DNA from: Rhizophagus irregularis
Lineage: Eukaryota > Glomeromycota > Glomeromycetes > Glomerales > Glomeraceae
Reading direction: 5' to 3'
Assembly: GCF_026210795.1 (NCBI RefSeq)
Contig: NC_089451.1
Coordinates: 2,774,001-2,838,000 of the forward strand
Length of the DNA: 64,000 bases
Position 1 is the first letter of the stretch. Each line of letters begins with the position of its first letter. Below are positions 1-64,000 of this stretch, one piece after another. The notes under the pieces are model-generated. The model ran no database searches. It was not told the DNA's origin and saw only the letters and a program-made list of their open reading frames with translations. The translations under genes and the position numbers were made by a program.

Positions 1-2803
1 TCTCTTGCATTTTGCCGGTTTGAGATTTGGTAACTTACTGGTACAAATCTACCTAAAATATGATGCACAGGTATTATACAATCACGACTTATTGGATAAA
101 ATTCGGTATTCCACAACTCAACATTACAAATTTCATCACTGCTGAAATAGTATCAAATATTGGTTGAATTTGCGTGTTTATACCAATGAACGTATGCTAG
201 AAAATGTTCGACGGGACCATCCAGAAAGTCTACTACGTGAGTAAAATAATACTGAATTTGACCTGGGTAGGTGTCGACATCTTCATCATCCGTAATAAAT
301 TTCGCTAAGACGTACGAACTTTTTACATGTCTTAACGATAATGACGATCCAAAGACTTCTGAACCAATCCGACACCTTCCGAATTGGTTAATTTTGACCC
401 TAATTATTATATCGTTATCTAAACCTTCTACAAGAGGCCTCTGAAATCCAAATGATTCGTAAGTCGCATTGTAATATTCGACCATTAAATTTAACATTTC
501 ACTTGAAAGTAGTATATTATGAGATACCGGCTTAAGAAATTCACCTGGGAAGCCTTTTTTGCCAGAAATCTGTACAATGAAATAATCAACCTATTAAAAA
601 CGTCATTTCTTAATGACAGTAATGCTTACAAATTTGAAGTCAACACAACATCCACTTATAGATATTTCACCATATTCTTCAAAACACGTGACTCACTCAA
701 TCAATACATTGAAAACAGTCCAGAAGACCTTAAACCCATTAAGATTTACGTATAGGTAAATATCCGTTAACGATTTTTTAACGATTTTAACGATTTCAAT
801 ATTAGCTTATAATTTATTGATTTCGCACTTTTAGGTTCGTTACCAAACAGCAACAGGAAAATTGAGTCTGAACTTATGCGTCGATTAATGTTTGATAAAC
901 AAATCGAAAATATCATAAGTTCAGGTATCGAAGTAAAAGGTCTTGAATTGCTAAACAGTCAGCGTACTATCGGGTCCCTTTCAGTTACTGATGAATTTTC
1001 GTCAGATGAGATGCATCGATTTTGGCTGAATTCACAAAATATTAAAGATTCACATGCAACGTCTGAGTTGCATCTTCGCCAACCTAATGCGTTTTGCCGG
1101 TGCTCATTTGAATCTCGAGCAGAATACCCTACATCATCCATTCCAGCAAAATTATGCTGCCCATTTTCATAATTTGCTTTTTTCTCACACCTGTGACATG
1201 AAACTAAGGCAGAAACATGACCGCAAATTTTTCTTGCGGCGGGAATGTCACATGATACTAAGATTAAAGCGCCACGAACTCTCTTTCCATTTTCGCATTC
1301 ATAAGTACGATTTAGTGTTAACCCAGCCCAGAGTGTTTTCAATTCGTTAACTATTGGTGCTAAATAGTGGTTCACTTTATGTAGGCTGACCTCCTTTGGC
1401 CCAGGTAAAATGCCGAGAGTCAATAAATTTTCACGTCTAAATTGGATATCGCGTGGCAAATTGCATATAGCGGCGTATATGACACCGATACTATAAATGG
1501 TACTATCATATGGCTGAAACCAATCAAGATTCAGCATCAAGCCAAGATGAGAATCGGCCACTTCGCTTCTGAAAAAATTTGGCGAATCTTCATTGTCCGA
1601 TTCTTTAAAATTCTTCCACACTTGCCCATCATATATATCGGTCAAAATATTATCAAAATTCGACCGATTAGCCCAATGTCGGAGAGAATTTTCAAACCCA
1701 GGCCGACAAAACATAGTGGCAAGTTGTTGATTGATTCCAGCAAATGGATACATTAAATTAGGTCGTATTATTGTTCGATTTGTCGATGCGCTAATTTTTT
1801 CAGACAATGCCGTATTGCAAAGACGTGATCTGCAAACTGAAGAATTGGGAAATTCTATGTGTTGACATTTCATTATAGCAGGATTGTCCTCTTGTTTGAA
1901 ATCTACCACTTCCTCTTTTTTATACAATTTGTGACATTTCGGACAAGGTACAAAACTATGAAATTGGTCATTTAATCCAAGCTTCTTTCTTGTTAAGTAA
2001 AGCGAATCTGGGAAATCATTAAAATCGTCACTACTGAACTCGCACAGGGCCAATTTCATAAATTTTATTAGAGTCTCAGTAGCTGTCTCTGCGATATTGA
2101 ATCTTGTTCGAAAGTTCATTATCCAAAGTAAAATCCATAAAAATCGATCATAATTCGATTCTAAATATGGTGGGTTTTGAAATGGTTCATAACTAGGTGG
2201 TGAATAGTCTTCAAAAATTTCAGAAATTCCAGAAATTGGATCATTATCTGATTCACTGCCTATAGACAATGTATCACTGTAGATATCTTCCTCTGTAGTA
2301 TATTCGAATGATGATGAATCTTCTGGATCTTCTGAAATTTCCGGACGATTTGTATACTTTCTTGCACGTTGTCGAGGTAAGAAGTTAAATTCGACATCTT
2401 GATGTTCATCATCAACATCATCTTGATTACTGTTATCTGATTTTTCCGATTCTTGTCTAATAGATTCATCAATCATTCGTCCAGCTGAAGCGGGTATTGA
2501 TGTTTCACCTATTTCAAGTTGACGAACTTGAGACGAAATTGTACCTTGTGAATCTTGGTATTCTTGATGTCTAGAATCGTGAATTTCTTTTGTGCGAGAA
2601 TCCACCAAGTTGCCATCACAATCAGGACAATTACAAACTACTAGTTTTCTTTTATTACTTGTTGGTCTAGCAGAAGATACTATTTCTTCGTTTATTATAC
2701 CAGAAATTGATCTATTTCTACGAGTAGAAGATGGCTGATTTGAAGGTGATTCTTCATCATCAAGATCGTCAAGTATACTAAAGACTGACCTTTTTCTGCT
2801 CAT
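1..2803 (-). pseudogene. CACTA/Plavaka-type transposase, copy A, rearranged and incomplete
   Basis: Reading from the ATG at 2803, an open frame of about 580 codons matches the transposase of copy B (39462 onward) almost residue for residue. It has the N-terminal C-x-C-x2-C / T-x3-IH zinc-like motif, an acidic stretch, a second CPKCH motif and the Plavaka-type block with ICNLPRD, PGPKE and CDIPAARK. The frame lacks the copy B stops at 40488 and 40647. The match ends near 1060. The next part of copy B (about 41211-41803, including the DPMH catalytic-type motif) is absent. Segment 573-1054 is inverted: 756-1054 carries the copy B intron and the start of its last exon in plus orientation, while about 573-755 has no counterpart in copy B. 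From 573 down to 1 the C-terminal exon resumes on the minus strand and runs off the window. It cannot encode a working transposase. Confidence 0.9.
573..755 (+). other. Foreign insert inside the inverted segment of copy A
   Basis: This stretch of about 180 bp has no counterpart in the otherwise colinear copy B. It is open on the plus strand and encodes about 60 residues ending EDLKPIKIYV before a TAG that overlaps the copy A version of the transposase intron donor. I do not recognise the peptide. It may be a fragment of another gene captured during the rearrangement that inverted 573-1054. Its only support is comparison of the two copies. Confidence 0.5.
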
Positions 2804-3364
2804 TTGTTTAGTATTTGAATAAGTTTAATAAGTTTGGCAAAATCCAAATTTGTAAAAAGGCCGATTTTTATAAAATTTGGAATAACACAAAATTTGTATA
2901 ATTTGTATGTATAATTAATGTAATCCTGGCTTCTATGATTATTTCAATAATTTTTTAGGATTTAATATTTTTTTTTCGCAAATTTGGCAATTTTATATAA
3001 TAAATTTGCGAATTTTCTAATTAATATACTTTTAAAAATTGCAATATGATTTAAGCTTATTTTACAATAAAAAGCTTATTTTTAAAATAAAAAGCTTATT
3101 TTTAATAAAAAGCTTATTTTTAAAATAAAAAGCTTATTTTATTTTAAAATAACTTTTATTTACAAGATAATCACTTTATCATCCCTTTATCATTTTCGGA
3201 TGCCAAACAAACCTTATCAAAAGAAACTGTAAATTTTAGCGAAAGTTGAAAAGTAACAATTTTGTATTAATCGAAGTGGTATTGCTATAATAACAATATA
3301 TTTTCGATTTTACTGCAAATTTCGACAAAGTATAACTTGCCGCATTAAAGTATATCAAATTTTA
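2804..3364. promoter_or_regulatory. AT-rich spacer upstream of the copy A transposase
   Basis: No gene is visible. The segment is present in inverse orientation in copy B (38900-39461) and is nearly identical there. It holds a short tandem run of the motif AAGCTTATTTT(T)A around 3050-3150. It lies between the transposase ATG and the palindromic repeat array, so it should contain the transposase promoter. I do not see a convincing TATA box at a fixed distance. Confidence 0.5.
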
Positions 3365-5423
3365 ACGCAGTAGAACGCTAACAATTTTCGTAATTTTAAT
3401 TTATTTGTCTTTTTAATTATGATTTATAATTGATTTTTCAATCGAGAAATCAACGCAGGACGCTAACGATTTTCTTATTAATTAATTGATTTGTCTTTTT
3501 AATTATGATTTATAGTTGATTTTTCAATCGAGAAATCAACGCAATAGGACGCTAACGATTTTCTTATTAATTAATTTATTTGATTTTTTAATTATGATTT
3601 ATAGTTGATTTTCCTCGAGAAATCAACGCAGTAGAACGCTAACGATTTTCTTATTAATTAATTGATTTGTCTTTTTTAATTATGATTTATAATTGATTTT
3701 TCAATCGAGAAATCAACGCAGTAGAACGCTAACGATTTTCGTAATTTTAATTGATTTGTCTTTTTTAATTATGATTTATAATTGATTTTTCAATCGAGAA
3801 ATCAACGCAGGACGCTAACGATTTTCTTATTAATTAATTGATTTGTTTTTTTAATTATGATTTATAGTTGATTTTTCAATCGAGAAATCAACGCAGTAGA
3901 ACGCTAACGATTTTCGTAATTTTAATTTATTTGTCTTTTTTAATTATGATTTATAGTTGATTTGTCAATTGAGAAATCAACGCAGTAGGACGCTAACGAT
4001 TTTCTTAATTTTAATTAATTGATTTGTTTTTTTTAATTATGATTTATAGTTGATTTTCCAATCAAGAAATCAACGCAGTAGAACGCTAACGATTTTCTTA
4101 ATTTTAATTAATTGATTTGATTTTTTAATTATGATTTATAGTTGATTTTCCAATTGAGAATTCAACGCAGTAGGATGCTAACGATTTTCTTATTAATTAA
4201 TTTATTTGATTTTTTAATTATGATTTATAGTTGATTTTTCAATCAAGAAATCAACGCAATAGGACGCTAACGATTTTCTTATTAATTAATTTATTTGATT
4301 TTTTAATTATGATTTATAGTTGATTTTTCAATCGAGAAATCAACGCAGGACGCTAACGATTTTCTTATTAATTAATTGATTTGTCTTTTTAATTATGATT
4401 TATAGTTGATTTTTCAATCGAGAAATCAACGCAATAGGACGCTAACGATTTTCTTATTAATTAATTTATTTGATTTTTTAATTATGATTTATAGTTGATT
4501 TCCTCGAGAAATCAACGCAGTAGAACGCTAACGATTTTCTTATTAATTAATTGATTTGTCTTTTTTAATTATGATTTATAATTGATTTTTCAATCGAGAA
4601 ATCAACGCAGTAGAACGCTAACGATTTTCGTAATTTTAATTGATTTGTCTTTTTTAATTATGATTTATAATTGATTTTTCAATCGAGAAATCAACGCAGG
4701 ACGCTAACGATTTTCTTATTAATTAATTGATTTGTTTTTTTAATTATGATTTATAGTTGATTTTTCAATCGAGAAATCAACGCAGTAGAACGCTAACGAT
4801 TTTCGTAATTTTAATTTATTTGTCTTTTTTAATTATGATTTATAGTTGATTTGTCAATTGAGAAATCAACGCAGTAGGACGCTAACGATTTTCTTAATTT
4901 TAATTAATTGATTTGTTTTTTTTAATTATGATTTATAGTTGATTTTCCAATCAAGAAATCAACGCAGTAGAACGCTAACGATTTTCTTAATTTTAATTAA
5001 TTGATTTGATTTTTTAATTATGATTTATAGTTGATTTTCCAATTGAGAATTCAACGCAGTAGGATGCTAACGATTTTCTTATTAATTAATTTATTTGATT
5101 TTTTAATTATGATTTATAGTTGATTTTTCAATCAAGAAATCAACGCAATAGGACGCTAACGATTTTCTTATTAATTAATTTATTTGATTTTTTAATTATG
5201 ATTTATAGTTGATTTTCCTCAAGAAATCAACGCAGTAGAACGCTAACGATTTTCTTAATTTTAATTAATTGATTTGATTTTTTAATTATGATTTATAGTT
5301 GATTTTCCAATTGAGAATTCAACGCAATAGGACGCTAACGATTTTCTTATTAATTAATTTATTTGATTTTTTAATTATGATTTATAGTTGATTTTCAATC
5401 GAGAAATCAACGCAGTAGAACGC
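3365..5423. repeat. Central palindromic tandem array of copy A, left part
   Basis: About two dozen units of roughly 81-90 bp each contain GCTAACGATTTTC, an AT-rich linker, ATTATGATTTATA and a hairpin of the form GTTGATTTTTC-AATC-GAGAAATCAAC. Units differ in small ways (GCAGTAGAACGC, GCAATAGGACGC, GCAGGACGC; a short variant with CCTCGAG at the dyad). A block of about 890 bp starting near 3442 is repeated almost exactly from about 4331, so the array has higher-order structure. The array separates the transposase gene from ORF2 and is interrupted at 5423 by the LTR retrotransposon. It continues at 17202. The same array in copy B is much shorter. Confidence 0.95.
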
Positions 5424-6659
5424 TGAGATCCCCCAATTCCCCCTGTCATCAATTTACAAGGTTGCCACATCGAACGGGCATTCTCATGGTCGAACGAACG
5501 AATGAACGAACAAACAAACGAACGAACGAACAATTAAACGAACAAGCACGTGATCAAAACATAATTAACAAACAACAACATCAGCGAACAACGTACAACA
5601 ACATTCTTGGTTCATAAAATAAATAGCGTTAGTAATACAAAACATTAAACGATATAAAATAAAATATACTTCTCTTTCCTCAAATTATATCCACTTTTAC
5701 CTTTAATTTCAAACTTCGATAGCTCTCGCTACGAATTATCACTTTTCAAAACATATATTTAATTCTTCTTAAATTTTCATTAATTAAAATTAATTAATCA
5801 AACATTAATTAAAGTTTAGGGCGAACCTATTACCTTTAATTAATATTAAACTTCATTAATAATTAAAAAATAAAACTTATATTTTATTGAGTTCTGTGGA
5901 TGCGAACTATGGAATTACTTTGAATTCCGTTCTCTATATATACAATTCTTATGCTATTTTCTATTCTATCTATATACTATTTTTTATGTTCTTTACATAT
6001 TATCTTTGAACTATCTTTCTAATATACTATCTATATTTTAAATACGCTATCTTTTAATATGCTATCTTTTATATTATTTTATATGTTATCTTTTCTATTA
6101 TTCAAATATTACATCGCAAAGAAATAATTTATAACCCATCTTTTATGGCTGTGCTACCTTTTCTTTAAATAATCTTTCAAATATTATGTCGTAAAGATAT
6201 AATTCATCTTTTGTGGCTGTGTTATCTTTTATATATATTCTTTTTAATATGTTATCTTTTATATTCCATCTTTATGCCATCTTTTCATATTATCCTTTAT
6301 ATTATTTTGTGTTCTCCAATCTTTCCGACATTATTTTATATATTCTTTTAATCCACTTTATGTGTTTTGCTTATAATCTATCTTTTGTGGCTTATAATTA
6401 TTCTTTCTTATCGTTCTCATTATTAAAGATCGCTAAGCCGCAAATGATCGACTCTATTTATCCTATTGGTTCTTTGTCAATCATTCAATAAATATTACAT
6501 CATGCAGATCATTATTCTTCTTAAATGTTTATCCTTTTCGGCTAATTATTTATCCATCCACACCAATCCACGATTAATTTGTTCGTTCTTAATACTTGAT
6601 AATTACATTTGGCGGTGGTGTTTTATCATCTTCTCATGCTTGATATTCGGCCGTTTACA
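5424..6659 (-). repeat. 3' LTR of the Ty3/gypsy element
   Basis: The 1236-bp LTR matches 15966-17201 at every position I compared. It contains a degenerate CGAA/CAAA tetranucleotide run near 5493-5540, long AT-rich stretches and many TATCTTTTATAT-like repeats. Small open frames inside it (for example 6213-6491) occur identically in the other LTR and have no protein features. Confidence 0.95.
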
Positions 6660-6673
6660 TTATCCCCCTCTTC
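6660..6673 (-). other. Polypurine tract of the Ty3/gypsy element
   Basis: On the coding strand the sequence just upstream of the 3' LTR reads GAAGAGGGGGATAA, then TGTAAA begins the LTR. A purine run abutting the 3' LTR is the plus-strand DNA primer of LTR elements. Confidence 0.8.
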
Positions 6674-6735
6674 GCTATTTGTGACCTCACAAATAACTTT
6701 AAAAGAATCGAACTCGGGTCTCATTCATAATAATT

Positions 6736-7962
6736 TTAATCGAATCGAACTCGGGTCTTATCGAATACCTCTTTTCCTTTAATTACTATTTTTGGTGTAA
6801 ATCCCCTTCGATCATAAAATTTCTTTAACCATTCTCCATTTTGTGGTGTTTTTAGTATTCTTCCATCCAATTCTTTAAGTTTGTATGCTCCATTTCCAAA
6901 TTCTTCGTGAATTAAATATGGTCCTTTCCATTTGCTCTGTAATTTTCCAGACCATTGTTTCTCTCTCCATGCTTCATATAATAATACTTTTTCTCCTATT
7001 TCAAATTTAGGTTTTCTAATTCCTCTTTTGTCATGTTGTTGTTTTTGTTTCTCTTGAGCTTCTTTCACATTTTCTTTTATTTTCCTTCTTATTACCGGTA
7101 GCTCTTCAATTAATATTTTTATTCTATCAGTTAATGTTATTTTATTTTCGTCTTTATCTAATGGTAGTTTTGCTCTTCTTCCGTATGTTGCATAAAAAGG
7201 TTTAATTCTTGTTGATGATTGCTTCTTTGTCCTATATGCAAATAATACAGATGGTATATGTTTATCCCAATTTTCTTCTCCTAATTTGGCTAATCCTTCG
7301 CATAAAGTTTTATTGAATCTTTCGACCAGACCATTTGTTTGTGGCCTATATGGTGTACTTAATCTATGGTTTATTCCACACCTTTCTACTAATTCTTCCA
7401 TCATTTTATTGTTAAAGTGAGTCCCTCTATCGCTAATTATTTTCTTTGGACATCCATGTCTACAAATTATGTCCCTCCAAATAAATTCTACTACTTCTTT
7501 TGCTGTAGCTTCTTTTAGTGGTGCGGCTTCGGGCCATTTTGTAAAATAATCCATTGCTACTACAATGTACTTATTTCCCTTTTCTGTCTCTTTTAATGGT
7601 CCAACTATATCTATCCCAATCATCTCAAATGGTTCATTTATTTTTATTGGCGTTAATTCGTTCTTTCCTCTTGGTTTTCCTCTCATTTGACAATTCCAGC
7701 ACGTTCTTACATATTCTTCTACATCTTCTTTCATATTTTTCCACCAATAATTTTCTTTTATTCTATCTAATGTTGCTTCTATCCCAAAATGTCCTGATAA
7801 TTCATTATCATGCATCATGTACATCAATCCTTCATATTCATAATCCCTGATTACTCTAAATTTGTTTTGTCCTTTTACTCTATATAGAATTCCCTCTTTC
7901 AATTCATATTTATTCTCCTTTTTGATATTGTCAATTATTCTCTTGTAATTATCTTCTTCCAT
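6736..7962 (-). CDS. Ty3/gypsy integrase (separate ORF)
   Basis: This is a 408-residue integrase that would insert the reverse-transcribed DNA into chromosomes. An N-terminal HHCC zinc-binding domain is visible near residues 50-95 (HDNELSGHFG ... CWNC). The DDE core follows, with DIVGPL, then ISDRGTHF, then PQTNGLVERFNKTL supplying the glutamate. The C-terminal part (FEIGEKVLLYEA ... WKGPYLI) is the usual GPY/F-type module of Ty3 elements. The start is the ATG at 7962. The frame is the same as the RT ORF upstream, but two in-frame TAA codons lie between them (8023-8025 and near 7974). Integrase is therefore not fused to RT in the DNA, unlike most Ty3 pol genes. It may be made by readthrough or reinitiation, or the stops may be damage. 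Confidence 0.95.
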   Translation of the reverse strand: MEEDNYKRIIDNIKKENKYELKEGILYRVKGQNKFRVIRDYEYEGLMYMMHDNELSGHFGIEATLDRIKENYWWKNMKEDVEEYVRTCWNCQMRGKPRGKNELTPIKINEPFEMIGIDIVGPLKETEKGNKYIVVAMDYFTKWPEAAPLKEATAKEVVEFIWRDIICRHGCPKKIISDRGTHFNNKMMEELVERCGINHRLSTPYRPQTNGLVERFNKTLCEGLAKLGEENWDKHIPSVLFAYRTKKQSSTRIKPFYATYGRRAKLPLDKDENKITLTDRIKILIEELPVIRRKIKENVKEAQEKQKQQHDKRGIRKPKFEIGEKVLLYEAWREKQWSGKLQSKWKGPYLIHEEFGNGAYKLKELDGRILKTPQNGEWLKKFYDRRGFTPKIVIKGKEVFDKTRVRFD

Positions 7963-8022
7963 AATATCTCTTTAATTGATTTTGCTTCTAAATTCGTTAT
8001 TTTCGTTATGTGTTCTGTATTT

Positions 8023-10104
8023 TTAGTTCTGTGTTCTTCTCCATTTCTCCACCTCTTTAAATACTTTTCTCCAACTACTATTGTCATTTTTAACTTTTAC
8101 TCGACTGTATCTTTTGGTATCTTTGTACACACTCTGATTTTCTTCAAACATTTTAACCATGTCCAAATATTCATCCTTCTTTAATGTTGGATATGATGAT
8201 TTTTCCGTTTTCTTTGTTTCTCTTCCAATGTAATTTTCCCAACATACATTGCCATCTTTTTCTAAAAATATCACTATTGATTTATCTATTGTTTCTTTCA
8301 ATCTGAATATTTCTTTTTCCATCTCGTGATTTCCATGTGGAGTAATTAATCCTCTGTCAAAACTTTTCGTCTTTTGATAATAATATTCACAATATGGTGA
8401 TTTGTCTAAAATTATTATATCTGTATCTTCATCATATTCTAACATTCTTCTGTTTATTTGTTCCACTACTTCTTTTCTAAATTTCCATTCCGTCTCCATC
8501 TTTGATTCGTGAAATTCATCTTTATCTTTTCTCCTTCTTTTATAAGTGTTGAATCTTACTTTCAATCCTTGTTTTTCCCATTCTTTAATTAAATTTTGTA
8601 CTATACTTGTTTTTCCTAATCCATCCACTCCGTCAATTATTACTATTTCTGGTTGGTCTTCTACTATCTTTAATAACCTACTTAACGCGTCAGCGTTCGT
8701 GTTTTCTTTTCCTGATCTATGTATTACTTCAAAATTATATTGTTGTAATTCCATTACCCATCTTGCTCTTTTTCCTTTTGGTATCTTTGCATTCATTAAT
8801 CCTTTCAATGCACTGTGATCTGTTATTACTTTAAACTTTCTATCGATCAAATATTTATGAAAATGTTGAATTCCCCAAACTATTCCTAAACATTCCAATT
8901 CTGTTATCGGATAATTTTCTTCTGCTGGCAATAAACTTCTACTTGCGTATGCTATCACTACTTCTTTTCCTTTTTCATCTTTTTGACTTAATACTGCACC
9001 TAATCCTTTTCCTGATGCATCTGTTATTAATAAAAATTCTTTCTTCCAATCTGGATGTCGTAATATCGGATATTGTATTAATTTTTCTTTCAATCTTTCA
9101 AATGCTTCTCGTTGTTCTCTTCCCCAAATGAAAGGTACTCCCTTCTTTCTCAAATCACTTATTGGTCTTGCTATCTTTGAAAAGTTTTTCACAAATTTTC
9201 TGTAATATGAACAAAGTCCCAAAAATGATCTTACTTCTTTCACTGTTGTTGGTGCCTTCATTTCTCTTATCTTTTCTATCTTTTTATCGTCTGGCCTTAA
9301 TCCATCATTTCCTACTATATGTCCTAAAAATTCTATATTTCTTTCCAAAAATCTACATTTCTTTAATTTTATTATCAAATTATTCTCCTGTAACTTCTTT
9401 AATACTTTTTCCACATGTTCCATATGGTCTTTCAAATTTCCTGAATATATCATAATATCGTCAATATATACTACCACAAAATCATTTATGTATTCTTCTA
9501 ATATTTCATCCATTAATCTTTGAAATGTTGCTGGTGCGTTCGTTAAACCAAATGGCATTACATTATACTCAAATAATCCCTTTGAACATACAAATGCTGT
9601 TTTTTCTTTGTCTTCTTCTTTCATTTCTACTTGATTAAATCCTGCTGCTAAATCTATGCTTGAAAACCATTTTGCTTTTCTATATTTGTCTAACAATTCA
9701 TCCATTCTTGGTAAAGGAAAACTATCCATTATAGTTATCTTGTTTAACTTTCTGTAATCAATACAGAATCTATATTTTCCCGTTTTCTTTCCTGCTAATG
9801 TAACCGGTGAACTCCACGGACTTTTTGATTTTCTTATCCTTCCTTGTCTTAATAATTTATCTACTTCTTCGCTTATAAATTTTGCCTTTTCGTCTGTTTC
9901 CTTGTATCTTCTTTGTTTTATCGGTTCTACTCCATCTTTTATTTTTATCTCATGTTGCGCCGCTTTTGTTCTCCCTTCTATTTCTTTGTCATACTCCAAA
10001 ATATCTTGGTATTCTAATAATAATTTTACCATATTTTCCCAAATTGGTTCTTCTACTTTCCCTATACTTAATTTTTGCATAAATTTTTCACTTGGTTCGA
10101 GCAT
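8023..10104 (-). CDS. Reverse transcriptase-RNase H with fused thymidylate-kinase-like domain
   Basis: The 693-residue protein starts at the ATG at 10104. The RT domain spans about residues 60-285 and has LPRMDELLD, MPFGLTNAP and the catalytic YIDD at 213-216. RNase H spans about 345-475, with TDASG (D362), E402, TDHSAL (D429) and NADALS (D472). Instead of continuing to integrase, the protein has a further domain of about 205 residues (486-690). It has a Walker A loop GVDGLGKTS at 492-500 preceded by a hydrophobic strand and D491. A second strand ending LDKSPYCEYYYQ (566 onward) matches the DR-x-x-S...YQ motif of dTMP kinases, and a basic lid-like segment follows near 628-633. Its length fits a whole kinase. 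Upstream, the protease frame ends at 10140 in a different frame. The RT and RNase H calls are certain; the kinase family call is strong but based on motifs only. Confidence 0.95.
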   Translation of the reverse strand: MLEPSEKFMQKLSIGKVEEPIWENMVKLLLEYQDILEYDKEIEGRTKAAQHEIKIKDGVEPIKQRRYKETDEKAKFISEEVDKLLRQGRIRKSKSPWSSPVTLAGKKTGKYRFCIDYRKLNKITIMDSFPLPRMDELLDKYRKAKWFSSIDLAAGFNQVEMKEEDKEKTAFVCSKGLFEYNVMPFGLTNAPATFQRLMDEILEEYINDFVVVYIDDIMIYSGNLKDHMEHVEKVLKKLQENNLIIKLKKCRFLERNIEFLGHIVGNDGLRPDDKKIEKIREMKAPTTVKEVRSFLGLCSYYRKFVKNFSKIARPISDLRKKGVPFIWGREQREAFERLKEKLIQYPILRHPDWKKEFLLITDASGKGLGAVLSQKDEKGKEVVIAYASRSLLPAEENYPITELECLGIVWGIQHFHKYLIDRKFKVITDHSALKGLMNAKIPKGKRARWVMELQQYNFEVIHRSGKENTNADALSRLLKIVEDQPEIVIIDGVDGLGKTSIVQNLIKEWEKQGLKVRFNTYKRRRKDKDEFHESKMETEWKFRKEVVEQINRRMLEYDEDTDIIILDKSPYCEYYYQKTKSFDRGLITPHGNHEMEKEIFRLKETIDKSIVIFLEKDGNVCWENYIGRETKKTEKSSYPTLKKDEYLDMVKMFEENQSVYKDTKRYSRVKVKNDNSSWRKVFKEVEKWRRTQN
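8026..8649 (-). other. Thymidylate-kinase-like P-loop domain in the retrotransposon
   Basis: This marks the kinase-like segment inside the RT ORF (residues 486 to the C-terminus). The Walker A lysine and threonine (K498, T499) and the LDKSP motif aspartate (D567) are intact, so the domain has not decayed. The RNase H domain ends just before it, and the ORF stops right after a final helix containing EEVFKEV-like residues typical of the end of dTMP kinases. If active it would phosphorylate dTMP or another deoxynucleoside monophosphate. A deoxynucleoside kinase-like activity is an alternative. The substrate cannot be told from sequence. Confidence 0.8.
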
Positions 10105-10139
10105 CTTTTCCGTCTCTCTCTCTTCAGAGCCAAGACTCT

Positions 10140-10634
10140 CTATTTAAAATCCTGGTGCATTTTGAATACCTCTCCCTCATCGTTACTTTCATATTCTTCA
10201 TCGTCCTCACTCTCTTCGCTTTCATATATTGCTTCTCTTTCATATCCTACTGGGATCGTTATTATTTCTCCCTGTTCTTCTATCCTTAAGGTATGATCTT
10301 CGAAATTTATTTTTGCATTATACAGCTTCCATATATCATTTCCCAAAATTAGATCCTCTTCTTCTGAATCTATTACTTCAACTTCTTTTAGTATCTCTAA
10401 TTCATCTTTGTATCTTAAAGTTATATTTGCTTTTCCTAACGCTGCTATCTTTTGCCCATTTGCTATTGTACATCTAAATTTACTTTTTCCAAATATAGGT
10501 ATATTCAATCTTCTTCTTAATTTATCTGTTATCACACTTACTGCTGCTCCAGTATCTATTATTACATTCACTAATTGATCTTCAACCTCTAATTCTGTTC
10601 TCATTGCTGTAGTTCTTTTCTCTTCATTTTTCAT
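10140..10634 (-). CDS. Retroviral-type aspartic protease (readthrough product of gag)
   Basis: The product is a small aspartic protease of about 165 residues that would process Gag and Pol. The active-site motif IIDTGAAVSV follows ELEVEDQLVNV, and a downstream ILGNDIW matches the conserved I-L-G-x-D block of retropepsins. The frame is the same as gag. The gag TGA (10653-10655) is followed by six sense codons and then the first ATG at 10634, so the protein is probably made mainly as a Gag-protease fusion by readthrough. The ORF ends in an acidic tail and a TAG at 10140-10142. The RT frame is -1 relative to it and opens just at that stop. Confidence 0.9.
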   Translation of the reverse strand: MKNEEKRTTAMRTELEVEDQLVNVIIDTGAAVSVITDKLRRRLNIPIFGKSKFRCTIANGQKIAALGKANITLRYKDELEILKEVEVIDSEEEDLILGNDIWKLYNAKINFEDHTLRIEEQGEIITIPVGYEREAIYESEESEDDEEYESNDEGEVFKMHQDFK

Positions 10635-10649
10635 AGTTCCCACCGAGTG

Positions 10650-10655
10650 TAGTCA
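10650..10655 (-). promoter_or_regulatory. Putative UGA-CUA stop-codon readthrough site between gag and protease
   Basis: On the coding strand gag ends AAT TGA CTA CAC. TGA followed by CTA is the core of a known high-readthrough stop context. The reading frame is open beyond it and encodes the protease. The position and frame fit translational readthrough as the means of setting the Gag to Gag-protease ratio. This is inference from the motif. Confidence 0.6.
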
Positions 10656-13600
10656 ATTTTTCTCGTTTATGCTTCTTGGTCTATATGTTCCTTCTCTCAA
10701 TTGTTTATGATACTTAATATTCTCATTTATCATTTGTCCAATTGTTATATTCGCTCTACAATTTTTCACGTCTTCCACAATATCGTAAGGTGGTATTCCA
10801 TCAGTTAATCTCGGTCCATATTCCCTGGGCTTTCCTGTCCCTGATGGCTTTGTTCTAACCCAATTTCCAAATTCATCTTGCCGCATTCCAGGGTAAAATG
10901 CTTTGCCTTCTTTTGTGAACATTGGTTTATAAAATCTTCCATCTTTTGTCATGGGTCGCCGACCATAATTATAATCTTCTGGTCCTATTGGATTATCCCA
11001 ATTTTGACTATCTTTGTATACATTATTTTGTTCTATCCTTTCGGGCGTATATCTTGGTGTTGTTGTTCCACTTGGTATTTCTCTATCATCCATTCTATTT
11101 CCCGCTTCTCTTAATTCTTCTTGTAAATTTCCTTCTTCACCATTATTTTTATATCCCACTACTGGATTCGTCCTTCTTGTTTGTCTTCTTGTCTTTACTG
11201 CGTTATCTTTTGCGTATAATTCATTATGATAATTTAATTCCCTATCTTCATAATCATCGTAATAACCTTGTGTATAATACATTTCACCGTATTGTGGTTC
11301 CTCATCTTCATATCCATTATAATAATATTCTCCTTGATCATCATATTCGTCCATCATATTTACTCTCGCATTCCTTCCTTCGGGACAATTATTCTTGTAA
11401 TGCCCCACTCTATTACATCTGAAACACATTGGTACCCTATTCTGATTTGGTTGATAACTATTCCTATTACCATTATTTAATCTCCTTCCCATATTTGGTT
11501 GATACCTATCCCTATTATCGTTGTTTAATCTTCTCTCCATATTTGCTACCATTCTTTCTAATTTACTAATTTTCGCCTTCTCTTTAAACATTTCAGCTAA
11601 TTCGTCCTCATAATTTTCGTTCAATGGTTTTGCGAACATATTTTGTCTATTGTCATCTTTTCCAATATCTATTTTCGTACTAATTGGTGTTCCTATTGCT
11701 TTTCTTAAAAATTCGTCTTTTGCACCTTCTTCTCTTACTGCTATTTCTATCGCCCCATTTAAGTTCGCTGGATTCTGTCTTCTAACTTGATATCCTATTG
11801 TTGGTTCTAGTCCTTCGATGTAAAAATCTACTTGATATTCATCTGCTAATGCATGTCCTCTAGTTGCTATTCTTAATATTTGTCTAAATCTTCTTGTATA
11901 TTCTTCAACACTTTCATTTGTTCCTTGCCGAGTTTTTCTTAATTCTAGCATTTTCTTTCTTCTAACATCCTCTCTGGTAAATCTTCTTTTTATTCTATGC
12001 TTTAAGTCATTATCATTATCTGCATCTGCCCAATTCACTAAGTGACCTGCATTTACTTCTTTCATTTCATTATACCATTGCGCTGCTGCTCCTCTTAAAT
12101 GTGCTGCTGCGTATACCGCTTGTCTTACGCCATTAGCTCCCGCTGCTTTTCCGACTGCTGCAAATGCTACCTCGAATTGTCTAACCCAATCGGTAACATC
12201 TTCATCTTCTCTTCCATAAAAGAGTGGTATACTAATTGTTCCTCCTGCTTCATTTCCTGCATTTTCGATCCTATCTATCAAACTTCCTCCTGCTCCTACT
12301 GCTGCGTTCAAAGTATTAGCTGGATAACCTAAAGCGTTCTCTAACAATCTCTTTACTTGATTCTCGGTTGCCATATTCAATATATTCTCTTGAAATAAAT
12401 CTTGTAAATTGTAATCAGATAATTCACTTTCGTTGTCAGAATTTTTAATATTTAATGAACTATTCGTATCTGAATTTTGACTTAAGTCGCTATCCCCTCT
12501 ATTTATAACATTTTCAACTTCATCTTCAAACTCTTCTTCGTTAAAATTTTCAATATCTTCATCCCATCTTTCATCCGGACTTAGTATTTCTCCAATCTTT
12601 TCTGAATCATCTGTATTATCTTCTTCTGATTCTTCATTATCGCTTCTTTCGCCACTTTCTTCACTATCTATTATTCCCGCTTGTTCTTTCAACAACTTAT
12701 CTAATTTTTTCTTCAATTCTTTTTCCGACTCATCTTTATTTTCTTGAAAGATTTCAATGAATTCTTTATCTAAAATTTCTCCATCTGTATATCCCATACT
12801 AATTAACCTCAACAATTCTTCTTCAGTTATTATTGTTCCAATATCTTCAAAAATCTTCTGTAATCTTTTTACCCGATCATCAATTTCATCGATATTTTCT
12901 TCTTCACAACCTTTGCATACCATTCCTCTTACTCTAGACATATCATCCATCCATCCTAATCTAAACATATCATTCATCCATCTTATTTCGCATCTTTCGC
13001 ACCAAGTTGTATTCTGGTTTAACCACTTATGAATTTCTTTTCTTAATTCTTTATCTTCCAAATCTATCATTTCCATATATTCTTCCACAAATTCTTTAGT
13101 TACTATTATTCGATTATTTACCCCAAAACTCTTCATTCTTTGAATTTCTGACACATCTATTTCATATCCTAATTTTTCTAAGCTGTTTCTTAATTCTATT
13201 AGCTCATCTTGTTCATTCTTCTGCGCTTCTTTAACACATTCCCCGCATTCGCTATCCGCTTCGTCCATTTCGAACCTTCTATTACCACATTTTTCACATC
13301 TTATTGTTTCTTTTTCTAACCATTCTTTTATCCTCAATTCTTTTTCCCTTTCATCCAATTCCTCTATCTCTTGAATTTTATCCATAAATATTCTCGTTAC
13401 CAATATATCCATTTCTATCATCAACTTTATTCCTATTTTCCAAATGTACCTCAGTTGATCTTCATCCATAACATTTGACCTTCTTCTTAATTCACTAAAT
13501 TTCCATGATTTATCTCCTATTATTATCTCTAATTCTTCCTCGGAATCATTTTCCAATTCGTAACTTGCTGGACTATCTTCACTTTCTGAATCTTCTGGTT

Positions 13601-14330
13601 CTTTTGTAAATCCCCTAGTATCTATAAATATTCTTATTATCTTTTGCATCATATTCTTGTGATATTCGTGAACATTTTCTATATGTATGTTCTCATATTC
13701 TATTTTGGACATTAGTTCCTTTACTTTCTCCTCATTCATAGCTATTCCTTCTTCTTCATATAGTAACTCCCTAAACGTCTCTATTGCTCCTGTCTTTACT
13801 CGTAATGGTCCAATTTCTTTTGATGTGATTCTATACCATTGCCAAAATTTCTCAAACCTTCTTTCAACATCCCAATCTTCCAAAATATATTTGTGTTCTA
13901 TTAATTCAGGATTTCCAATTAATCTATCAAATACTTCATTCCCCAGATTTCTTTCAATACAGTCTCTTACAATTACTAATATAATTGTTCGTAATCCCCT
14001 TTCTTTCATTTTTGGTTGTATTCTATATCTTATTGATTCCGTTATTCTATCCATTATGTCTCTACATTTCCCTTTATGTATTGTATCTTCCCTTTCTGAA
14101 TTATTCATACTTAATAAATCTAATACTCCCTTAATCGTTACGTCATTGTATATTATTATTGCATCTTCAAATTTAAATAACGCGTCCCAAAATTTCTTGA
14201 ATACTATTGGTTCATTTACTATTGGATAACATAATTCACAATTTAAACATTCATCCAATTCTTCCGTTCCTAATTCGTGTTCTTCTTTATGTGTTCTATA
14301 TTCGCTTTCCCATTGATGGTACCATTCCAT
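10653..14330 (-). CDS. Ty3/gypsy Gag with long N-terminal extension
   Basis: The 1225-residue protein starts at the ATG at 14330. The canonical retrotransposon Gag region begins near residue 653 (MATENQVKRLL), with the capsid-like segment LFYGREDEDVTDWVRQF, AAQWYNE and EEYTRRFRQI. A CCHC zinc knuckle follows (C969, C972, H977, C982), which binds RNA. The C-terminal region is rich in Tyr, Asp, Glu, Asn and Arg. The first ~650 residues are not part of ordinary Ty3 Gag. They are acidic and helical-looking and contain several C-x2-C pairs (DECLNCELC near 27-34; CEKCGNRR and CGEC; CERC; CKGC) that look like zinc ribbons. There is no stop between the two parts. The stop context is UGA-CUA. I do not recognise a family for the extension. 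Confidence 0.92.
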   Translation of the reverse strand: MEWYHQWESEYRTHKEEHELGTEELDECLNCELCYPIVNEPIVFKKFWDALFKFEDAIIIYNDVTIKGVLDLLSMNNSEREDTIHKGKCRDIMDRITESIRYRIQPKMKERGLRTIILVIVRDCIERNLGNEVFDRLIGNPELIEHKYILEDWDVERRFEKFWQWYRITSKEIGPLRVKTGAIETFRELLYEEEGIAMNEEKVKELMSKIEYENIHIENVHEYHKNMMQKIIRIFIDTRGFTKEPEDSESEDSPASYELENDSEEELEIIIGDKSWKFSELRRRSNVMDEDQLRYIWKIGIKLMIEMDILVTRIFMDKIQEIEELDEREKELRIKEWLEKETIRCEKCGNRRFEMDEADSECGECVKEAQKNEQDELIELRNSLEKLGYEIDVSEIQRMKSFGVNNRIIVTKEFVEEYMEMIDLEDKELRKEIHKWLNQNTTWCERCEIRWMNDMFRLGWMDDMSRVRGMVCKGCEEENIDEIDDRVKRLQKIFEDIGTIITEEELLRLISMGYTDGEILDKEFIEIFQENKDESEKELKKKLDKLLKEQAGIIDSEESGERSDNEESEEDNTDDSEKIGEILSPDERWDEDIENFNEEEFEDEVENVINRGDSDLSQNSDTNSSLNIKNSDNESELSDYNLQDLFQENILNMATENQVKRLLENALGYPANTLNAAVGAGGSLIDRIENAGNEAGGTISIPLFYGREDEDVTDWVRQFEVAFAAVGKAAGANGVRQAVYAAAHLRGAAAQWYNEMKEVNAGHLVNWADADNDNDLKHRIKRRFTREDVRRKKMLELRKTRQGTNESVEEYTRRFRQILRIATRGHALADEYQVDFYIEGLEPTIGYQVRRQNPANLNGAIEIAVREEGAKDEFLRKAIGTPISTKIDIGKDDNRQNMFAKPLNENYEDELAEMFKEKAKISKLERMVANMERRLNNDNRDRYQPNMGRRLNNGNRNSYQPNQNRVPMCFRCNRVGHYKNNCPEGRNARVNMMDEYDDQGEYYYNGYEDEEPQYGEMYYTQGYYDDYEDRELNYHNELYAKDNAVKTRRQTRRTNPVVGYKNNGEEGNLQEELREAGNRMDDREIPSGTTTPRYTPERIEQNNVYKDSQNWDNPIGPEDYNYGRRPMTKDGRFYKPMFTKEGKAFYPGMRQDEFGNWVRTKPSGTGKPREYGPRLTDGIPPYDIVEDVKNCRANITIGQMINENIKYHKQLREGTYRPRSINEKN

Positions 14331-15949
14331 TATATGCTTTAGTTAAATTACTATGAATATCCATCCAGAATCTCAATCGGATTCCTCTCTCTATATATAT
14401 ATATTTCACTCTTATCATTTCTATTTTTGATCTTCTAAACATTCTTTCATCTTTAAATAGATTACTTCTTTCAATCTTAGATTCCATCTTTCGGTTCTAT
14501 ATATTTACTACGTCATATTTTACTATTAATTTTTTGCTGCGCCTCGAAATTTCAAAAATTTTTCTAAGTCCACGATCTCCTCAGGCTGCGGAGGTTTTTT
14601 ACTGCGCCATAAAATTTATCTTTTATCACCGATTTCCCTAATTTCACATGTCACATTTTTTCGTCACCGTGATTCATAGTTTCACTTATCACCTCTTTTT
14701 GTCACATCTTTTTGTCACATCTTTTTGTCACCAAGATCCATAATTTCACATATCACAAACTTTACGAAAATTTTGGAGTTTTAAGGTTTGCGAATTTCCA
14801 ATCTTTCTTATCGTCCACATAAATCCTTCTTACTATATATTCTATATTATATAAATTAATCTATAACACACAAAATGTCGTTCTTTTCAGATAAATGTCT
14901 TTCTTTTCAAATAAATGTTCTTTTTCAAATAAATATTCTTTTTCAAATAAATGTTCTTCTTTTAAATAAATGTCCTTCTTTTCGGATTTTACTCTATTAT
15001 TAAATACTGCACGTAATGTTCATTATACGGCTCGTTAATGTGTAAATATCCTTCTATTTTTTCTTCTTTTAACGGAACATTGTAATGAAAGCGTGAACTA
15101 GGACACTACACCAGGAACCCTCATCTGAAATGTAGCCTAGGACCTGTAACAATACAACATATCAGTCTTTTCCTCCTTCGTTGGCCGACTCGTCTCTTAA
15201 CGGGTGAATCTAATCTTCCGAAATCCAGTTTCAAAAGTCATCAGCTATCCATAAAACTCATCTAAACCAACTTTCTTAAATTGGTGGACCTATACTGAGC
15301 TTATCTCTATCTTTTACCCGCTGGAGATACCCCACATTGAAATAAAAGCACGACAGTTTTCAGGTTTGTCCCATTTTATCCATCCAATGTTTCTTGATAG
15401 TAGGTGTCTTTACAACTTTCATTCCCCGTCCCCAAAGCAATTCACATGTTATTGAGCTGGGTATCCAGATTTGACGTAACCCATACGTTATAATCTTTAA
15501 TGTCGAAGAATAAAGATTTTCCAATCTCGAGCATTTATCCAAAATCCAAACTCAGAGGTAACCCATACCACACAGATGAACCCCGGATAATACATTGGTG
15601 TTCTCCCATTATTAATCTTTATTTCAAAATCCATCTTTCACTTCCACATCTCCTTATGAAATTTCTCAGGTACTTTATTCCCGAAAGAAATATTCTTGTG
15701 CTTTCTATCGATTAAATGATTACTTGCACAACTTCAAACTTCAATCTTTCACCTTTTCAAGTTTTTAACTCGATTAAATCCTTGTTGATTTATTGGTTCC
15801 TTTTGAACTCGTCAAAACCTGAAATCTAAAAAATAAATTCTAAAATAAAATATTGATTAATAATACCTATCAGTGACTTACTAACGAAATTAAATTTTCA
15901 TATTCATTATAATAATAATAATCATGTGATGATGATCATTTCCTTTCTT
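14331..15949 (-). other. 5' leader of the Ty3/gypsy element
   Basis: About 1.6 kb separates the primer-binding site from the gag ATG. It contains a short repeat of TTTTTGTCACATC near 14690-14740 and a repeat of AAATAAATGTTCTTTTT near 14885-14970. Two short open frames (14296-14487 and 15360-15542, minus) have no protein features. An intron or packaging signal could lie here. I see nothing decisive. Confidence 0.6.
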
Positions 15950-15963
15950 GCGAGCATGCACCA
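15950..15963 (-). other. Primer-binding site of the Ty3/gypsy element
   Basis: Two bases after the 5' LTR on the coding strand comes TGGTGCATGCTCGC. This begins with TGG, the complement of the universal CCA tRNA 3' end. The matching tRNA would end GCGAGCATGCACCA. The donor tRNA cannot be named from this window. Confidence 0.65.
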
Positions 15964-15965
15964 TA

Positions 15966-17201
15966 TGAGATCCCCCAATTCCCCCTGTCATCAATTTACA
16001 AGGTTGCCACATCGAACGGGCATTCTCATGGTCGAACGAACGAATGAACGAACAAACAAACGAACGAACGAACAATTAAACGAACAAGCACGTGATCAAA
16101 ACATAATTAACAAACAACAACATCAGCGAACAACGTACAACAACATTCTTGGTTCATAAAATAAATAGCGTTAGTAATACAAAACATTAAACGATATAAA
16201 ATAAAATATACTTCTCTTTCCTCAAATTATATCCACTTTTACCTTTAATTTCAAACTTCGATAGCTCTCGCTACGAATTATCACTTTTCAAAACATATAT
16301 TTAATTCTTCTTAAATTTTCATTAATTAAAATTAATTAATCAAACATTAATTAAAGTTTAGGGCGAACCTATTACCTTTAATTAATATTAAACTTCATTA
16401 ATAATTAAAAAATAAAACTTATATTTTATTGAGTTCTGTGGATGCGAACTATGGAATTACTTTGAATTCCGTTCTCTATATATACAATTCTTATGCTATT
16501 TTCTATTCTATCTATATACTATTTTTTATGTTCTTTACATATTATCTTTGAACTATCTTTCTAATATACTATCTATATTTTAAATACGCTATCTTTTAAT
16601 ATGCTATCTTTTATATTATTTTATATGTTATCTTTTCTATTATTCAAATATTACATCGCAAAGAAATAATTTATAACCCATCTTTTATGGCTGTGCTACC
16701 TTTTCTTTAAATAATCTTTCAAATATTATGTCGTAAAGATATAATTCATCTTTTGTGGCTGTGTTATCTTTTATATATATTCTTTTTAATATGTTATCTT
16801 TTATATTCCATCTTTATGCCATCTTTTCATATTATCCTTTATATTATTTTGTGTTCTCCAATCTTTCCGACATTATTTTATATATTCTTTTAATCCACTT
16901 TATGTGTTTTGCTTATAATCTATCTTTTGTGGCTTATAATTATTCTTTCTTATCGTTCTCATTATTAAAGATCGCTAAGCCGCAAATGATCGACTCTATT
17001 TATCCTATTGGTTCTTTGTCAATCATTCAATAAATATTACATCATGCAGATCATTATTCTTCTTAAATGTTTATCCTTTTCGGCTAATTATTTATCCATC
17101 CACACCAATCCACGATTAATTTGTTCGTTCTTAATACTTGATAATTACATTTGGCGGTGGTGTTTTATCATCTTCTCATGCTTGATATTCGGCCGTTTAC
17201 A
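15966..17201 (-). repeat. 5' LTR of the Ty3/gypsy element
   Basis: This copy is the same length as the 5424-6659 LTR and matches it at every position I compared. Transcription should start within it and run leftward on the minus strand. It abuts the resumed CACTA array at 17202 (ACGCTAACG), where the target-site duplication is seen. Confidence 0.95.
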
Positions 17202-17855
17202 ACGCTAACGATTTTCTTATTAATTAATTGATTTGTCTTTTTTAATTATGATTTATAGTTGATTTTTCAATCGAGAAATCAACGCAGTAGAACGCTAACG
17301 ATTTTCGTAATTTTAATTTATTTGTCTTTTTTAATTATGATTTATAGTTGATTTTCCTCGAGAAATCAACGCAGTAGAACGCTAACAATTTTCTTATTAA
17401 TTAATTTATTTGTCTTTTTTAATTATGATTTATAGTTGATTTTTCAATCGAGAAATCAACGCAGTAGAACGCTAACGATTTTCGTAATTTTAATTTATTT
17501 GTCTTTTTTAATTATGATTTATAGTTGATTTGTCAACTGAGAAATCAACGCAGTAGAACGCTAACGATTTTCGTAATTTTAATTTATTTGTCTTTTTTAA
17601 TTATGATTTATAGTTGATTTGTCAATTGAGAAATCAACGCAGTAGGACGCTAACGATTTTCTTAATTTTAATTAATTGATTTGTTTTTTTTAATTATGAT
17701 TTATAGTTGATTTTCCAATCAAGAATTCAATGCAGTAGGACGCTAACGATTTTCTTAATTTTAATTAATTTATTTGTCTTTTTTAATTATGATTTATAAT
17801 TGATTTTTCAATCGAGAAATCAACGCAGGACGCTAACGATTTTCTTATTAATTAA
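17202..17855. repeat. Central palindromic tandem array of copy A, right part
   Basis: About seven to eight more units of the array at 3365-5423, in the same orientation and with the same dyad, are separated from it only by the retrotransposon. The array ends just before the ORF2 promoter. Confidence 0.95.
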
Positions 17856-17869
17856 TTGATGATTTTTAA

Positions 17870-17880
17870 ATTTATAAATA
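17870..17880 (+). promoter_or_regulatory. TATA-like box of ORF2, copy A
   Basis: TTTATAAATAGG lies only about 10 bp before the first ATG (17888) and about 65 bp before the in-frame ATG at 17942. A transcript starting some 30 bp downstream would miss the first ATG, so 17942 (MSNNSN) is the likelier start. The same sequence and spacing occur in copy B near 38045. Confidence 0.45.
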
Positions 17881-17887
17881 GGACGAT

Positions 17888-20341
17888 ATGACGATATTGA
17901 ACCCGCTTCGATTTTTTAAACGAATATTGAGTGAATATAAAATGTCAAATAATAGCAATAATAAAAAAAACAATAAAAAAAATAACAAACAAAAGCAACA
18001 GAGGTTTCAAGAAGAAACACCTGACGAAGGATCTAATCGTCAACGGGGAAGAACGGAAGAAGAAAGTAATCCGAATGAGACGAGTGACAAGACCAATAAG
18101 TTGACTAGCAAATCGTCACCCACCAAGTCAAACAAACAAAAGCAGCAAAGGTTTCAAGAAGAAACACCTGACGAAGGAGCTAATCGTCAACGGGGAAGAA
18201 CGGAAGAAGAAAGTAATCCGAATGAGACGAGTGACAAGACCAATAAGTCGACTAGCAAATCGTCACCCACCAAGTCAAACAAACAAAAGCAGCAAAGGTT
18301 TCAAGAAGAAACACCGAGCGAAGGATCTAATCGTCAACGGGGAAGGGCGGAAGAAGAAAGTGATCCGAATGAGACGAGTGACAAAACCAATAAGTCGACT
18401 AGCAAATCGTCACTCACCAAGTCAAACAAACAAAAGCAGCAAAGGTTTCAAGAAGAAACACCTGACAAAGGATCTAATCGTCAACGGGGAAGAACAGAAG
18501 AAGAAAGTAATCTGAATGAGACGATTGACAAAACCAATAAGTCGACTAGCAAATCGTCACCCATCAAATCGATCCTCAAATCTGCAAAGTCGACTAAGCC
18601 GACTCAAGAAGAGTCTGACGATGAGGTTATAGAAATTGAACCGCCAAATATTCCTAAAGGTAATTGAATTTTGGAAAATTGCTGATTGACATGTACGATA
18701 ATTAATAATTTTTATAGATCAACAAGAGATGTTATCGGAAATGAAAAAACGATATGGGAATATTCGAATTCCACAAAAATTCGTATTAGTGGTTAAAGAC
18801 GATCAAGGTAATGAAAGGATGATCGATGACGACGATACTGATTTAGAAGCAGGTACGATTTTGACTTCATTCGTATAAATTCAGAATTATTCGTAAAAAA
18901 ATATTACTATTAATAAAATTCTTTATTTAGAAAATCTAAAATTAAAGAAACAAATTGAAGAAGTACAAGTAGAGAATGCAAAGCTTCAACGCGAAAATAA
19001 CCGATTATTCGACGAAAATCGTTTTTTGACTCGAATAAATGAGGCCTTTGCAGACGAGAATGACGATCTACACGAAAGCTTAAACAGGTATTCGAGAATC
19101 CGTCTGCCTAAAGCCATTCATAGGCAGACGGATCTCGAACAGCCGGCAAAACGTCAAAAAAGAATTAAGACAAAAAAGTCCGAGCGATACGAGGAAGAAT
19201 CGGAGGAAGAACGGTCTGGTTCTAACAATAATGATGAGTACGACGAAAAAGAAGCTAGGGTATATTAATTTTATTTGTCTGATTCAGTTATTTAAAATTG
19301 CAGTATTGAGTAATTAAGTACCGGTTATCATTATTTGATTGTTATATTTAGGCTGAAATGAAGTCTATTTTGAAAACCATCGATGAAACTCGAGGACTAG
19401 ATTACAATGAAACGTTCAATAGCGCGAAAAATCTCAAGATTCGTCGTAAGCTAGTCCCTGAATTGCGTTCAGCCCTTGCTCCGTGTTTTCCCGCTTCGAA
19501 TAAGCAACTTACAAAATGGTTGGGTTGTCTCCACAAGTCTCATCGTTCTCATCAAAGATTAATGGATAGGGGAAAAGCTGATGAAAATAAACACCGGGTG
19601 CACTCAAACAATTGAGTACACGACGTTAGTAATGATTTATAATTATTATGCTGAATTTTATTCTGATTATGTATTGAATTTTATTCAAATTATAACGTAT
19701 TTTAGAAGAAAATCCGCCGAATTAAGGCGGCAAAGAGATTATATAGTTTTGACGATGAACGGATAACAAAATATGATAAGCGTAGATTACTAAAGATGTT
19801 ATCCAATCGCTTATTTCATTCTCCAGAAATAAGCGAGACAGACGAAGAAGACCTAACAAAGTCCATAATCGCTATTTACGACTATTCGTGGAGATCTGAT
19901 GAGGTTAGAACTTCTGAATCTTGATTTTTCAGACGAATCGCTGGATTTAATTATTATATTTTATTGTTTCTTCAGCTTAAAAATTTGCTATGAAATGTAC
20001 TCGATGTACACTCGTCAAATAAGTCGAAATTAATACGCGAACGTAGATACGACGACGAGGTACAAAAATACGACTGACCACATCCGTCGAATGCTCCCGA
20101 ATGGTCTTATATCGTACAACAACAAGATTTAATATTCGATACTGATATCGATCAGGGTTTAATCACTGAATATGATGAAGAAGAAGAAGAAGTTAGTAGA
20201 GGGACAACACCAGCAACTGGCAACACCACCGAAAATGATGAAGACCATAACAAGGAAGGAGAAGAAAAACCATCAAAATCAACGGTCGGTGACAATCATA
20301 ATAATTCAGATTTTGATTTACATATGGACGACGCGCAATGA
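17888..20341 (+). pseudogene. CACTA element second gene (ORF2, accessory coiled-coil protein), copy A
   Basis: Six exons can be joined with GT-AG introns: 17888-18659, 18718-18852, 18931-19259, 19352-19597, 19706-19903 and 19976 onward. Phases agree and copy B has the same exon lengths. The first exon encodes four repeats of about 52 residues containing QKQQRFQEETP and RTEEESNPNETSDK, rich in Ser, Lys and Glu. Exon 3 encodes a leucine-type coiled coil (ENLKLKKQIEEVQVENAKL) and a basic KRQKRIKTKK stretch. Exon 4 has a compact conserved region (RRKLVPELRSALAP). The last exon is acidic. It has TGA codons at 19991-19993 and 20075-20077, the first being CGA in copy B. The frame otherwise stays open to TGA 20339-20341. 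By position it resembles TnpA-type accessory proteins of En/Spm; the role is inference. Confidence 0.8.
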
Positions 20342-20439
20342 ACGAATCTGAATTAATTTGGTAGAAAACTTTCTTTTTTTCGTCAAAAATCTATATATAT
20401 ATGTAATTAATATTCCAAATTATTAGTATTAGAATTTTC

Positions 20440-21065
20440 CATAATTCAAAATAAATTTGTCTTAATTCAGAAAAAAATTAATTACAATTCGAAATAAATT
20501 TACTGCAAATTTACCGCAATTCAGAATAAAATTTACTGCAAATATACCATAATTCAGAATAAAATTTACTGCAATTCAGACGCAATTCAGAATAAAATTA
20601 ACCGCAATTCATTAAATTTTTACCGCAATTCAGAATAAATTAACCGCAATTCATTAAATTTTTACCGCAATTCAGAATAAATTTACCGCAATTCAGAATA
20701 AAATTTACCGCAATTCAGAATAGAAAATTTACTGCAATTCAGATTAAAATTTACTGCAATTCAGAATAAAATTTACCGCAATTCAGAATAAAATTTACCG
20801 CAATTCAGAATAAAATTTACCGCAATTCAGAATAAATTTACCGCAATTCAGAATAGAAAATTTACCGCAATTCAGAATAAAATTTACCGCAATTCAGAAT
20901 AAAATTTACTGCAATTCAGATTAAAATTTACTGCAATTCAGATTAAAATTTACTGCAATTCAGATTAAAATTTACTGCAATTCAGATTAAAATTTACTGC
21001 AATTCAGATTAAAATTTATCGCAATTTATCAAAATTTATCATAATTCAGAATAAATTCACTGCAA
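20440..21065. repeat. Short tandem repeats AATTYACYGCAATTCAGA, copy A
   Basis: About 30 degenerate units of 20-25 bp (AAATTTACCGCAATTCAGAAT and ACTGCAATTCAGATT variants) fill the 3' flank of ORF2. The reverse complement occupies 34845-35480 of copy B. Subterminal short repeats are where CACTA transposase proteins bind in plant elements. That role is only analogy here. Confidence 0.9.
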
Positions 21066-21271
21066 TTCGGTAAATTTATGAATATATTTTTTTAAACAAT
21101 TTGGATCAAAAATACTAAGCAATTCAGATACAATTTGGATATTCTGATCGGCATCGATCGGCCTGCCAATCGGAACTTTGCCTAAATTAATAAATCGGCC
21201 ATCTTTATCACCAAATTCAGCCTAAAATCGGACATCCGATTTCTAGCCGATTTGGACTATTTCGACCAGTG
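21066..21271. repeat. Subterminal region and TIR of CACTA copy A
   Basis: The segment ends TTCGACCAGTG, the complement of CACTGGTCGAA, and holds several AATCGG words. Copy B has the same terminus at 34658. The sequence beyond 21271 differs from the copy B flank, which sets the boundary. No target duplication can be judged because the other end of copy A is outside the window. Confidence 0.8.
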
Positions 21272-21625
21272 GCGTCTTAGCGGAAATTTTAGATGTTTTA
21301 CGTAAATTAATTTAGGATATACTAAATTTTTTTAGGTTTTAGAATAATTTTCTTTTTGTTTTATAGTGTGTTTTTTTTTTTTTAGAAAAATATTTTTGAT
21401 CTAGTCACCAAAGGATGTACGAATACCGGTAGGGTGCTTATGCATGTGAAAGTATTTGGGCAGGCATGACGGTAGATAGTTCTTTTGAACATATATTCTT
21501 AAGTCACCATTTTTTTTATTAGTTTTTATTCGATCTTGTATTTAAACTAGATTAGTTCAATTTTGTATATTTTTCTTTTATAATAAATATTGTCCTTTGT
21601 TTAAAAAAAAAAAAAAAAAAAAATT
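21272..21625 (+). mobile_element. Poly(A)-tailed retroposed fragment
   Basis: The segment has no ORF and ends in TATAATAAATATTGTCCTTTGTTT and then a run of about 21 A (21604-21623). It looks like the 3' UTR of a LINE or a retroposed transcript. Its left side is cut by the end of CACTA copy A, so the element seems to have jumped into it. Confidence 0.45.
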
Positions 21626-21942
21626 TTTTTAAACAACTTCTGTTTGTTCAATTGAATTGAAATTGAAATTTATTATATTATATATTATTTATTAAAAAAT
21701 GGCACTTGTTTGGCTAACATGTTGCTAAACAAATTAGGGCTCCTTTTTAAAATATAACGTAACAGTCGTAACATCAAAAAAAACTATGAAATTTAAGATC
21801 AGCTGATTTTGTATCACGTTCTGAATATATTGAAAAATACAAAAGAAAAACAGTATATATAATATATATATGTATATGCAGTATATAAAGTAAAATAAAA
21901 TAAACTACAATTTAAAAAGGTAATTTCTCTAATTTTTTAATC

Positions 21943-24900
21943 TCAACTTTCATACAATTTTAAATTTCTCAATTTCTCTAATTTAAGTTGAAATTTTTTA
22001 ACTTCAACTTCTAACGTATTTTTGACTTCATAAATTTCTTCGAATTCATCAATTGAACTTTTGCCTTCATTTCTTTTAATTAAATTTTCAATACTATCAT
22101 TAAAGCCATTACTTACATTTTTAAAATCTTCTATAATTTTAGTATTTTTATTATTATTCCAATATTTCAGAATTGAAAATTTATCATAATCCATTTCCTT
22201 GTAAACACGTCTTTTAAATTTAGACATTCCTTCAAAACCCTTATAAATAGGATTCTTGTCATAATCTTTTCTTGTATTATACCATTCTCCAAAAATTTTG
22301 GCTTGACTAAAATAATGAATGTATTTTGGTTCAGGCTCAGGATTCCAAAAACGAATATGATATAATCCTTCAAAACAAACTATGCAACTTGCTCGATATC
22401 TTAATAATCTTTGTTTACCTTTAGCTCCTGCTGTTAAATATACACCACTAAATAAAGAAAAAAAAATAAATAAAAGAGAATATTGAAAGTTATATTACAA
22501 AATTTGCAAAAAATACTTACTTCATAAAAGCAATCAAGATATTTTGTAAGATAATTACGAGGAATATACTAGCAAACAAAGTTAATAAATCAACTGCCCA
22601 AAAATCAAATTTATCTTTTTGAACCCAATTGCCATTAATCCAAAAATATGCAGCTTCTACTGCCGTAATAAAAGACGAAAATGGATTATCACTAGATGCT
22701 GGATCAAAATCAGGCTTAAGTTTAATATTAAGTGTCTCATTCGTTGATGAATTAGTAACATTTCCACTATATGTAGAATCTTTAATTTTCATGTTTTTAG
22801 GATCTCTAAGTAGAATAAACCTATATATATTATAAAATTAAGAAAAATTAATTGTATTGAAATTTGAAAATGAAATCAATAACTTAGAAAATAAAAAAAA
22901 ATTAATACATTGTGTGTGCAAATGCAATTATTACAGCTAACATAAACCAAAGGAATGGAATTATTGCTTCGAAAATAATTACTACATAATAAATATAAAT
23001 TCCAATATCTGATGTATAATGGAAAAAAATATATTAATTAATAATAATGCGTTATAAAATAATAATATTTATTAAATAAAATGTATTTTTTACCTGATTT
23101 TAAACGAAGATATAAAATCTAAAATGATTAAAATTGTTAAATTAACTTATTAAAAAAAAAGAGGGAATAATCATTTATAAAAAGACTTACAAATTTAACC
23201 CAGATTAGAAAGACTGAGAATGATATCCCCACAACTAATCTAGAATCAGTTTCTTCAACATTTTCAAAACCGTTAGAAAGTTGAAAATTTTTAAGCATTA
23301 TTGACATTACCGATACAGAAAGTATTATATAAATTATATCAAAAATGTTAAGTAAGTCGCCAAAAAATTTTTTAAATCCACGATAAAGACACCGTGATAC
23401 TTCGGTACAAAGTTGATAAAATGCCAAATAATAGAATATAAAAATTAAAGTGAACGAAATATTTCCATTTATAATATTTCCATGTTTCAAATATGCCAAA
23501 CTAATTAACATAAAACAAATGGCAAAAATAAGAAAACGAAGGCAGAATGAGTACATGACAATTTTCGTTTGTTGCCAACGAAAATTGATGACTGCTTCAA
23601 TTGCTGGATTGTCATAAATATCATCATTATTCTCGTTCATTATCATTCTAGAAAAAGGGCTTAACTTATTACTTTCATCTCGATTGACTCGGTGCCATCG
23701 TGGTATAAATAAAAATAAAATAATATTTGAAATGAATTCAAAAAAGTTATACTCTCTTTTTTGCTTTTTAATGCTGTTTATAGTAAAGCCGGGAAATGGA
23801 ACTACACGTAAAGCTAATGGTGACTTTTCGAAGCTTCCATAATTTTTAAATATTTTGGTTTTAAAAGATATCAATTTAGCACGAATCCAATCATTGTACC
23901 ACTTATATTTATCACACTTATCAGACTTCAGAAGTTTAACCATAGTTCTGAATGCTCTAAATTTGTTATCACTATTGTGACTTTCTAGGTATTCTTTTGG
24001 AATAATTTCATCAGGATCTTGGCTTGAAAAGTCACACTGATCTGCAAAACATCTAACAAATAACTTTTTGGCAAAATCGTCTAATGTTTTATGAAAAAGC
24101 TAAGGTTAAATTCCATAAACTCATTTTGAATGAAAAATAAATTGAAATCAATAAAAAACGAACCATAATTATATTCAAATAATAAAGGAATTGCCTTAGA
24201 AACAGTACACATCCAATCCACACAATTTGTTGGATTTCTAGAATAATATTCCAAAAGATATGCAACAATAATTGCATCTTTAAGTTCACGGCCTATAAAT
24301 TAAATAAAGTTAATTGATTGTGTAATAGTGGTGTGACATAAAGATAGGCTTACCTCTAAAATGATAAATTGCTAGTTCCATATTATTTTCTAGCTTGATT
24401 CTTTTATTTTCTTTTAGCCCATCTTTTCTTTTGTCGAAGTCAAGATCATCATCTTTTAAAAACACTTTTCCTGGCCATGATTTATTGCTTGGTACATGTC
24501 TATAATCAATTTTATTTTCGGCGGTTTCTTCATCTCCAAATAATATAAATTTTATTAAACGATCGCAGTCACAAAGTATTAATCTTTTCATAAGATTATA
24601 TCGAACATCTAGTAATCTAAAATTTTCTGGTTCATATTTAGCAAATCTCCAAATTATATGTTCAATATAATTAACCATCTCCTCATACTGTTTAATCACG
24701 AAGTAGTATGTATTAGTAAGTATTAATTGTAAAAATAAACAAAATATAATTAAGCTCTTCTATATTAACTTACTATATAATTATCTGTAATATTTTTACT
24801 CTTATGTAGCTTTTTTAGATGTTCTAATGCTTTGCAAGCGTGTCTTACTGCATGAGATTTTTTAATAATATCTTTTCGTTGAATTACTTTTTCTCGTATT

Positions 24901-27324
24901 TTTACCTTTACACAATTCTTTACTATTATTTCTTGTCTTTTTCTCTCTTTCTCTTCTAGGTCATTATATTCATTAATCTGGTTTAATTTATTTTCTATAA
25001 AATTTATTTCATCGTCTTCTTCCTTTATTATTTCGTGCTCTGTCATTTTTGTATATTCTTCCGGTTTTGAACTATCATTTCTCTCAAACCAAAAAATCTT
25101 TAAACGAAAATTTAGTTCATCATGTGGTCCGTCATTCATTTCACATTTAAAATTTTCAATTCGTAGTTTTGTTCTTTCCCTTTCTTGGTTTACTGGAATA
25201 CGATTTGACCATATATATTCAAGAAATGGTTCTCCATTGTTAGGAAGATCATCTTTGTTTTTACTATCATCTCTGATTTGATGCCAAATTTGAACAGTGT
25301 ATCTACCAACAATAAGTCCTAAAATTTCTTCTTCAGTTCCATTTTTTTTATAGTATAGGCATTCATATTCATTTCCGCAACCACTAAACACACATGTTTC
25401 TCTATAAACCAAATTTGTAAATTCAAGTGTTTTGTTATTATCGTTATTCTTTTTATCTTCTTTATGCTTTATTTTATTTTCAACTTTATCTGTAGTACGA
25501 GTTGCCAATTTATCGATATTCTTTTTATCTTCTTTATCCTTTATTTTATTTTCAACTTTTTTAAGGACCGATGAAACTTTTCCTTTATCATCGACATATA
25601 AAATATTTCCCGAAGTTATGGCTAAATGAGTGTAAATATCATCTATATTAATTGAAAAATCGTCTAACTCCATTAACTCCATTAATTCATATTTGCCGGT
25701 ATTATATAAATCCCAAATTATAACTTTAATCTTTTTTTTCGAATCTTCACCTATAATAAACAGTTTTTCATCACTATCAATAAATTCTAATAGATGTATT
25801 CTTTCTATTTCATTAAATTTTTTTGATGCGATTTGTAATCCATTTTCAATATAAAATAATCTAATAAATTAATCGAAATGTGACATTAAATTTACTGCGC
25901 TATTCAAATCATTCATAAATTACATGATAACGTTAACTTACTTGATAATATTAATTTGAGCAAAACAAAATTGTAACATACTAACCGAAAATATATAATT
26001 ATTATATCGATCCACGGTATTTTCAATTAGTTTTGCATCAGTTACATGTTCCATTTTTTCCAGATTATAAACTGAAAAGAAATAGATGATATTACAAAAT
26101 CAATAAATTATGATTTATATTTGAGATAAATAACAATTTTAAATTTCTTACCTTCAAGCGATTGCGCGCCATTTTTATATCGTGCAATCAAAAAATATTT
26201 ATCGCAAATACACGAAAGAAATCTCCTCATGCAGTCATTATATCGCTTAAATGTATACCAATTATCTAATTCATGTCTAATATTTTGCGGATATTCAAAT
26301 TTTTCATTCAAATTAAAAAAATCAAAATGATCGTTAAATTCAAAATTATATATCCCATGAAAATTCAATATCATAAATCTTTTTAGTTCAGAATCGTATA
26401 ATTGTTGTTTTGAATTATCTTTATTCAAAACCTCCACAAAATTACATATTCCTGAAATGTTACTAGAATAATAACAAGTCACAGCACTAAGAATGTAATT
26501 TTCCTCCTCCACATTTCCATCCTCCTTTTTTAGTTCAATACGATAAATAGCGGTTCCTTTATTACTTTCATTGAGTGGTATGGCACTTATAGATCCTTGT
26601 GATATAATAATTGTTGTATTTTTACTTTGTAATATACGTTCGTCAATTGGTTTAAATTTTTTTTTACAAAGATATCCTCTTGTATAATCAGATTTTTTAT
26701 CATCTTTTTCCTTCTTTGTCTCTTTCATATCCTCATCAACTTTTGTGTGAGATATGGCGACGAGAACAATGTACTTGTCATCATTCTTGTGCATATTCGA
26801 TATATCAAAAGACCATCTAAATTGATCATCACCTTTTTTCTCGTTATTTGCTGTTGTTTCGTTACTGTCTGAAGAAGCTGCTTCTACTTTTTTATATAAT
26901 TCAGATGCTTTTGTTTCATTTTTTTCAGTATGATCGTTATCTTTTGAGTCTGTTTTGTAAAACTTTTCAATAGTAAAATCATCTTTTATTTTGAAATGAG
27001 CGATTGTTTCAAATTCATTCTTATTGTTAGAATTAACCTTTTTCTTATTGAATTGAGATGGACGATAATCAGTGTTCTGCAATATTTTGATCCGAAGATT
27101 TGCTATTTATTATTATTATTTTTTTTTTTAGGAAAAGAAAAAAAAATTATTAATATGCATACGCATGTTCAAAAATACATAAATTATTTTTAATGACAAA
27201 TTAATTTTTTACCCGTATCAAATGTAGCAGCAAATTTTCCATTTTGAGAAATTTCAATCTGATAGACTTCCTTCTTTTCAGTGATATCATTATTTGTATA
27301 ATTTATGTTTTTATAGTCACCCAT
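21943..27324 (-). CDS. TRP-like six-transmembrane ion channel with large N-terminal domain (paralogue 1)
   Basis: Eleven exons join in frame: 27324-27213, 27102-26152, 26071-25942, 25860-24774, 24687-24354, 24292-24164, 24080-23191, 23118-23094, 23008-22909, 22820-22521 and 22447-21943. They encode 1520 residues with no internal stop. Roughly the first 900 residues form a soluble domain with recurrent beta-rich segments, possibly beta-propeller-like. Exon 7 carries hydrophobic segments near 1087-1112, 1121-1140, 1156-1178 and 1195 onward. Exon 9 adds another. Exon 10 has a pore-helix-like SSFITAVEAAYFWINGNW and a last segment LLTLFASIFLVIILQNILIAF. The charged C-terminus looks coiled-coil. 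This is the layout of TRP/ion-transport channels in the plasma or internal membrane. The ion is unknown. It looks intact and has a paralogue at 53391. Confidence 0.85.
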
Positions 27325-28327
27325 CTTTTTATTAAAAAAATCTTTTAATTAATATGTCTAAGAGAGTGTTATTTTTTGTTTTGAGTGAGTTATAAAAAGT
27401 ATTTAGAACGAATTAGTTAGCAATTTATTTAAAAATAAAAATCTTAATCTTTATTATCCGCAGTAACACAAAAATCCGAATTCAGCAAAAATGATTACTC
27501 ATATGACTCACTTAATGACCGGAAATTCGGAATGTCGATCATTTTGGCTAAAAATGATCATCATCAAAGTGAGCCATTTGAAATTCTAAATTAGTTTTGA
27601 TTTTGAGAATTTGTTAATGAATTTAATGAATGGAATTTGGAATTTGTGATACTTGGTATAACTGTTACTGGGACTGAAATCATGAGTACGATTAAAATAA
27701 ATTTGGTAATATTTCGTAATATTTAGACTATCCTGCGTATAATATGAGCTATATTATCGGAAGTGTTCCTATTTATTCTTTTTTTTTTTTCTTTCAACTT
27801 CTCGCTTCTCGGAGACCTCCACTATGTGCCAAAACTCTCCATTATGACAATGCAACTTATAAATTATACTGTTCACAATGACACATTTCATGTAAAAAAA
27901 TAAATAAGTATATTAATGAATTTTTCAAATGTTTACAAACAATAATAAATTATTATTATTATTATTTACGTTCAAAATAAATACAATCAACGGACTACAA
28001 AAATATGTACGGTAGTTATTATTGGGTATGTATCAATTATGTATGGTATGGCTTTTATGCATGCACTGTATGGTTTGTAATCTTTGTATGATTTTACGCA
28101 GTATGATTTTGATCGCCAATGCATACATAATTGACTAAATTTAAAGAATTTGATTAATATAAATATTAGTATTGACTTTATTTACTTTATTTGAATTAGT
28201 AATCATATTAATTTATTAAATAACTGTATGTTGAAAGTTTTCAAATATTTTTCCGTAAGAAATAAACATTTAAAAACCTTGAATATTCCGAGAATATACA
28301 ACACACACTATTAACCGTTATTTAATA
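27325..28327. other. Gene-free upstream region of the first channel gene
   Basis: The segment is AT-rich with no ORF of note. A small hairpin GATCATTTT-GGCT-AAAAATGATC occurs near 27536-27560. The channel promoter should lie near 27325-27500. I see no further structure. Confidence 0.5.
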
Positions 28328-28342
28328 GTTACTCGGCACTTC
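28328..28342. repeat. Target-site duplication of the truncated LINE, 3' side
   Basis: GTTACTCGGCACTTC here is repeated exactly at 29373-29387, directly flanking the LINE poly(A) tail on one side and its truncated 5' end on the other. Confidence 0.9.
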
Positions 28343-29372
28343 TTTTTTTTTTTTTTTTTTTTTAAATAGTAACGCGTTTATTAATTATTTGAATTTATAC
28401 AATAAATTACATAATTAAAAGTAAACACCTAGAGCTTGAAAAATTCAAACCCTATAACTAAGTATTTATCGAACTATAACTAAATCACCTAAATCTATCG
28501 TAAAAATCGTAATAAAAATTTCACGCTATATCTAAATATCGCTAAACTAAATCTAAACTAGAGCGTTCGTTAATTTAATTGTTGAATTCCAAGATTTAGC
28601 TATATTAATACCTTCTGTGATTAATCCTTTCAATTTGTCTAACGTTACTAAGCTAATTTGTCTATTTATATTTGTATTTTTTTCTTTTTTAACTAAATTT
28701 TCTTTTGTTTTTTGTTTTTTCATTTTTCCTGGTAATATATCCTTGTCGATTTCATCTTCTACTATATCATCGTTTGCGGCTCTTCTCCTTCTAAGATCTA
28801 TTTTTTTAATTTGTTCTCTTTCTTCTAATCTTTTAATTTCTTCGCATCGTGGTATCCATATTCGTTTCTTAATCTCGTCATACGTGAACATCCAAAGCTT
28901 TTTGATTAGATCTTTAACTTTTTTCTCTTTAGATAAATCATTGAATTTATTATTATAAATCCCTCTTAATAATTCCCATTTTCTGCTTTTCCCCAACAAA
29001 ATATTTGAAGGACTTTCTATTATATTAATAAATTCACAATTGTAGTTTCTTAAGATATCTAGTTCTTCGGTTTGGTTAGAGTTATCCAAAACTTTTTCGA
29101 AATTATATGGTGATTCTCGTATGATTTCATCAATTGATATATCGTTATCTTCACATATCCATATGTGTTCCCAATCTTCCGTGAAGATTTTCCCACATCT
29201 TATACATTTATCTGTATCAATTTTGTTCGTGTTTCTTTTAAATAAAGTGTTATATGTGGGCAATTCTTTAAGTAAATTTTTGATTCTGTATGAGCGTTCA
29301 ATTGTGTCTCTATCACCACATTGTCTTTGCGAAAATTTAACTCTATTACTAATAAATTCAAGACTTGCGATT
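28343..29372 (-). mobile_element. 5'-truncated LINE (non-LTR retrotransposon)
   Basis: The minus-strand element of about 1030 bp ends in a poly(A) run (the poly-T at 28344-28363) preceded by TTAATAAACGCGTTAC. A 15-bp perfect target-site duplication flanks it. It retains only the C-terminal part of the pol gene and a 3' UTR of about 190 bp. This is the classic result of target-primed reverse transcription that stopped early. Confidence 0.9.
28553..29372 (-). pseudogene. C-terminal fragment of LINE polyprotein
   Basis: About 272 codons are open up to the stop at 28553. The fragment contains ERSYRIKNLLKELPTY and a zinc-knuckle-like motif CIRCGKIFTEDWEHIWIC (C-x2-C...H-x3-C), then charged helices and a basic region KMKKQKTK. 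The frame runs upstream through the target duplication to a non-ATG codon near 29413, so no true start exists. A related but decayed sequence lies at 61354-62467. Confidence 0.8.
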
Positions 29373-29510
29373 GTTACTCGGCACTTCGTGCCGAGTAACT
29401 GTTGTATTTGCAATAAGCAATATAATTGGTGGGATTTACTGAGCGCAGCTCAGTAAATTTTACTGATCATATTCTTATTGCAAATACATGTAAGGCACGA
29501 CAGTGCCGCA
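29373..29510. repeat. Cluster of nested palindromes at the LINE insertion point
   Basis: The cluster starts with GTTACTCGGCAC-TTC-GTGCCGAGTAAC (29373-29399, 12-bp perfect arms). A 15-bp perfect pair, TGTATTTGCAATAAG at 29403-29417 and its complement at 29474-29488, encloses the 10-bp palindrome TTTACTGAGC-GCA-GCTCAGTAAA (29435-29457). GGCAC-GACA-GTGCC follows at 29494-29507. The outer pair with its inner hairpin could form a cruciform or be a small foldback element of 86 bp. Confidence 0.8.
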
Positions 29511-29689
29511 GTTATGAAGCGTAGCGAAGGACTTTCTATCATAGAGCACTTGTTAACCTATGAAATTTTCCTTCCTTCCATCCGCTGGCGTAATTACTAC
29601 TGCGGTCCTTCCTTTCCTTTTTTGATTATGCATCACTTTTCTGTAACACCGATAATCAGTATCACTATTATTGCCAGTAATTTTCCGCG

Positions 29690-30060
29690 GCACTTTCTCT
29701 TTAAGGAACGGAAATCGCAAGTGAGATTTAATTATTTTCTCATTTTTTTTTTATTTGAGGTTACTAACGCTCACTTTTTTTAGGACTTCACTATGGACTT
29801 TGAAATTGCAAGTAAGAAGGTGAGTTGCCCAGTTTTCTTGATTATTTTCGCGTCTTCTTTTTGTCTTAAAATGTTGCTAACGTTTTTTATCTTTCTTTTT
29901 TTTCTAGGAACACTCTGGACTTTAGTATAGACTTTGAAATCACAAGTAGAAAGGTGATTTCAGTTTTTTATTATTTTGGCGTCTTTATTTTTTGTCTTAA
30001 ATTATTATTAACGTTCTTTTTTTTTTCTTTCTTGTGAAATATCTGTTATGAATCATTGAA
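29690..30060 (+). repeat. Degenerate tandem repeats of about 125 bp with exon-like words
   Basis: The phrase GGACTTTGAAATTGCAAGTA, followed by AGAAGGTGA, a T-rich tract and ACGTT...TTTCTAGG, recurs at about 29783, 29908 and in weaker form at 29701. Each unit reads like a short exon (DFEI) bounded by GT and AG. It may be a duplicated exon of a lost gene. Confidence 0.4.
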
Positions 30061-31890
30061 ACACCGTAAGGTCAAGTATCTTACATTTTAATTATTCTGT
30101 TTTTGTTTTAAAAAATTTTTTTTTTTTTGATGAGAAGAAAAAATCGCAAAACTTACATTATCATTGTTACAAATAACGATAACCGGTTATATTTTATAGA
30201 CTCAATAAATTTTAATTGAAAAAAAATTTTAATGACATTTAAATAATGATTATCTTTTATTGTTTTTTTTTCTGAGATTCAAATAAAGAGTATTTAAAAA
30301 TTCTAAAATTCAACTAAGGTAATTTCACTCTGCAACTAACAAATGTTAAAAGTGACTCATAATTCATAAACTCATGGCTAAACGATCAAAATTTTTGCAA
30401 AGTACACTCTTTTTTGATTAGAAATCTCTTGCCTGCGAATTTATTATATAGGAATATGAACAACGAATCCAAAATCTATGAGTATAAGCGTCGATCCAGC
30501 CCTCTTAGCTTATATAGCTTTTTCTGTTACATAATTTTTTTTAAAAAGAAGGGGTAAGAAAAAAAAAATTTGGTTCGCAAACTTTGGTTGCTCAAATTAC
30601 CATAAATGTATAAATGAGTGATGCAAACTAATTTTAGCTTACGTTTATAAATATCTTGGGGCTTTTTAAAAATTTCTCAAAATAGAAATTTTTTTTTCTC
30701 ACTAAATCCATCACTATCGTTGAAAGTATGATAAATTTAATAAACGAAATTTGGTACAAAAATAATATTCCTCAATATGATTAACTAACCAAATTAACAA
30801 AAAATTTTAATGCTAACCACTTTTGTCCGGTGTCCTAGATCCAACTTGGCATTAGATTAGAGTAATTAACCTATTTGGGATATAATCGAGGAATTCATCT
30901 TAATTCTTAAATAAATAACTAGCGAATAATCTTCTACTCAGTACATTACCAACATATCTGACTATTCAACAACACTTACCGTTAAGTTTTGTTGTCCAGA
31001 AGTCCGGCACCTCTACTTAAAAGTAAAAGGAAATGTTAGAAACATTTCTTAATTAAAAAACGTCATTAATACTCCTTCGTCTTAATGTGCAAGTTCATTC
31101 CAGGAAGCTCAGCATCCCTATAAAAGAACATTAGAAACGTTCTTTAATTAATACACACACCCAATTCATTCCATTTATCTGTTTTAGTTGATTTTAGCAA
31201 GTCTCCGAGAGATCAACAAATCTATAAAAAAGAAGTCCGGTATCCTACAAAAAAAAAATAAAAACATGAAGAAATAATTTTTTAAAAAAATTTCTTTTAA
31301 AAAATTATACTGATAAGTTTTTTTATAAAAAAAAAATGATATTTGATTTCATCAAATATCAAATATTTTAATAATTACATCTGATCAATCTAATCAAGCT
31401 ATCATATAAAGTAATTATTATATCTGAATTTGTCATGAACTCATGATAAACTGCTATTTTAAGAAATAATTTTTTAAGAAAATTTTTTTAAGGTTTGTTT
31501 GTATTTTTATTTAATCAATTTTAAAACCTCTTAAACTTGAAGAAAATTCTTACATTAATTAAAATATTCTTTTTTTTTGAAAATTTTGAAGAGAAAAAAA
31601 TTTTTTTGATTATTTTTTTTGATTTTATTTAAGAAAAAAAAAAATAGCAAGGGGATACGTTTTCTGAGTGTCACATGTTTAGTGGGTGTAATCCGAGTTA
31701 TGATTGGCAGGTAAAGAAAGAAAGAAAGAATTATAATTTAATATATACCAGCTATCTCTTACAGCCCTAATAAAAAAATGAGATGCATAAAATTATTTCA
31801 TTATCCTCCCTTTCATCTATATAAAAGATATTTATTGATATAGGTCTAAAAAATTTATAAAAAAAAAGATTGTTTTTTGGAATATAATAA
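30061..31890. other. Gene-free AT-rich stretch
   Basis: I see no ORF, repeat or RNA gene here. Poly-A and poly-T runs are frequent. A GAAA run occurs near 31715-31730. Confidence 0.5.
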
Positions 31891-31894
31891 AGAC

Positions 31895-32225
31895 TTTCAG
31901 GTCATTCTATCCCTATAAAAAAGAAATGTCCGGAAATTGTATCTAAAAATGTCCGGGTGCATCCAGAAAATGTCCGGAAATTGTCCAGATATTGCAGGAT
32001 TTAGGACGAAAACCAATTTTCTGAATGTTTGATTGTCCGGAATTTGTCTAGAAAAATGTCCAGAATTTGTGATCATCTGGAATTTGCCCAAAAAAAAATG
32101 TCCGGAATTTTTTGAATGTACAGAATATGTCTGGAAAATGTCCAAGGAATTTTGATCATCCGGAATTTGATATTTTTGATCGTCCGGAATTCGTCTATAA
32201 AATATCCAGAATTTTTTTGATCATC
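31895..32225. repeat. Degenerate GTCCGGAATTT tandem repeats
   Basis: The words AATGTCCGGAATTTGTC and GATCATCCGGAATTTG recur about 12-15 times at 20-40 bp spacing. The minus-strand ORF within it (31897-32145) is only a translation of the repeat. Confidence 0.75.
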
Positions 32226-32662
32226 CACCATATTTAACGAGAATGTAGTGTATATAACTGACAGTTACAGCAAAATATCTCACAACTTTTTCCTCTACTA
32301 TATTCAATAATTAATGGTTGAACAATAAAAAAATTAATTTTATAGAATTACTGTACCACGTGCAGTTGATTTTTTCGCTTTACATAAACATTAATTTTAT
32401 CAAGATCAAAATTCAAATGATCGTCACTGATATCACGTGATTACATTTTTTGTTTATTTGTTTATTGTTTACGTGATAGCTGTAAAAAAAAATCGAAAAA
32501 AAAAAAAAACTCTTTCCCCTTTTTTTATTTTGTTAGTTTTCCGCAGTAATTTTGCAAAGTTCGTTTTTTTTAGTTTCTATTTGAAACACCAAAGGGGAGG
32601 AGGCCCAAGTGGGCGCCTCAGTTGTATACGAGGTTTTGTTCCTTTAATATTACTCATACTTA

Positions 32663-34393
32663 AAAGGTTATATCATCTTCTTCATACCAAGTCGAGATAG
32701 TTTTTCCTCAGTTTCATACACGTCTCTGAGACCATATTTACAGTTGGACACATATTCCGATAGCGGCATAATAATCTCCAAAGGCGGACTTGCTGAAAAT
32801 ATAGTATTAGATATGGATATACAACCACAGGATAATATACTCTCAACCAATATAACCAACGTTCCTTCACTTTTTTCATTACCTTCGTTTTCCTCAACTT
32901 TTGAATTTTCGCTCAGTACCAAGAAAATCAACCCATACGAGGTTAGGGACACACATGGATGTGGCACTTTGTATAACACCAAAAAAGGGAGATATTTCCT
33001 TATCGAGTTAGATGATACCCGATATGTAGATCTAAGAAAAAAAAATTTTTTCAACGTCTGTACCAATGATATCCAAATGCCCGTTGATCATCATAGGATC
33101 TTCAATTCGAATTGTAAAAAACTCAATCTGAATTACCTTATAGGGACATACCTGACCTTCATTTTCACCTTAAACAAACAATTTTCACCTGCTATTGTAG
33201 ATAGATATTTTAATCGTTTACGCCAATTATTAATAGATAAAATATTGGCGGTTAAAAATAGAACCACTTCCGCATCAGATAAAAATAGGCAAACAAAGAC
33301 CTTTATTCGATTTAGTTCCGGGCCCCACGTGATTTACCTGGGATACTACTTCGCCTGTGGATTTGTAGGAAATAATGATCATTGTTGTCAACAACCAGCT
33401 GCTGTCGTACTTTCACACAATCGACGAAAATGTAATAATCATCTCCCGAGTTTTATAATACATGGAGATAAGAGTCGTCAAACTGGCAAATTACCTCAAA
33501 ACCCTAGTTTTTATGTCCATAATCGTAGTTATATCCCTCATAATCACGCAAAAGAAGTTCATTCAACACGATTAGGTATCTCATACGACGTTATTACACG
33601 TAAATATAATGAATGAAGAGGAAAACATGATTTTTATCTTCAAAATGTAATGGAACCAACATCTACAAAAACGAAGAAAGGTGTGGACACCTCGCGCATG
33701 TACTACAAAGAATATCATAACTTTGCACTGTATGCTAACCGTACACAACAACAAATTAAACGGTGGAATCGTTTAAAATTTTCAATCTTCAAATCAGAGA
33801 GATCCCTCGGTCAAGTCAAACCCTTTTTAATTAATGAGCACTCGTATGTGTACAAAAAAATTCAACATGCAGTTGAATGATGTTCACATCATATTAAATG
33901 CGATTGGGAAATTAAAAATGATAAAGCCCTTCGCAAAAGGATCAAAAACTGGAAACGCCGTGTCAAAATGCGTAACAAGAAAAAGAAAAGTTTACCTACT
34001 CTACCAGATAATTTTACTGGGAACGCTTTATCCTATTACTTCAACACATACAACATTAATCTCTTTGCTTATAAAGTGCGACGACGCTTTGACTTATCCG
34101 GTATCCCTGATTTTAAACATGGTTACCTTAAAGCGAATAGACGTTATCTTAAATATCAAAATAGTTTACGTTCACGCTTACCTCCAATAGTTGATGAGGA
34201 CAAGGTCATTGAAACTAACGATAATAACCAAGTTACTTTTTTTTCAGATAAACTCATTATGGATTTCCATAGAGCTCATTTTGCTCCTATTACTCCTACT
34301 CTTCAACAACAATATCCTTCTACGCCCGAACCTGATCATCTTCGATTGATCAAAGATGGTGATGAAAGACCCATCAGGAAAGCAAGAAAATGA
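32663..34393 (+). pseudogene. Unrecognised gene, one frame broken by two TGA codons
   Basis: A single reading frame runs from after a TAA at 32660 to TGA at 34391-34393, about 576 codons, with only two stops. Both are TGA (33614-33616 and 33878-33880). No ATG is found near the start; the first in-frame ATG is at about 32813, so an upstream exon or a lost start is likely. The predicted protein has a Ser/Thr-rich N-terminus, a region with RYFNRLRQLLIDKI, then FIRFSSGPHVIYLGYYFACGF and a Cys/His-containing stretch. The C-terminal third is strongly basic (KRIKNWKRRVK, RNKKKK). I do not recognise a family. Both TGA codons would be CGA (Arg) after one C-to-T reversal. A likely poly(A) signal AATAAA lies at 34428-34433. 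Confidence 0.6.
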
Positions 34394-34657
34394 AGAATTA
34401 ATCTTCTGCCCACACCTGGACATGACCAATAAACGGAATATTTTTCCTTATTAGTTTACTCAATTTTAGTTTTCTTTTTTCTTTTTTTTTTACTATATGT
34501 AAAACAATCATGGACCTATATATGTAACCTATATTATTTTGTATATGACAATATTTACATACAATAGCTAGTTTTAGTTAAAAGAAAAATACGAATGATA
34601 GATTAGAACTCCCTTTTTAGTTTTGTTCATCCTGGATGTCATTGGTTCCTGTTCTTC
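34394..34657. other. Flank between the orphan pseudogene and CACTA copy B
   Basis: The segment is AT-rich with no ORF. The last ~60 bases may continue the LINE ORF1-like gene that copy B interrupts at the other end (43525), but the match cannot be proven here. Confidence 0.4.
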
Positions 34658-34844
34658 CACTGGTCAAAATAGTCCAAATCGGCTAGAAATTGGATGTCCG
34701 GTTTTAGGCCGAATTTGGTGATAAAGATGGCCGATTTATTAATTTAGGCAAAGTTCCGATTGGCAGGCCGATCGACGCCGATCAGAATATCCAAATTGTA
34801 TCTGAATTGCTTAGTATTTTTGATCTGAATTGTTTAAAAAAATA

Positions 34845-35480
34845 TATTCATAAATTTACCGAATTGCAGTGAATTTATTCTGAATTATGATAAATTTTGA
34901 TAAATTGCGATAAATTTTAATCTGAATTGCAGTAAATTTTAATCTGAATTGCAGTAAATTTTAATCTGAATTGCAGTAAATTTTAATCTGAATTGCAGTA
35001 AATTTTAATCTGAATTGCAGTAAATTTTAATCTGAATTGCAGTAAATTTATTCTGAATTGCGGTAAATTTTATTCTGAATTGCGGTAAATTTTCTATTCT
35101 GAATTGCGGTAAATTTATTCTGAATTGCGGTAAATTTTATTCTGAATTGCGGTAAATTTTATTCTGAATTGCAGTAAATTTTAATCTGAATTGCAGTAAA
35201 TTTTCTATTCTGAATTGCGGTAAATTTTATTCTGAATTGCGGTAAATTTATTCTGAATTGCGGTAAAAATTTAATGAATTGCGGTTAATTTATTCTGAAT
35301 TGCGGTAAAAATTTAATGAATTGCGGTTAATTTTATTCTGAATTGCGTCTGAATTGCAGTAAATTTTATTCTGAATTATGGTATATTTGCAGTAAATTTT
35401 ATTCTGAATTGCGGTAAATTTGCAGTAAATTTATTTCGAATTGTAATTAATTTTTTTCTGAATTAAGACAAATTTATTTT
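34845..35480. repeat. Short tandem repeats TCTGAATTGCGGTAAATTT, copy B
   Basis: About 28 units of 20-25 bp, the reverse complement of 20440-21065. Two sub-types, with GCAGTAAATTTTAA and GCGGTAAATTTTATT, are arranged in blocks. Confidence 0.9.
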
Positions 35481-35582
35481 GAATTATGGAAAATTCTAAT
35501 ACTAATAATTTGGAATATTAATTACATATATATATAGATTTTTGACGAAAAAAAGAAAGTTTTCTACCAAATTAATTCAGAT

Positions 35583-38039
35583 TCGTTCATTGCGCGTCGT
35601 CCATATGTAAATCAGAATCTGAATTATTATGATTGTCACCGACTGTTGATTTTGATGGTTTTTCTTCTTCTTCCTTGTTATGGTCTTCATCATTTTCGGT
35701 GGTGTTGCCAGTTGCTGGTGTTGTCCCTCTACTAACTTCTTCTTCTTCTTCATCATATTCAGTGATTAAACCCTGATCGATATCAGTATCGAATATTAAA
35801 TCTTGTTGTTGTATGATATAAGACCATTCGGGAGCATTCGACGGATGTGGTCGGTCTAATTTTGTACCTCGTCGTCGTATCTACGTTCGCGTATTAATTT
35901 CGACTTATTTGACGAGTGTACATCGAGTACATTTCGTAGCAAATTTTTAAGCTGAAGAAACAATAAAATATAAAAATTAAATCCAGCGATTCGTCTGAAA
36001 AATCAAGATTCAGAAGTTCTAACCTCATCAGATCTCCACGAATAGTCGTAAATAGCAATTATGGACTTTGTTGGGTCTTCTTCATCTGTCTCGCTTATTT
36101 CTGGAGAATGAAATAAGCGATTGGATAACATCTTTAGTAATCTACGCTTATCATATTTTGTTATCCGTTCATCGTCAAAACTATATAATCTCTTTGCCGC
36201 CTTAATTCGGCGGATTTTCTTCTAAAATACGTTATAATTTGAATAAAATTCAATACATAATCAGAATAAAATTCAGCATAATAATTATAAATCATTACTA
36301 ACGTCGTATACTCGATTGTTTGAGTGCACCCGGTGTTTATTTTCATCGGCTTTTCCCCTATCCATTAATCTTTGATGAGAATGACGAGACTTGTGGAGAC
36401 AACCCAACCATTTTGTAAGTTGCTTATTCGAAGCGGGAAAATACGGAGCAAGGGCTGAACGCAATTCAGGGACTAGCTTATGACGAATCTTGAGATTTTT
36501 CACGCTATTGAACGTTTCATTGTAATCTAGTCCTCGAGTTTCATCGATGGTTTTCAAAATAGACTTCATTTCAGCCTAAATATAACAATCAAATAATGAT
36601 AACCGGTACTTAATTACTCAATACTGCAATTTTAAATAACTGAATCAGACAAATAAAATTAATATACCCTAGCTTCTTTTTTGTCGTACTCATCATTATT
36701 GTTAGAACCAGACCGTTCTTTCTCCGAATCTTCCTCGTATCGCTCGGACTTTTTTGTCTTAATTCTTTTTTGACGTTTTGCCGGCTGTTCGAGATCCGTC
36801 TGCCTATGAATGGCTTTAGGCAGACGGATTCTCGAATACCTGTTTAAGCTTTCGTGTAGATCGTCATTCTCGTCTGCAAAGGCCTCGTTTATTCGAGTCA
36901 AAAAACGATTTTCGTCGAATAATCAGTTATTTTCACGTTGAAGCTTTGCATTCTCTACTTGTACTTCTTCAATTTGTTTCTTTAATTTTAGATTTTCTAA
37001 ATAAAGAATTTTATTAATAGTAATATTTTTTTACGAATAATTCTGGATTTATACGAATGAAGTCAAAATCGTACCTGCTTCTAAATTAGTATCGTCGTCA
37101 TCGATCATCCTTTCATTACCTTGATCGTCTTTAACCACTAATATGAATTTTTGTGGAATTCGAATATTCCCATATCGTTTTTTCATTTCCGATAACATCT
37201 CTTGTTGATCTATAAAAATTATTAATTATCGTACATGTCAATCAGCAATTTTCCAAAATTCAATTACCTTTAGGAATATTTGGCGGTTCAATTTCTATAA
37301 CCTCATCGTCAGACTCTTCTTGAGTCGGCTTAGTCGACTTTGCAGATTTGAGGATCGACTTGATGGGTGACGATTTGCTAGTCGACTTATTGGTTTTGTC
37401 AATCGTCTCATTCGGATTACTTTCTTCTTCTGTTCTTCCCCGTTGACGATTAGATCCTTCGTCAGGTGTTTCTTCTTGAAACCTTTGCTGCTTTTGTTTG
37501 TTTGACTTGGTGAGTGACGATTTGCTAGTCGACTTATTGGTTTTGTCACTCGTCTCATTCGGATCACTTTCTTCTTCTGCTCTTTCCCGTTGACAATTAG
37601 ATCCTTCGCTCGGTGTTTCTTCTTGAAACCTTTGCTGCTTTTGTTTGTTTGACTTGGTGGGTGACGATTTGCTAGTCGACTTATTGGTCTTGTCACTCGT
37701 CTCATTCGGATTACTTTCTTCTTCCGTTCTTCCCCGTTGACGATTAGATCCTTCGTCAGGTGTTTCTTCTTGAAACCTTTGCTGTTTTTGTTTGTTTGAC
37801 TTGGTGGGTGACGATTTGCTAGTCGACTTATTGGTCTTGTCACTCGTCTCATTCGGATTACTTTCTTCTTCCGTTCTTCCCCGTTGATGATTAGATCCTT
37901 CGTCAGGTGTTTCTTCTTGAAACCTCTGTTGCTTTTGTTTGTTATTTTTTTTATTGTTTTTTTTATTATTGCTATTATTTGACATTTTATATTCACTCAA
38001 TATTCGTTTAAAAAATCGAAGCGGGTTCAATATCGTCAT
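35583..38039 (-). pseudogene. CACTA element second gene (ORF2), copy B
   Basis: The exon structure is the same as in copy A: 38039-37268, 37209-37075, 36996-36668, 36575-36330, 36221-36024 and 35951 onward, with lengths 772, 135, 329, 246 and 198 conserved. Exon 3 has TGA at 36923-36925 where copy A has CGA. Exon 6 has CGA where copy A has TGA (35934-35936) but then reaches TAG at 35856-35858 through a one-base length difference. The two copies thus have different lesions and share an ancestor with a longer acidic last exon ending near 35583. The N-terminal four-fold repeat is intact. The likelier start is the ATG at 37985. Confidence 0.8.
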
Positions 38040-38059
38040 ATCGTCCTATTTATAAATTT

Positions 38060-38905
38060 AAAAATCATCAATTAATTAATAAGAAAATCGTTAGCGTTCT
38101 ACTGCGTTGATTTCTCGATTGAAAAATCAACTATAAATCATAATTAAAAAAGACAAATAAATTAAAATTACGAAAATCGTTAGCGTTCTACTGCGTTGAT
38201 TTCTCGATTGAAAAATCAACTATAAATCATAATTAAAAAATCAAATAAATTAATTAATAAGAAAATCGTTAGCGTCCTATTGCGTTGATTTCTCGATTGA
38301 AAAATCAACTATAAATCATAATTAAAAAAGACAAATAAATTAAAATTACGAAAATCGTTAGCGTTCTACTGCGTTGATTTCTCGATTGAAAAATCAACTA
38401 TAAATCATAATTAAAAGACAAATCAATTAATTAATAAGAAAATCGTTAGCGTCCTGCGTTGATTTCTCGATTGAAAAATCAATTATAAATCATAATTAAA
38501 AAAGACAAATAAATTAAAATTACGAAAATCGTTAGCATTCTACTGCGTTGATTTCTCGATTGAAAAATCAATTATAAATCATAATTAAAAAAGACAAATC
38601 AATTAATTAATAAGAAAATCGTTAGCATTCTACTGCGTTGATTTCTCGAGGAAAATCAACTATAAATCATAATTAAAAAATCAAATAAATTAATTAATAA
38701 GAAAATCGTTAGCGTTCCTATTGCGTTGATTTCTCGATTGAAAAATCAACTATAAATCATAATTAAAAAGACAAATCAATTAATTAATAAGAAAATCGTT
38801 AGCGTCCTGCGTTGATTTCTCGATTGAAAAATCAATTATAAATCATAATTAAAAAGACAAATAAATTAAAATTACGAAAATTGTTAGCGTTCTACTGCGT
38901 TAAAA
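38060..38905. repeat. Central palindromic tandem array of copy B
   Basis: About ten units of the same ~81-90 bp repeat as in copy A, in reverse complement. The array is about 0.85 kb against about 2.7 kb in copy A once the retrotransposon is removed. Confidence 0.95.
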
Positions 38906-39461
38906 TTTGATATACTTTAATGCGGCAAGTTATACTTTGTCGAAATTTGCAGTAAAATCGAAAATATATTGTTATTATAGCAATACCACTTCGATTAATA
39001 CAAAATTGTTACTTTTCAACTTTCGCTAAAATTTACAGTTTCTTTTGATAAGGTTTGTTTGGCATCCGAAAATGATAAAGGGATGATAAAGTGATTATCT
39101 TGTAAATAAAAGTTATTTTAAAATAAAATAAGCTTTTTATTTTAAAAATAAGCTTTTTATTAAAAATAAGCTTTTTATTTTAAAAATAAGCTTTTTATTG
39201 TAAAATAAGCTTAAATCATATTGCAATTTTTAAAAGTATATTAATTAGAAAATTCGCAAATTTATTATATAAAATTGCCAAATTTGCGAAAAAAAAATAT
39301 TAAATCCTAAAAAATTATTGAAATAATCATAGAAGCCAGGATTACATTAATTATACATACAAATTATACAAATTTTGTGTTATTCCAAATTTTATAAAAA
39401 TCGGCCTTTTTACAAATTTGGATTTTGCCAAACTTATTAAACTTATTCAAATACTAAACAA

Positions 39462-42400
39462 ATGAGCAGAAAAAGGTCAGTCTTTAGTATACTTGACGAT
39501 CTTGATGATGAAGAATCACCTTCAAATCAGCCATCTTCTACTCGTAGAAATAGATCAATTTCTGGTATAATAAACGAAGAAATAGTATCTTCTGCTAGAC
39601 CAACAAGTAATAAAAGAAAACTAGTAGTTTGTAATTGTCCTGATTGTGATGGCAACTTGGTGGATTCTCGCACAAAAGAAATTCACGATTCTAGACATCA
39701 AGAATACCAAGATTCACAAGGTACAATTTCGTCTCAAGTTCGTCAACTTGAAATAGGTGAAACATCAATACCCGCTTCAGCTGGACGAATGATTGATGAA
39801 TCTATTAGACAAGAATCGGAAAAATCAGATAACAGTAATCAAGATGATGTTGATGATGAACATCAAGATGTCGAATTTAACTTCTTACCTCGACAACGTG
39901 CAAGAAAGTATACAAATCGTCCGGAAATTTCAGAAGATCCAGAAGATTCATCATCATCCGAATATACTACAGAAGAAGATATCTACAGTGATACATTGTC
40001 TATAGGCAGTGAATCAGATAATGATCCAATTTCTGGAATTTCTGAAATTTTTGAAGACTATTCACCACCTAGTTATGAACCATTTCAAAACCCACCATAT
40101 TTAGAATCGAATTATGATCGATTTTTATGGATTTTACTTTGGATAATGAACTTTCGAACAAGATTCAATATCGCAAAGACAGCTACTGAGACTCTAATAA
40201 AATTTATGAAATTGGTCCTGTGCGAGTTCAGTAGTGACGATTTTAATGATTTCCCAGATTCGCTTTACTTAACAAGAAAGAAGCTTGGATTAAATGACCA
40301 ATTTCATAGTTTTGTACCTTGTCCGAAATGTCACAAATTGTATAAAAAAGAGGAAGTGGTAGATTTCAAACAAGAGGACAATCCTGCTATAATGAAATGT
40401 CAACACATAGAATTTCCCAATTCTTCAGTTCGCAGATTACGTCTTTGCAATACGGCATTGTCTGAAAAAATTAGCGCATCGACAAATTGAACAATAATAC
40501 GACCTAATTTAATGTATCCGTTTGCTGGAATCAATCAACAACTTGCCACTATGTTTTGTCAGCCTGGGTTTGAAAATTCTCTCCGACATTGGGCTAATCA
40601 GTCAAATTTTGATAATATTTTGACCGATATATATGATGGGCAAGTGTGAAAGAATTTTAAAGAATCGGACAATGAAGATTCGCCAAATTTTTTCAGAAGC
40701 GAAGTGGCCGATTCTCATCTTGGCTTGATGCTGAATCTTGATTGGTTTCAGCCATATGATAGTACCATTTATAGTATCGGTGTCATATACGCCGCTATAT
40801 GCAATTTGCCACGTGATATCCGATTTAGACGTGAAAATTTATTGACTCTCGGCATTTTACCTGGGCCAAAGAAGGTCAGCCTACATAAAGTGAAACACTA
40901 TTTAGCACCAATAGTTAACGAATTGGAAACACTCTGGGCTGGATTAACACTAAATCGTACTTATGAATGCGAAAATGGAAAGAGAGTTCGTGGCGCTTTA
41001 ATCTTAGTATCATGTGACATTCCTGCCGCAAGAAAAATTTGCGGTCATGTTTCTGCCTTAGTTTCATGTCACAGGTGTGAGAAAAAAGCAAATTATGAAA
41101 ATGGGCAGCATAATTTTGCTGGAATGGATGATGTAGGGTATTCTGCTCGAGATTCGAATAAGCACCGGCAAAACGCATTAGGTTGGCGAAGATGCAACTC
41201 AGACGCTGCTAGAAAGCGCTTCGTCAAAGAAACTGGCGTTAGATGGTCCGAATTGTTGCGTCTATCATATTTTGACCCTATTAGATTTATTACAGTCGAT
41301 CCAATGCATTGCTTATTTCTGGGCATTGCGAAGTGGATAGTAAAATGAATTTGGATCGATGGGGGTATTTTGACACCAAATTCTTTGAACAAAATTCAGA
41401 AAAAGATGGACAAGTTTCAGATACCATCCGATTTAGGTCGAATTCCAGGAAAAATTCATAGTGGAGAGGGATTCACCAATTTTACGGCCGATCAGTGGCG
41501 AATATTCTTTACAATTTATTCAACTGTATCACTTTGGGAACACCTTTCAGACGTAGATAGAAGAATCCTGAATCATTTTGTCAGGGTTTGTTCGATTTTG
41601 GTAAATCAGATTCTAGAATCTAATTTGGTGGATGAAGCCCATAGAAGTCTTATCGAAATAGTCAAGCTCATTGAGAATCACCACGGCAGAGATAAGATCA
41701 CACCGAATCTTCATCTTTCTCTGCATTTGCGTGATTGCTCATCTGATTATGGACCATTATATGCGTTCTGGTGTTTCTCTTTCGAACGTATGAACGGTAT
41801 TTTAGGTAAATATCCGTTAACGATTTTTTAACGATTTTAACAATTTCAATATTAGCTTATAATTTATTGATTTCGCACTTTTAGGTTCGTTACCAAACAG
41901 CAACAGGAAAATTGAGTCTGAACTTATGCGTCGATTAATGTTTGATAAACAAATCGAAAATATCATAAGTTCAGGTATCGAAGTAAAAGGTCTTGAATTG
42001 CTAAACAGTCAGCATACTATCGGGTCCCTTTCAGTTACTGATGAATTTTCGTCAGATGAGATGCATCGATTTTGGCTGAATTCACAAAATATTAAAGATT
42101 CACAGATTTCTGGCAAAGAAGGCTTCCCAGGTGAATTTCTTAAGCCGGTATCTCATAATATACTACTTTCAAGTGAAATGTTAAATTTAATAGTCGAATA
42201 TTACAATGCGACTTACGAATCATTTGGATTTCAGAGGCCTCTTGTAGAAGGTTTAGATAACGATATAATAATTAGGGTCAAAATTAACCAATTCGGAAGG
42301 TGTCGGATTGGTTCAGAAGTCTTTGGATCGTCATTATCGTTAAGACATGTAAAAAGTTCGTACGTCTTAGCGAAATTTATTACGGATGATGAAGATGTCG

Positions 42401-42717
42401 ACACCTACCCAGGTCAAATTCAGTATTATTTTACTCACGTAGTAGACTTTCCGGATAGTCCCGTCGAACATTTTCTAGCATACGTTCGTTGGTATAAACA
42501 CGCAAATTCAACCAATATTCGATACTATTTCAGCAGTGATGAAATTTGTAATGTTGAGTTGTGGAATACCGAATTTTATCCAATAAGTCGTGATTGTATA
42601 ATACCTGTGCATCATATTTTAGGTAGATTTGTACCAGTAAGTTACCAAATCTCAAACCGGCAAAATGCAAGAGAGTATTTAGCCGTAAATCCAATTAGTA
42701 GAAAATACCAATTATAA
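39462..42717 (+). pseudogene. CACTA/Plavaka-type transposase, copy B, three in-frame stops
   Basis: One frame runs 39462-41805, then an intron 41806-41884 (GTAAAT...TTTTAG), then 41885-42717, about 1058 codons. Domains in order: CNCPDC...TKEIH zinc-like motif (residues ~57-75), acidic linker, CPKCHK motif (~287), the block IYAAICNLPRDIRF / PGPKKVSLHKV, CDIPAARK, a CHRC pair, and the hallmark VDPMHCLFLGIAKWIVK near 612-628. These are the landmarks of fungal Plavaka (CMC/CACTA) transposases, which cut and paste the element. Stops are TGA at 40488-40490 (CGA in copy A), TGA at 40647-40649 (TGG in copy A) and TGA at 41346-41348. The C-terminal exon is complete and corrects what is scrambled in copy A. 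Confidence 0.9.
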
Positions 42718-43524
42718 ACTTATAAGTTTTAGACATAAATTTATAATAAATTGAGTAATTGACTATAAATTTGGTGTTGATTTTTCCGAATTTCTGAATT
42801 TTAATGACAAATCATGTTTTTCAAAAGTTAATTTTGATGACTTTTTTTGTATCAATCAGCCGTCAATCAAATATAATGATTTTTTGCCGAATTTTTATTG
42901 AATTTTTATTGAATTTTTATTGAATTGTCAATTTTCCATAAATTGGAAGTACATATTTGAATATTGGGCAAATTTTAGGTTGATTTGTCATTTTGTCTGA
43001 TTTTTTTTTTGATTTCAACCAGCATCAATCAGCCGTCAATCAAATATAATGATTTTTTGCCGAATTTTTATTGAATTTTTATTGAATTTTTATTGAATTG
43101 TCAATTTTCCATAAATTGAAGTACATATTTGAATATTGGGCAAATTTTAGGTTGATTTGCCATTTGTCTGATTTTTTTTTGATTTCAACCAGCATCAATC
43201 AGCCGTCAATCAAATATAATGATTTTTTGCCGAATTTTTATTGAATTTTTATTGAATTTTTATTGAATTGTCAATTTTCCATAAATTGGAAGTACATATT
43301 TGAATATTGGGCAAATTTTAGGTTGATTTGCCATTTGTCTGATTTTTTTTTTGATTTCAACTAGCATCAATCAGCCGTCAATCAAATATGATGATTTTTT
43401 TCTGGATTTTCATTAAATTGTCCGATTGGCATCAATCAGATGTGCCGATTTGTAATGTCAGTCGATTTTGGTCTGATTTTTAGCTGATTTTCCATATGTC
43501 CGATTTTTTTGATTTCGACCAGTG
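42718..43524. repeat. Tandem repeats of ~172 bp and TIR at the transposase end of copy B
   Basis: Three and a half units beginning near 42851, 43024, 43194 and 43366 contain CATCAATCAGCCGTCAATCAA, then a triplicated TTTTTATTGAA, then TATTTGAATATTGGGCAAATTTTAGG. The end (43440-43524) carries AAATCGG-type words and the terminus GACCAGTG. No gene is present. Confidence 0.9.
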
Positions 43525-45224
43525 AGACCTTTAATCGTGATGTTTTACGGGACTTATTTTTCTTCTGCTTTTTATGCTTCTCAGATTTTGCCTCTTGTGG
43601 TTTCTTTTTAGAATTCTTAGAATTCTGTTTACTTTTATCAGTCTATCGACTTCCTGAAGTTCGTTGCCGGTCCTTGTTGGTATTATTACCAAATGACCTT
43701 GTTCGTTGCGATGGAGAATCATGTTGATTCCAAGACAGGTGCAATTACTCCCAATCAAATTGATTATCTAATGCTGTACGCATATCAACCCACTTTTCAA
43801 AATAACCAATAAGTTTATGATCCCAGGACCCCGAAATATACATAAAAAGGTCAGGTCAGAGTTTGCGTATAATGAGTCAAAAAAATCATGTAGATCATTC
43901 CTTTTATGGATAATCCCAGCCAAAATAATATTTCCTAATTTAGATAATGGCTGAAATTATCGTAATTCCGGCCCTGAAAGAATGCGTATTTTGGACCACT
44001 TCTGGACCTGACCTCTACATATATATTTCGGGGTCCTACGATCCCCCTTGCAGTCTGTATAATTTTAAAGCTTTTCAAACCCTTAATCGCAGAAAGGAAT
44101 GAATGTGGGCAATGGTCTTTCCATAAGGCTGCTATCATCATCGATTCTGGAATTTTTTGAATCGTAGCTTGGAACTTCTCACGTTGTTTTCTTTCTTTGA
44201 GTGTCCACCTTGCTGGAAACCATCGAACCGGTATCCCCCCTAAATCTGTAGTCCAAACAGGATCATCATTACCTTCGAACTGGGTAAGACGCAAAGAATT
44301 TAATTCTATCTTCAAATGAACTGTTTGGTATTTCTTTTGTTGTTTCATTTGTAATGAGATAGTATTCCCCCAAAATGTTAACTTTTGCAGAATTTCTTCT
44401 GGCGTCCAGGATACTGGGATATCATAAACCAAAATGTCTCTGACTTGTGATGTACCATCATCACCTGGTTTATGACCTGTAATAACTTGCTGAATTATAT
44501 TTTTATTTGACTTCTTTTTTTTATTCGAAGATTTTGTAAAATTAGATAAATTATTATCTGGTTGTTGTAATAGCTGCGGCTGAGGCATTGTAACATCCAG
44601 ATTAGATACTGGTTCTACTGGTGTGACGTCCATATCAAAAGGTTGATCAACATGTGATTGAGATCCAGAGGCATCCACAATCGACCGATTTATATTAACA
44701 TCTTGATCATCACCTATTTGATCATCATCATCAACAGTATTTCGCATATAATCATCTGATTCATCATTTGTTAATGGATCAGAATCAGAATCAACAGTTT
44801 GGTGTTTTTTCTTTTTATTCTTTTTAGCCTTTCTTTTTTTAGACTTATCCTCATGTTTTCTCACAACATTCATTATTTGCTTTCTTTTAGCATATCTCTG
44901 TTGTATTCCATCATATACTGCGTTAAAACCATGAGAAGCAGAGTACATAGCAACATGTAAAAAAAATGAGAAACTTTGAGGAGTCATTTGGTAACGAGAG
45001 GCTCTATTCTCCCAACTGAGTATGTCTTCATTTGTTAATCTAAAATTTGCTTTTAAAATATTATTTTGAACTTCTGTTGAACGTTCCTTAAAAAACGAAG
45101 CACTAAGACTTTCACAATATTGTATATATTGGAAATATGTAGTTTTTAAAAACCTATTTTCATCACCCATAATAAGCATAGGAAACTTATTTTCGGCTAT
45201 TTGTATTTTTCTTGTATCTTCCAT
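43525..45224 (-). pseudogene. LINE ORF1-like gene, broken by a MITE, a frameshift and CACTA copy B
   Basis: From ATG 45224 a frame of 429 codons runs to 43935. The N-terminal half is helical, followed by a Lys-rich stretch (KKRKAKKNKKKK) and acidic low-complexity sequence. Residues ~275-345 (DILVYDIPVSWTPEEILQKL, VHLKIELNS) look like an RNA-recognition-motif-like fold of LINE ORF1 proteins. The last ~35 residues (after QTARGIVGPR) are translated from the MITE 43825-44036. Beyond the MITE the sequence resumes in another frame as KLIGYFEKWVDMRTAL, followed by stops and a Lys-rich tail that ends at the CACTA copy B terminus. It is therefore dead. The ORF1 assignment is moderately sure. Confidence 0.6.
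43825..44036. mobile_element. hAT-type MITE, copy 1 (212 bp)
   Basis: The terminal inverted repeats are AGGACCCCGAAATATA and its complement. The flanking 8-bp direct repeats are ATGATCCC (43817-43824) and ACGATCCC (44037-44044), which differ by a single CpG-to-TpG change. An 8-bp duplication is the hAT hallmark. A related copy lies at 45843-46038. Confidence 0.85.
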
Positions 45225-45649
45225 TTTAATAAAAAACTGAGTAAAATAAAATTAAAATTTTACTGCAGAATTGTTATGTTTTTTAATTTTTGAAGGAAGA
45301 GTTCCCTGATGTTGTTTAAAAAAATTTTAGATGGTCATCACTTATGACACTATCAAAATTGAATCACATGCTAGCCTTAAGCCGCATATACTAACTATAA
45401 ATAGATTAGTGCTAATTAAATTACACATTTTTTTATTATCTAAAATCTAAATTAATAATGTTTGTATTTTTTTAATAAAATTACATTATATTATAATAAA
45501 TCGTGGTTTTTTCGATGAAATTAAATTTTTTTAATAAACTATAATAAAATCGTAAATTTTTCAATGAAATTACACTTAGTATGTTCCCTAATTGTATAGC
45601 CAGATGTAAATCTAATTTGGTTTCCCTGATTTTCTCCATTTTTCAATGA
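45225..45649. other. Gene-free AT-rich stretch
   Basis: I see no ORF or repeat of note in these ~425 bp. Confidence 0.5.
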
Positions 45650-45798
45650 GTATTGCTAAATATCACCGCTGGTGATTGTCACCCTGCCAGGATTAGGATA
45701 GAATTTTGGGCAGAATTAAAAATGACATGAAACTCCGCCCATTAATATTTGCTAATGCTGGTGTGGTGAAAATCACCTGCAGTGAGATTTAGCAATGC
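45650..45798. mobile_element. MITE-like foldback with TIR GTATTGCTAAAT...
   Basis: The left arm, near 45650-45683, begins GTATTGCTAAATATCACC and continues GCTGGTGATTGTCACC. The right arm (45765-45798) is its complement with a few changes. A third, solo arm occurs at 48524-48560. A clear target duplication is not seen. Confidence 0.6.
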
Positions 45799-45842
45799 CC
45801 TTTTTCAATTACTTCAAATAAAAGTTTCTTGTTAAGTTTATT

Positions 45843-46038
45843 AGGACCCAGAAATATATATATAGGGGTCAGGTGATGAAAAAAAAATTTTTACTATGAG
45901 CTGTACGCATTTTTTCAGGGCCGGAATTATGATAATGTCAGTCGATTACTATAATAGGAAATAATATTCTGACTGGCATTATCAAAATTATCTAAAAAAG
46001 GAAAGATTCTCATGATTTTTTTAGTTCAACTGGGTCCT
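45843..46038. mobile_element. hAT-type MITE, copy 2 (196 bp)
   Basis: The ends are AGGACCC...GGGTCCT, with an interior similar to copy 1 (shared CAGGGCCGGAATTAYGATAA). A perfect 8-bp target duplication AGTTTATT lies at 45835-45842 and 46039-46046. Confidence 0.85.
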
Positions 46039-46555
46039 AGTTTATTTCTTGAAAATTTCCCATGATTTTATAAACTTTTTATGATAAACTAAATATTTTC
46101 AAGGTTATAAGTATGATATTTACCAGGTAAGAGTTGGTTTTCAAGTTATAAAGTTTTACAGATTTCCTTCAATTTTCTTTTTATGCAAAAGTTGACTTAA
46201 AAGTTATACTTTCGAACAAAAAATATTACTTTTATTTAATTTATAAAGCTAAACAAATAATAATTTTTTTTCATTTATATTTTAATAAGTTTAAGTTTTA
46301 TTGAATAAACTACATAAATATTTATGTTTTAACTAATATTATGTATATTTAAATGGTTATAACTATTATAGTCATATCAGATTAAGATAAATTTAAAATA
46401 TTTAATTGTTCCTTTAGAGTATTAAAAATTATTTATGATAAATTGAATCACAGGAACATAGTTATTAAATTTTAAATTATACTTTTTTTTCTTTTTTTTC
46501 ATTTGAAATTAATCATGTGATACAGCTAATTTTATTGTATGATGCAACGACTGTA
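46039..46555. other. Gene-free AT-rich stretch
   Basis: I see nothing here beyond AT-rich sequence. Confidence 0.5.
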
Positions 46556-46593
46556 TGGCAAGCGGTAGTGGTCAAAAGTGCGTAGCAAAACAT

Positions 46594-46740
46594 AACGTGT
46601 ATACGCTATGTTTTGTAGCGTGTACACGTTATATTTCATGGCGGGTTACCCCTGTTCTGTTGGGTTAACTTGTCAATTTCAGGGGTAACCCACCATAAAA
46701 AGCAACGTGTATATGCTACATAATTTAACGTGTATGCGCT
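46594..46740. repeat. Pair of GC-richer hairpins with repeated AACGTGTAT words
   Basis: AACGTGTATACGCTA (46594-46608) pairs with TAGCGTGTACACGTT (46616-46630) with one mismatch. ATGGCGGGTTACCCCTG (46638-46654) pairs with its near-complement at 46680-46696. AACGTGTATATGCTA and AACGTGTATGCGCT recur at 46704 and 46727. Confidence 0.75.
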
Positions 46741-46821
46741 TTATATTATACCGGTTTATTAATTTATTTTGGACCAAATTTTAAATTATTAAGGGATCAA
46801 AAACCCACCATTTCAAATATT

Positions 46822-46905
46822 GGGTATCCACTGTTTTACATATCAGGTACCTGCCGCTTCACATATCAGGTACCCGCCGTTTTACATATCGGGTACCCGC
46901 CATTT
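46822..46905. repeat. Four tandem units of CGCCGTTTTACATATCGGGTACC
   Basis: Units of about 24 bp (TTTACATATCAGGTACC and variants) follow one another with a few substitutions. Confidence 0.8.
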
Positions 46906-47900
46906 AATTTTTTTTTAAAAAATTTTTTTTTTTATTGGCTTTTTTTTTATAAACAAATTTTGTAGAGAATTTTTATTTTTAATATAGGCAAAGGCTTTGT
47001 TTGATAGAATTTCTTTGAGAATTTTTTTTAATAAGATTTTTTTTGATAAAAAATTTCGTTAGAAAATTTTTTTCATTGATAGGGACATTTCTGAGTTTTT
47101 TTTTTTTATGGATAATTTCGTTAAAAACTTTTAACAGGAGAGATTTTTTTGATAAAGAATTATTTGAGAATTTTTTTTTTTTGTAGAAAATTATTTAAAG
47201 AATTTTTTTAATAGAGAAGATTTTTTTTTGATAGATAATTTCGTTATAAAATTTTTTTTTGATAGAGAATTTCGTTAAGAATTTTTTTTAATAGGAGGGA
47301 GTTTCCTTGATAAAGAATTTCTTTTGGGAATTTTTTTTAATAGGTGAAAGTATTTTTTGACGGAGGATTTTATTAGAGAATTTTTTTTAATAGGGGGATT
47401 GTTTTTGATAGAGAATTTCATAAAGAATTTTCTTAATAGATTTCGCTGAGAATTTATTTATTTTTTTGATAGAAATTTCATCATAGAATTTTTTTTTGAT
47501 AGATCATTTTGTTAGTGTAAATTTTTTAACAGGGGAGATTTGTTTTTGAAAGAGAATTTCGGTAAAGATTTTTTTTTAATAGGAGAGGAGTTTTTTTTTT
47601 TGATATAGAAATTCTTTTGAGAATTTTTTTTAATAGGTGGTAAGAATCTTTGAATTTTTCTTTAATCGGTGATATTTTTTTTGATTGAGAATTTAATTAT
47701 AGAATTGTTTGTTGAAAAATTTTTTTATTTTTTTGATGGAGAATTTTGTTTAGAAATCTTAATAGAAAATTTTATTGAAAATAGTTTTTTTTAATAAGTG
47801 TATCGAGAATTTTGGCTTGAAATTTTTTTTTAATAAAGAATTTTATTTGAGATCTTTTTTTTTATAAAAAATTGATTGAAAATTGATTGGAAAATTTTTT
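46906..47900. repeat. T-rich degenerate repeats of GATAGAGAATTTCGTTAAGAATTTTTTTTAATAG
   Basis: The words GAGAATTT and AATTTTTTTTAATAG recur at 35-60 bp spacing across about 1 kb. No gene is visible. Confidence 0.7.
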
Positions 47901-47929
47901 ATTAAATTTACAATTTTAATAAATTTTTA

Positions 47930-48250
47930 CTCCTCTTCATCTTCCCATCACTTCTTTTCATCTCCCATCGCTCCTTTTCATCTCCCATTACTCCTCTTCG
48001 TCTACCATCACTCCTTTTTGTCTCCTATCGCTTCTTTTCGTCTCCCATCACTTCTTTTCATTTCTTATCATTCCTCTTCATCTTCTTTTTGTCTCCTATC
48101 ACTCCTTTTTATCTCTCATCACTACTCTTCGTCTCCCATCACTCCTTTTCATCTCTCATTATGTCCCATTTCTCCTTTTTGTTTCCTATCACTTCTCATT
48201 ACTCTTTTTTACTCCCTTTCATTTTTTATTACTTTCCATTACTCCATTGT
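47930..48250. repeat. Tandem repeats of CTCCCATCACTCCTTTTCAT
   Basis: About 14 units of ~20 bp with C/T variation. A plus-strand ORF (47883-48359) is simply this repeat read in one frame and is not called as a gene. Confidence 0.8.
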
Positions 48251-48523
48251 TATTTCATTTTTTATTAGCATCTTTCTCTTTGATCATTGTAATTTACTTA
48301 TCTTTTTATTTATTGTTATTGTTTCTTTTATTTGTATCACTTCATTAAAAATACGGTGATTTTTTTCTTTAAATCGTAAATGTGTGAAATTTTAATATTT
48401 GCAAATAAAATTTCAATAGATAAGATTATTTTGAATAAATATGTTTGCAAAAAAATTTTTTTAAAATATCTTTTGCGATAAAATTTTATATTGTACATCA
48501 TGTGACATATTTGAAAAAAAAAC

Positions 48524-48560
48524 CAGGTGACAATCACCCAGGCGACGTTTAGCAATTCCC
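48524..48560. repeat. Solo terminal repeat of the TTGCTAAA MITE family
   Basis: GGTGACAATCACCCAGGCGA followed by CGTTTAGCAATTCCC matches the right arm of the 45650-45798 element. No partner arm lies close by. Confidence 0.6.
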
Positions 48561-51500
48561 TTAAATTTTTACTATTTTACTATTTTAACTTATAATAAAC
48601 TGAAATCTGCCATTTTTTTATGCTTAATTTATTCATTATAAATAGAAAACTTCATTTGTTTATTCATTTTATTTAAGAAAAAGCTAGATTTATTTATTTT
48701 AACGAAGCTTGTTTATAAAAGAGTTTGCATATTCATAAATTGTAAGTCATTTTTTTTTACAATAACTTTCACTTAAAAGATCTTTCAAAAGCATATCAAT
48801 TTCCCCCATGAAAATGACCTTTTGTTAATATCTTAGATTTAGATTATAGATTTAGGAATAAGAATAGTGAATCCTAAATCTAAGAGTATACCCACCCTTC
48901 CTCCTTATGAATCGATGGCCTATATATATTTTTTTTCTTCATTTTTTTTCATTCATAAAAAAAATTAAAAAAAATTTTTGTTACTCTATAATCTATATAT
49001 TACGCAATATTTACGCAAAAATAAGAATTATTAAAAAAAAAAAAATTTTTTTTTATATAAATCAAGATTTTCTTATATAAAAAAAATTTTTTTTACATGT
49101 TACTCAACATGTTATGCAATATTTACACAAAAATAAAATTAAAAAAAATTTACGTATTACTCAAAATATACGTATTACATATTATAAAATTTATCAATTT
49201 ATATAAAAATTAAAAAAAAAATGTTACCGCAATATAAAATTTATTTTTTTCATAAAATTCAAAATTAATATATTTCGCAATATTTTTTGCAACATAAAGT
49301 TTATTCTTTTCATAAAAATTTTACACATTACTATTTTGTGATATTTTCGCAATATAAAATTTATTTCTTTATAAAATTCTTCACAAAAAAAAATTTAAAA
49401 TCAAAAGAAAACAAAAACTGATCTTTATTTGTTTCCTATCTCTTTTTTTTTACTTGATCGAATTTCATAATTTACATAAATAAATGAATCAAATAAATTC
49501 ATGTAAAAAAACCGGTGCAAAAAAAAAAATTTTTTTTTCGCTTTATTTATTTTTATTTTATTACTAGAAGAGTAGTATAACCAAAACTATTACAAATTAA
49601 AGTAAGACAACATTTACATGATGGACAACTAAAATACGTGTATAGAATTTTGGAAATTTATCCCCTACGGGACCTCACCCTTCGGTCAAACTATTCAAAA
49701 AGCTAGGACTACGCTATTTCGCTTATCCATAAAGGTATAAATGAATAATTACAAAAGAGCATATATGATCAGATGATGTGGCTATAATACAAATATTATA
49801 CATTAATCAAAATATAAATTATTTCTGAATATGTAAGTTGTTTACGATATAATATAAAATTTTATGTATTATCTATATAAAAAAGAACGATTTTTAGCCA
49901 ATTTTATAGTGACTATGCTGCGCCTCAGGCGCGCGTCACCTGTACTGTATCACACAATAGAATAAACACTTTTTTACTTTTTATTCTATAAATAAACTTA
50001 TATAGAAATGAAAAGTAATTTCAAGTAAATTTACAATGTATAATTTCACATAAATTAGATAAGTTTTCCATGAATTTGAGTCTAACCAAGCTAATATTTT
50101 AGGATACATATTTTTTTAGCAATAATTTCACTAGGTAATTTCGGCCCTTACAATATGCATATCCACCGTATCAAAAAAAAATTTTTCGATCGGTATTAAA
50201 TACAATATTTATTGTATAATTATTGTAATTTGTTATATTTTTTTTGATTGAAGGTCCTGGGATCTGTTTTGAACTTATTATAAGCTTTTTTTTTTATTAA
50301 TAAAATAATAATTTAATAAAATAATTTTTTTTAATTAATTTTTCAATAAATAATTTATTTAGGAACTTATATATAATTTATTTGTACAATTTAATATACA
50401 ATTTTCATTTTGGGAGAATTAAAAAAAAAACTTTTTACAAATTTCTTCAAAAAATGTAATCGTTCTATTTTTTAAAAAAATTATTTCTTTTTTCTTCCCA
50501 ATCAAGATTTATTTTGAGAGAGTGTTCAATTTGTTTTTTTTTAATTCTTCTTGTGTATCTGTATTCCGTATCCAATTGAATCTGATGCGGAGAATAGATT
50601 TTCTAAAAAAAAGTTTTTTAATGATTTAATATGACCATCCTTACCCGCCAAACGTTTCCGTCTAAATTTGCTCTGAAAAATTTATAGATCAATGCACAGT
50701 TCAATTTTTTTTACACTAGAAAAGAAATAATTATATATGTATGATAATATTTTTTCCAGAAAATATAAAAACTTTAGATAAACAGTATATAAACTCTGAA
50801 TTTTTATCGAATTAACTTTCTGTTAAAAAAATTTTCTAACAAAATTATCTATCATTCTCTATTAAAATTCTCCAATGAATTTTCTATAAAAAAAAAATTT
50901 TTAAATAATTTTTTATTAAATTTAAATATACAATACTTTTTTGTTATTTTTTTCGCATTTAAAAAAGTGATATTATCAAATTGTGATATGTTTAAACCCC
51001 AGATAATCGGTAAGACGATATACTGTATATAGAATCCCTGCTAGATGGTTGTAAAAAGAAACAAAATATACCAAAAATTTTTTTTTTAAAAAAAAAAGAA
51101 AAGTAACATACGAAAACAAAACAAATGCATAATAAGAAATTATTCTGTAATTTTGCTATTTTTCTTGTTCATCAAACTAGAGTCATACCCTAGGGCCAGT
51201 GACTGGCCCTTACTAAGAGTATGATATATACCATAAATTTTAACACTTATTTACAGAAACAAAAGTATTGGTAAGATATAATTTAATTTCGTTTAAATAA
51301 ATAAATAATTTATTTTATTTTTTTTCATCTAAAATAATTTAATTATTTTTTTTACGTTTCGATTTGATAATCTTGTAATTGGCCTTAAAAGAAGATTTTT
51401 TTTGAAATTTATAAAAATTTTTTTTTAAAAAAATTTTTTCGTTTCTAACCAAATAAAATTATTCAATAAAATTTATTTCACATGATAGGATATTTCAAAT

Positions 51501-53390
51501 CAAATTTGGACGATCCTATGTCTACACAATTAATATTTTCATATAAAAAGAATTCTGTCCTTTATTTTTTTAATAAATCATTTCATGTAATATCGATATA
51601 TATTTTAATAAGTAAATTCATATAATTTAATAAAATAAAATTTGGAAATATATATAATAAAATTCGGATATATATATACAGTATATATTAATAAAATATT
51701 TTTTTAATAAAATTCAGATATATACTATATATTTTTTTTATATATATTTTTTGGTCAGGTTCATTTAAGAACGTTTAAATTATTTCAACCGCTTTTATAT
51801 ATTTAGCTCCCTTCAATTCTTATTTTAATTAATCACAAAATTAGCCTCCTGAACAATATATATGAAATAAATATTTCCTTGATATTAATATATGGTTAGC
51901 TCTCAGATTTTTGACTAATTCATAATTCCTTGATGTTAATATATGGTTAGCCCTCAGTTTTTTAATCAACCAATTTGGATCATACCGCAGATCATGATCA
52001 AAAGTTTTTTTTTTTTATGTAAAAACCATTGTTCATAATATTGATATCAATATAATATCAATTCAATATCAATTTATCAATTCAATATCAATATCAATAT
52101 CAATATATAAAAATGCTCCCCATACTTAGCGTATAAGAGCTAACCAAATTAGTGAATTTCTCCTTCCTTTCCGGGATAGCCAATTAGCATAGTAACCAAT
52201 CACAAGAAATGTCACTATTAAAATGAAGATCACCTGATATCATTAACTATCTGTATATAGTGTCAAAGATTCTCTCCAAATGTATCATTATTGTCATTGT
52301 TACAACTAAAATTAAACTTATTAAAAATTTTTTGATATATTTATTCTGGTTTTTAACTACTGATTATCATTTCACTGAAGAACAATATTCATTTAGTTAA
52401 ATTCGTACAGGAATTTTTTTTCAGTGCCAATAATAGTTCAGCCTCATTAAAGTACCATATGAAAATCAACCAAATTTTTAATTCATTGAATAATAATTTT
52501 TGTTCATGCACAGTCATGTAAAATTTTCATATATAGTTAAATTCTACTAGTCTACTTTTGTACAGTAAAATCATCACACAATGATTCTCAATTTGAAATT
52601 TTATCATCGCAGTTATTGAAGGTTAGATCTTTTTTTAAAAAAAATGAAGTGTAGTACAAAGATATGAATTGGATTAACCAAAGTAATAGCTGGTACATGT
52701 AATCTTGCATTGTGATTACTCAACATAAAATAATAATTAAGTACAGTATCATGCAAACAGGTGTAAAGACAAGTAGGTGGTGTATTTTTAGCTTCAGATC
52801 AGCCTATAATAGCCTGATAGGCCATTCTGATTTCTTCATTTATATTTATATTTAAATATTTTACTTACTGTATTTTCATAGCTCAATATCGAGCTCCTTA
52901 CAGACAACCACCTTTTACTCCACCAGGTGGTCCTACCTATGGACAAACCTTTGAAATTTGACCGATATTATTGATATAATTCCGGCCATTTTTATGACGT
53001 AATTCTGGCCAAGAAATGATCGATATTAAAATTTCCTTTTTAGAAATTTGCGTAACTATTGTACGACTGATTTCTCCAATTTTGCTGGGAAATAAATTTT
53101 CCTTTTAGGAAATTTGTGTAACGTCACGTGATACAATGTCATAATGAAACAATCCTGCTTACAAAGTTTCTTAATTTACTAATTTGGGATCTTCAATAAT
53201 AAATAATTTTAACTTTTCTCGTAAAGCAATAATATTTTTATTGTGATACTGATATGGATTTGTGCTACTGCGGATATTAAATTATTTTTAAATAAATTGG
53301 GTACTTTACCGGGTTTAGCTTTCTTCATCTTTTCTCAAATATCAAAAATACATAATTATATTTATTTGATAAAGACTTTTTAACGAAGGT
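48561..53390. other. Long gene-free AT-rich region
   Basis: No credible gene is seen in nearly 5 kb. Two compact hairpins stand out: GTGAC...GCGCCT-C-AGGCGC...GTCAC at 49909-49939, and GGGCCAGT-G-ACTGGCCC at 51193-51209, the latter inside an outer TCATAC/GTATGA pair. A ~60-bp tandem duplication (TTCCTTGAT(A/G)TTAATATATGG) lies near 51880-51960, and an ATCAATATC microsatellite near 52045-52110. The promoter of the second channel gene should lie near the right end. Confidence 0.6.
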
Positions 53391-56300
53391 ATGGACGACC
53401 CTTCCGAAAACAAAAATAGTATAATTGAAATTGATACAAAATCTGAATTAGATCAAGTCAAACAAAGTATTATGCATAAAGACGAAATAAATACCGATTA
53501 TGAAAATGATGATATCACTATGAAAAAGGAAGATTATCAAATTGTACTTTGTCAAGATGGAAAATTTGCTGCTACATTCGATACAGGTATAAAAAACACA
53601 TGAATTTCATTATTAGTAAATAATTATGCGACTATGAACACATATTGATAAATTTTTTTTTACCTTTTTTTTTAAAAAAAAAATTAATTAGCAACCCATC
53701 AGATCAAAATATTACGGAATACTGATCATCGTCCATTTTTATTCAATAAGAAAAAGAATTTCAGAAATGAGAATGAATCTAGAGGATCCGTCAAAATTGA
53801 TAAAACAATCGCTTATTTTAATATAAATGAAGATTTTACTATTAACTTTTGTAATACAAAATACAACGACGGTAACTCTTCAGTCAGTGATGAAAAAACA
53901 ACAAAAAATGATAAATTTAAATGGGCTTTTGATATATCAAATATGTACAAGAATAATGACAAACATTTTATTCTCGTCGCCATATCTCGCATAAACATTG
54001 ATGAGGATATGAAAGGAAACATTGAGCAGAAAAAGGATGAAAATGGAAAATCTGATTATGAAAGAGAACAACTTAGCAAAAAGATATTTAAATGTCCTCC
54101 TCCACCTAACGAAAATGAAAATATAATGGATATATCACCGGTATTCAGAAGTGATAACACAACAGATGAGAGTAAAAAGGGAATCGCTATTTACCATATT
54201 GAGCTAACAAAAAATCAAAAAGAAGAGAATGAAATAGATGAAAAGGAAAATGAGGAAGAAAATGGAATTTATGCTCTTAGCACTGTGACTTGTTATTATT
54301 CTAATAAAATTTCAGGAATATGTAAATTTATAGAAGTTTCAAGTGAAGAAGATTCAAGTGAAGATGATTCAAGTGAATACGATTCACATAATTCTGAATT
54401 AAGAAGGCTTATAATATTGAATTTCCGTGGAATATATAATATTGAATTTGGGAATCATTTTTATTTTTTTGAATTGAATGAAAAATTTGAATATCCACAA
54501 AATATTAGACGTGAATTAAATAATCGGTATACATTTGCTGAATTTGTGGATTGTATGAATAGGCTTTTATCGTGTATTTACGATAAATATTTTTTGGTTA
54601 CAAAATATATAAATAGCACGCAAACTCTTGAAGGTAATTATTTATTTATCTCGTCGTAATAATCTTAAAAATATATTAATATGATAATTTTTTTAGTTTA
54701 TGATCTGGCAAAAATGGAACATGAAATTGATGCAATGCTTGTTGGAAACATCGTAAATGAATATAATCATTATTTTTTTGTAGTTAGTGGGTTACTACTT
54801 TGTTTTACTCAAGTTAATACTATTAAGTAAGTTATATGATTTACTTAATAATTTATTAATGTTAAAATTTAATTTCATATTTTTAATTTGAATTTATTAG
54901 ATTGTTTTATATGGAGAATGGGTTACAAGTTGCATCAAAAAAATTTGATGAAATAAAAATAATATATTTATTAGAATTTTTTGATAATGATGAAAAGCTA
55001 TTTATTATAGGAGAATGTCCGGAAGAAAGGATTAAAATTATAATTTGGGATCTATTTGATACCGGAAAACATGAATTAATAGAGTTAGATGATTTTCCAA
55101 TCACTAAAGTTAATGTAGACGATATTTACACTCATTTGGCCATAACTTCGGGAAATATTTTACAAATCGATAATAACGGAAATGTTTCATCGGTCCTTAA
55201 AAAAGTCGACAAGGAAATCGGAAAGAAGAAATTAGATAAAGTCGCAGGTTCAAATATAAACTTAAAAAAAGTTTCTGGAAAAGGACCAAATGGAAAAGAG
55301 GATAAAAATCATACTATATATTATGATGAAAATATAAATTTCAAGCAAATAGTTATTGACGGAGAACCATGGGTACCAGGTGGTTATGAAAGAAATTCTT
55401 ATTGTCTTTATTATAATGAAAAAGGAACAGAGACAGAAACTTTGCAGCTTATTGTTGGTAGATCAACTGTTCAAATTTGGCATCAAATAAATGATGATAG
55501 TAAAAACAAAGATGAACTCCCTAACAAAGGGGAAGCATTTCTTGAATATATATGGTCAAATCGTATTCCGGTAAAGCTAGAAGGAGAAAAAACGAGATTA
55601 ATAATTGAAGAGTTCGAATATAAATATGGGACGAATGATGGATCAAATAGTAAAATAAATGATTTTTATTTAAAGGTTTATTGGTATGATGATGAAATAA
55701 ATACAGAAAAACGTGAAAAAGTAATTAAAAGAAAAGATATTGAAAAATTCCATGTAGTAAGACACGCTTGCAAAGCATTAGGACATATAAGAAAGCGTTG
55801 TAAAAGTAAAAATGATGTAGATAATTATAAAGTAAGTTAAATAAAAAGAGTTTATTTATTTATTTATTTTTTTAGATATAATGATACTAATATTATTAAC
55901 ACTTCTTTATAATTAAAAAGTATGAGAAGATGATTAACTATATCGAACATATGGTCTGGAGATTTGCTAAACATGAGCCAGAAAATTTCAAATTGTTAGA
56001 TGTTCGATATAATCTTATGAAAAGTTTAATACTTGGTGATTGCGATCGTTTAATAAAATTTATATTATTTGGATACGAAGAAACTGCCAAAAGTAAAATT
56101 GATTACAGACATGTACCAAGTAATAAATTATGGCCAGGAAAAAAGTTTTTAAAGAATGATGACCTTGACTTTGGCAAAAGAGAAGATGAGCTAAAAATGC
56201 CAGAAAATAATATGGAACTAGTAATTTATTATTGTAGAGGTAAATCTAACTTTATGATGCAATATTATTGATTACAATCAAAATAACATTATTTTATTTA

Positions 56301-58633
56301 TAGGCCGTAATCCTAAAGATGCGATTATTGTTGCATATCTTTTGGAATATTATTCTAGGAATCCAACGAATTGCGTGGGTTGGATGTGTACAGTTTCTAA
56401 AGCAGTTCCTTTATTATTTAAATATAATTATGGTTCGTTCTTTTTTTAAATTCTAATTTTATTTTCATCCAAAAAGTTTGAAATTTATATTTTTTTGCAT
56501 AAAACTTAGATGATTTTGCCAGAAAGTTATTTATCAGATGTTTTGCAGATCAAGGTTTCGTGGATCAAGATCCTGACAAAATGATTCCGAAAGAATACTT
56601 AGAAAGTCACAATAATGATACCGAATTTAGAGCTTTGATACCTATAGTCAAGTTAAAGTCTGATAAGTCTGATAAACCTAAATGGTACGATAATTGGATT
56701 TGGAACAAGTTTAAATGTTTCAAAAATAATTTCGAAAAATATAGAAACTTCGAAAAATCATCATTAGCTTTACGATTAGTTCCATTTCCCGATTTTACTA
56801 TGAACAGCATTAAAAAACAACAAAAAAAACATAACTTTTTTGATAACAATATAAATCATTTTTTGTCTATACTTATACCACGACAGCACCAAATCAAGCG
56901 AAATGAATGGAATAAGTTGAGTCCTTTTTCTAGGATGGTTCTATATAATACTAATGATGATATTTATGACAATCCAGCAATTGAAGCAGTTGTCAATTTT
57001 CATTGGCAGAAAACAAAATATTTCTTGTATTTTCTCTGCCTTCGTTTTCTCATTTTTGCCATTTGTTTTGTGTTAATTATTTGGGCATATTTGAATCGTG
57101 GTTTTATTGCAAATGGAAATTTTTTATTAGTTTTAATTATTGTATTTTATTATTTGGCAACTTATTTAATTCTTAATGAAGTGAAGCAGTTTCTTTATCA
57201 TGGATTTAACAAATATTTTATTAATTTATTTAACATTTTCGATATATCTTCTATTATACTTTCTGTATCAGTAATGTCAATAATACTTAATGATTTTCAA
57301 CTTTCTGATGGTTTTGAAAAAGTTGAGATATCTGATGCTAGTTTAGTTACGAAGATATCATTCTCGGTTTTTTTTCTTTGGATTGAATTGGTAACCTTGA
57401 TCTGTATGTGATCATTTAAGCTTTTACATAAGAACAATTAATTAACTAATTTTAATAATTTTAGATTCTCTATCTTCGACTAATACCAGGTAAAAATACA
57501 AATTAATATAAAAAAATGTTACTATTTTATTACATCATTATATTATTGATTAACCTATTCTTTCTACTTGCTAGTTATTGGAATTTATATATATCATGTT
57601 GTAATTGTTTTCAAAACCATATTTCCATTCTTTTTGTTTATTTTAATTGTGATATTCGCATTTGCACACACAATGTATTTAAATATTTTCTCATTATTTT
57701 CTAATTTATTGATTTCTTTTCAGATTTCAATAATTTCTAATTTATTTTTCTTTATTTTATAATATATATAGGTTCATTCTACTTAGAGATCCTAAATACA
57801 TAAAATTTACAGAATCTACATATAGTGGGGTTGCTACAAATTCATCAACAAATGAGACACTTAATATTGATCTTAAATCTGATTTTGATCCCAAATCTAG
57901 TGATGATAATCCATTTTCAACTTTTTATACAGCAATGGAAGCCGCATATTTTTGGATTAGTGGTAATTGGGCTGAAAAAGATAATTTTATTAATTGGGCT
58001 GTTGATGTATTCACTTTTATTGGCAGCATATTTCTTGTAATCGTTATACAAAACGTGATGATTGCTTATATAAGGTAACCTTATTTATTTAACAATTTAT
58101 TAAATACTTCTAATTAGAAATTCTCTTTAACTGCTTACCATTTTTTTAGTAATGTATATGAAGGCGTCGTAGCTAAAAGTAGACAAATTTCATTAAAATT
58201 TCAGGCAAATTTTATAGCAGATTATGAAGCATTACATCTTATTCATTTTTCAAAATCTGAACCTGAATCAAAACATATTTATTACTTTAGTCAAGTTAAT
58301 AATTTTGAAAAATGGTATAATACAAGAAGTGATAATGATAAGGGACCTATCTATAAAAATTTTGAAATCAAATCTTTATTTACGATAAACAGTATTTTTA
58401 AAGAAAAGGATTATGACAAGTACTCGCTTTTAACATATGATGATAATATTAAAATGATGATTGAAGATCTTATAAATATAGGGAATGACGCGATTGTTGA
58501 TTTTGAATATTTGATTGAAAGATTTAAAGATAAAAATTTAATTGAAGAAATTGGAGACATTAAAGATAAAAAAATTGATTTAAAAGCTAAAGTTGAAAAA
58601 TTACATTATAAATTAGAAGAATTGAAGAAATAA
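53391..58633 (+). CDS. TRP-like six-transmembrane ion channel (paralogue 2)
   Basis: Eleven exons join in frame: 53391-53586, 53692-54633, 54697-54826, 54901-55831, 55921-56239, 56304-56432, 56510-57390, 57465-57489, 57575-57674, 57772-58074 and 58150-58633. They encode 1479 residues with no stop. All intron phases match the gene at 21943-27324, and exons 3, 6, 8 and 9 have identical lengths (130, 129, 25 and 100 nt). The N-terminal soluble domain, the membrane segments in exons 7-10, the pore-like STFYTAMEAAYFWISGNW-type segment and the charged coiled-coil tail are in the same order. It starts at the ATG at 53391. It is probably a functional member of an expanded channel family. The ion and stimulus are unknown. 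Confidence 0.85.
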
Positions 58634-59933
58634 CTTTTGTAAATTTTGTTGTAAGTTTAAATTCTGTAATATATATATATATTTTTTTATTAGTTCTATT
58701 AGTTCTTTAACTTCTTTTTTTATATTTATTTGTTTCATATAAAATTAATTATATTTTGATTATAGTTTATGCTTTTTATTCATCCGGTTTCATAATTATT
58801 TTAAAAAGTTATTATTCAAACCTTATTTTTTTTTAACAAATCAATATTTACCAGAAATCATTGGAAAAAAAAACTTTGATAATTTAGGTTACTGCTAACA
58901 AAAATGGTATATATTGGAATAACAAAAGAGCAATCAAATAAATTATAAATCTTCTGAAAGAGAAATCTTCTTTCGCACAATATAGTTGCAGTATTAGATG
59001 ATTAATATACTGTAAATGAAATTTAAGAATTAGCCCAGAGTATTGAAGTTAATAATAAAGCAAAAAAAAATTATATAAATTGCTGTTAAAAAAGGAAGTA
59101 CTATTAAAATTAATCATGAACTTTATTTTATGACAGTATAGAAAAAGTTTTAAATCAAGCAATTGTTTGTTTACCAAGTAATATATACAGAACCTTACAG
59201 GTAGTAACATGTAACGCTAAATACATGATGCTTTATATTGAGTTTGTTTTAATTATAATGCAAAAACAAATTGTAATTTATAATAGTTAAAATATTATTA
59301 TGTATGATTTTATCACTTTATAATGACCTTTTATTTTTTTTAACTATAGTGTATATGTGTATTAGAAATCTATTATTAAACTCAATAATTCACAAAGATT
59401 TTAAATGTAAATTATTTTCTTATTTAATTCCAAATTTATTTTTATACTCTTTAGAACACTTTATTTTTGTGTGGTGATATTTTATAAGGAATTAGATTTT
59501 AAAGATTGCTTGTATAGTTTAAAAAGAATTAAAGAGAAATAGACCACGTAATATATGACGTATACAATTGTATCCTACTTCAAGTCCTACAACAAAAGAT
59601 AATTTTCCTAAAAAAAAAAAGAAGAAAAAAATTATAATTAAATTTATTGAGATCCGAAAAACGCTTTATTGATATTCTCAAAATATTTTCAAATTCAAAA
59701 AGAATTCCTTATTTAAAAAAATAAAATCAGTAAATATTAAATAAATGACGTCAAATATATTTATTGACATTCCTGAAAGAATATTTCTCTCGATTTACAG
59801 AAAGTTTTGAAAATTTTTTTTGTAAAAAAGAAATCGGGAGAAAATCTGCGGATTGCAATACATAATGATCGGATACACTCCCGCGCAAAAAGTTTAGGAC
59901 CACCCAGTAAATTGTAGAAAAAATGACTTTCTA
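58634..59933. other. Gene-free AT-rich stretch
   Basis: No ORF of note. Many short A and T runs. Confidence 0.5.
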
Positions 59934-60150
59934 ATTACAAACTGATTTCAAAAAGGTTGGGACACTTAACAAATTTTAAAGAACTCAGAAATATTTGGTA
60001 AAGCTCGATATAAGATAAAAATTATACGCTAGTTTTGGAGTAATATTTCGAGAATGGTGGTATAATTTTATCTTTTTTGAGCTTTACAGAATATTTCCGA
60101 GTTCTTTAAAATTTGCTAAGTATCCCGTACATTATGAAATCAGCAGTAAT
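59934..60150. mobile_element. Long-palindrome MITE (about 217 bp)
   Basis: The two halves are near inverted copies. GGGACACTTAACAAATTTTA and what follows (59959-60028) pairs with the complement at 60060-60125, and outer bases ATTAC...CTGATTTCA pair with TGAAATCAG...GTAAT. Just to the left lies AAAAAGTTTAGGACCACCC, resembling the ends of Tc1/mariner-like elements. The family call is tentative. Confidence 0.6.
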
Positions 60151-60326
60151 CAATATTTTAATAACTTATAAGCCGTAAAAAATTATGTATAATTACTTTA
60201 ATAAATAAAGAATTTATTTATTTATTTATTTATTTTATGTAAAGTCGGAAGAACTATTCTAAGAGAGCATTTATTAATAAATAAAGAAGAATTTGTCGGC
60301 AATTTAACATTTAATATTTCGCGTAG

Positions 60327-60353
60327 TCACGTGATATTGTTTATATCACGTGA
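60327..60353. repeat. Perfect palindrome TCACGTGATAT-TGTTT-ATATCACGTGA
   Basis: The 11-bp perfect arms each contain CACGTG, the E-box core bound by bHLH factors. It is adjacent to a long poly(A) tract. Confidence 0.8.
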
Positions 60354-60362
60354 TTTATCGAG

Positions 60363-60413
<51 letters not shown>

Positions 60414-61080
60414 AAAAAAAAATTAAAAAAAAAGAAATTTTTTTTAAAAAAAATTACAAATATAAAAGGAAAACTAAACTCAATATCTAATAAACCTAGC
60501 ATTAGCTATTTTTAAATTTAATTTAACCTATTTTTAAGTCAGTCTATTTATATTAAGCCTAAAAAATAATTATGGAAAATATTATTACTAATAATAATAA
60601 GAAGAATCGGGAAAAAAAGGCAATTACCGTGGTGCCACAGTGTCAATCCGATCACAGATGGTTTAAGAATGTGGTTTTGGAAAAAAAAAATAACAATGAA
60701 GAAAATTGAAAAAAAAGTGAAAAATAAAATTTAGGGGAAAAGAAAAAGGATAAGGAAAGAAAAAAAGGAATCTGTAAAAAAAATAAGTACCGAAAAAAAT
60801 TTTGAAAAAAAAAGAACAATAATCTGGTCCAAAAAGACTGAAAAAAAAATTTTTTAAATAAATTAATAATATGGTCTAAAAAAAAGACCGAAAAAAAAAT
60901 AATATAAAAAAAATCGGTCTTAAAAGACCAATAAAAAAAAAATTTTCAATTTGGGAAAAACAACCAATAAAATTCTCGGGTTGGAAAAAAAACCAAACTG
61001 AAAAAGAGGAAAAAAAAATGAAGATTTTTTTTTAAAAAAAGGAAAAAAAATAAATTGAAAAAAAAAAAATATAAATCGGT
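60363..61080. repeat. Long A-rich tract
   Basis: About 50 consecutive A residues are followed by ~650 bp of A-rich sequence with recurring AAAAAGACCGAAAAAAAA words. No gene. Confidence 0.85.
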
Positions 61081-61353
61081 CTAATAATCAGATTAAAATT
61101 TTATTATTAACCGGAATTGGATTAGATGTAACAATATGACTTGGGTCTTAGCTATAAAGAATACAGATCAGCAATTCAAAATTAATTTATACAGGTTAAT
61201 CTAAACGTAACGGTTACACACCAATTTTTTTAGTATGATGTTTAGAAAATTTTATGAAAATCTTAGTAATAGAAAAAAAGGATAGATGAAGAGTAAATGT
61301 TGGCGATTGGAAAATTTTTAAAGGAAGAAGATTTTTAGAATTAATGAAGAAAG

Positions 61354-62467
61354 AAAATTTTGAAACATGAAATAGATGTTATAGATAAAGCGTTAACGAT
61401 CAACGAATTCAATTTATATTGGAAATATGCATTGATAACTGGTGATTTAAAGAAGTGTACGCAAGTTATTTGGAAAAATGAACTTCTCAATAGTCGAAAG
61501 ATAGAAGATTTTTTTATTTTAATTTTAAAAATGAATTCGATTGGGTTAAGACGCTTAACTTTATTAGTAATAAAAATAAATTTATTTTTTGGCAGTGTAA
61601 CGATGAAGATACAAAGGAGAGATCATACAAAATTAAAAACTTTTTGAAAGAATTAAAGAATTACCAACTTATGGAGTTTTATATTAGTGAAATAGCAAAT
61701 GAAATGTGTCCAAGATGCAATAATGAGATCGAAATTGGTACCATGTTTGGAAGTGCGAAAGAAATGAAGTTAGCTTAGAAGAAATATTATATGAAGCAAT
61801 AGCTGAGTATGAAGAAATATTAATATCAGATAATAAAAAAGAAGAAGTGGAAATATTACGAGATATTAATATAAATTTATGAAATAATGTTAACCCAATC
61901 AGATATTTCATTAGGGTATAATAGAATATGGAACTTTTGCGAGGTGTATATAATAGAAAGTTTGATGAGATATCGAAGAAAAAAGAATATAAGAATTTGA
62001 TAGAAAATTTATGTAGCTTTTGTTATGGTAAATATAGAAAGAGAATTTGGTTTAAACGATGTGATGATATGGCAGAGATAGAGATTTAGATCGTAAAGAT
62101 AAAAGAAAAAGGAAAAAAAGAATAGAGGAGGGCGATAGTGGTAATAATAAAAATTAAGAAAAATTGAAAAAACAAATGAAAATAGTTTAAACGAAAAAAA
62201 TATAGAAAAATTAGTAAAATTAGTGACGAGAAATAGTTTACAGTATTAAATGATGTAAAGAATGGTAAATCTTTTAAGAACACTTGGGGAACGAAGGTTA
62301 AAATATATATTTAAATTTTATAATTTAGTTTACTATAATTGATTATATAGTTACATATTTAGATGATGGTATTTAGATAGAGGATTATATAATTTATTTG
62401 TATAATTTTTTAGGTGTTTGTGTAATTATGTAAAATTTTAATAATCATAATAATTAATAAACGCGTT
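61354..62467 (+). pseudogene. Decayed LINE polyprotein tail
   Basis: Fragments in several frames resemble the LINE at 28553-29372: KERSYKIKNFLKEL, MCPRCNNEIE (first half of the zinc knuckle), then KKRIWFKRC-like residues (YRKRIWFKRCDD). The segment ends ATTAATAAACGCGTTAC, the same 3' terminus as the other LINE but without a poly(A). Stops and frameshifts are frequent, so it is an old copy. The limit on the left is uncertain. Confidence 0.65.
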
Positions 62468-62479
62468 ACGCAGGAGAGC

Positions 62480-62773
62480 TTGGGATGGTGTACAAAATGT
62501 ACTCCTGATTTACTCGCTCCTTTTATTAGTTTGTTTATGGAACAAAGAATTAACAATGGCAATCTAACTATTGTCTTTTACAAATCTTTGTATGAAACAT
62601 GCGTCTTGAATTATTGTACTATTTGGAATAGGTTTAACGAAGAACAATTAAAGGATATAAAACAAATGATATATACACCGGAATTTATACACCGGAAATT
62701 AATGTATACATCAGGGTCATGGGGTGTAAATCTTAATATTTTAAGTAACGATTGGCCTTTAAAAAATGATTGA
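62480..62773 (+). pseudogene. Open fragment of unknown protein
   Basis: This is a 97-codon frame with no ATG at its start, immediately after the LINE 3' end. It includes NWRF-like aromatic-rich residues (CTIWNRFNEEQLKDIKQMIYTP). I do not recognise it. It may be an exon of a host gene cut by the LINE, or chance. Confidence 0.25.
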
Positions 62774-62971
62774 CAATAACATTTTAGGATAATAATCATT
62801 TAGATTTGTGGATTTTGAATTCCTTATAAAATAAGCCCTTAGAACTAAAAAAATCATATACAGGAAGTATCATTATATTATAAGAAAAAAAATATATTTT
62901 TCTATTCTTTTTTTTTTAACAAAAAAAACAAATTCAAAAATAAACTAAGTCATAAAACCCTAGTTAAAAAT

Positions 62972-64000
62972 ATGGAGGACTCTCCCAATTCTGATCTTAA
63001 TTGGTATGAAACTCTCAATGGTAAAACCGGCATCTTTGCAATAGCGGTGGTCATAATTTTTGTATCAATTATAATTATTACATTCATTGTACGAATCATT
63101 CAATTTCCTCACCTCCGCCAACAAGTTATCAATTATTTAATTGCTGACAGCACTCGAAGTGCCCCTACAAGAATATTTAAGATGATCATTTTCTTGTTCC
63201 TTACTGCCGGATTGGTGGGAGTCATTTATTTCAATGTTTATAAAATGTTTCATTATCCTCCAAAGCTATCTATGAGTTTGGAAGAAGTTGATTCTTTTCC
63301 ATCAATGCTTTTTTGCCCAACCATCAAAAACGCTAATTTCGAAATTATGGAAGCAGGATATTATGAAAGTATTCCTGATATTAATAAAAATAATCCACTT
63401 GTTGATTTAATTGGCTCGAAAGTTTTTCAGAAGGATAATCTAGGAGAAAATAGTGATTGTGAATTTTTTAATGGGACATTGTTCCCATCGTTCCTGAAGA
63501 AGAAGAATTTTGCTGGAGGATATTATGATCTAACCTTTAATTCTTCCGAAGTTATCATTTACATGGGTGATAACAACGTGGACTGGATAAACTTCATTCC
63601 TCAAGGAAAAAAATTCAGTGATGTTGAATCTATAACGTTACAAGCAGGGGGTAAAATTTTTCAATATACAGAAACTCGTATTTAAGTCATAAATGGAACC
63701 ATATATCGAAATTTCCAGATGTCCTTTAAGGGTGATCTTCTCCCTACCACTGACGATACTGTTGGACTCTTAATCAACGCACCAGAACGTGTCACGACGA
63801 TGATTTTAAGGCCATCCCTTACACTAGTTGAAATTTTTAGTAACATCGGTGGTTACCTTAGCCTCTGGGGAATTGTTGTCTTTCTTTTCGGTCGTGATAA
63901 GATGGACCCATTCGGATTTGTCTCACGCTTTGTATTCATAGAACAGGATAAAACGAAACTTCTTAAGGAATTGAAGAAAATGAAAGATGATAGAAGTGTA
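62972..64000 (+). CDS. Membrane protein, possibly DEG/ENaC-like, with an in-frame stop; continues beyond window
   Basis: The frame starts at the ATG at 62972 and is open to TAA at 63683-63685, then open again in the same frame to the end of the window. Hydrophobic segments are near residues 19-41, 68-90 and, after the stop, around TLVEIFSNIGGYLSLWGIVVFLFG. The short motif FPSMLFCP after the second segment and SNIGGYLSLW before the last resemble the post-TM1 and pre-TM2 signatures of the DEG/ENaC/ASIC sodium channel family. The loop between carries NGT/NSS glycosylation sequons and few cysteines. This assignment is tentative. The single stop may be a nonsense mutation, since the sequence after it still looks coding. 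Confidence 0.55.

What the first reader, a model, noticed from the sequence alone, without database searches (positions are those of the whole stretch)
8026..8649. A thymidylate-kinase-like domain fused to RNase H in a Ty3/gypsy retrotransposon
The RT ORF does not end after RNase H but continues for about 205 residues with an intact Walker A loop (GVDGLGKTS) and an LDKSPYCEYYYQ segment that fits the DR-x-x-S...YQ motif of dTMP kinases. Ty3 elements normally have integrase or nothing here. dUTPase capture by some retroviruses and retroelements is known; a nucleotide kinase would be a different way to secure dNTPs for reverse transcription, perhaps in nuclei or spores with low dTTP. The domain has no stops or lost key residues, and the LTRs look identical, so the element was recently mobile with it.
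Basis: partly seen in the sequence, partly recalled or inferred. Interest (0 to 1): 0.93.

Follow-up and report, generated by a model that had tools for sequence, protein, structure and literature searches.

The report
Retrotransposon carrying its own nucleotide kinase
A family of jumping genes in arbuscular mycorrhizal fungi carries, next to its copying enzyme, a kinase-like domain related to enzymes that make DNA building blocks, kept intact by selection, so these elements may help to supply their own raw material for copying.

Summary
The window (Rhizophagus irregularis) holds an 11.8-kb Ty3-type LTR retrotransposon (5424-17201) with identical 1236-bp LTRs; its RT-RNase H frame runs on into a P-loop kinase-like domain (8026-8649). 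Correction: an integrase ORF follows, so the domain sits between RNase H and integrase. It is no private insertion: the genome gives 151 matches, and relatives occur in three other Glomeraceae and in metagenomes. Kinase-bearing RTs form one clade apart from six kinase-less ones, fitting one gain. The domain is under purifying selection (dN/dS 0.078; integrase 0.083, RT 0.033), and one subfamily has swapped its kinase with breakpoints near the domain's edges. By sequence it belongs with the thymidylate/deoxynucleoside kinases: Pfam favours TMK, but mostly below curated cut-offs; several relatives pass the KTI12 cut-off; the family's own profile scores a dNK-like gene of the same genome highest. 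No fold could be predicted. Best reading: a catalytic nucleotide kinase carried in Pol that supports reverse transcription; substrate unproven. No paper found describes it. New variant of a known kind: retroelements with a captured nucleotide enzyme, so far dUTPase.

The parts
15966..17201 (-). 5' LTR (element reads on the minus strand)
   Evidence: identical over 1236 bp to the 3' LTR
15947..15963 (-). putative primer-binding site TGGTGCATGCTCGCAAG, 2 bp inside the 5' LTR
   Evidence: position and TGG start; the tRNA was not identified
10653..14330 (-). Gag ORF, 1225 aa: Ty3-type capsid (733-868), CCHC zinc knuckle (about 968-984), long unmatched N-terminal part
   Evidence: PF03732 6.7e-13, PF19259 2.4e-9, PF00098 0.0041; residues 1-657 no Pfam match
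10140..10643 (-). aspartic protease ORF, in the Gag frame after one stop
   Evidence: PF13975 3.4e-9; frames
8650..10104 (-). reverse transcriptase and RNase H part of the 693-aa ORF
   Evidence: PF00078 2.7e-44, PF17917 2.8e-37
8023..8649 (-). TMK/dNK-like P-loop kinase domain, residues 486-693 of the same ORF, with its stop
6736..7962 (-). integrase ORF, 408 aa, 60 bp after the kinase stop codon
   Evidence: PF17921 1.2e-21, PF00665 1.2e-14; spacer
6660..6673 (-). putative polypurine tract GAAGAGGGGGATAA next to the 3' LTR
5424..6659 (-). 3' LTR
5420..5423 (.). target-site duplication ACGC, left copy
   Evidence: flanks of the LTRs
17202..17205 (.). target-site duplication ACGC, right copy
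34929..42674 (-). inverted duplicate of the flanks, without the element (empty site near 38.7 kb)
   Evidence: 97-99% identity to 1-573, 1056-4219 and 17201-21000

Best explanation
A Ty3-type retrotransposon lineage of Glomeraceae gained once, between RNase H and integrase, a P-loop kinase of the thymidylate/deoxynucleoside kinase superfamily, and has kept it as a working part. Most likely the domain is made as part of Pol, reaches the virus-like particle or the cytoplasm with RT, and phosphorylates a (deoxy)nucleoside monophosphate, so that more dNTP, perhaps dTTP, is at hand for cDNA synthesis in spores and hyphae whose nuclei divide little. Shown here: place, intactness, one clade of RTs that carry it, purifying selection, exchange between subfamilies, TMK/dNK-like sequence. 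Inferred: catalysis, substrate, packaging, benefit.
For: 151 matches in the genome. Order RT-RH, kinase, IN wherever all three were found in 41 loci. The 26 kinase-bearing RT rows form one side of a branch, 94/98, apart from six kinase-less RTs. dN/dS 0.078, bootstrap 0.043-0.118, in frame, against 0.73 and 3.3 in the wrong frames; integrase 0.083, RT 0.033. Of rows covering the site (48 genome copies and 155 proteins aligned, which overlap in part): Walker A lysine 46 of 47 and 112 of 114, D89 47 of 48 and 117 of 120, K90 48 of 48 and 119 of 120. P-loop acidic D16 46 of 47 and 108 of 112, where the 9 TMKs compared have D or E and the 2 dNKs V or I. PF02223 is the commonest Pfam match; phrog_761 'thymidylate kinase' 12 of 12, 2.6e-16 at best; hhalign to TMKs 96.4%. 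Kinase module swap in subfamily B. A metagenome relative has the kinase fused behind a NUDIX domain (P0155).
Against: Curated TMK cut-offs are not reached by the window copy, for which TMK (0.0012) is hardly ahead of AAA_14 (0.0015). KTI12 is the second commonest Pfam match, 23 of 41, and passes its cut-off in 4 of 7 relatives against 1 of 7 for TMK. PDB profile searches find first only the P-loop of FtsY; TMK chains come at E about 0.1. DR is DK; V stands where TMKs have the thymine-contact arginine. phrog_761 also matches a dNK; hhalign to two dNKs gives 94.2% over more columns; the A2 profile scores dNK-like L013 39.2 bits, P0152 34.5, eight phage-type TMKs 14 or less or not reported. 16 of 156 rows fail the P-loop pattern used, one of them a copy in the dN/dS set (L025). 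No fold and no assay. The kinase-less L057 shows that a near-related element does without it.
Confidence: 0.5

Rival explanations
1. It is a nucleotide-supply kinase of another kind: a deoxynucleoside kinase, so that it acts on nucleosides and not on monophosphates.
For: The A2 profile scores dNK-like L013 of the same genome highest of 16 sequences compared (39.2 bits). DKSPY[CS]EYFY aligns with DRTPLSSYFF of L013. hhalign to dNKs 94.2%. Thymine-contact arginine column not kept. PF01712 matched by 5 of 12 members at E up to 0.01.
Against: P-loop carries the acidic residue of TMKs, not the I or V of the two dNKs compared; dNK matched by 2 of 41 against TMK 33 of 41 at E up to 0.001; the other dNK compared, SP15, scores only 2.6 bits.
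Confidence: 0.26
2. It is a kinase or ATPase acting on nucleic acid or on a protein, for example on 5' ends of DNA or RNA or in a KTI12-like role, that helps cDNA synthesis or integration.
For: Highly conserved basic run K44-R45-R46-R47; KTI12 matches 23 of 41 and passes its cut-off in 4 of 7 relatives; AAA_33, which holds PNK-like kinases (recalled), matches 3 of 12 and 1 of 41; fusion to integrase in subfamily D.
Against: KTI12 matches cover about the first 85 residues of the domain in all but one of the proteins shown (P0089); AAA_33 matches are few and weak; the NUDIX fusion points to free nucleotides.
Confidence: 0.16
3. A non-catalytic nucleotide-binding domain with a structural or regulatory role in Pol.
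For: 16 of 156 rows fail the P-loop pattern used.
Against: Catalytic-type residues are among the most conserved columns.
Confidence: 0.06
4. A passenger: a recently picked-up host gene fragment or an assembly artefact.
For: None beyond the lack of a known function.
Against: 151 matches, several species, one clade, purifying selection, module exchange.
Confidence: 0.02

Closest known systems
dUTPase-bearing LTR elements (vertebrate retroviruses; bdelloid Juno, Vesta, TelKA; fungal elements of Postia, Phanerochaete, Tuber)
   Same: An enzyme of deoxynucleotide metabolism inside the element, at varying places in Pol; exchange of extra ORFs between elements is described for bdelloids (PMC5408684 and PMC2864245, passages seen).
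   Different: There a dUTP hydrolase; here a P-loop kinase-like domain, between RNase H and integrase.
Thymidylate kinase family, PF02223 / TIGR00041 / phrog_761
   Same: P-loop with acidic residue, D-(K)...YQ motif, nearly full-length PHROG match (residues 9-210).
   Different: Window copy below curated cut-offs, DK for DR, no arginine in the thymine-contact column, own conserved residues such as K44-R47 and W144.
Deoxynucleoside kinase family, PF01712
   Same: Same superfamily; S and Y in the DKSPY segment; dNK-like L013 scores best with the family's own profile.
   Different: P-loop type differs; Pfam match rare and weak.
KTI12 (PF08433)
   Same: P-loop; passes the curated cut-off in 4 of 7 relatives.
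   Different: Match mostly limited to the N-terminal part; not matched at the cut-off by the window copy (17.3 against 22 bits).
Other Ty3-type elements of the same genome (L057-L062)
   Same: RT 48-59% identical, integrase downstream.
   Different: No kinase match between RNase H and integrase; L058 and L062 hold a different tail of some 297 aa there.

Membership tests
Ty3/gypsy LTR retrotransposon | two LTRs, target-site duplication, PBS and PPT | tested here: met
   the primer tRNA was not identified
Ty3/gypsy LTR retrotransposon | Gag with Ty3-type capsid, then protease, RT, RNase H, integrase in this order | tested here: met
   order by coordinates
Thymidylate kinase (PF02223) | curated Pfam gathering score (27 bits) | tested here: not met
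   window copy 20.0 bits in the ORF and 19.0 alone; of seven relatives only P0077 reaches it, 27.1
Thymidylate kinase (TIGR00041) | curated NCBIfam cut-off (83.25 bits) | tested here: not met
   19.7 bits for the window copy
Thymidylate kinase | P-loop GxDGxGK[TS] with acidic residue | tested here: met
   D16 in 46 of 47 genome copies and 108 of 112 proteins covering it
Thymidylate kinase | D-R-x-x-x-S...Y-Q motif (recalled) | tested here: inconclusive
   DKSPY[CS]EY[FY]YQ: D, S/C, Y, Q kept, R replaced by K
Thymidylate kinase | arginine that contacts thymine (role recalled) | tested here: not met
   V68 in the aligned column, 46 of 48 and 114 of 119; depends on the alignment
Thymidylate kinase | ATP-dependent phosphorylation of dTMP | not testable with these tools
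   no assay
Deoxynucleoside kinase (PF01712) | P-loop without the acidic residue; Pfam match | tested here: not met
   P-loop is of the acidic type; Pfam match at E up to 0.001 in 2 of 41
Deoxynucleoside kinase (PF01712) | closer to dNKs than to TMKs by profile | tested here: inconclusive
   L013 39.2 bits, but SP15 2.6; P0152 (TMK) 34.5
KTI12 (PF08433) | curated Pfam gathering score (22 bits) | tested here: inconclusive
   window copy 17.3; P0062, P0068, P0077 and P0089 above it, P0030 21.7
TMK/dNK superfamily | common P-loop NMP-kinase fold | not testable with these tools
   structure prediction switched off

The most novel reading that the evidence does not exclude
A retroelement lineage that carries its own dNTP-supply kinase in Pol, so that reverse transcription can run in quiescent nuclei and spores with low dNTP, with the kinase traded between element subfamilies as a module: a second enzyme, beside dUTPase, by which retroelements manage their own nucleotides.
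Probability: 0.42. Interest if true: 0.86.

Novelty: new variant of a known kind. Interest (0 to 1): 0.72.

Why it matters
Reverse transcription depends on dNTPs, and hosts are known (recalled) to restrict retroviruses by draining them. A retroelement that makes its own nucleotide kinase would be a direct counter-strategy and would make the question of dNTP supply in multinucleate, mostly resting fungal cells testable with one purified domain. It also shows that the RNase H-integrase joint of Pol takes up, keeps and exchanges modules.

Tried and rejected
Private insertion or artefact: rejected. Prokaryotic or viral donor: scans of genome contigs and viral contigs with A2 found no relative (46 and 81 pattern matches, none confirmed by tblastn at 1e-3); tblastn in phages gave one hit at E 0.9. 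Host gene as donor: the PF02223 search gave four matches, L009, L010 and L012 (two exons' worth of one locus) and L011, which lies beside a kinase match. The two host TMK-like genes have the ordinary DRY motif; their pieces match the window domain at E 0.9 or worse by blastp, and the A2 profile at 13.8 bits at best. The dNK-like gene L013 scores 39.2 bits with A2 but is 22% identical over 116 residues, so it is a distant relative, not a shown donor. The nearest TMK outside elements, P0152, scored 3.9e-4 with A1 and is not listed with A2 at E up to 10 in the database search, though it scores 34.5 bits when compared alone. Fold prediction could not be run; sequence searches of solved structures gave little beyond the P-loop.

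Full report
What is there. The element reads on the minus strand between two identical 1236-bp LTRs (5424-6659, 15966-17201), with a putative PBS and a polypurine tract in the expected places and a 4-bp target-site duplication ACGC. The window carries an inverted, 97-99% identical copy of the flanks (34929-42674 against 1-573, 1056-4219 and 17201-21000) that lacks the element; the joined flanks align there at 96.6% with one copy of ACGC, against 96.2% for a 5-bp duplication. The site lies in a tandem array, so several registers align. ORFs in order: Gag 14330..10653, protease 10643..10140, RT-RNase H-kinase 10104..8023, integrase 7962..6736. Gag and protease share a frame across one stop; the kinase ORF and integrase share a frame, with the kinase stop and a second in-frame stop in the 60-bp gap. 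How the later ORFs are translated is not known.

Host and spread. Named protein matches are from Rhizophagus irregularis (most of them strain DAOM 181602), R. clarus, R. diaphanus and Glomus cerebriforme; the rest are unnamed or from metagenomes (38 proteins; 115, of which P0152 and P0153 are doubtful; 100, the last one a chance P-loop match at E 5.3). The four species are Glomeraceae (for G. cerebriforme; the others recalled). The window's genome (146.7 Mb, 32 contigs) gives 151 matches to the domain, 150 of 173 candidates being scored, so this is a lower bound. Of the 56 that cover at least 213 of 215 residues at 94% identity or more, 53 have no stop inside.

Anatomy across subfamilies (40 fetched loci and the window). 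A (window): kinase in the RT ORF. B (such as L026-L028) and C (such as L031-L034): RNase H, a linker of about 75-80 residues, kinase, in one ORF of 777-779 codons. D (such as L044-L047): RT ORF of 493 codons, then kinase and integrase in one ORF of 600 codons. E (L053-L055): broken copies near A. The order RT-RH, kinase, integrase is the same wherever all three are found; in several loci RT or integrase is missing or broken (for example L017, L023, L048, L052). The kinase is thus not tied to RNase H; it belongs to the joint between RNase H and integrase.

Origin. Six other Ty3-type elements of the genome (L057-L062), picked by me from the PF17919 list for long frames away from kinase matches, have RT and integrase but no kinase match by tblastn. 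In the RT tree (32 rows, 26 with kinase) the kinase-bearing rows form one side of a branch (94/98, not starred), with kinase-less L057, a long branch, next to it. With the more distant kinase-less rows taken as outgroup, this is one gain; the tree by itself cannot tell gain from loss. No donor was found.

Selection. Nei-Gojobori dN/dS among 10 copies of subfamily A, chosen from the 56 and all open: kinase 0.078 (bootstrap 0.043-0.118), RT 0.033 (0.019-0.050), integrase 0.083 (0.056-0.119; 5 copies). The same DNA read in the two wrong frames gives 0.73 and 3.3 for the kinase. Within C 0.078, within B 0.161, within D 0.145, between A and B 0.092. Choosing open copies biases somewhat towards low values. 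Median dS within A is 0.21, so the constraint acted over more than the latest burst.

Module exchange. In subfamily B, L026 is 97-100% identical to L036 in 100-column windows from about 507 to 1995 (RT-RH and linker), falls to 64-84% across the kinase (about 1995-2620), where it is 82-93% identical to the window, and returns to 86-99% over integrase from about 3172; the spacer between kinase and integrase is some 300 bp longer than in L036. The kinase tree puts B with A (97/90); holding B with L036 is rejected (p-AU 4.9e-45), and for RT holding A, B, E and the two near proteins P0013 and P0015 together is rejected (p-AU 0.0002). These groups were named after seeing identities, so the p values are to be read with care, but the identity profile is plain. 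The element family treats the kinase as an exchangeable part.

What the domain is. Pfam: PF02223 matched by 12 of 12 (E up to 0.01, best 3.1e-8) and 33 of 41 (E up to 0.001; the window copy, 0.0012, is not among them); KTI12 23 of 41; dNK 2 of 41. Of seven more distant relatives scanned, four pass the KTI12 cut-off, one the TMK cut-off, some pass those of other P-loop families (AAA_14, NPHP3_N), and P0088 has no match at E up to 0.001. NCBIfam TIGR00041 12 of 12, best 6.4e-8, for the window copy far below its cut-off. PHROG phrog_761 'thymidylate kinase' 12 of 12, 1.1e-13 for the window over residues 9-210; that profile also matches a TMK (4.1e-37) and a dNK (2.5e-17), so it marks the superfamily. 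hhalign: eight TMKs of phages and haloviruses plus P0152 96.4% over residues 4-105; two dNKs 94.2% over 6-151 (E-values of single comparisons). A profile of A2 scores L013 (dNK) 39.2 bits, P0152 (TMK) 34.5, the phage-type TMKs 14 or less, SP15 (dNK) 2.6. The joint alignment shows the TMK-type acidic P-loop, DKSPYCEYYYQ under DRFTLSTLAYQ and the like, and no arginine under the TMK 'AAR' column. I therefore call it TMK/dNK-like and file it as neither.

Function. The purifying selection, the retention of P-loop lysine, D89, K90, R150 and K154 and the exchange of whole modules argue for catalysis that helps the element. A metagenome protein (P0155, 46% identical) joins a NUDIX domain (24.8 bits, cut-off 21.1) to this kinase; its genomic context is unknown. 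Fungal LTR elements with dUTPase, whose place in Pol varies, are the nearest precedent; that paper cites the assumption that dUTPase lets viruses replicate in non-dividing cells (PMC2864245, passages). By analogy a nucleotide kinase would raise a dNTP. Substrate, packaging and benefit remain inference.

Literature. Searches for retrotransposon with thymidylate kinase (six papers, none on such a fusion by title and abstract start), with deoxynucleoside kinase (three, likewise), Rhizophagus irregularis with retrotransposon and thymidylate kinase (none), gypsy with thymidylate kinase (none) and captured additional ORFs with nucleotide metabolism (none) found no report. Of the 14 papers listed, the two on R. 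irregularis TEs were searched for 'kinase': in PMC8647823 the passages shown (12 of 21 places) speak of expanded signalling kinase genes and other subjects; in PMC11075540 the only occurrence is protein kinase among expanded genes. Preprints and most subscription journals are not held. Automatic annotation by sources does call some of these proteins 'thymidylate kinase' or 'thymidylate kinase-like'.

Noticed in passing
window 12360-14330 (minus): Gag starts with about 650 residues that match no Pfam family and hold CxxC pairs; unusual length for a Ty3 Gag (recalled).
   Followed up: partly
window 1-21000 and 34929-42674: Large inverted duplication, 97-99% identical, whose arms carry a Transposase_21 (tnp2) ORF (959..2803 minus; 40704..41348 plus, PF02992 1.1e-11 and 7.3e-10) and a repetitive 259-aa ORF; the retrotransposon sits in one arm only.
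   Followed up: partly
L058 1568-2458; L062: Another Ty3 lineage has a different tail of some 297 aa with many cysteines after RNase H, without a Pfam match: the same joint took up something else.
   Followed up: partly
L013 (G000:C28:1224005-1224616): A 335-aa ORF with a deoxynucleoside kinase domain (PF01712 1.2e-31; PDB dNKs 2.6e-11), the best non-element match of the element kinase profile. A giant-virus-derived region is reported for this species (PMC10640383, listing and abstract start only); whether this gene lies in it was not tested.
   Followed up: partly
P0155 (metagenome protein): NUDIX domain fused in front of a relative of the retroelement kinase.
   Followed up: partly
window 3258-5436 and 17176-17867: The element is inserted in a tandem array with a unit of about 89 bp.
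   Followed up: no
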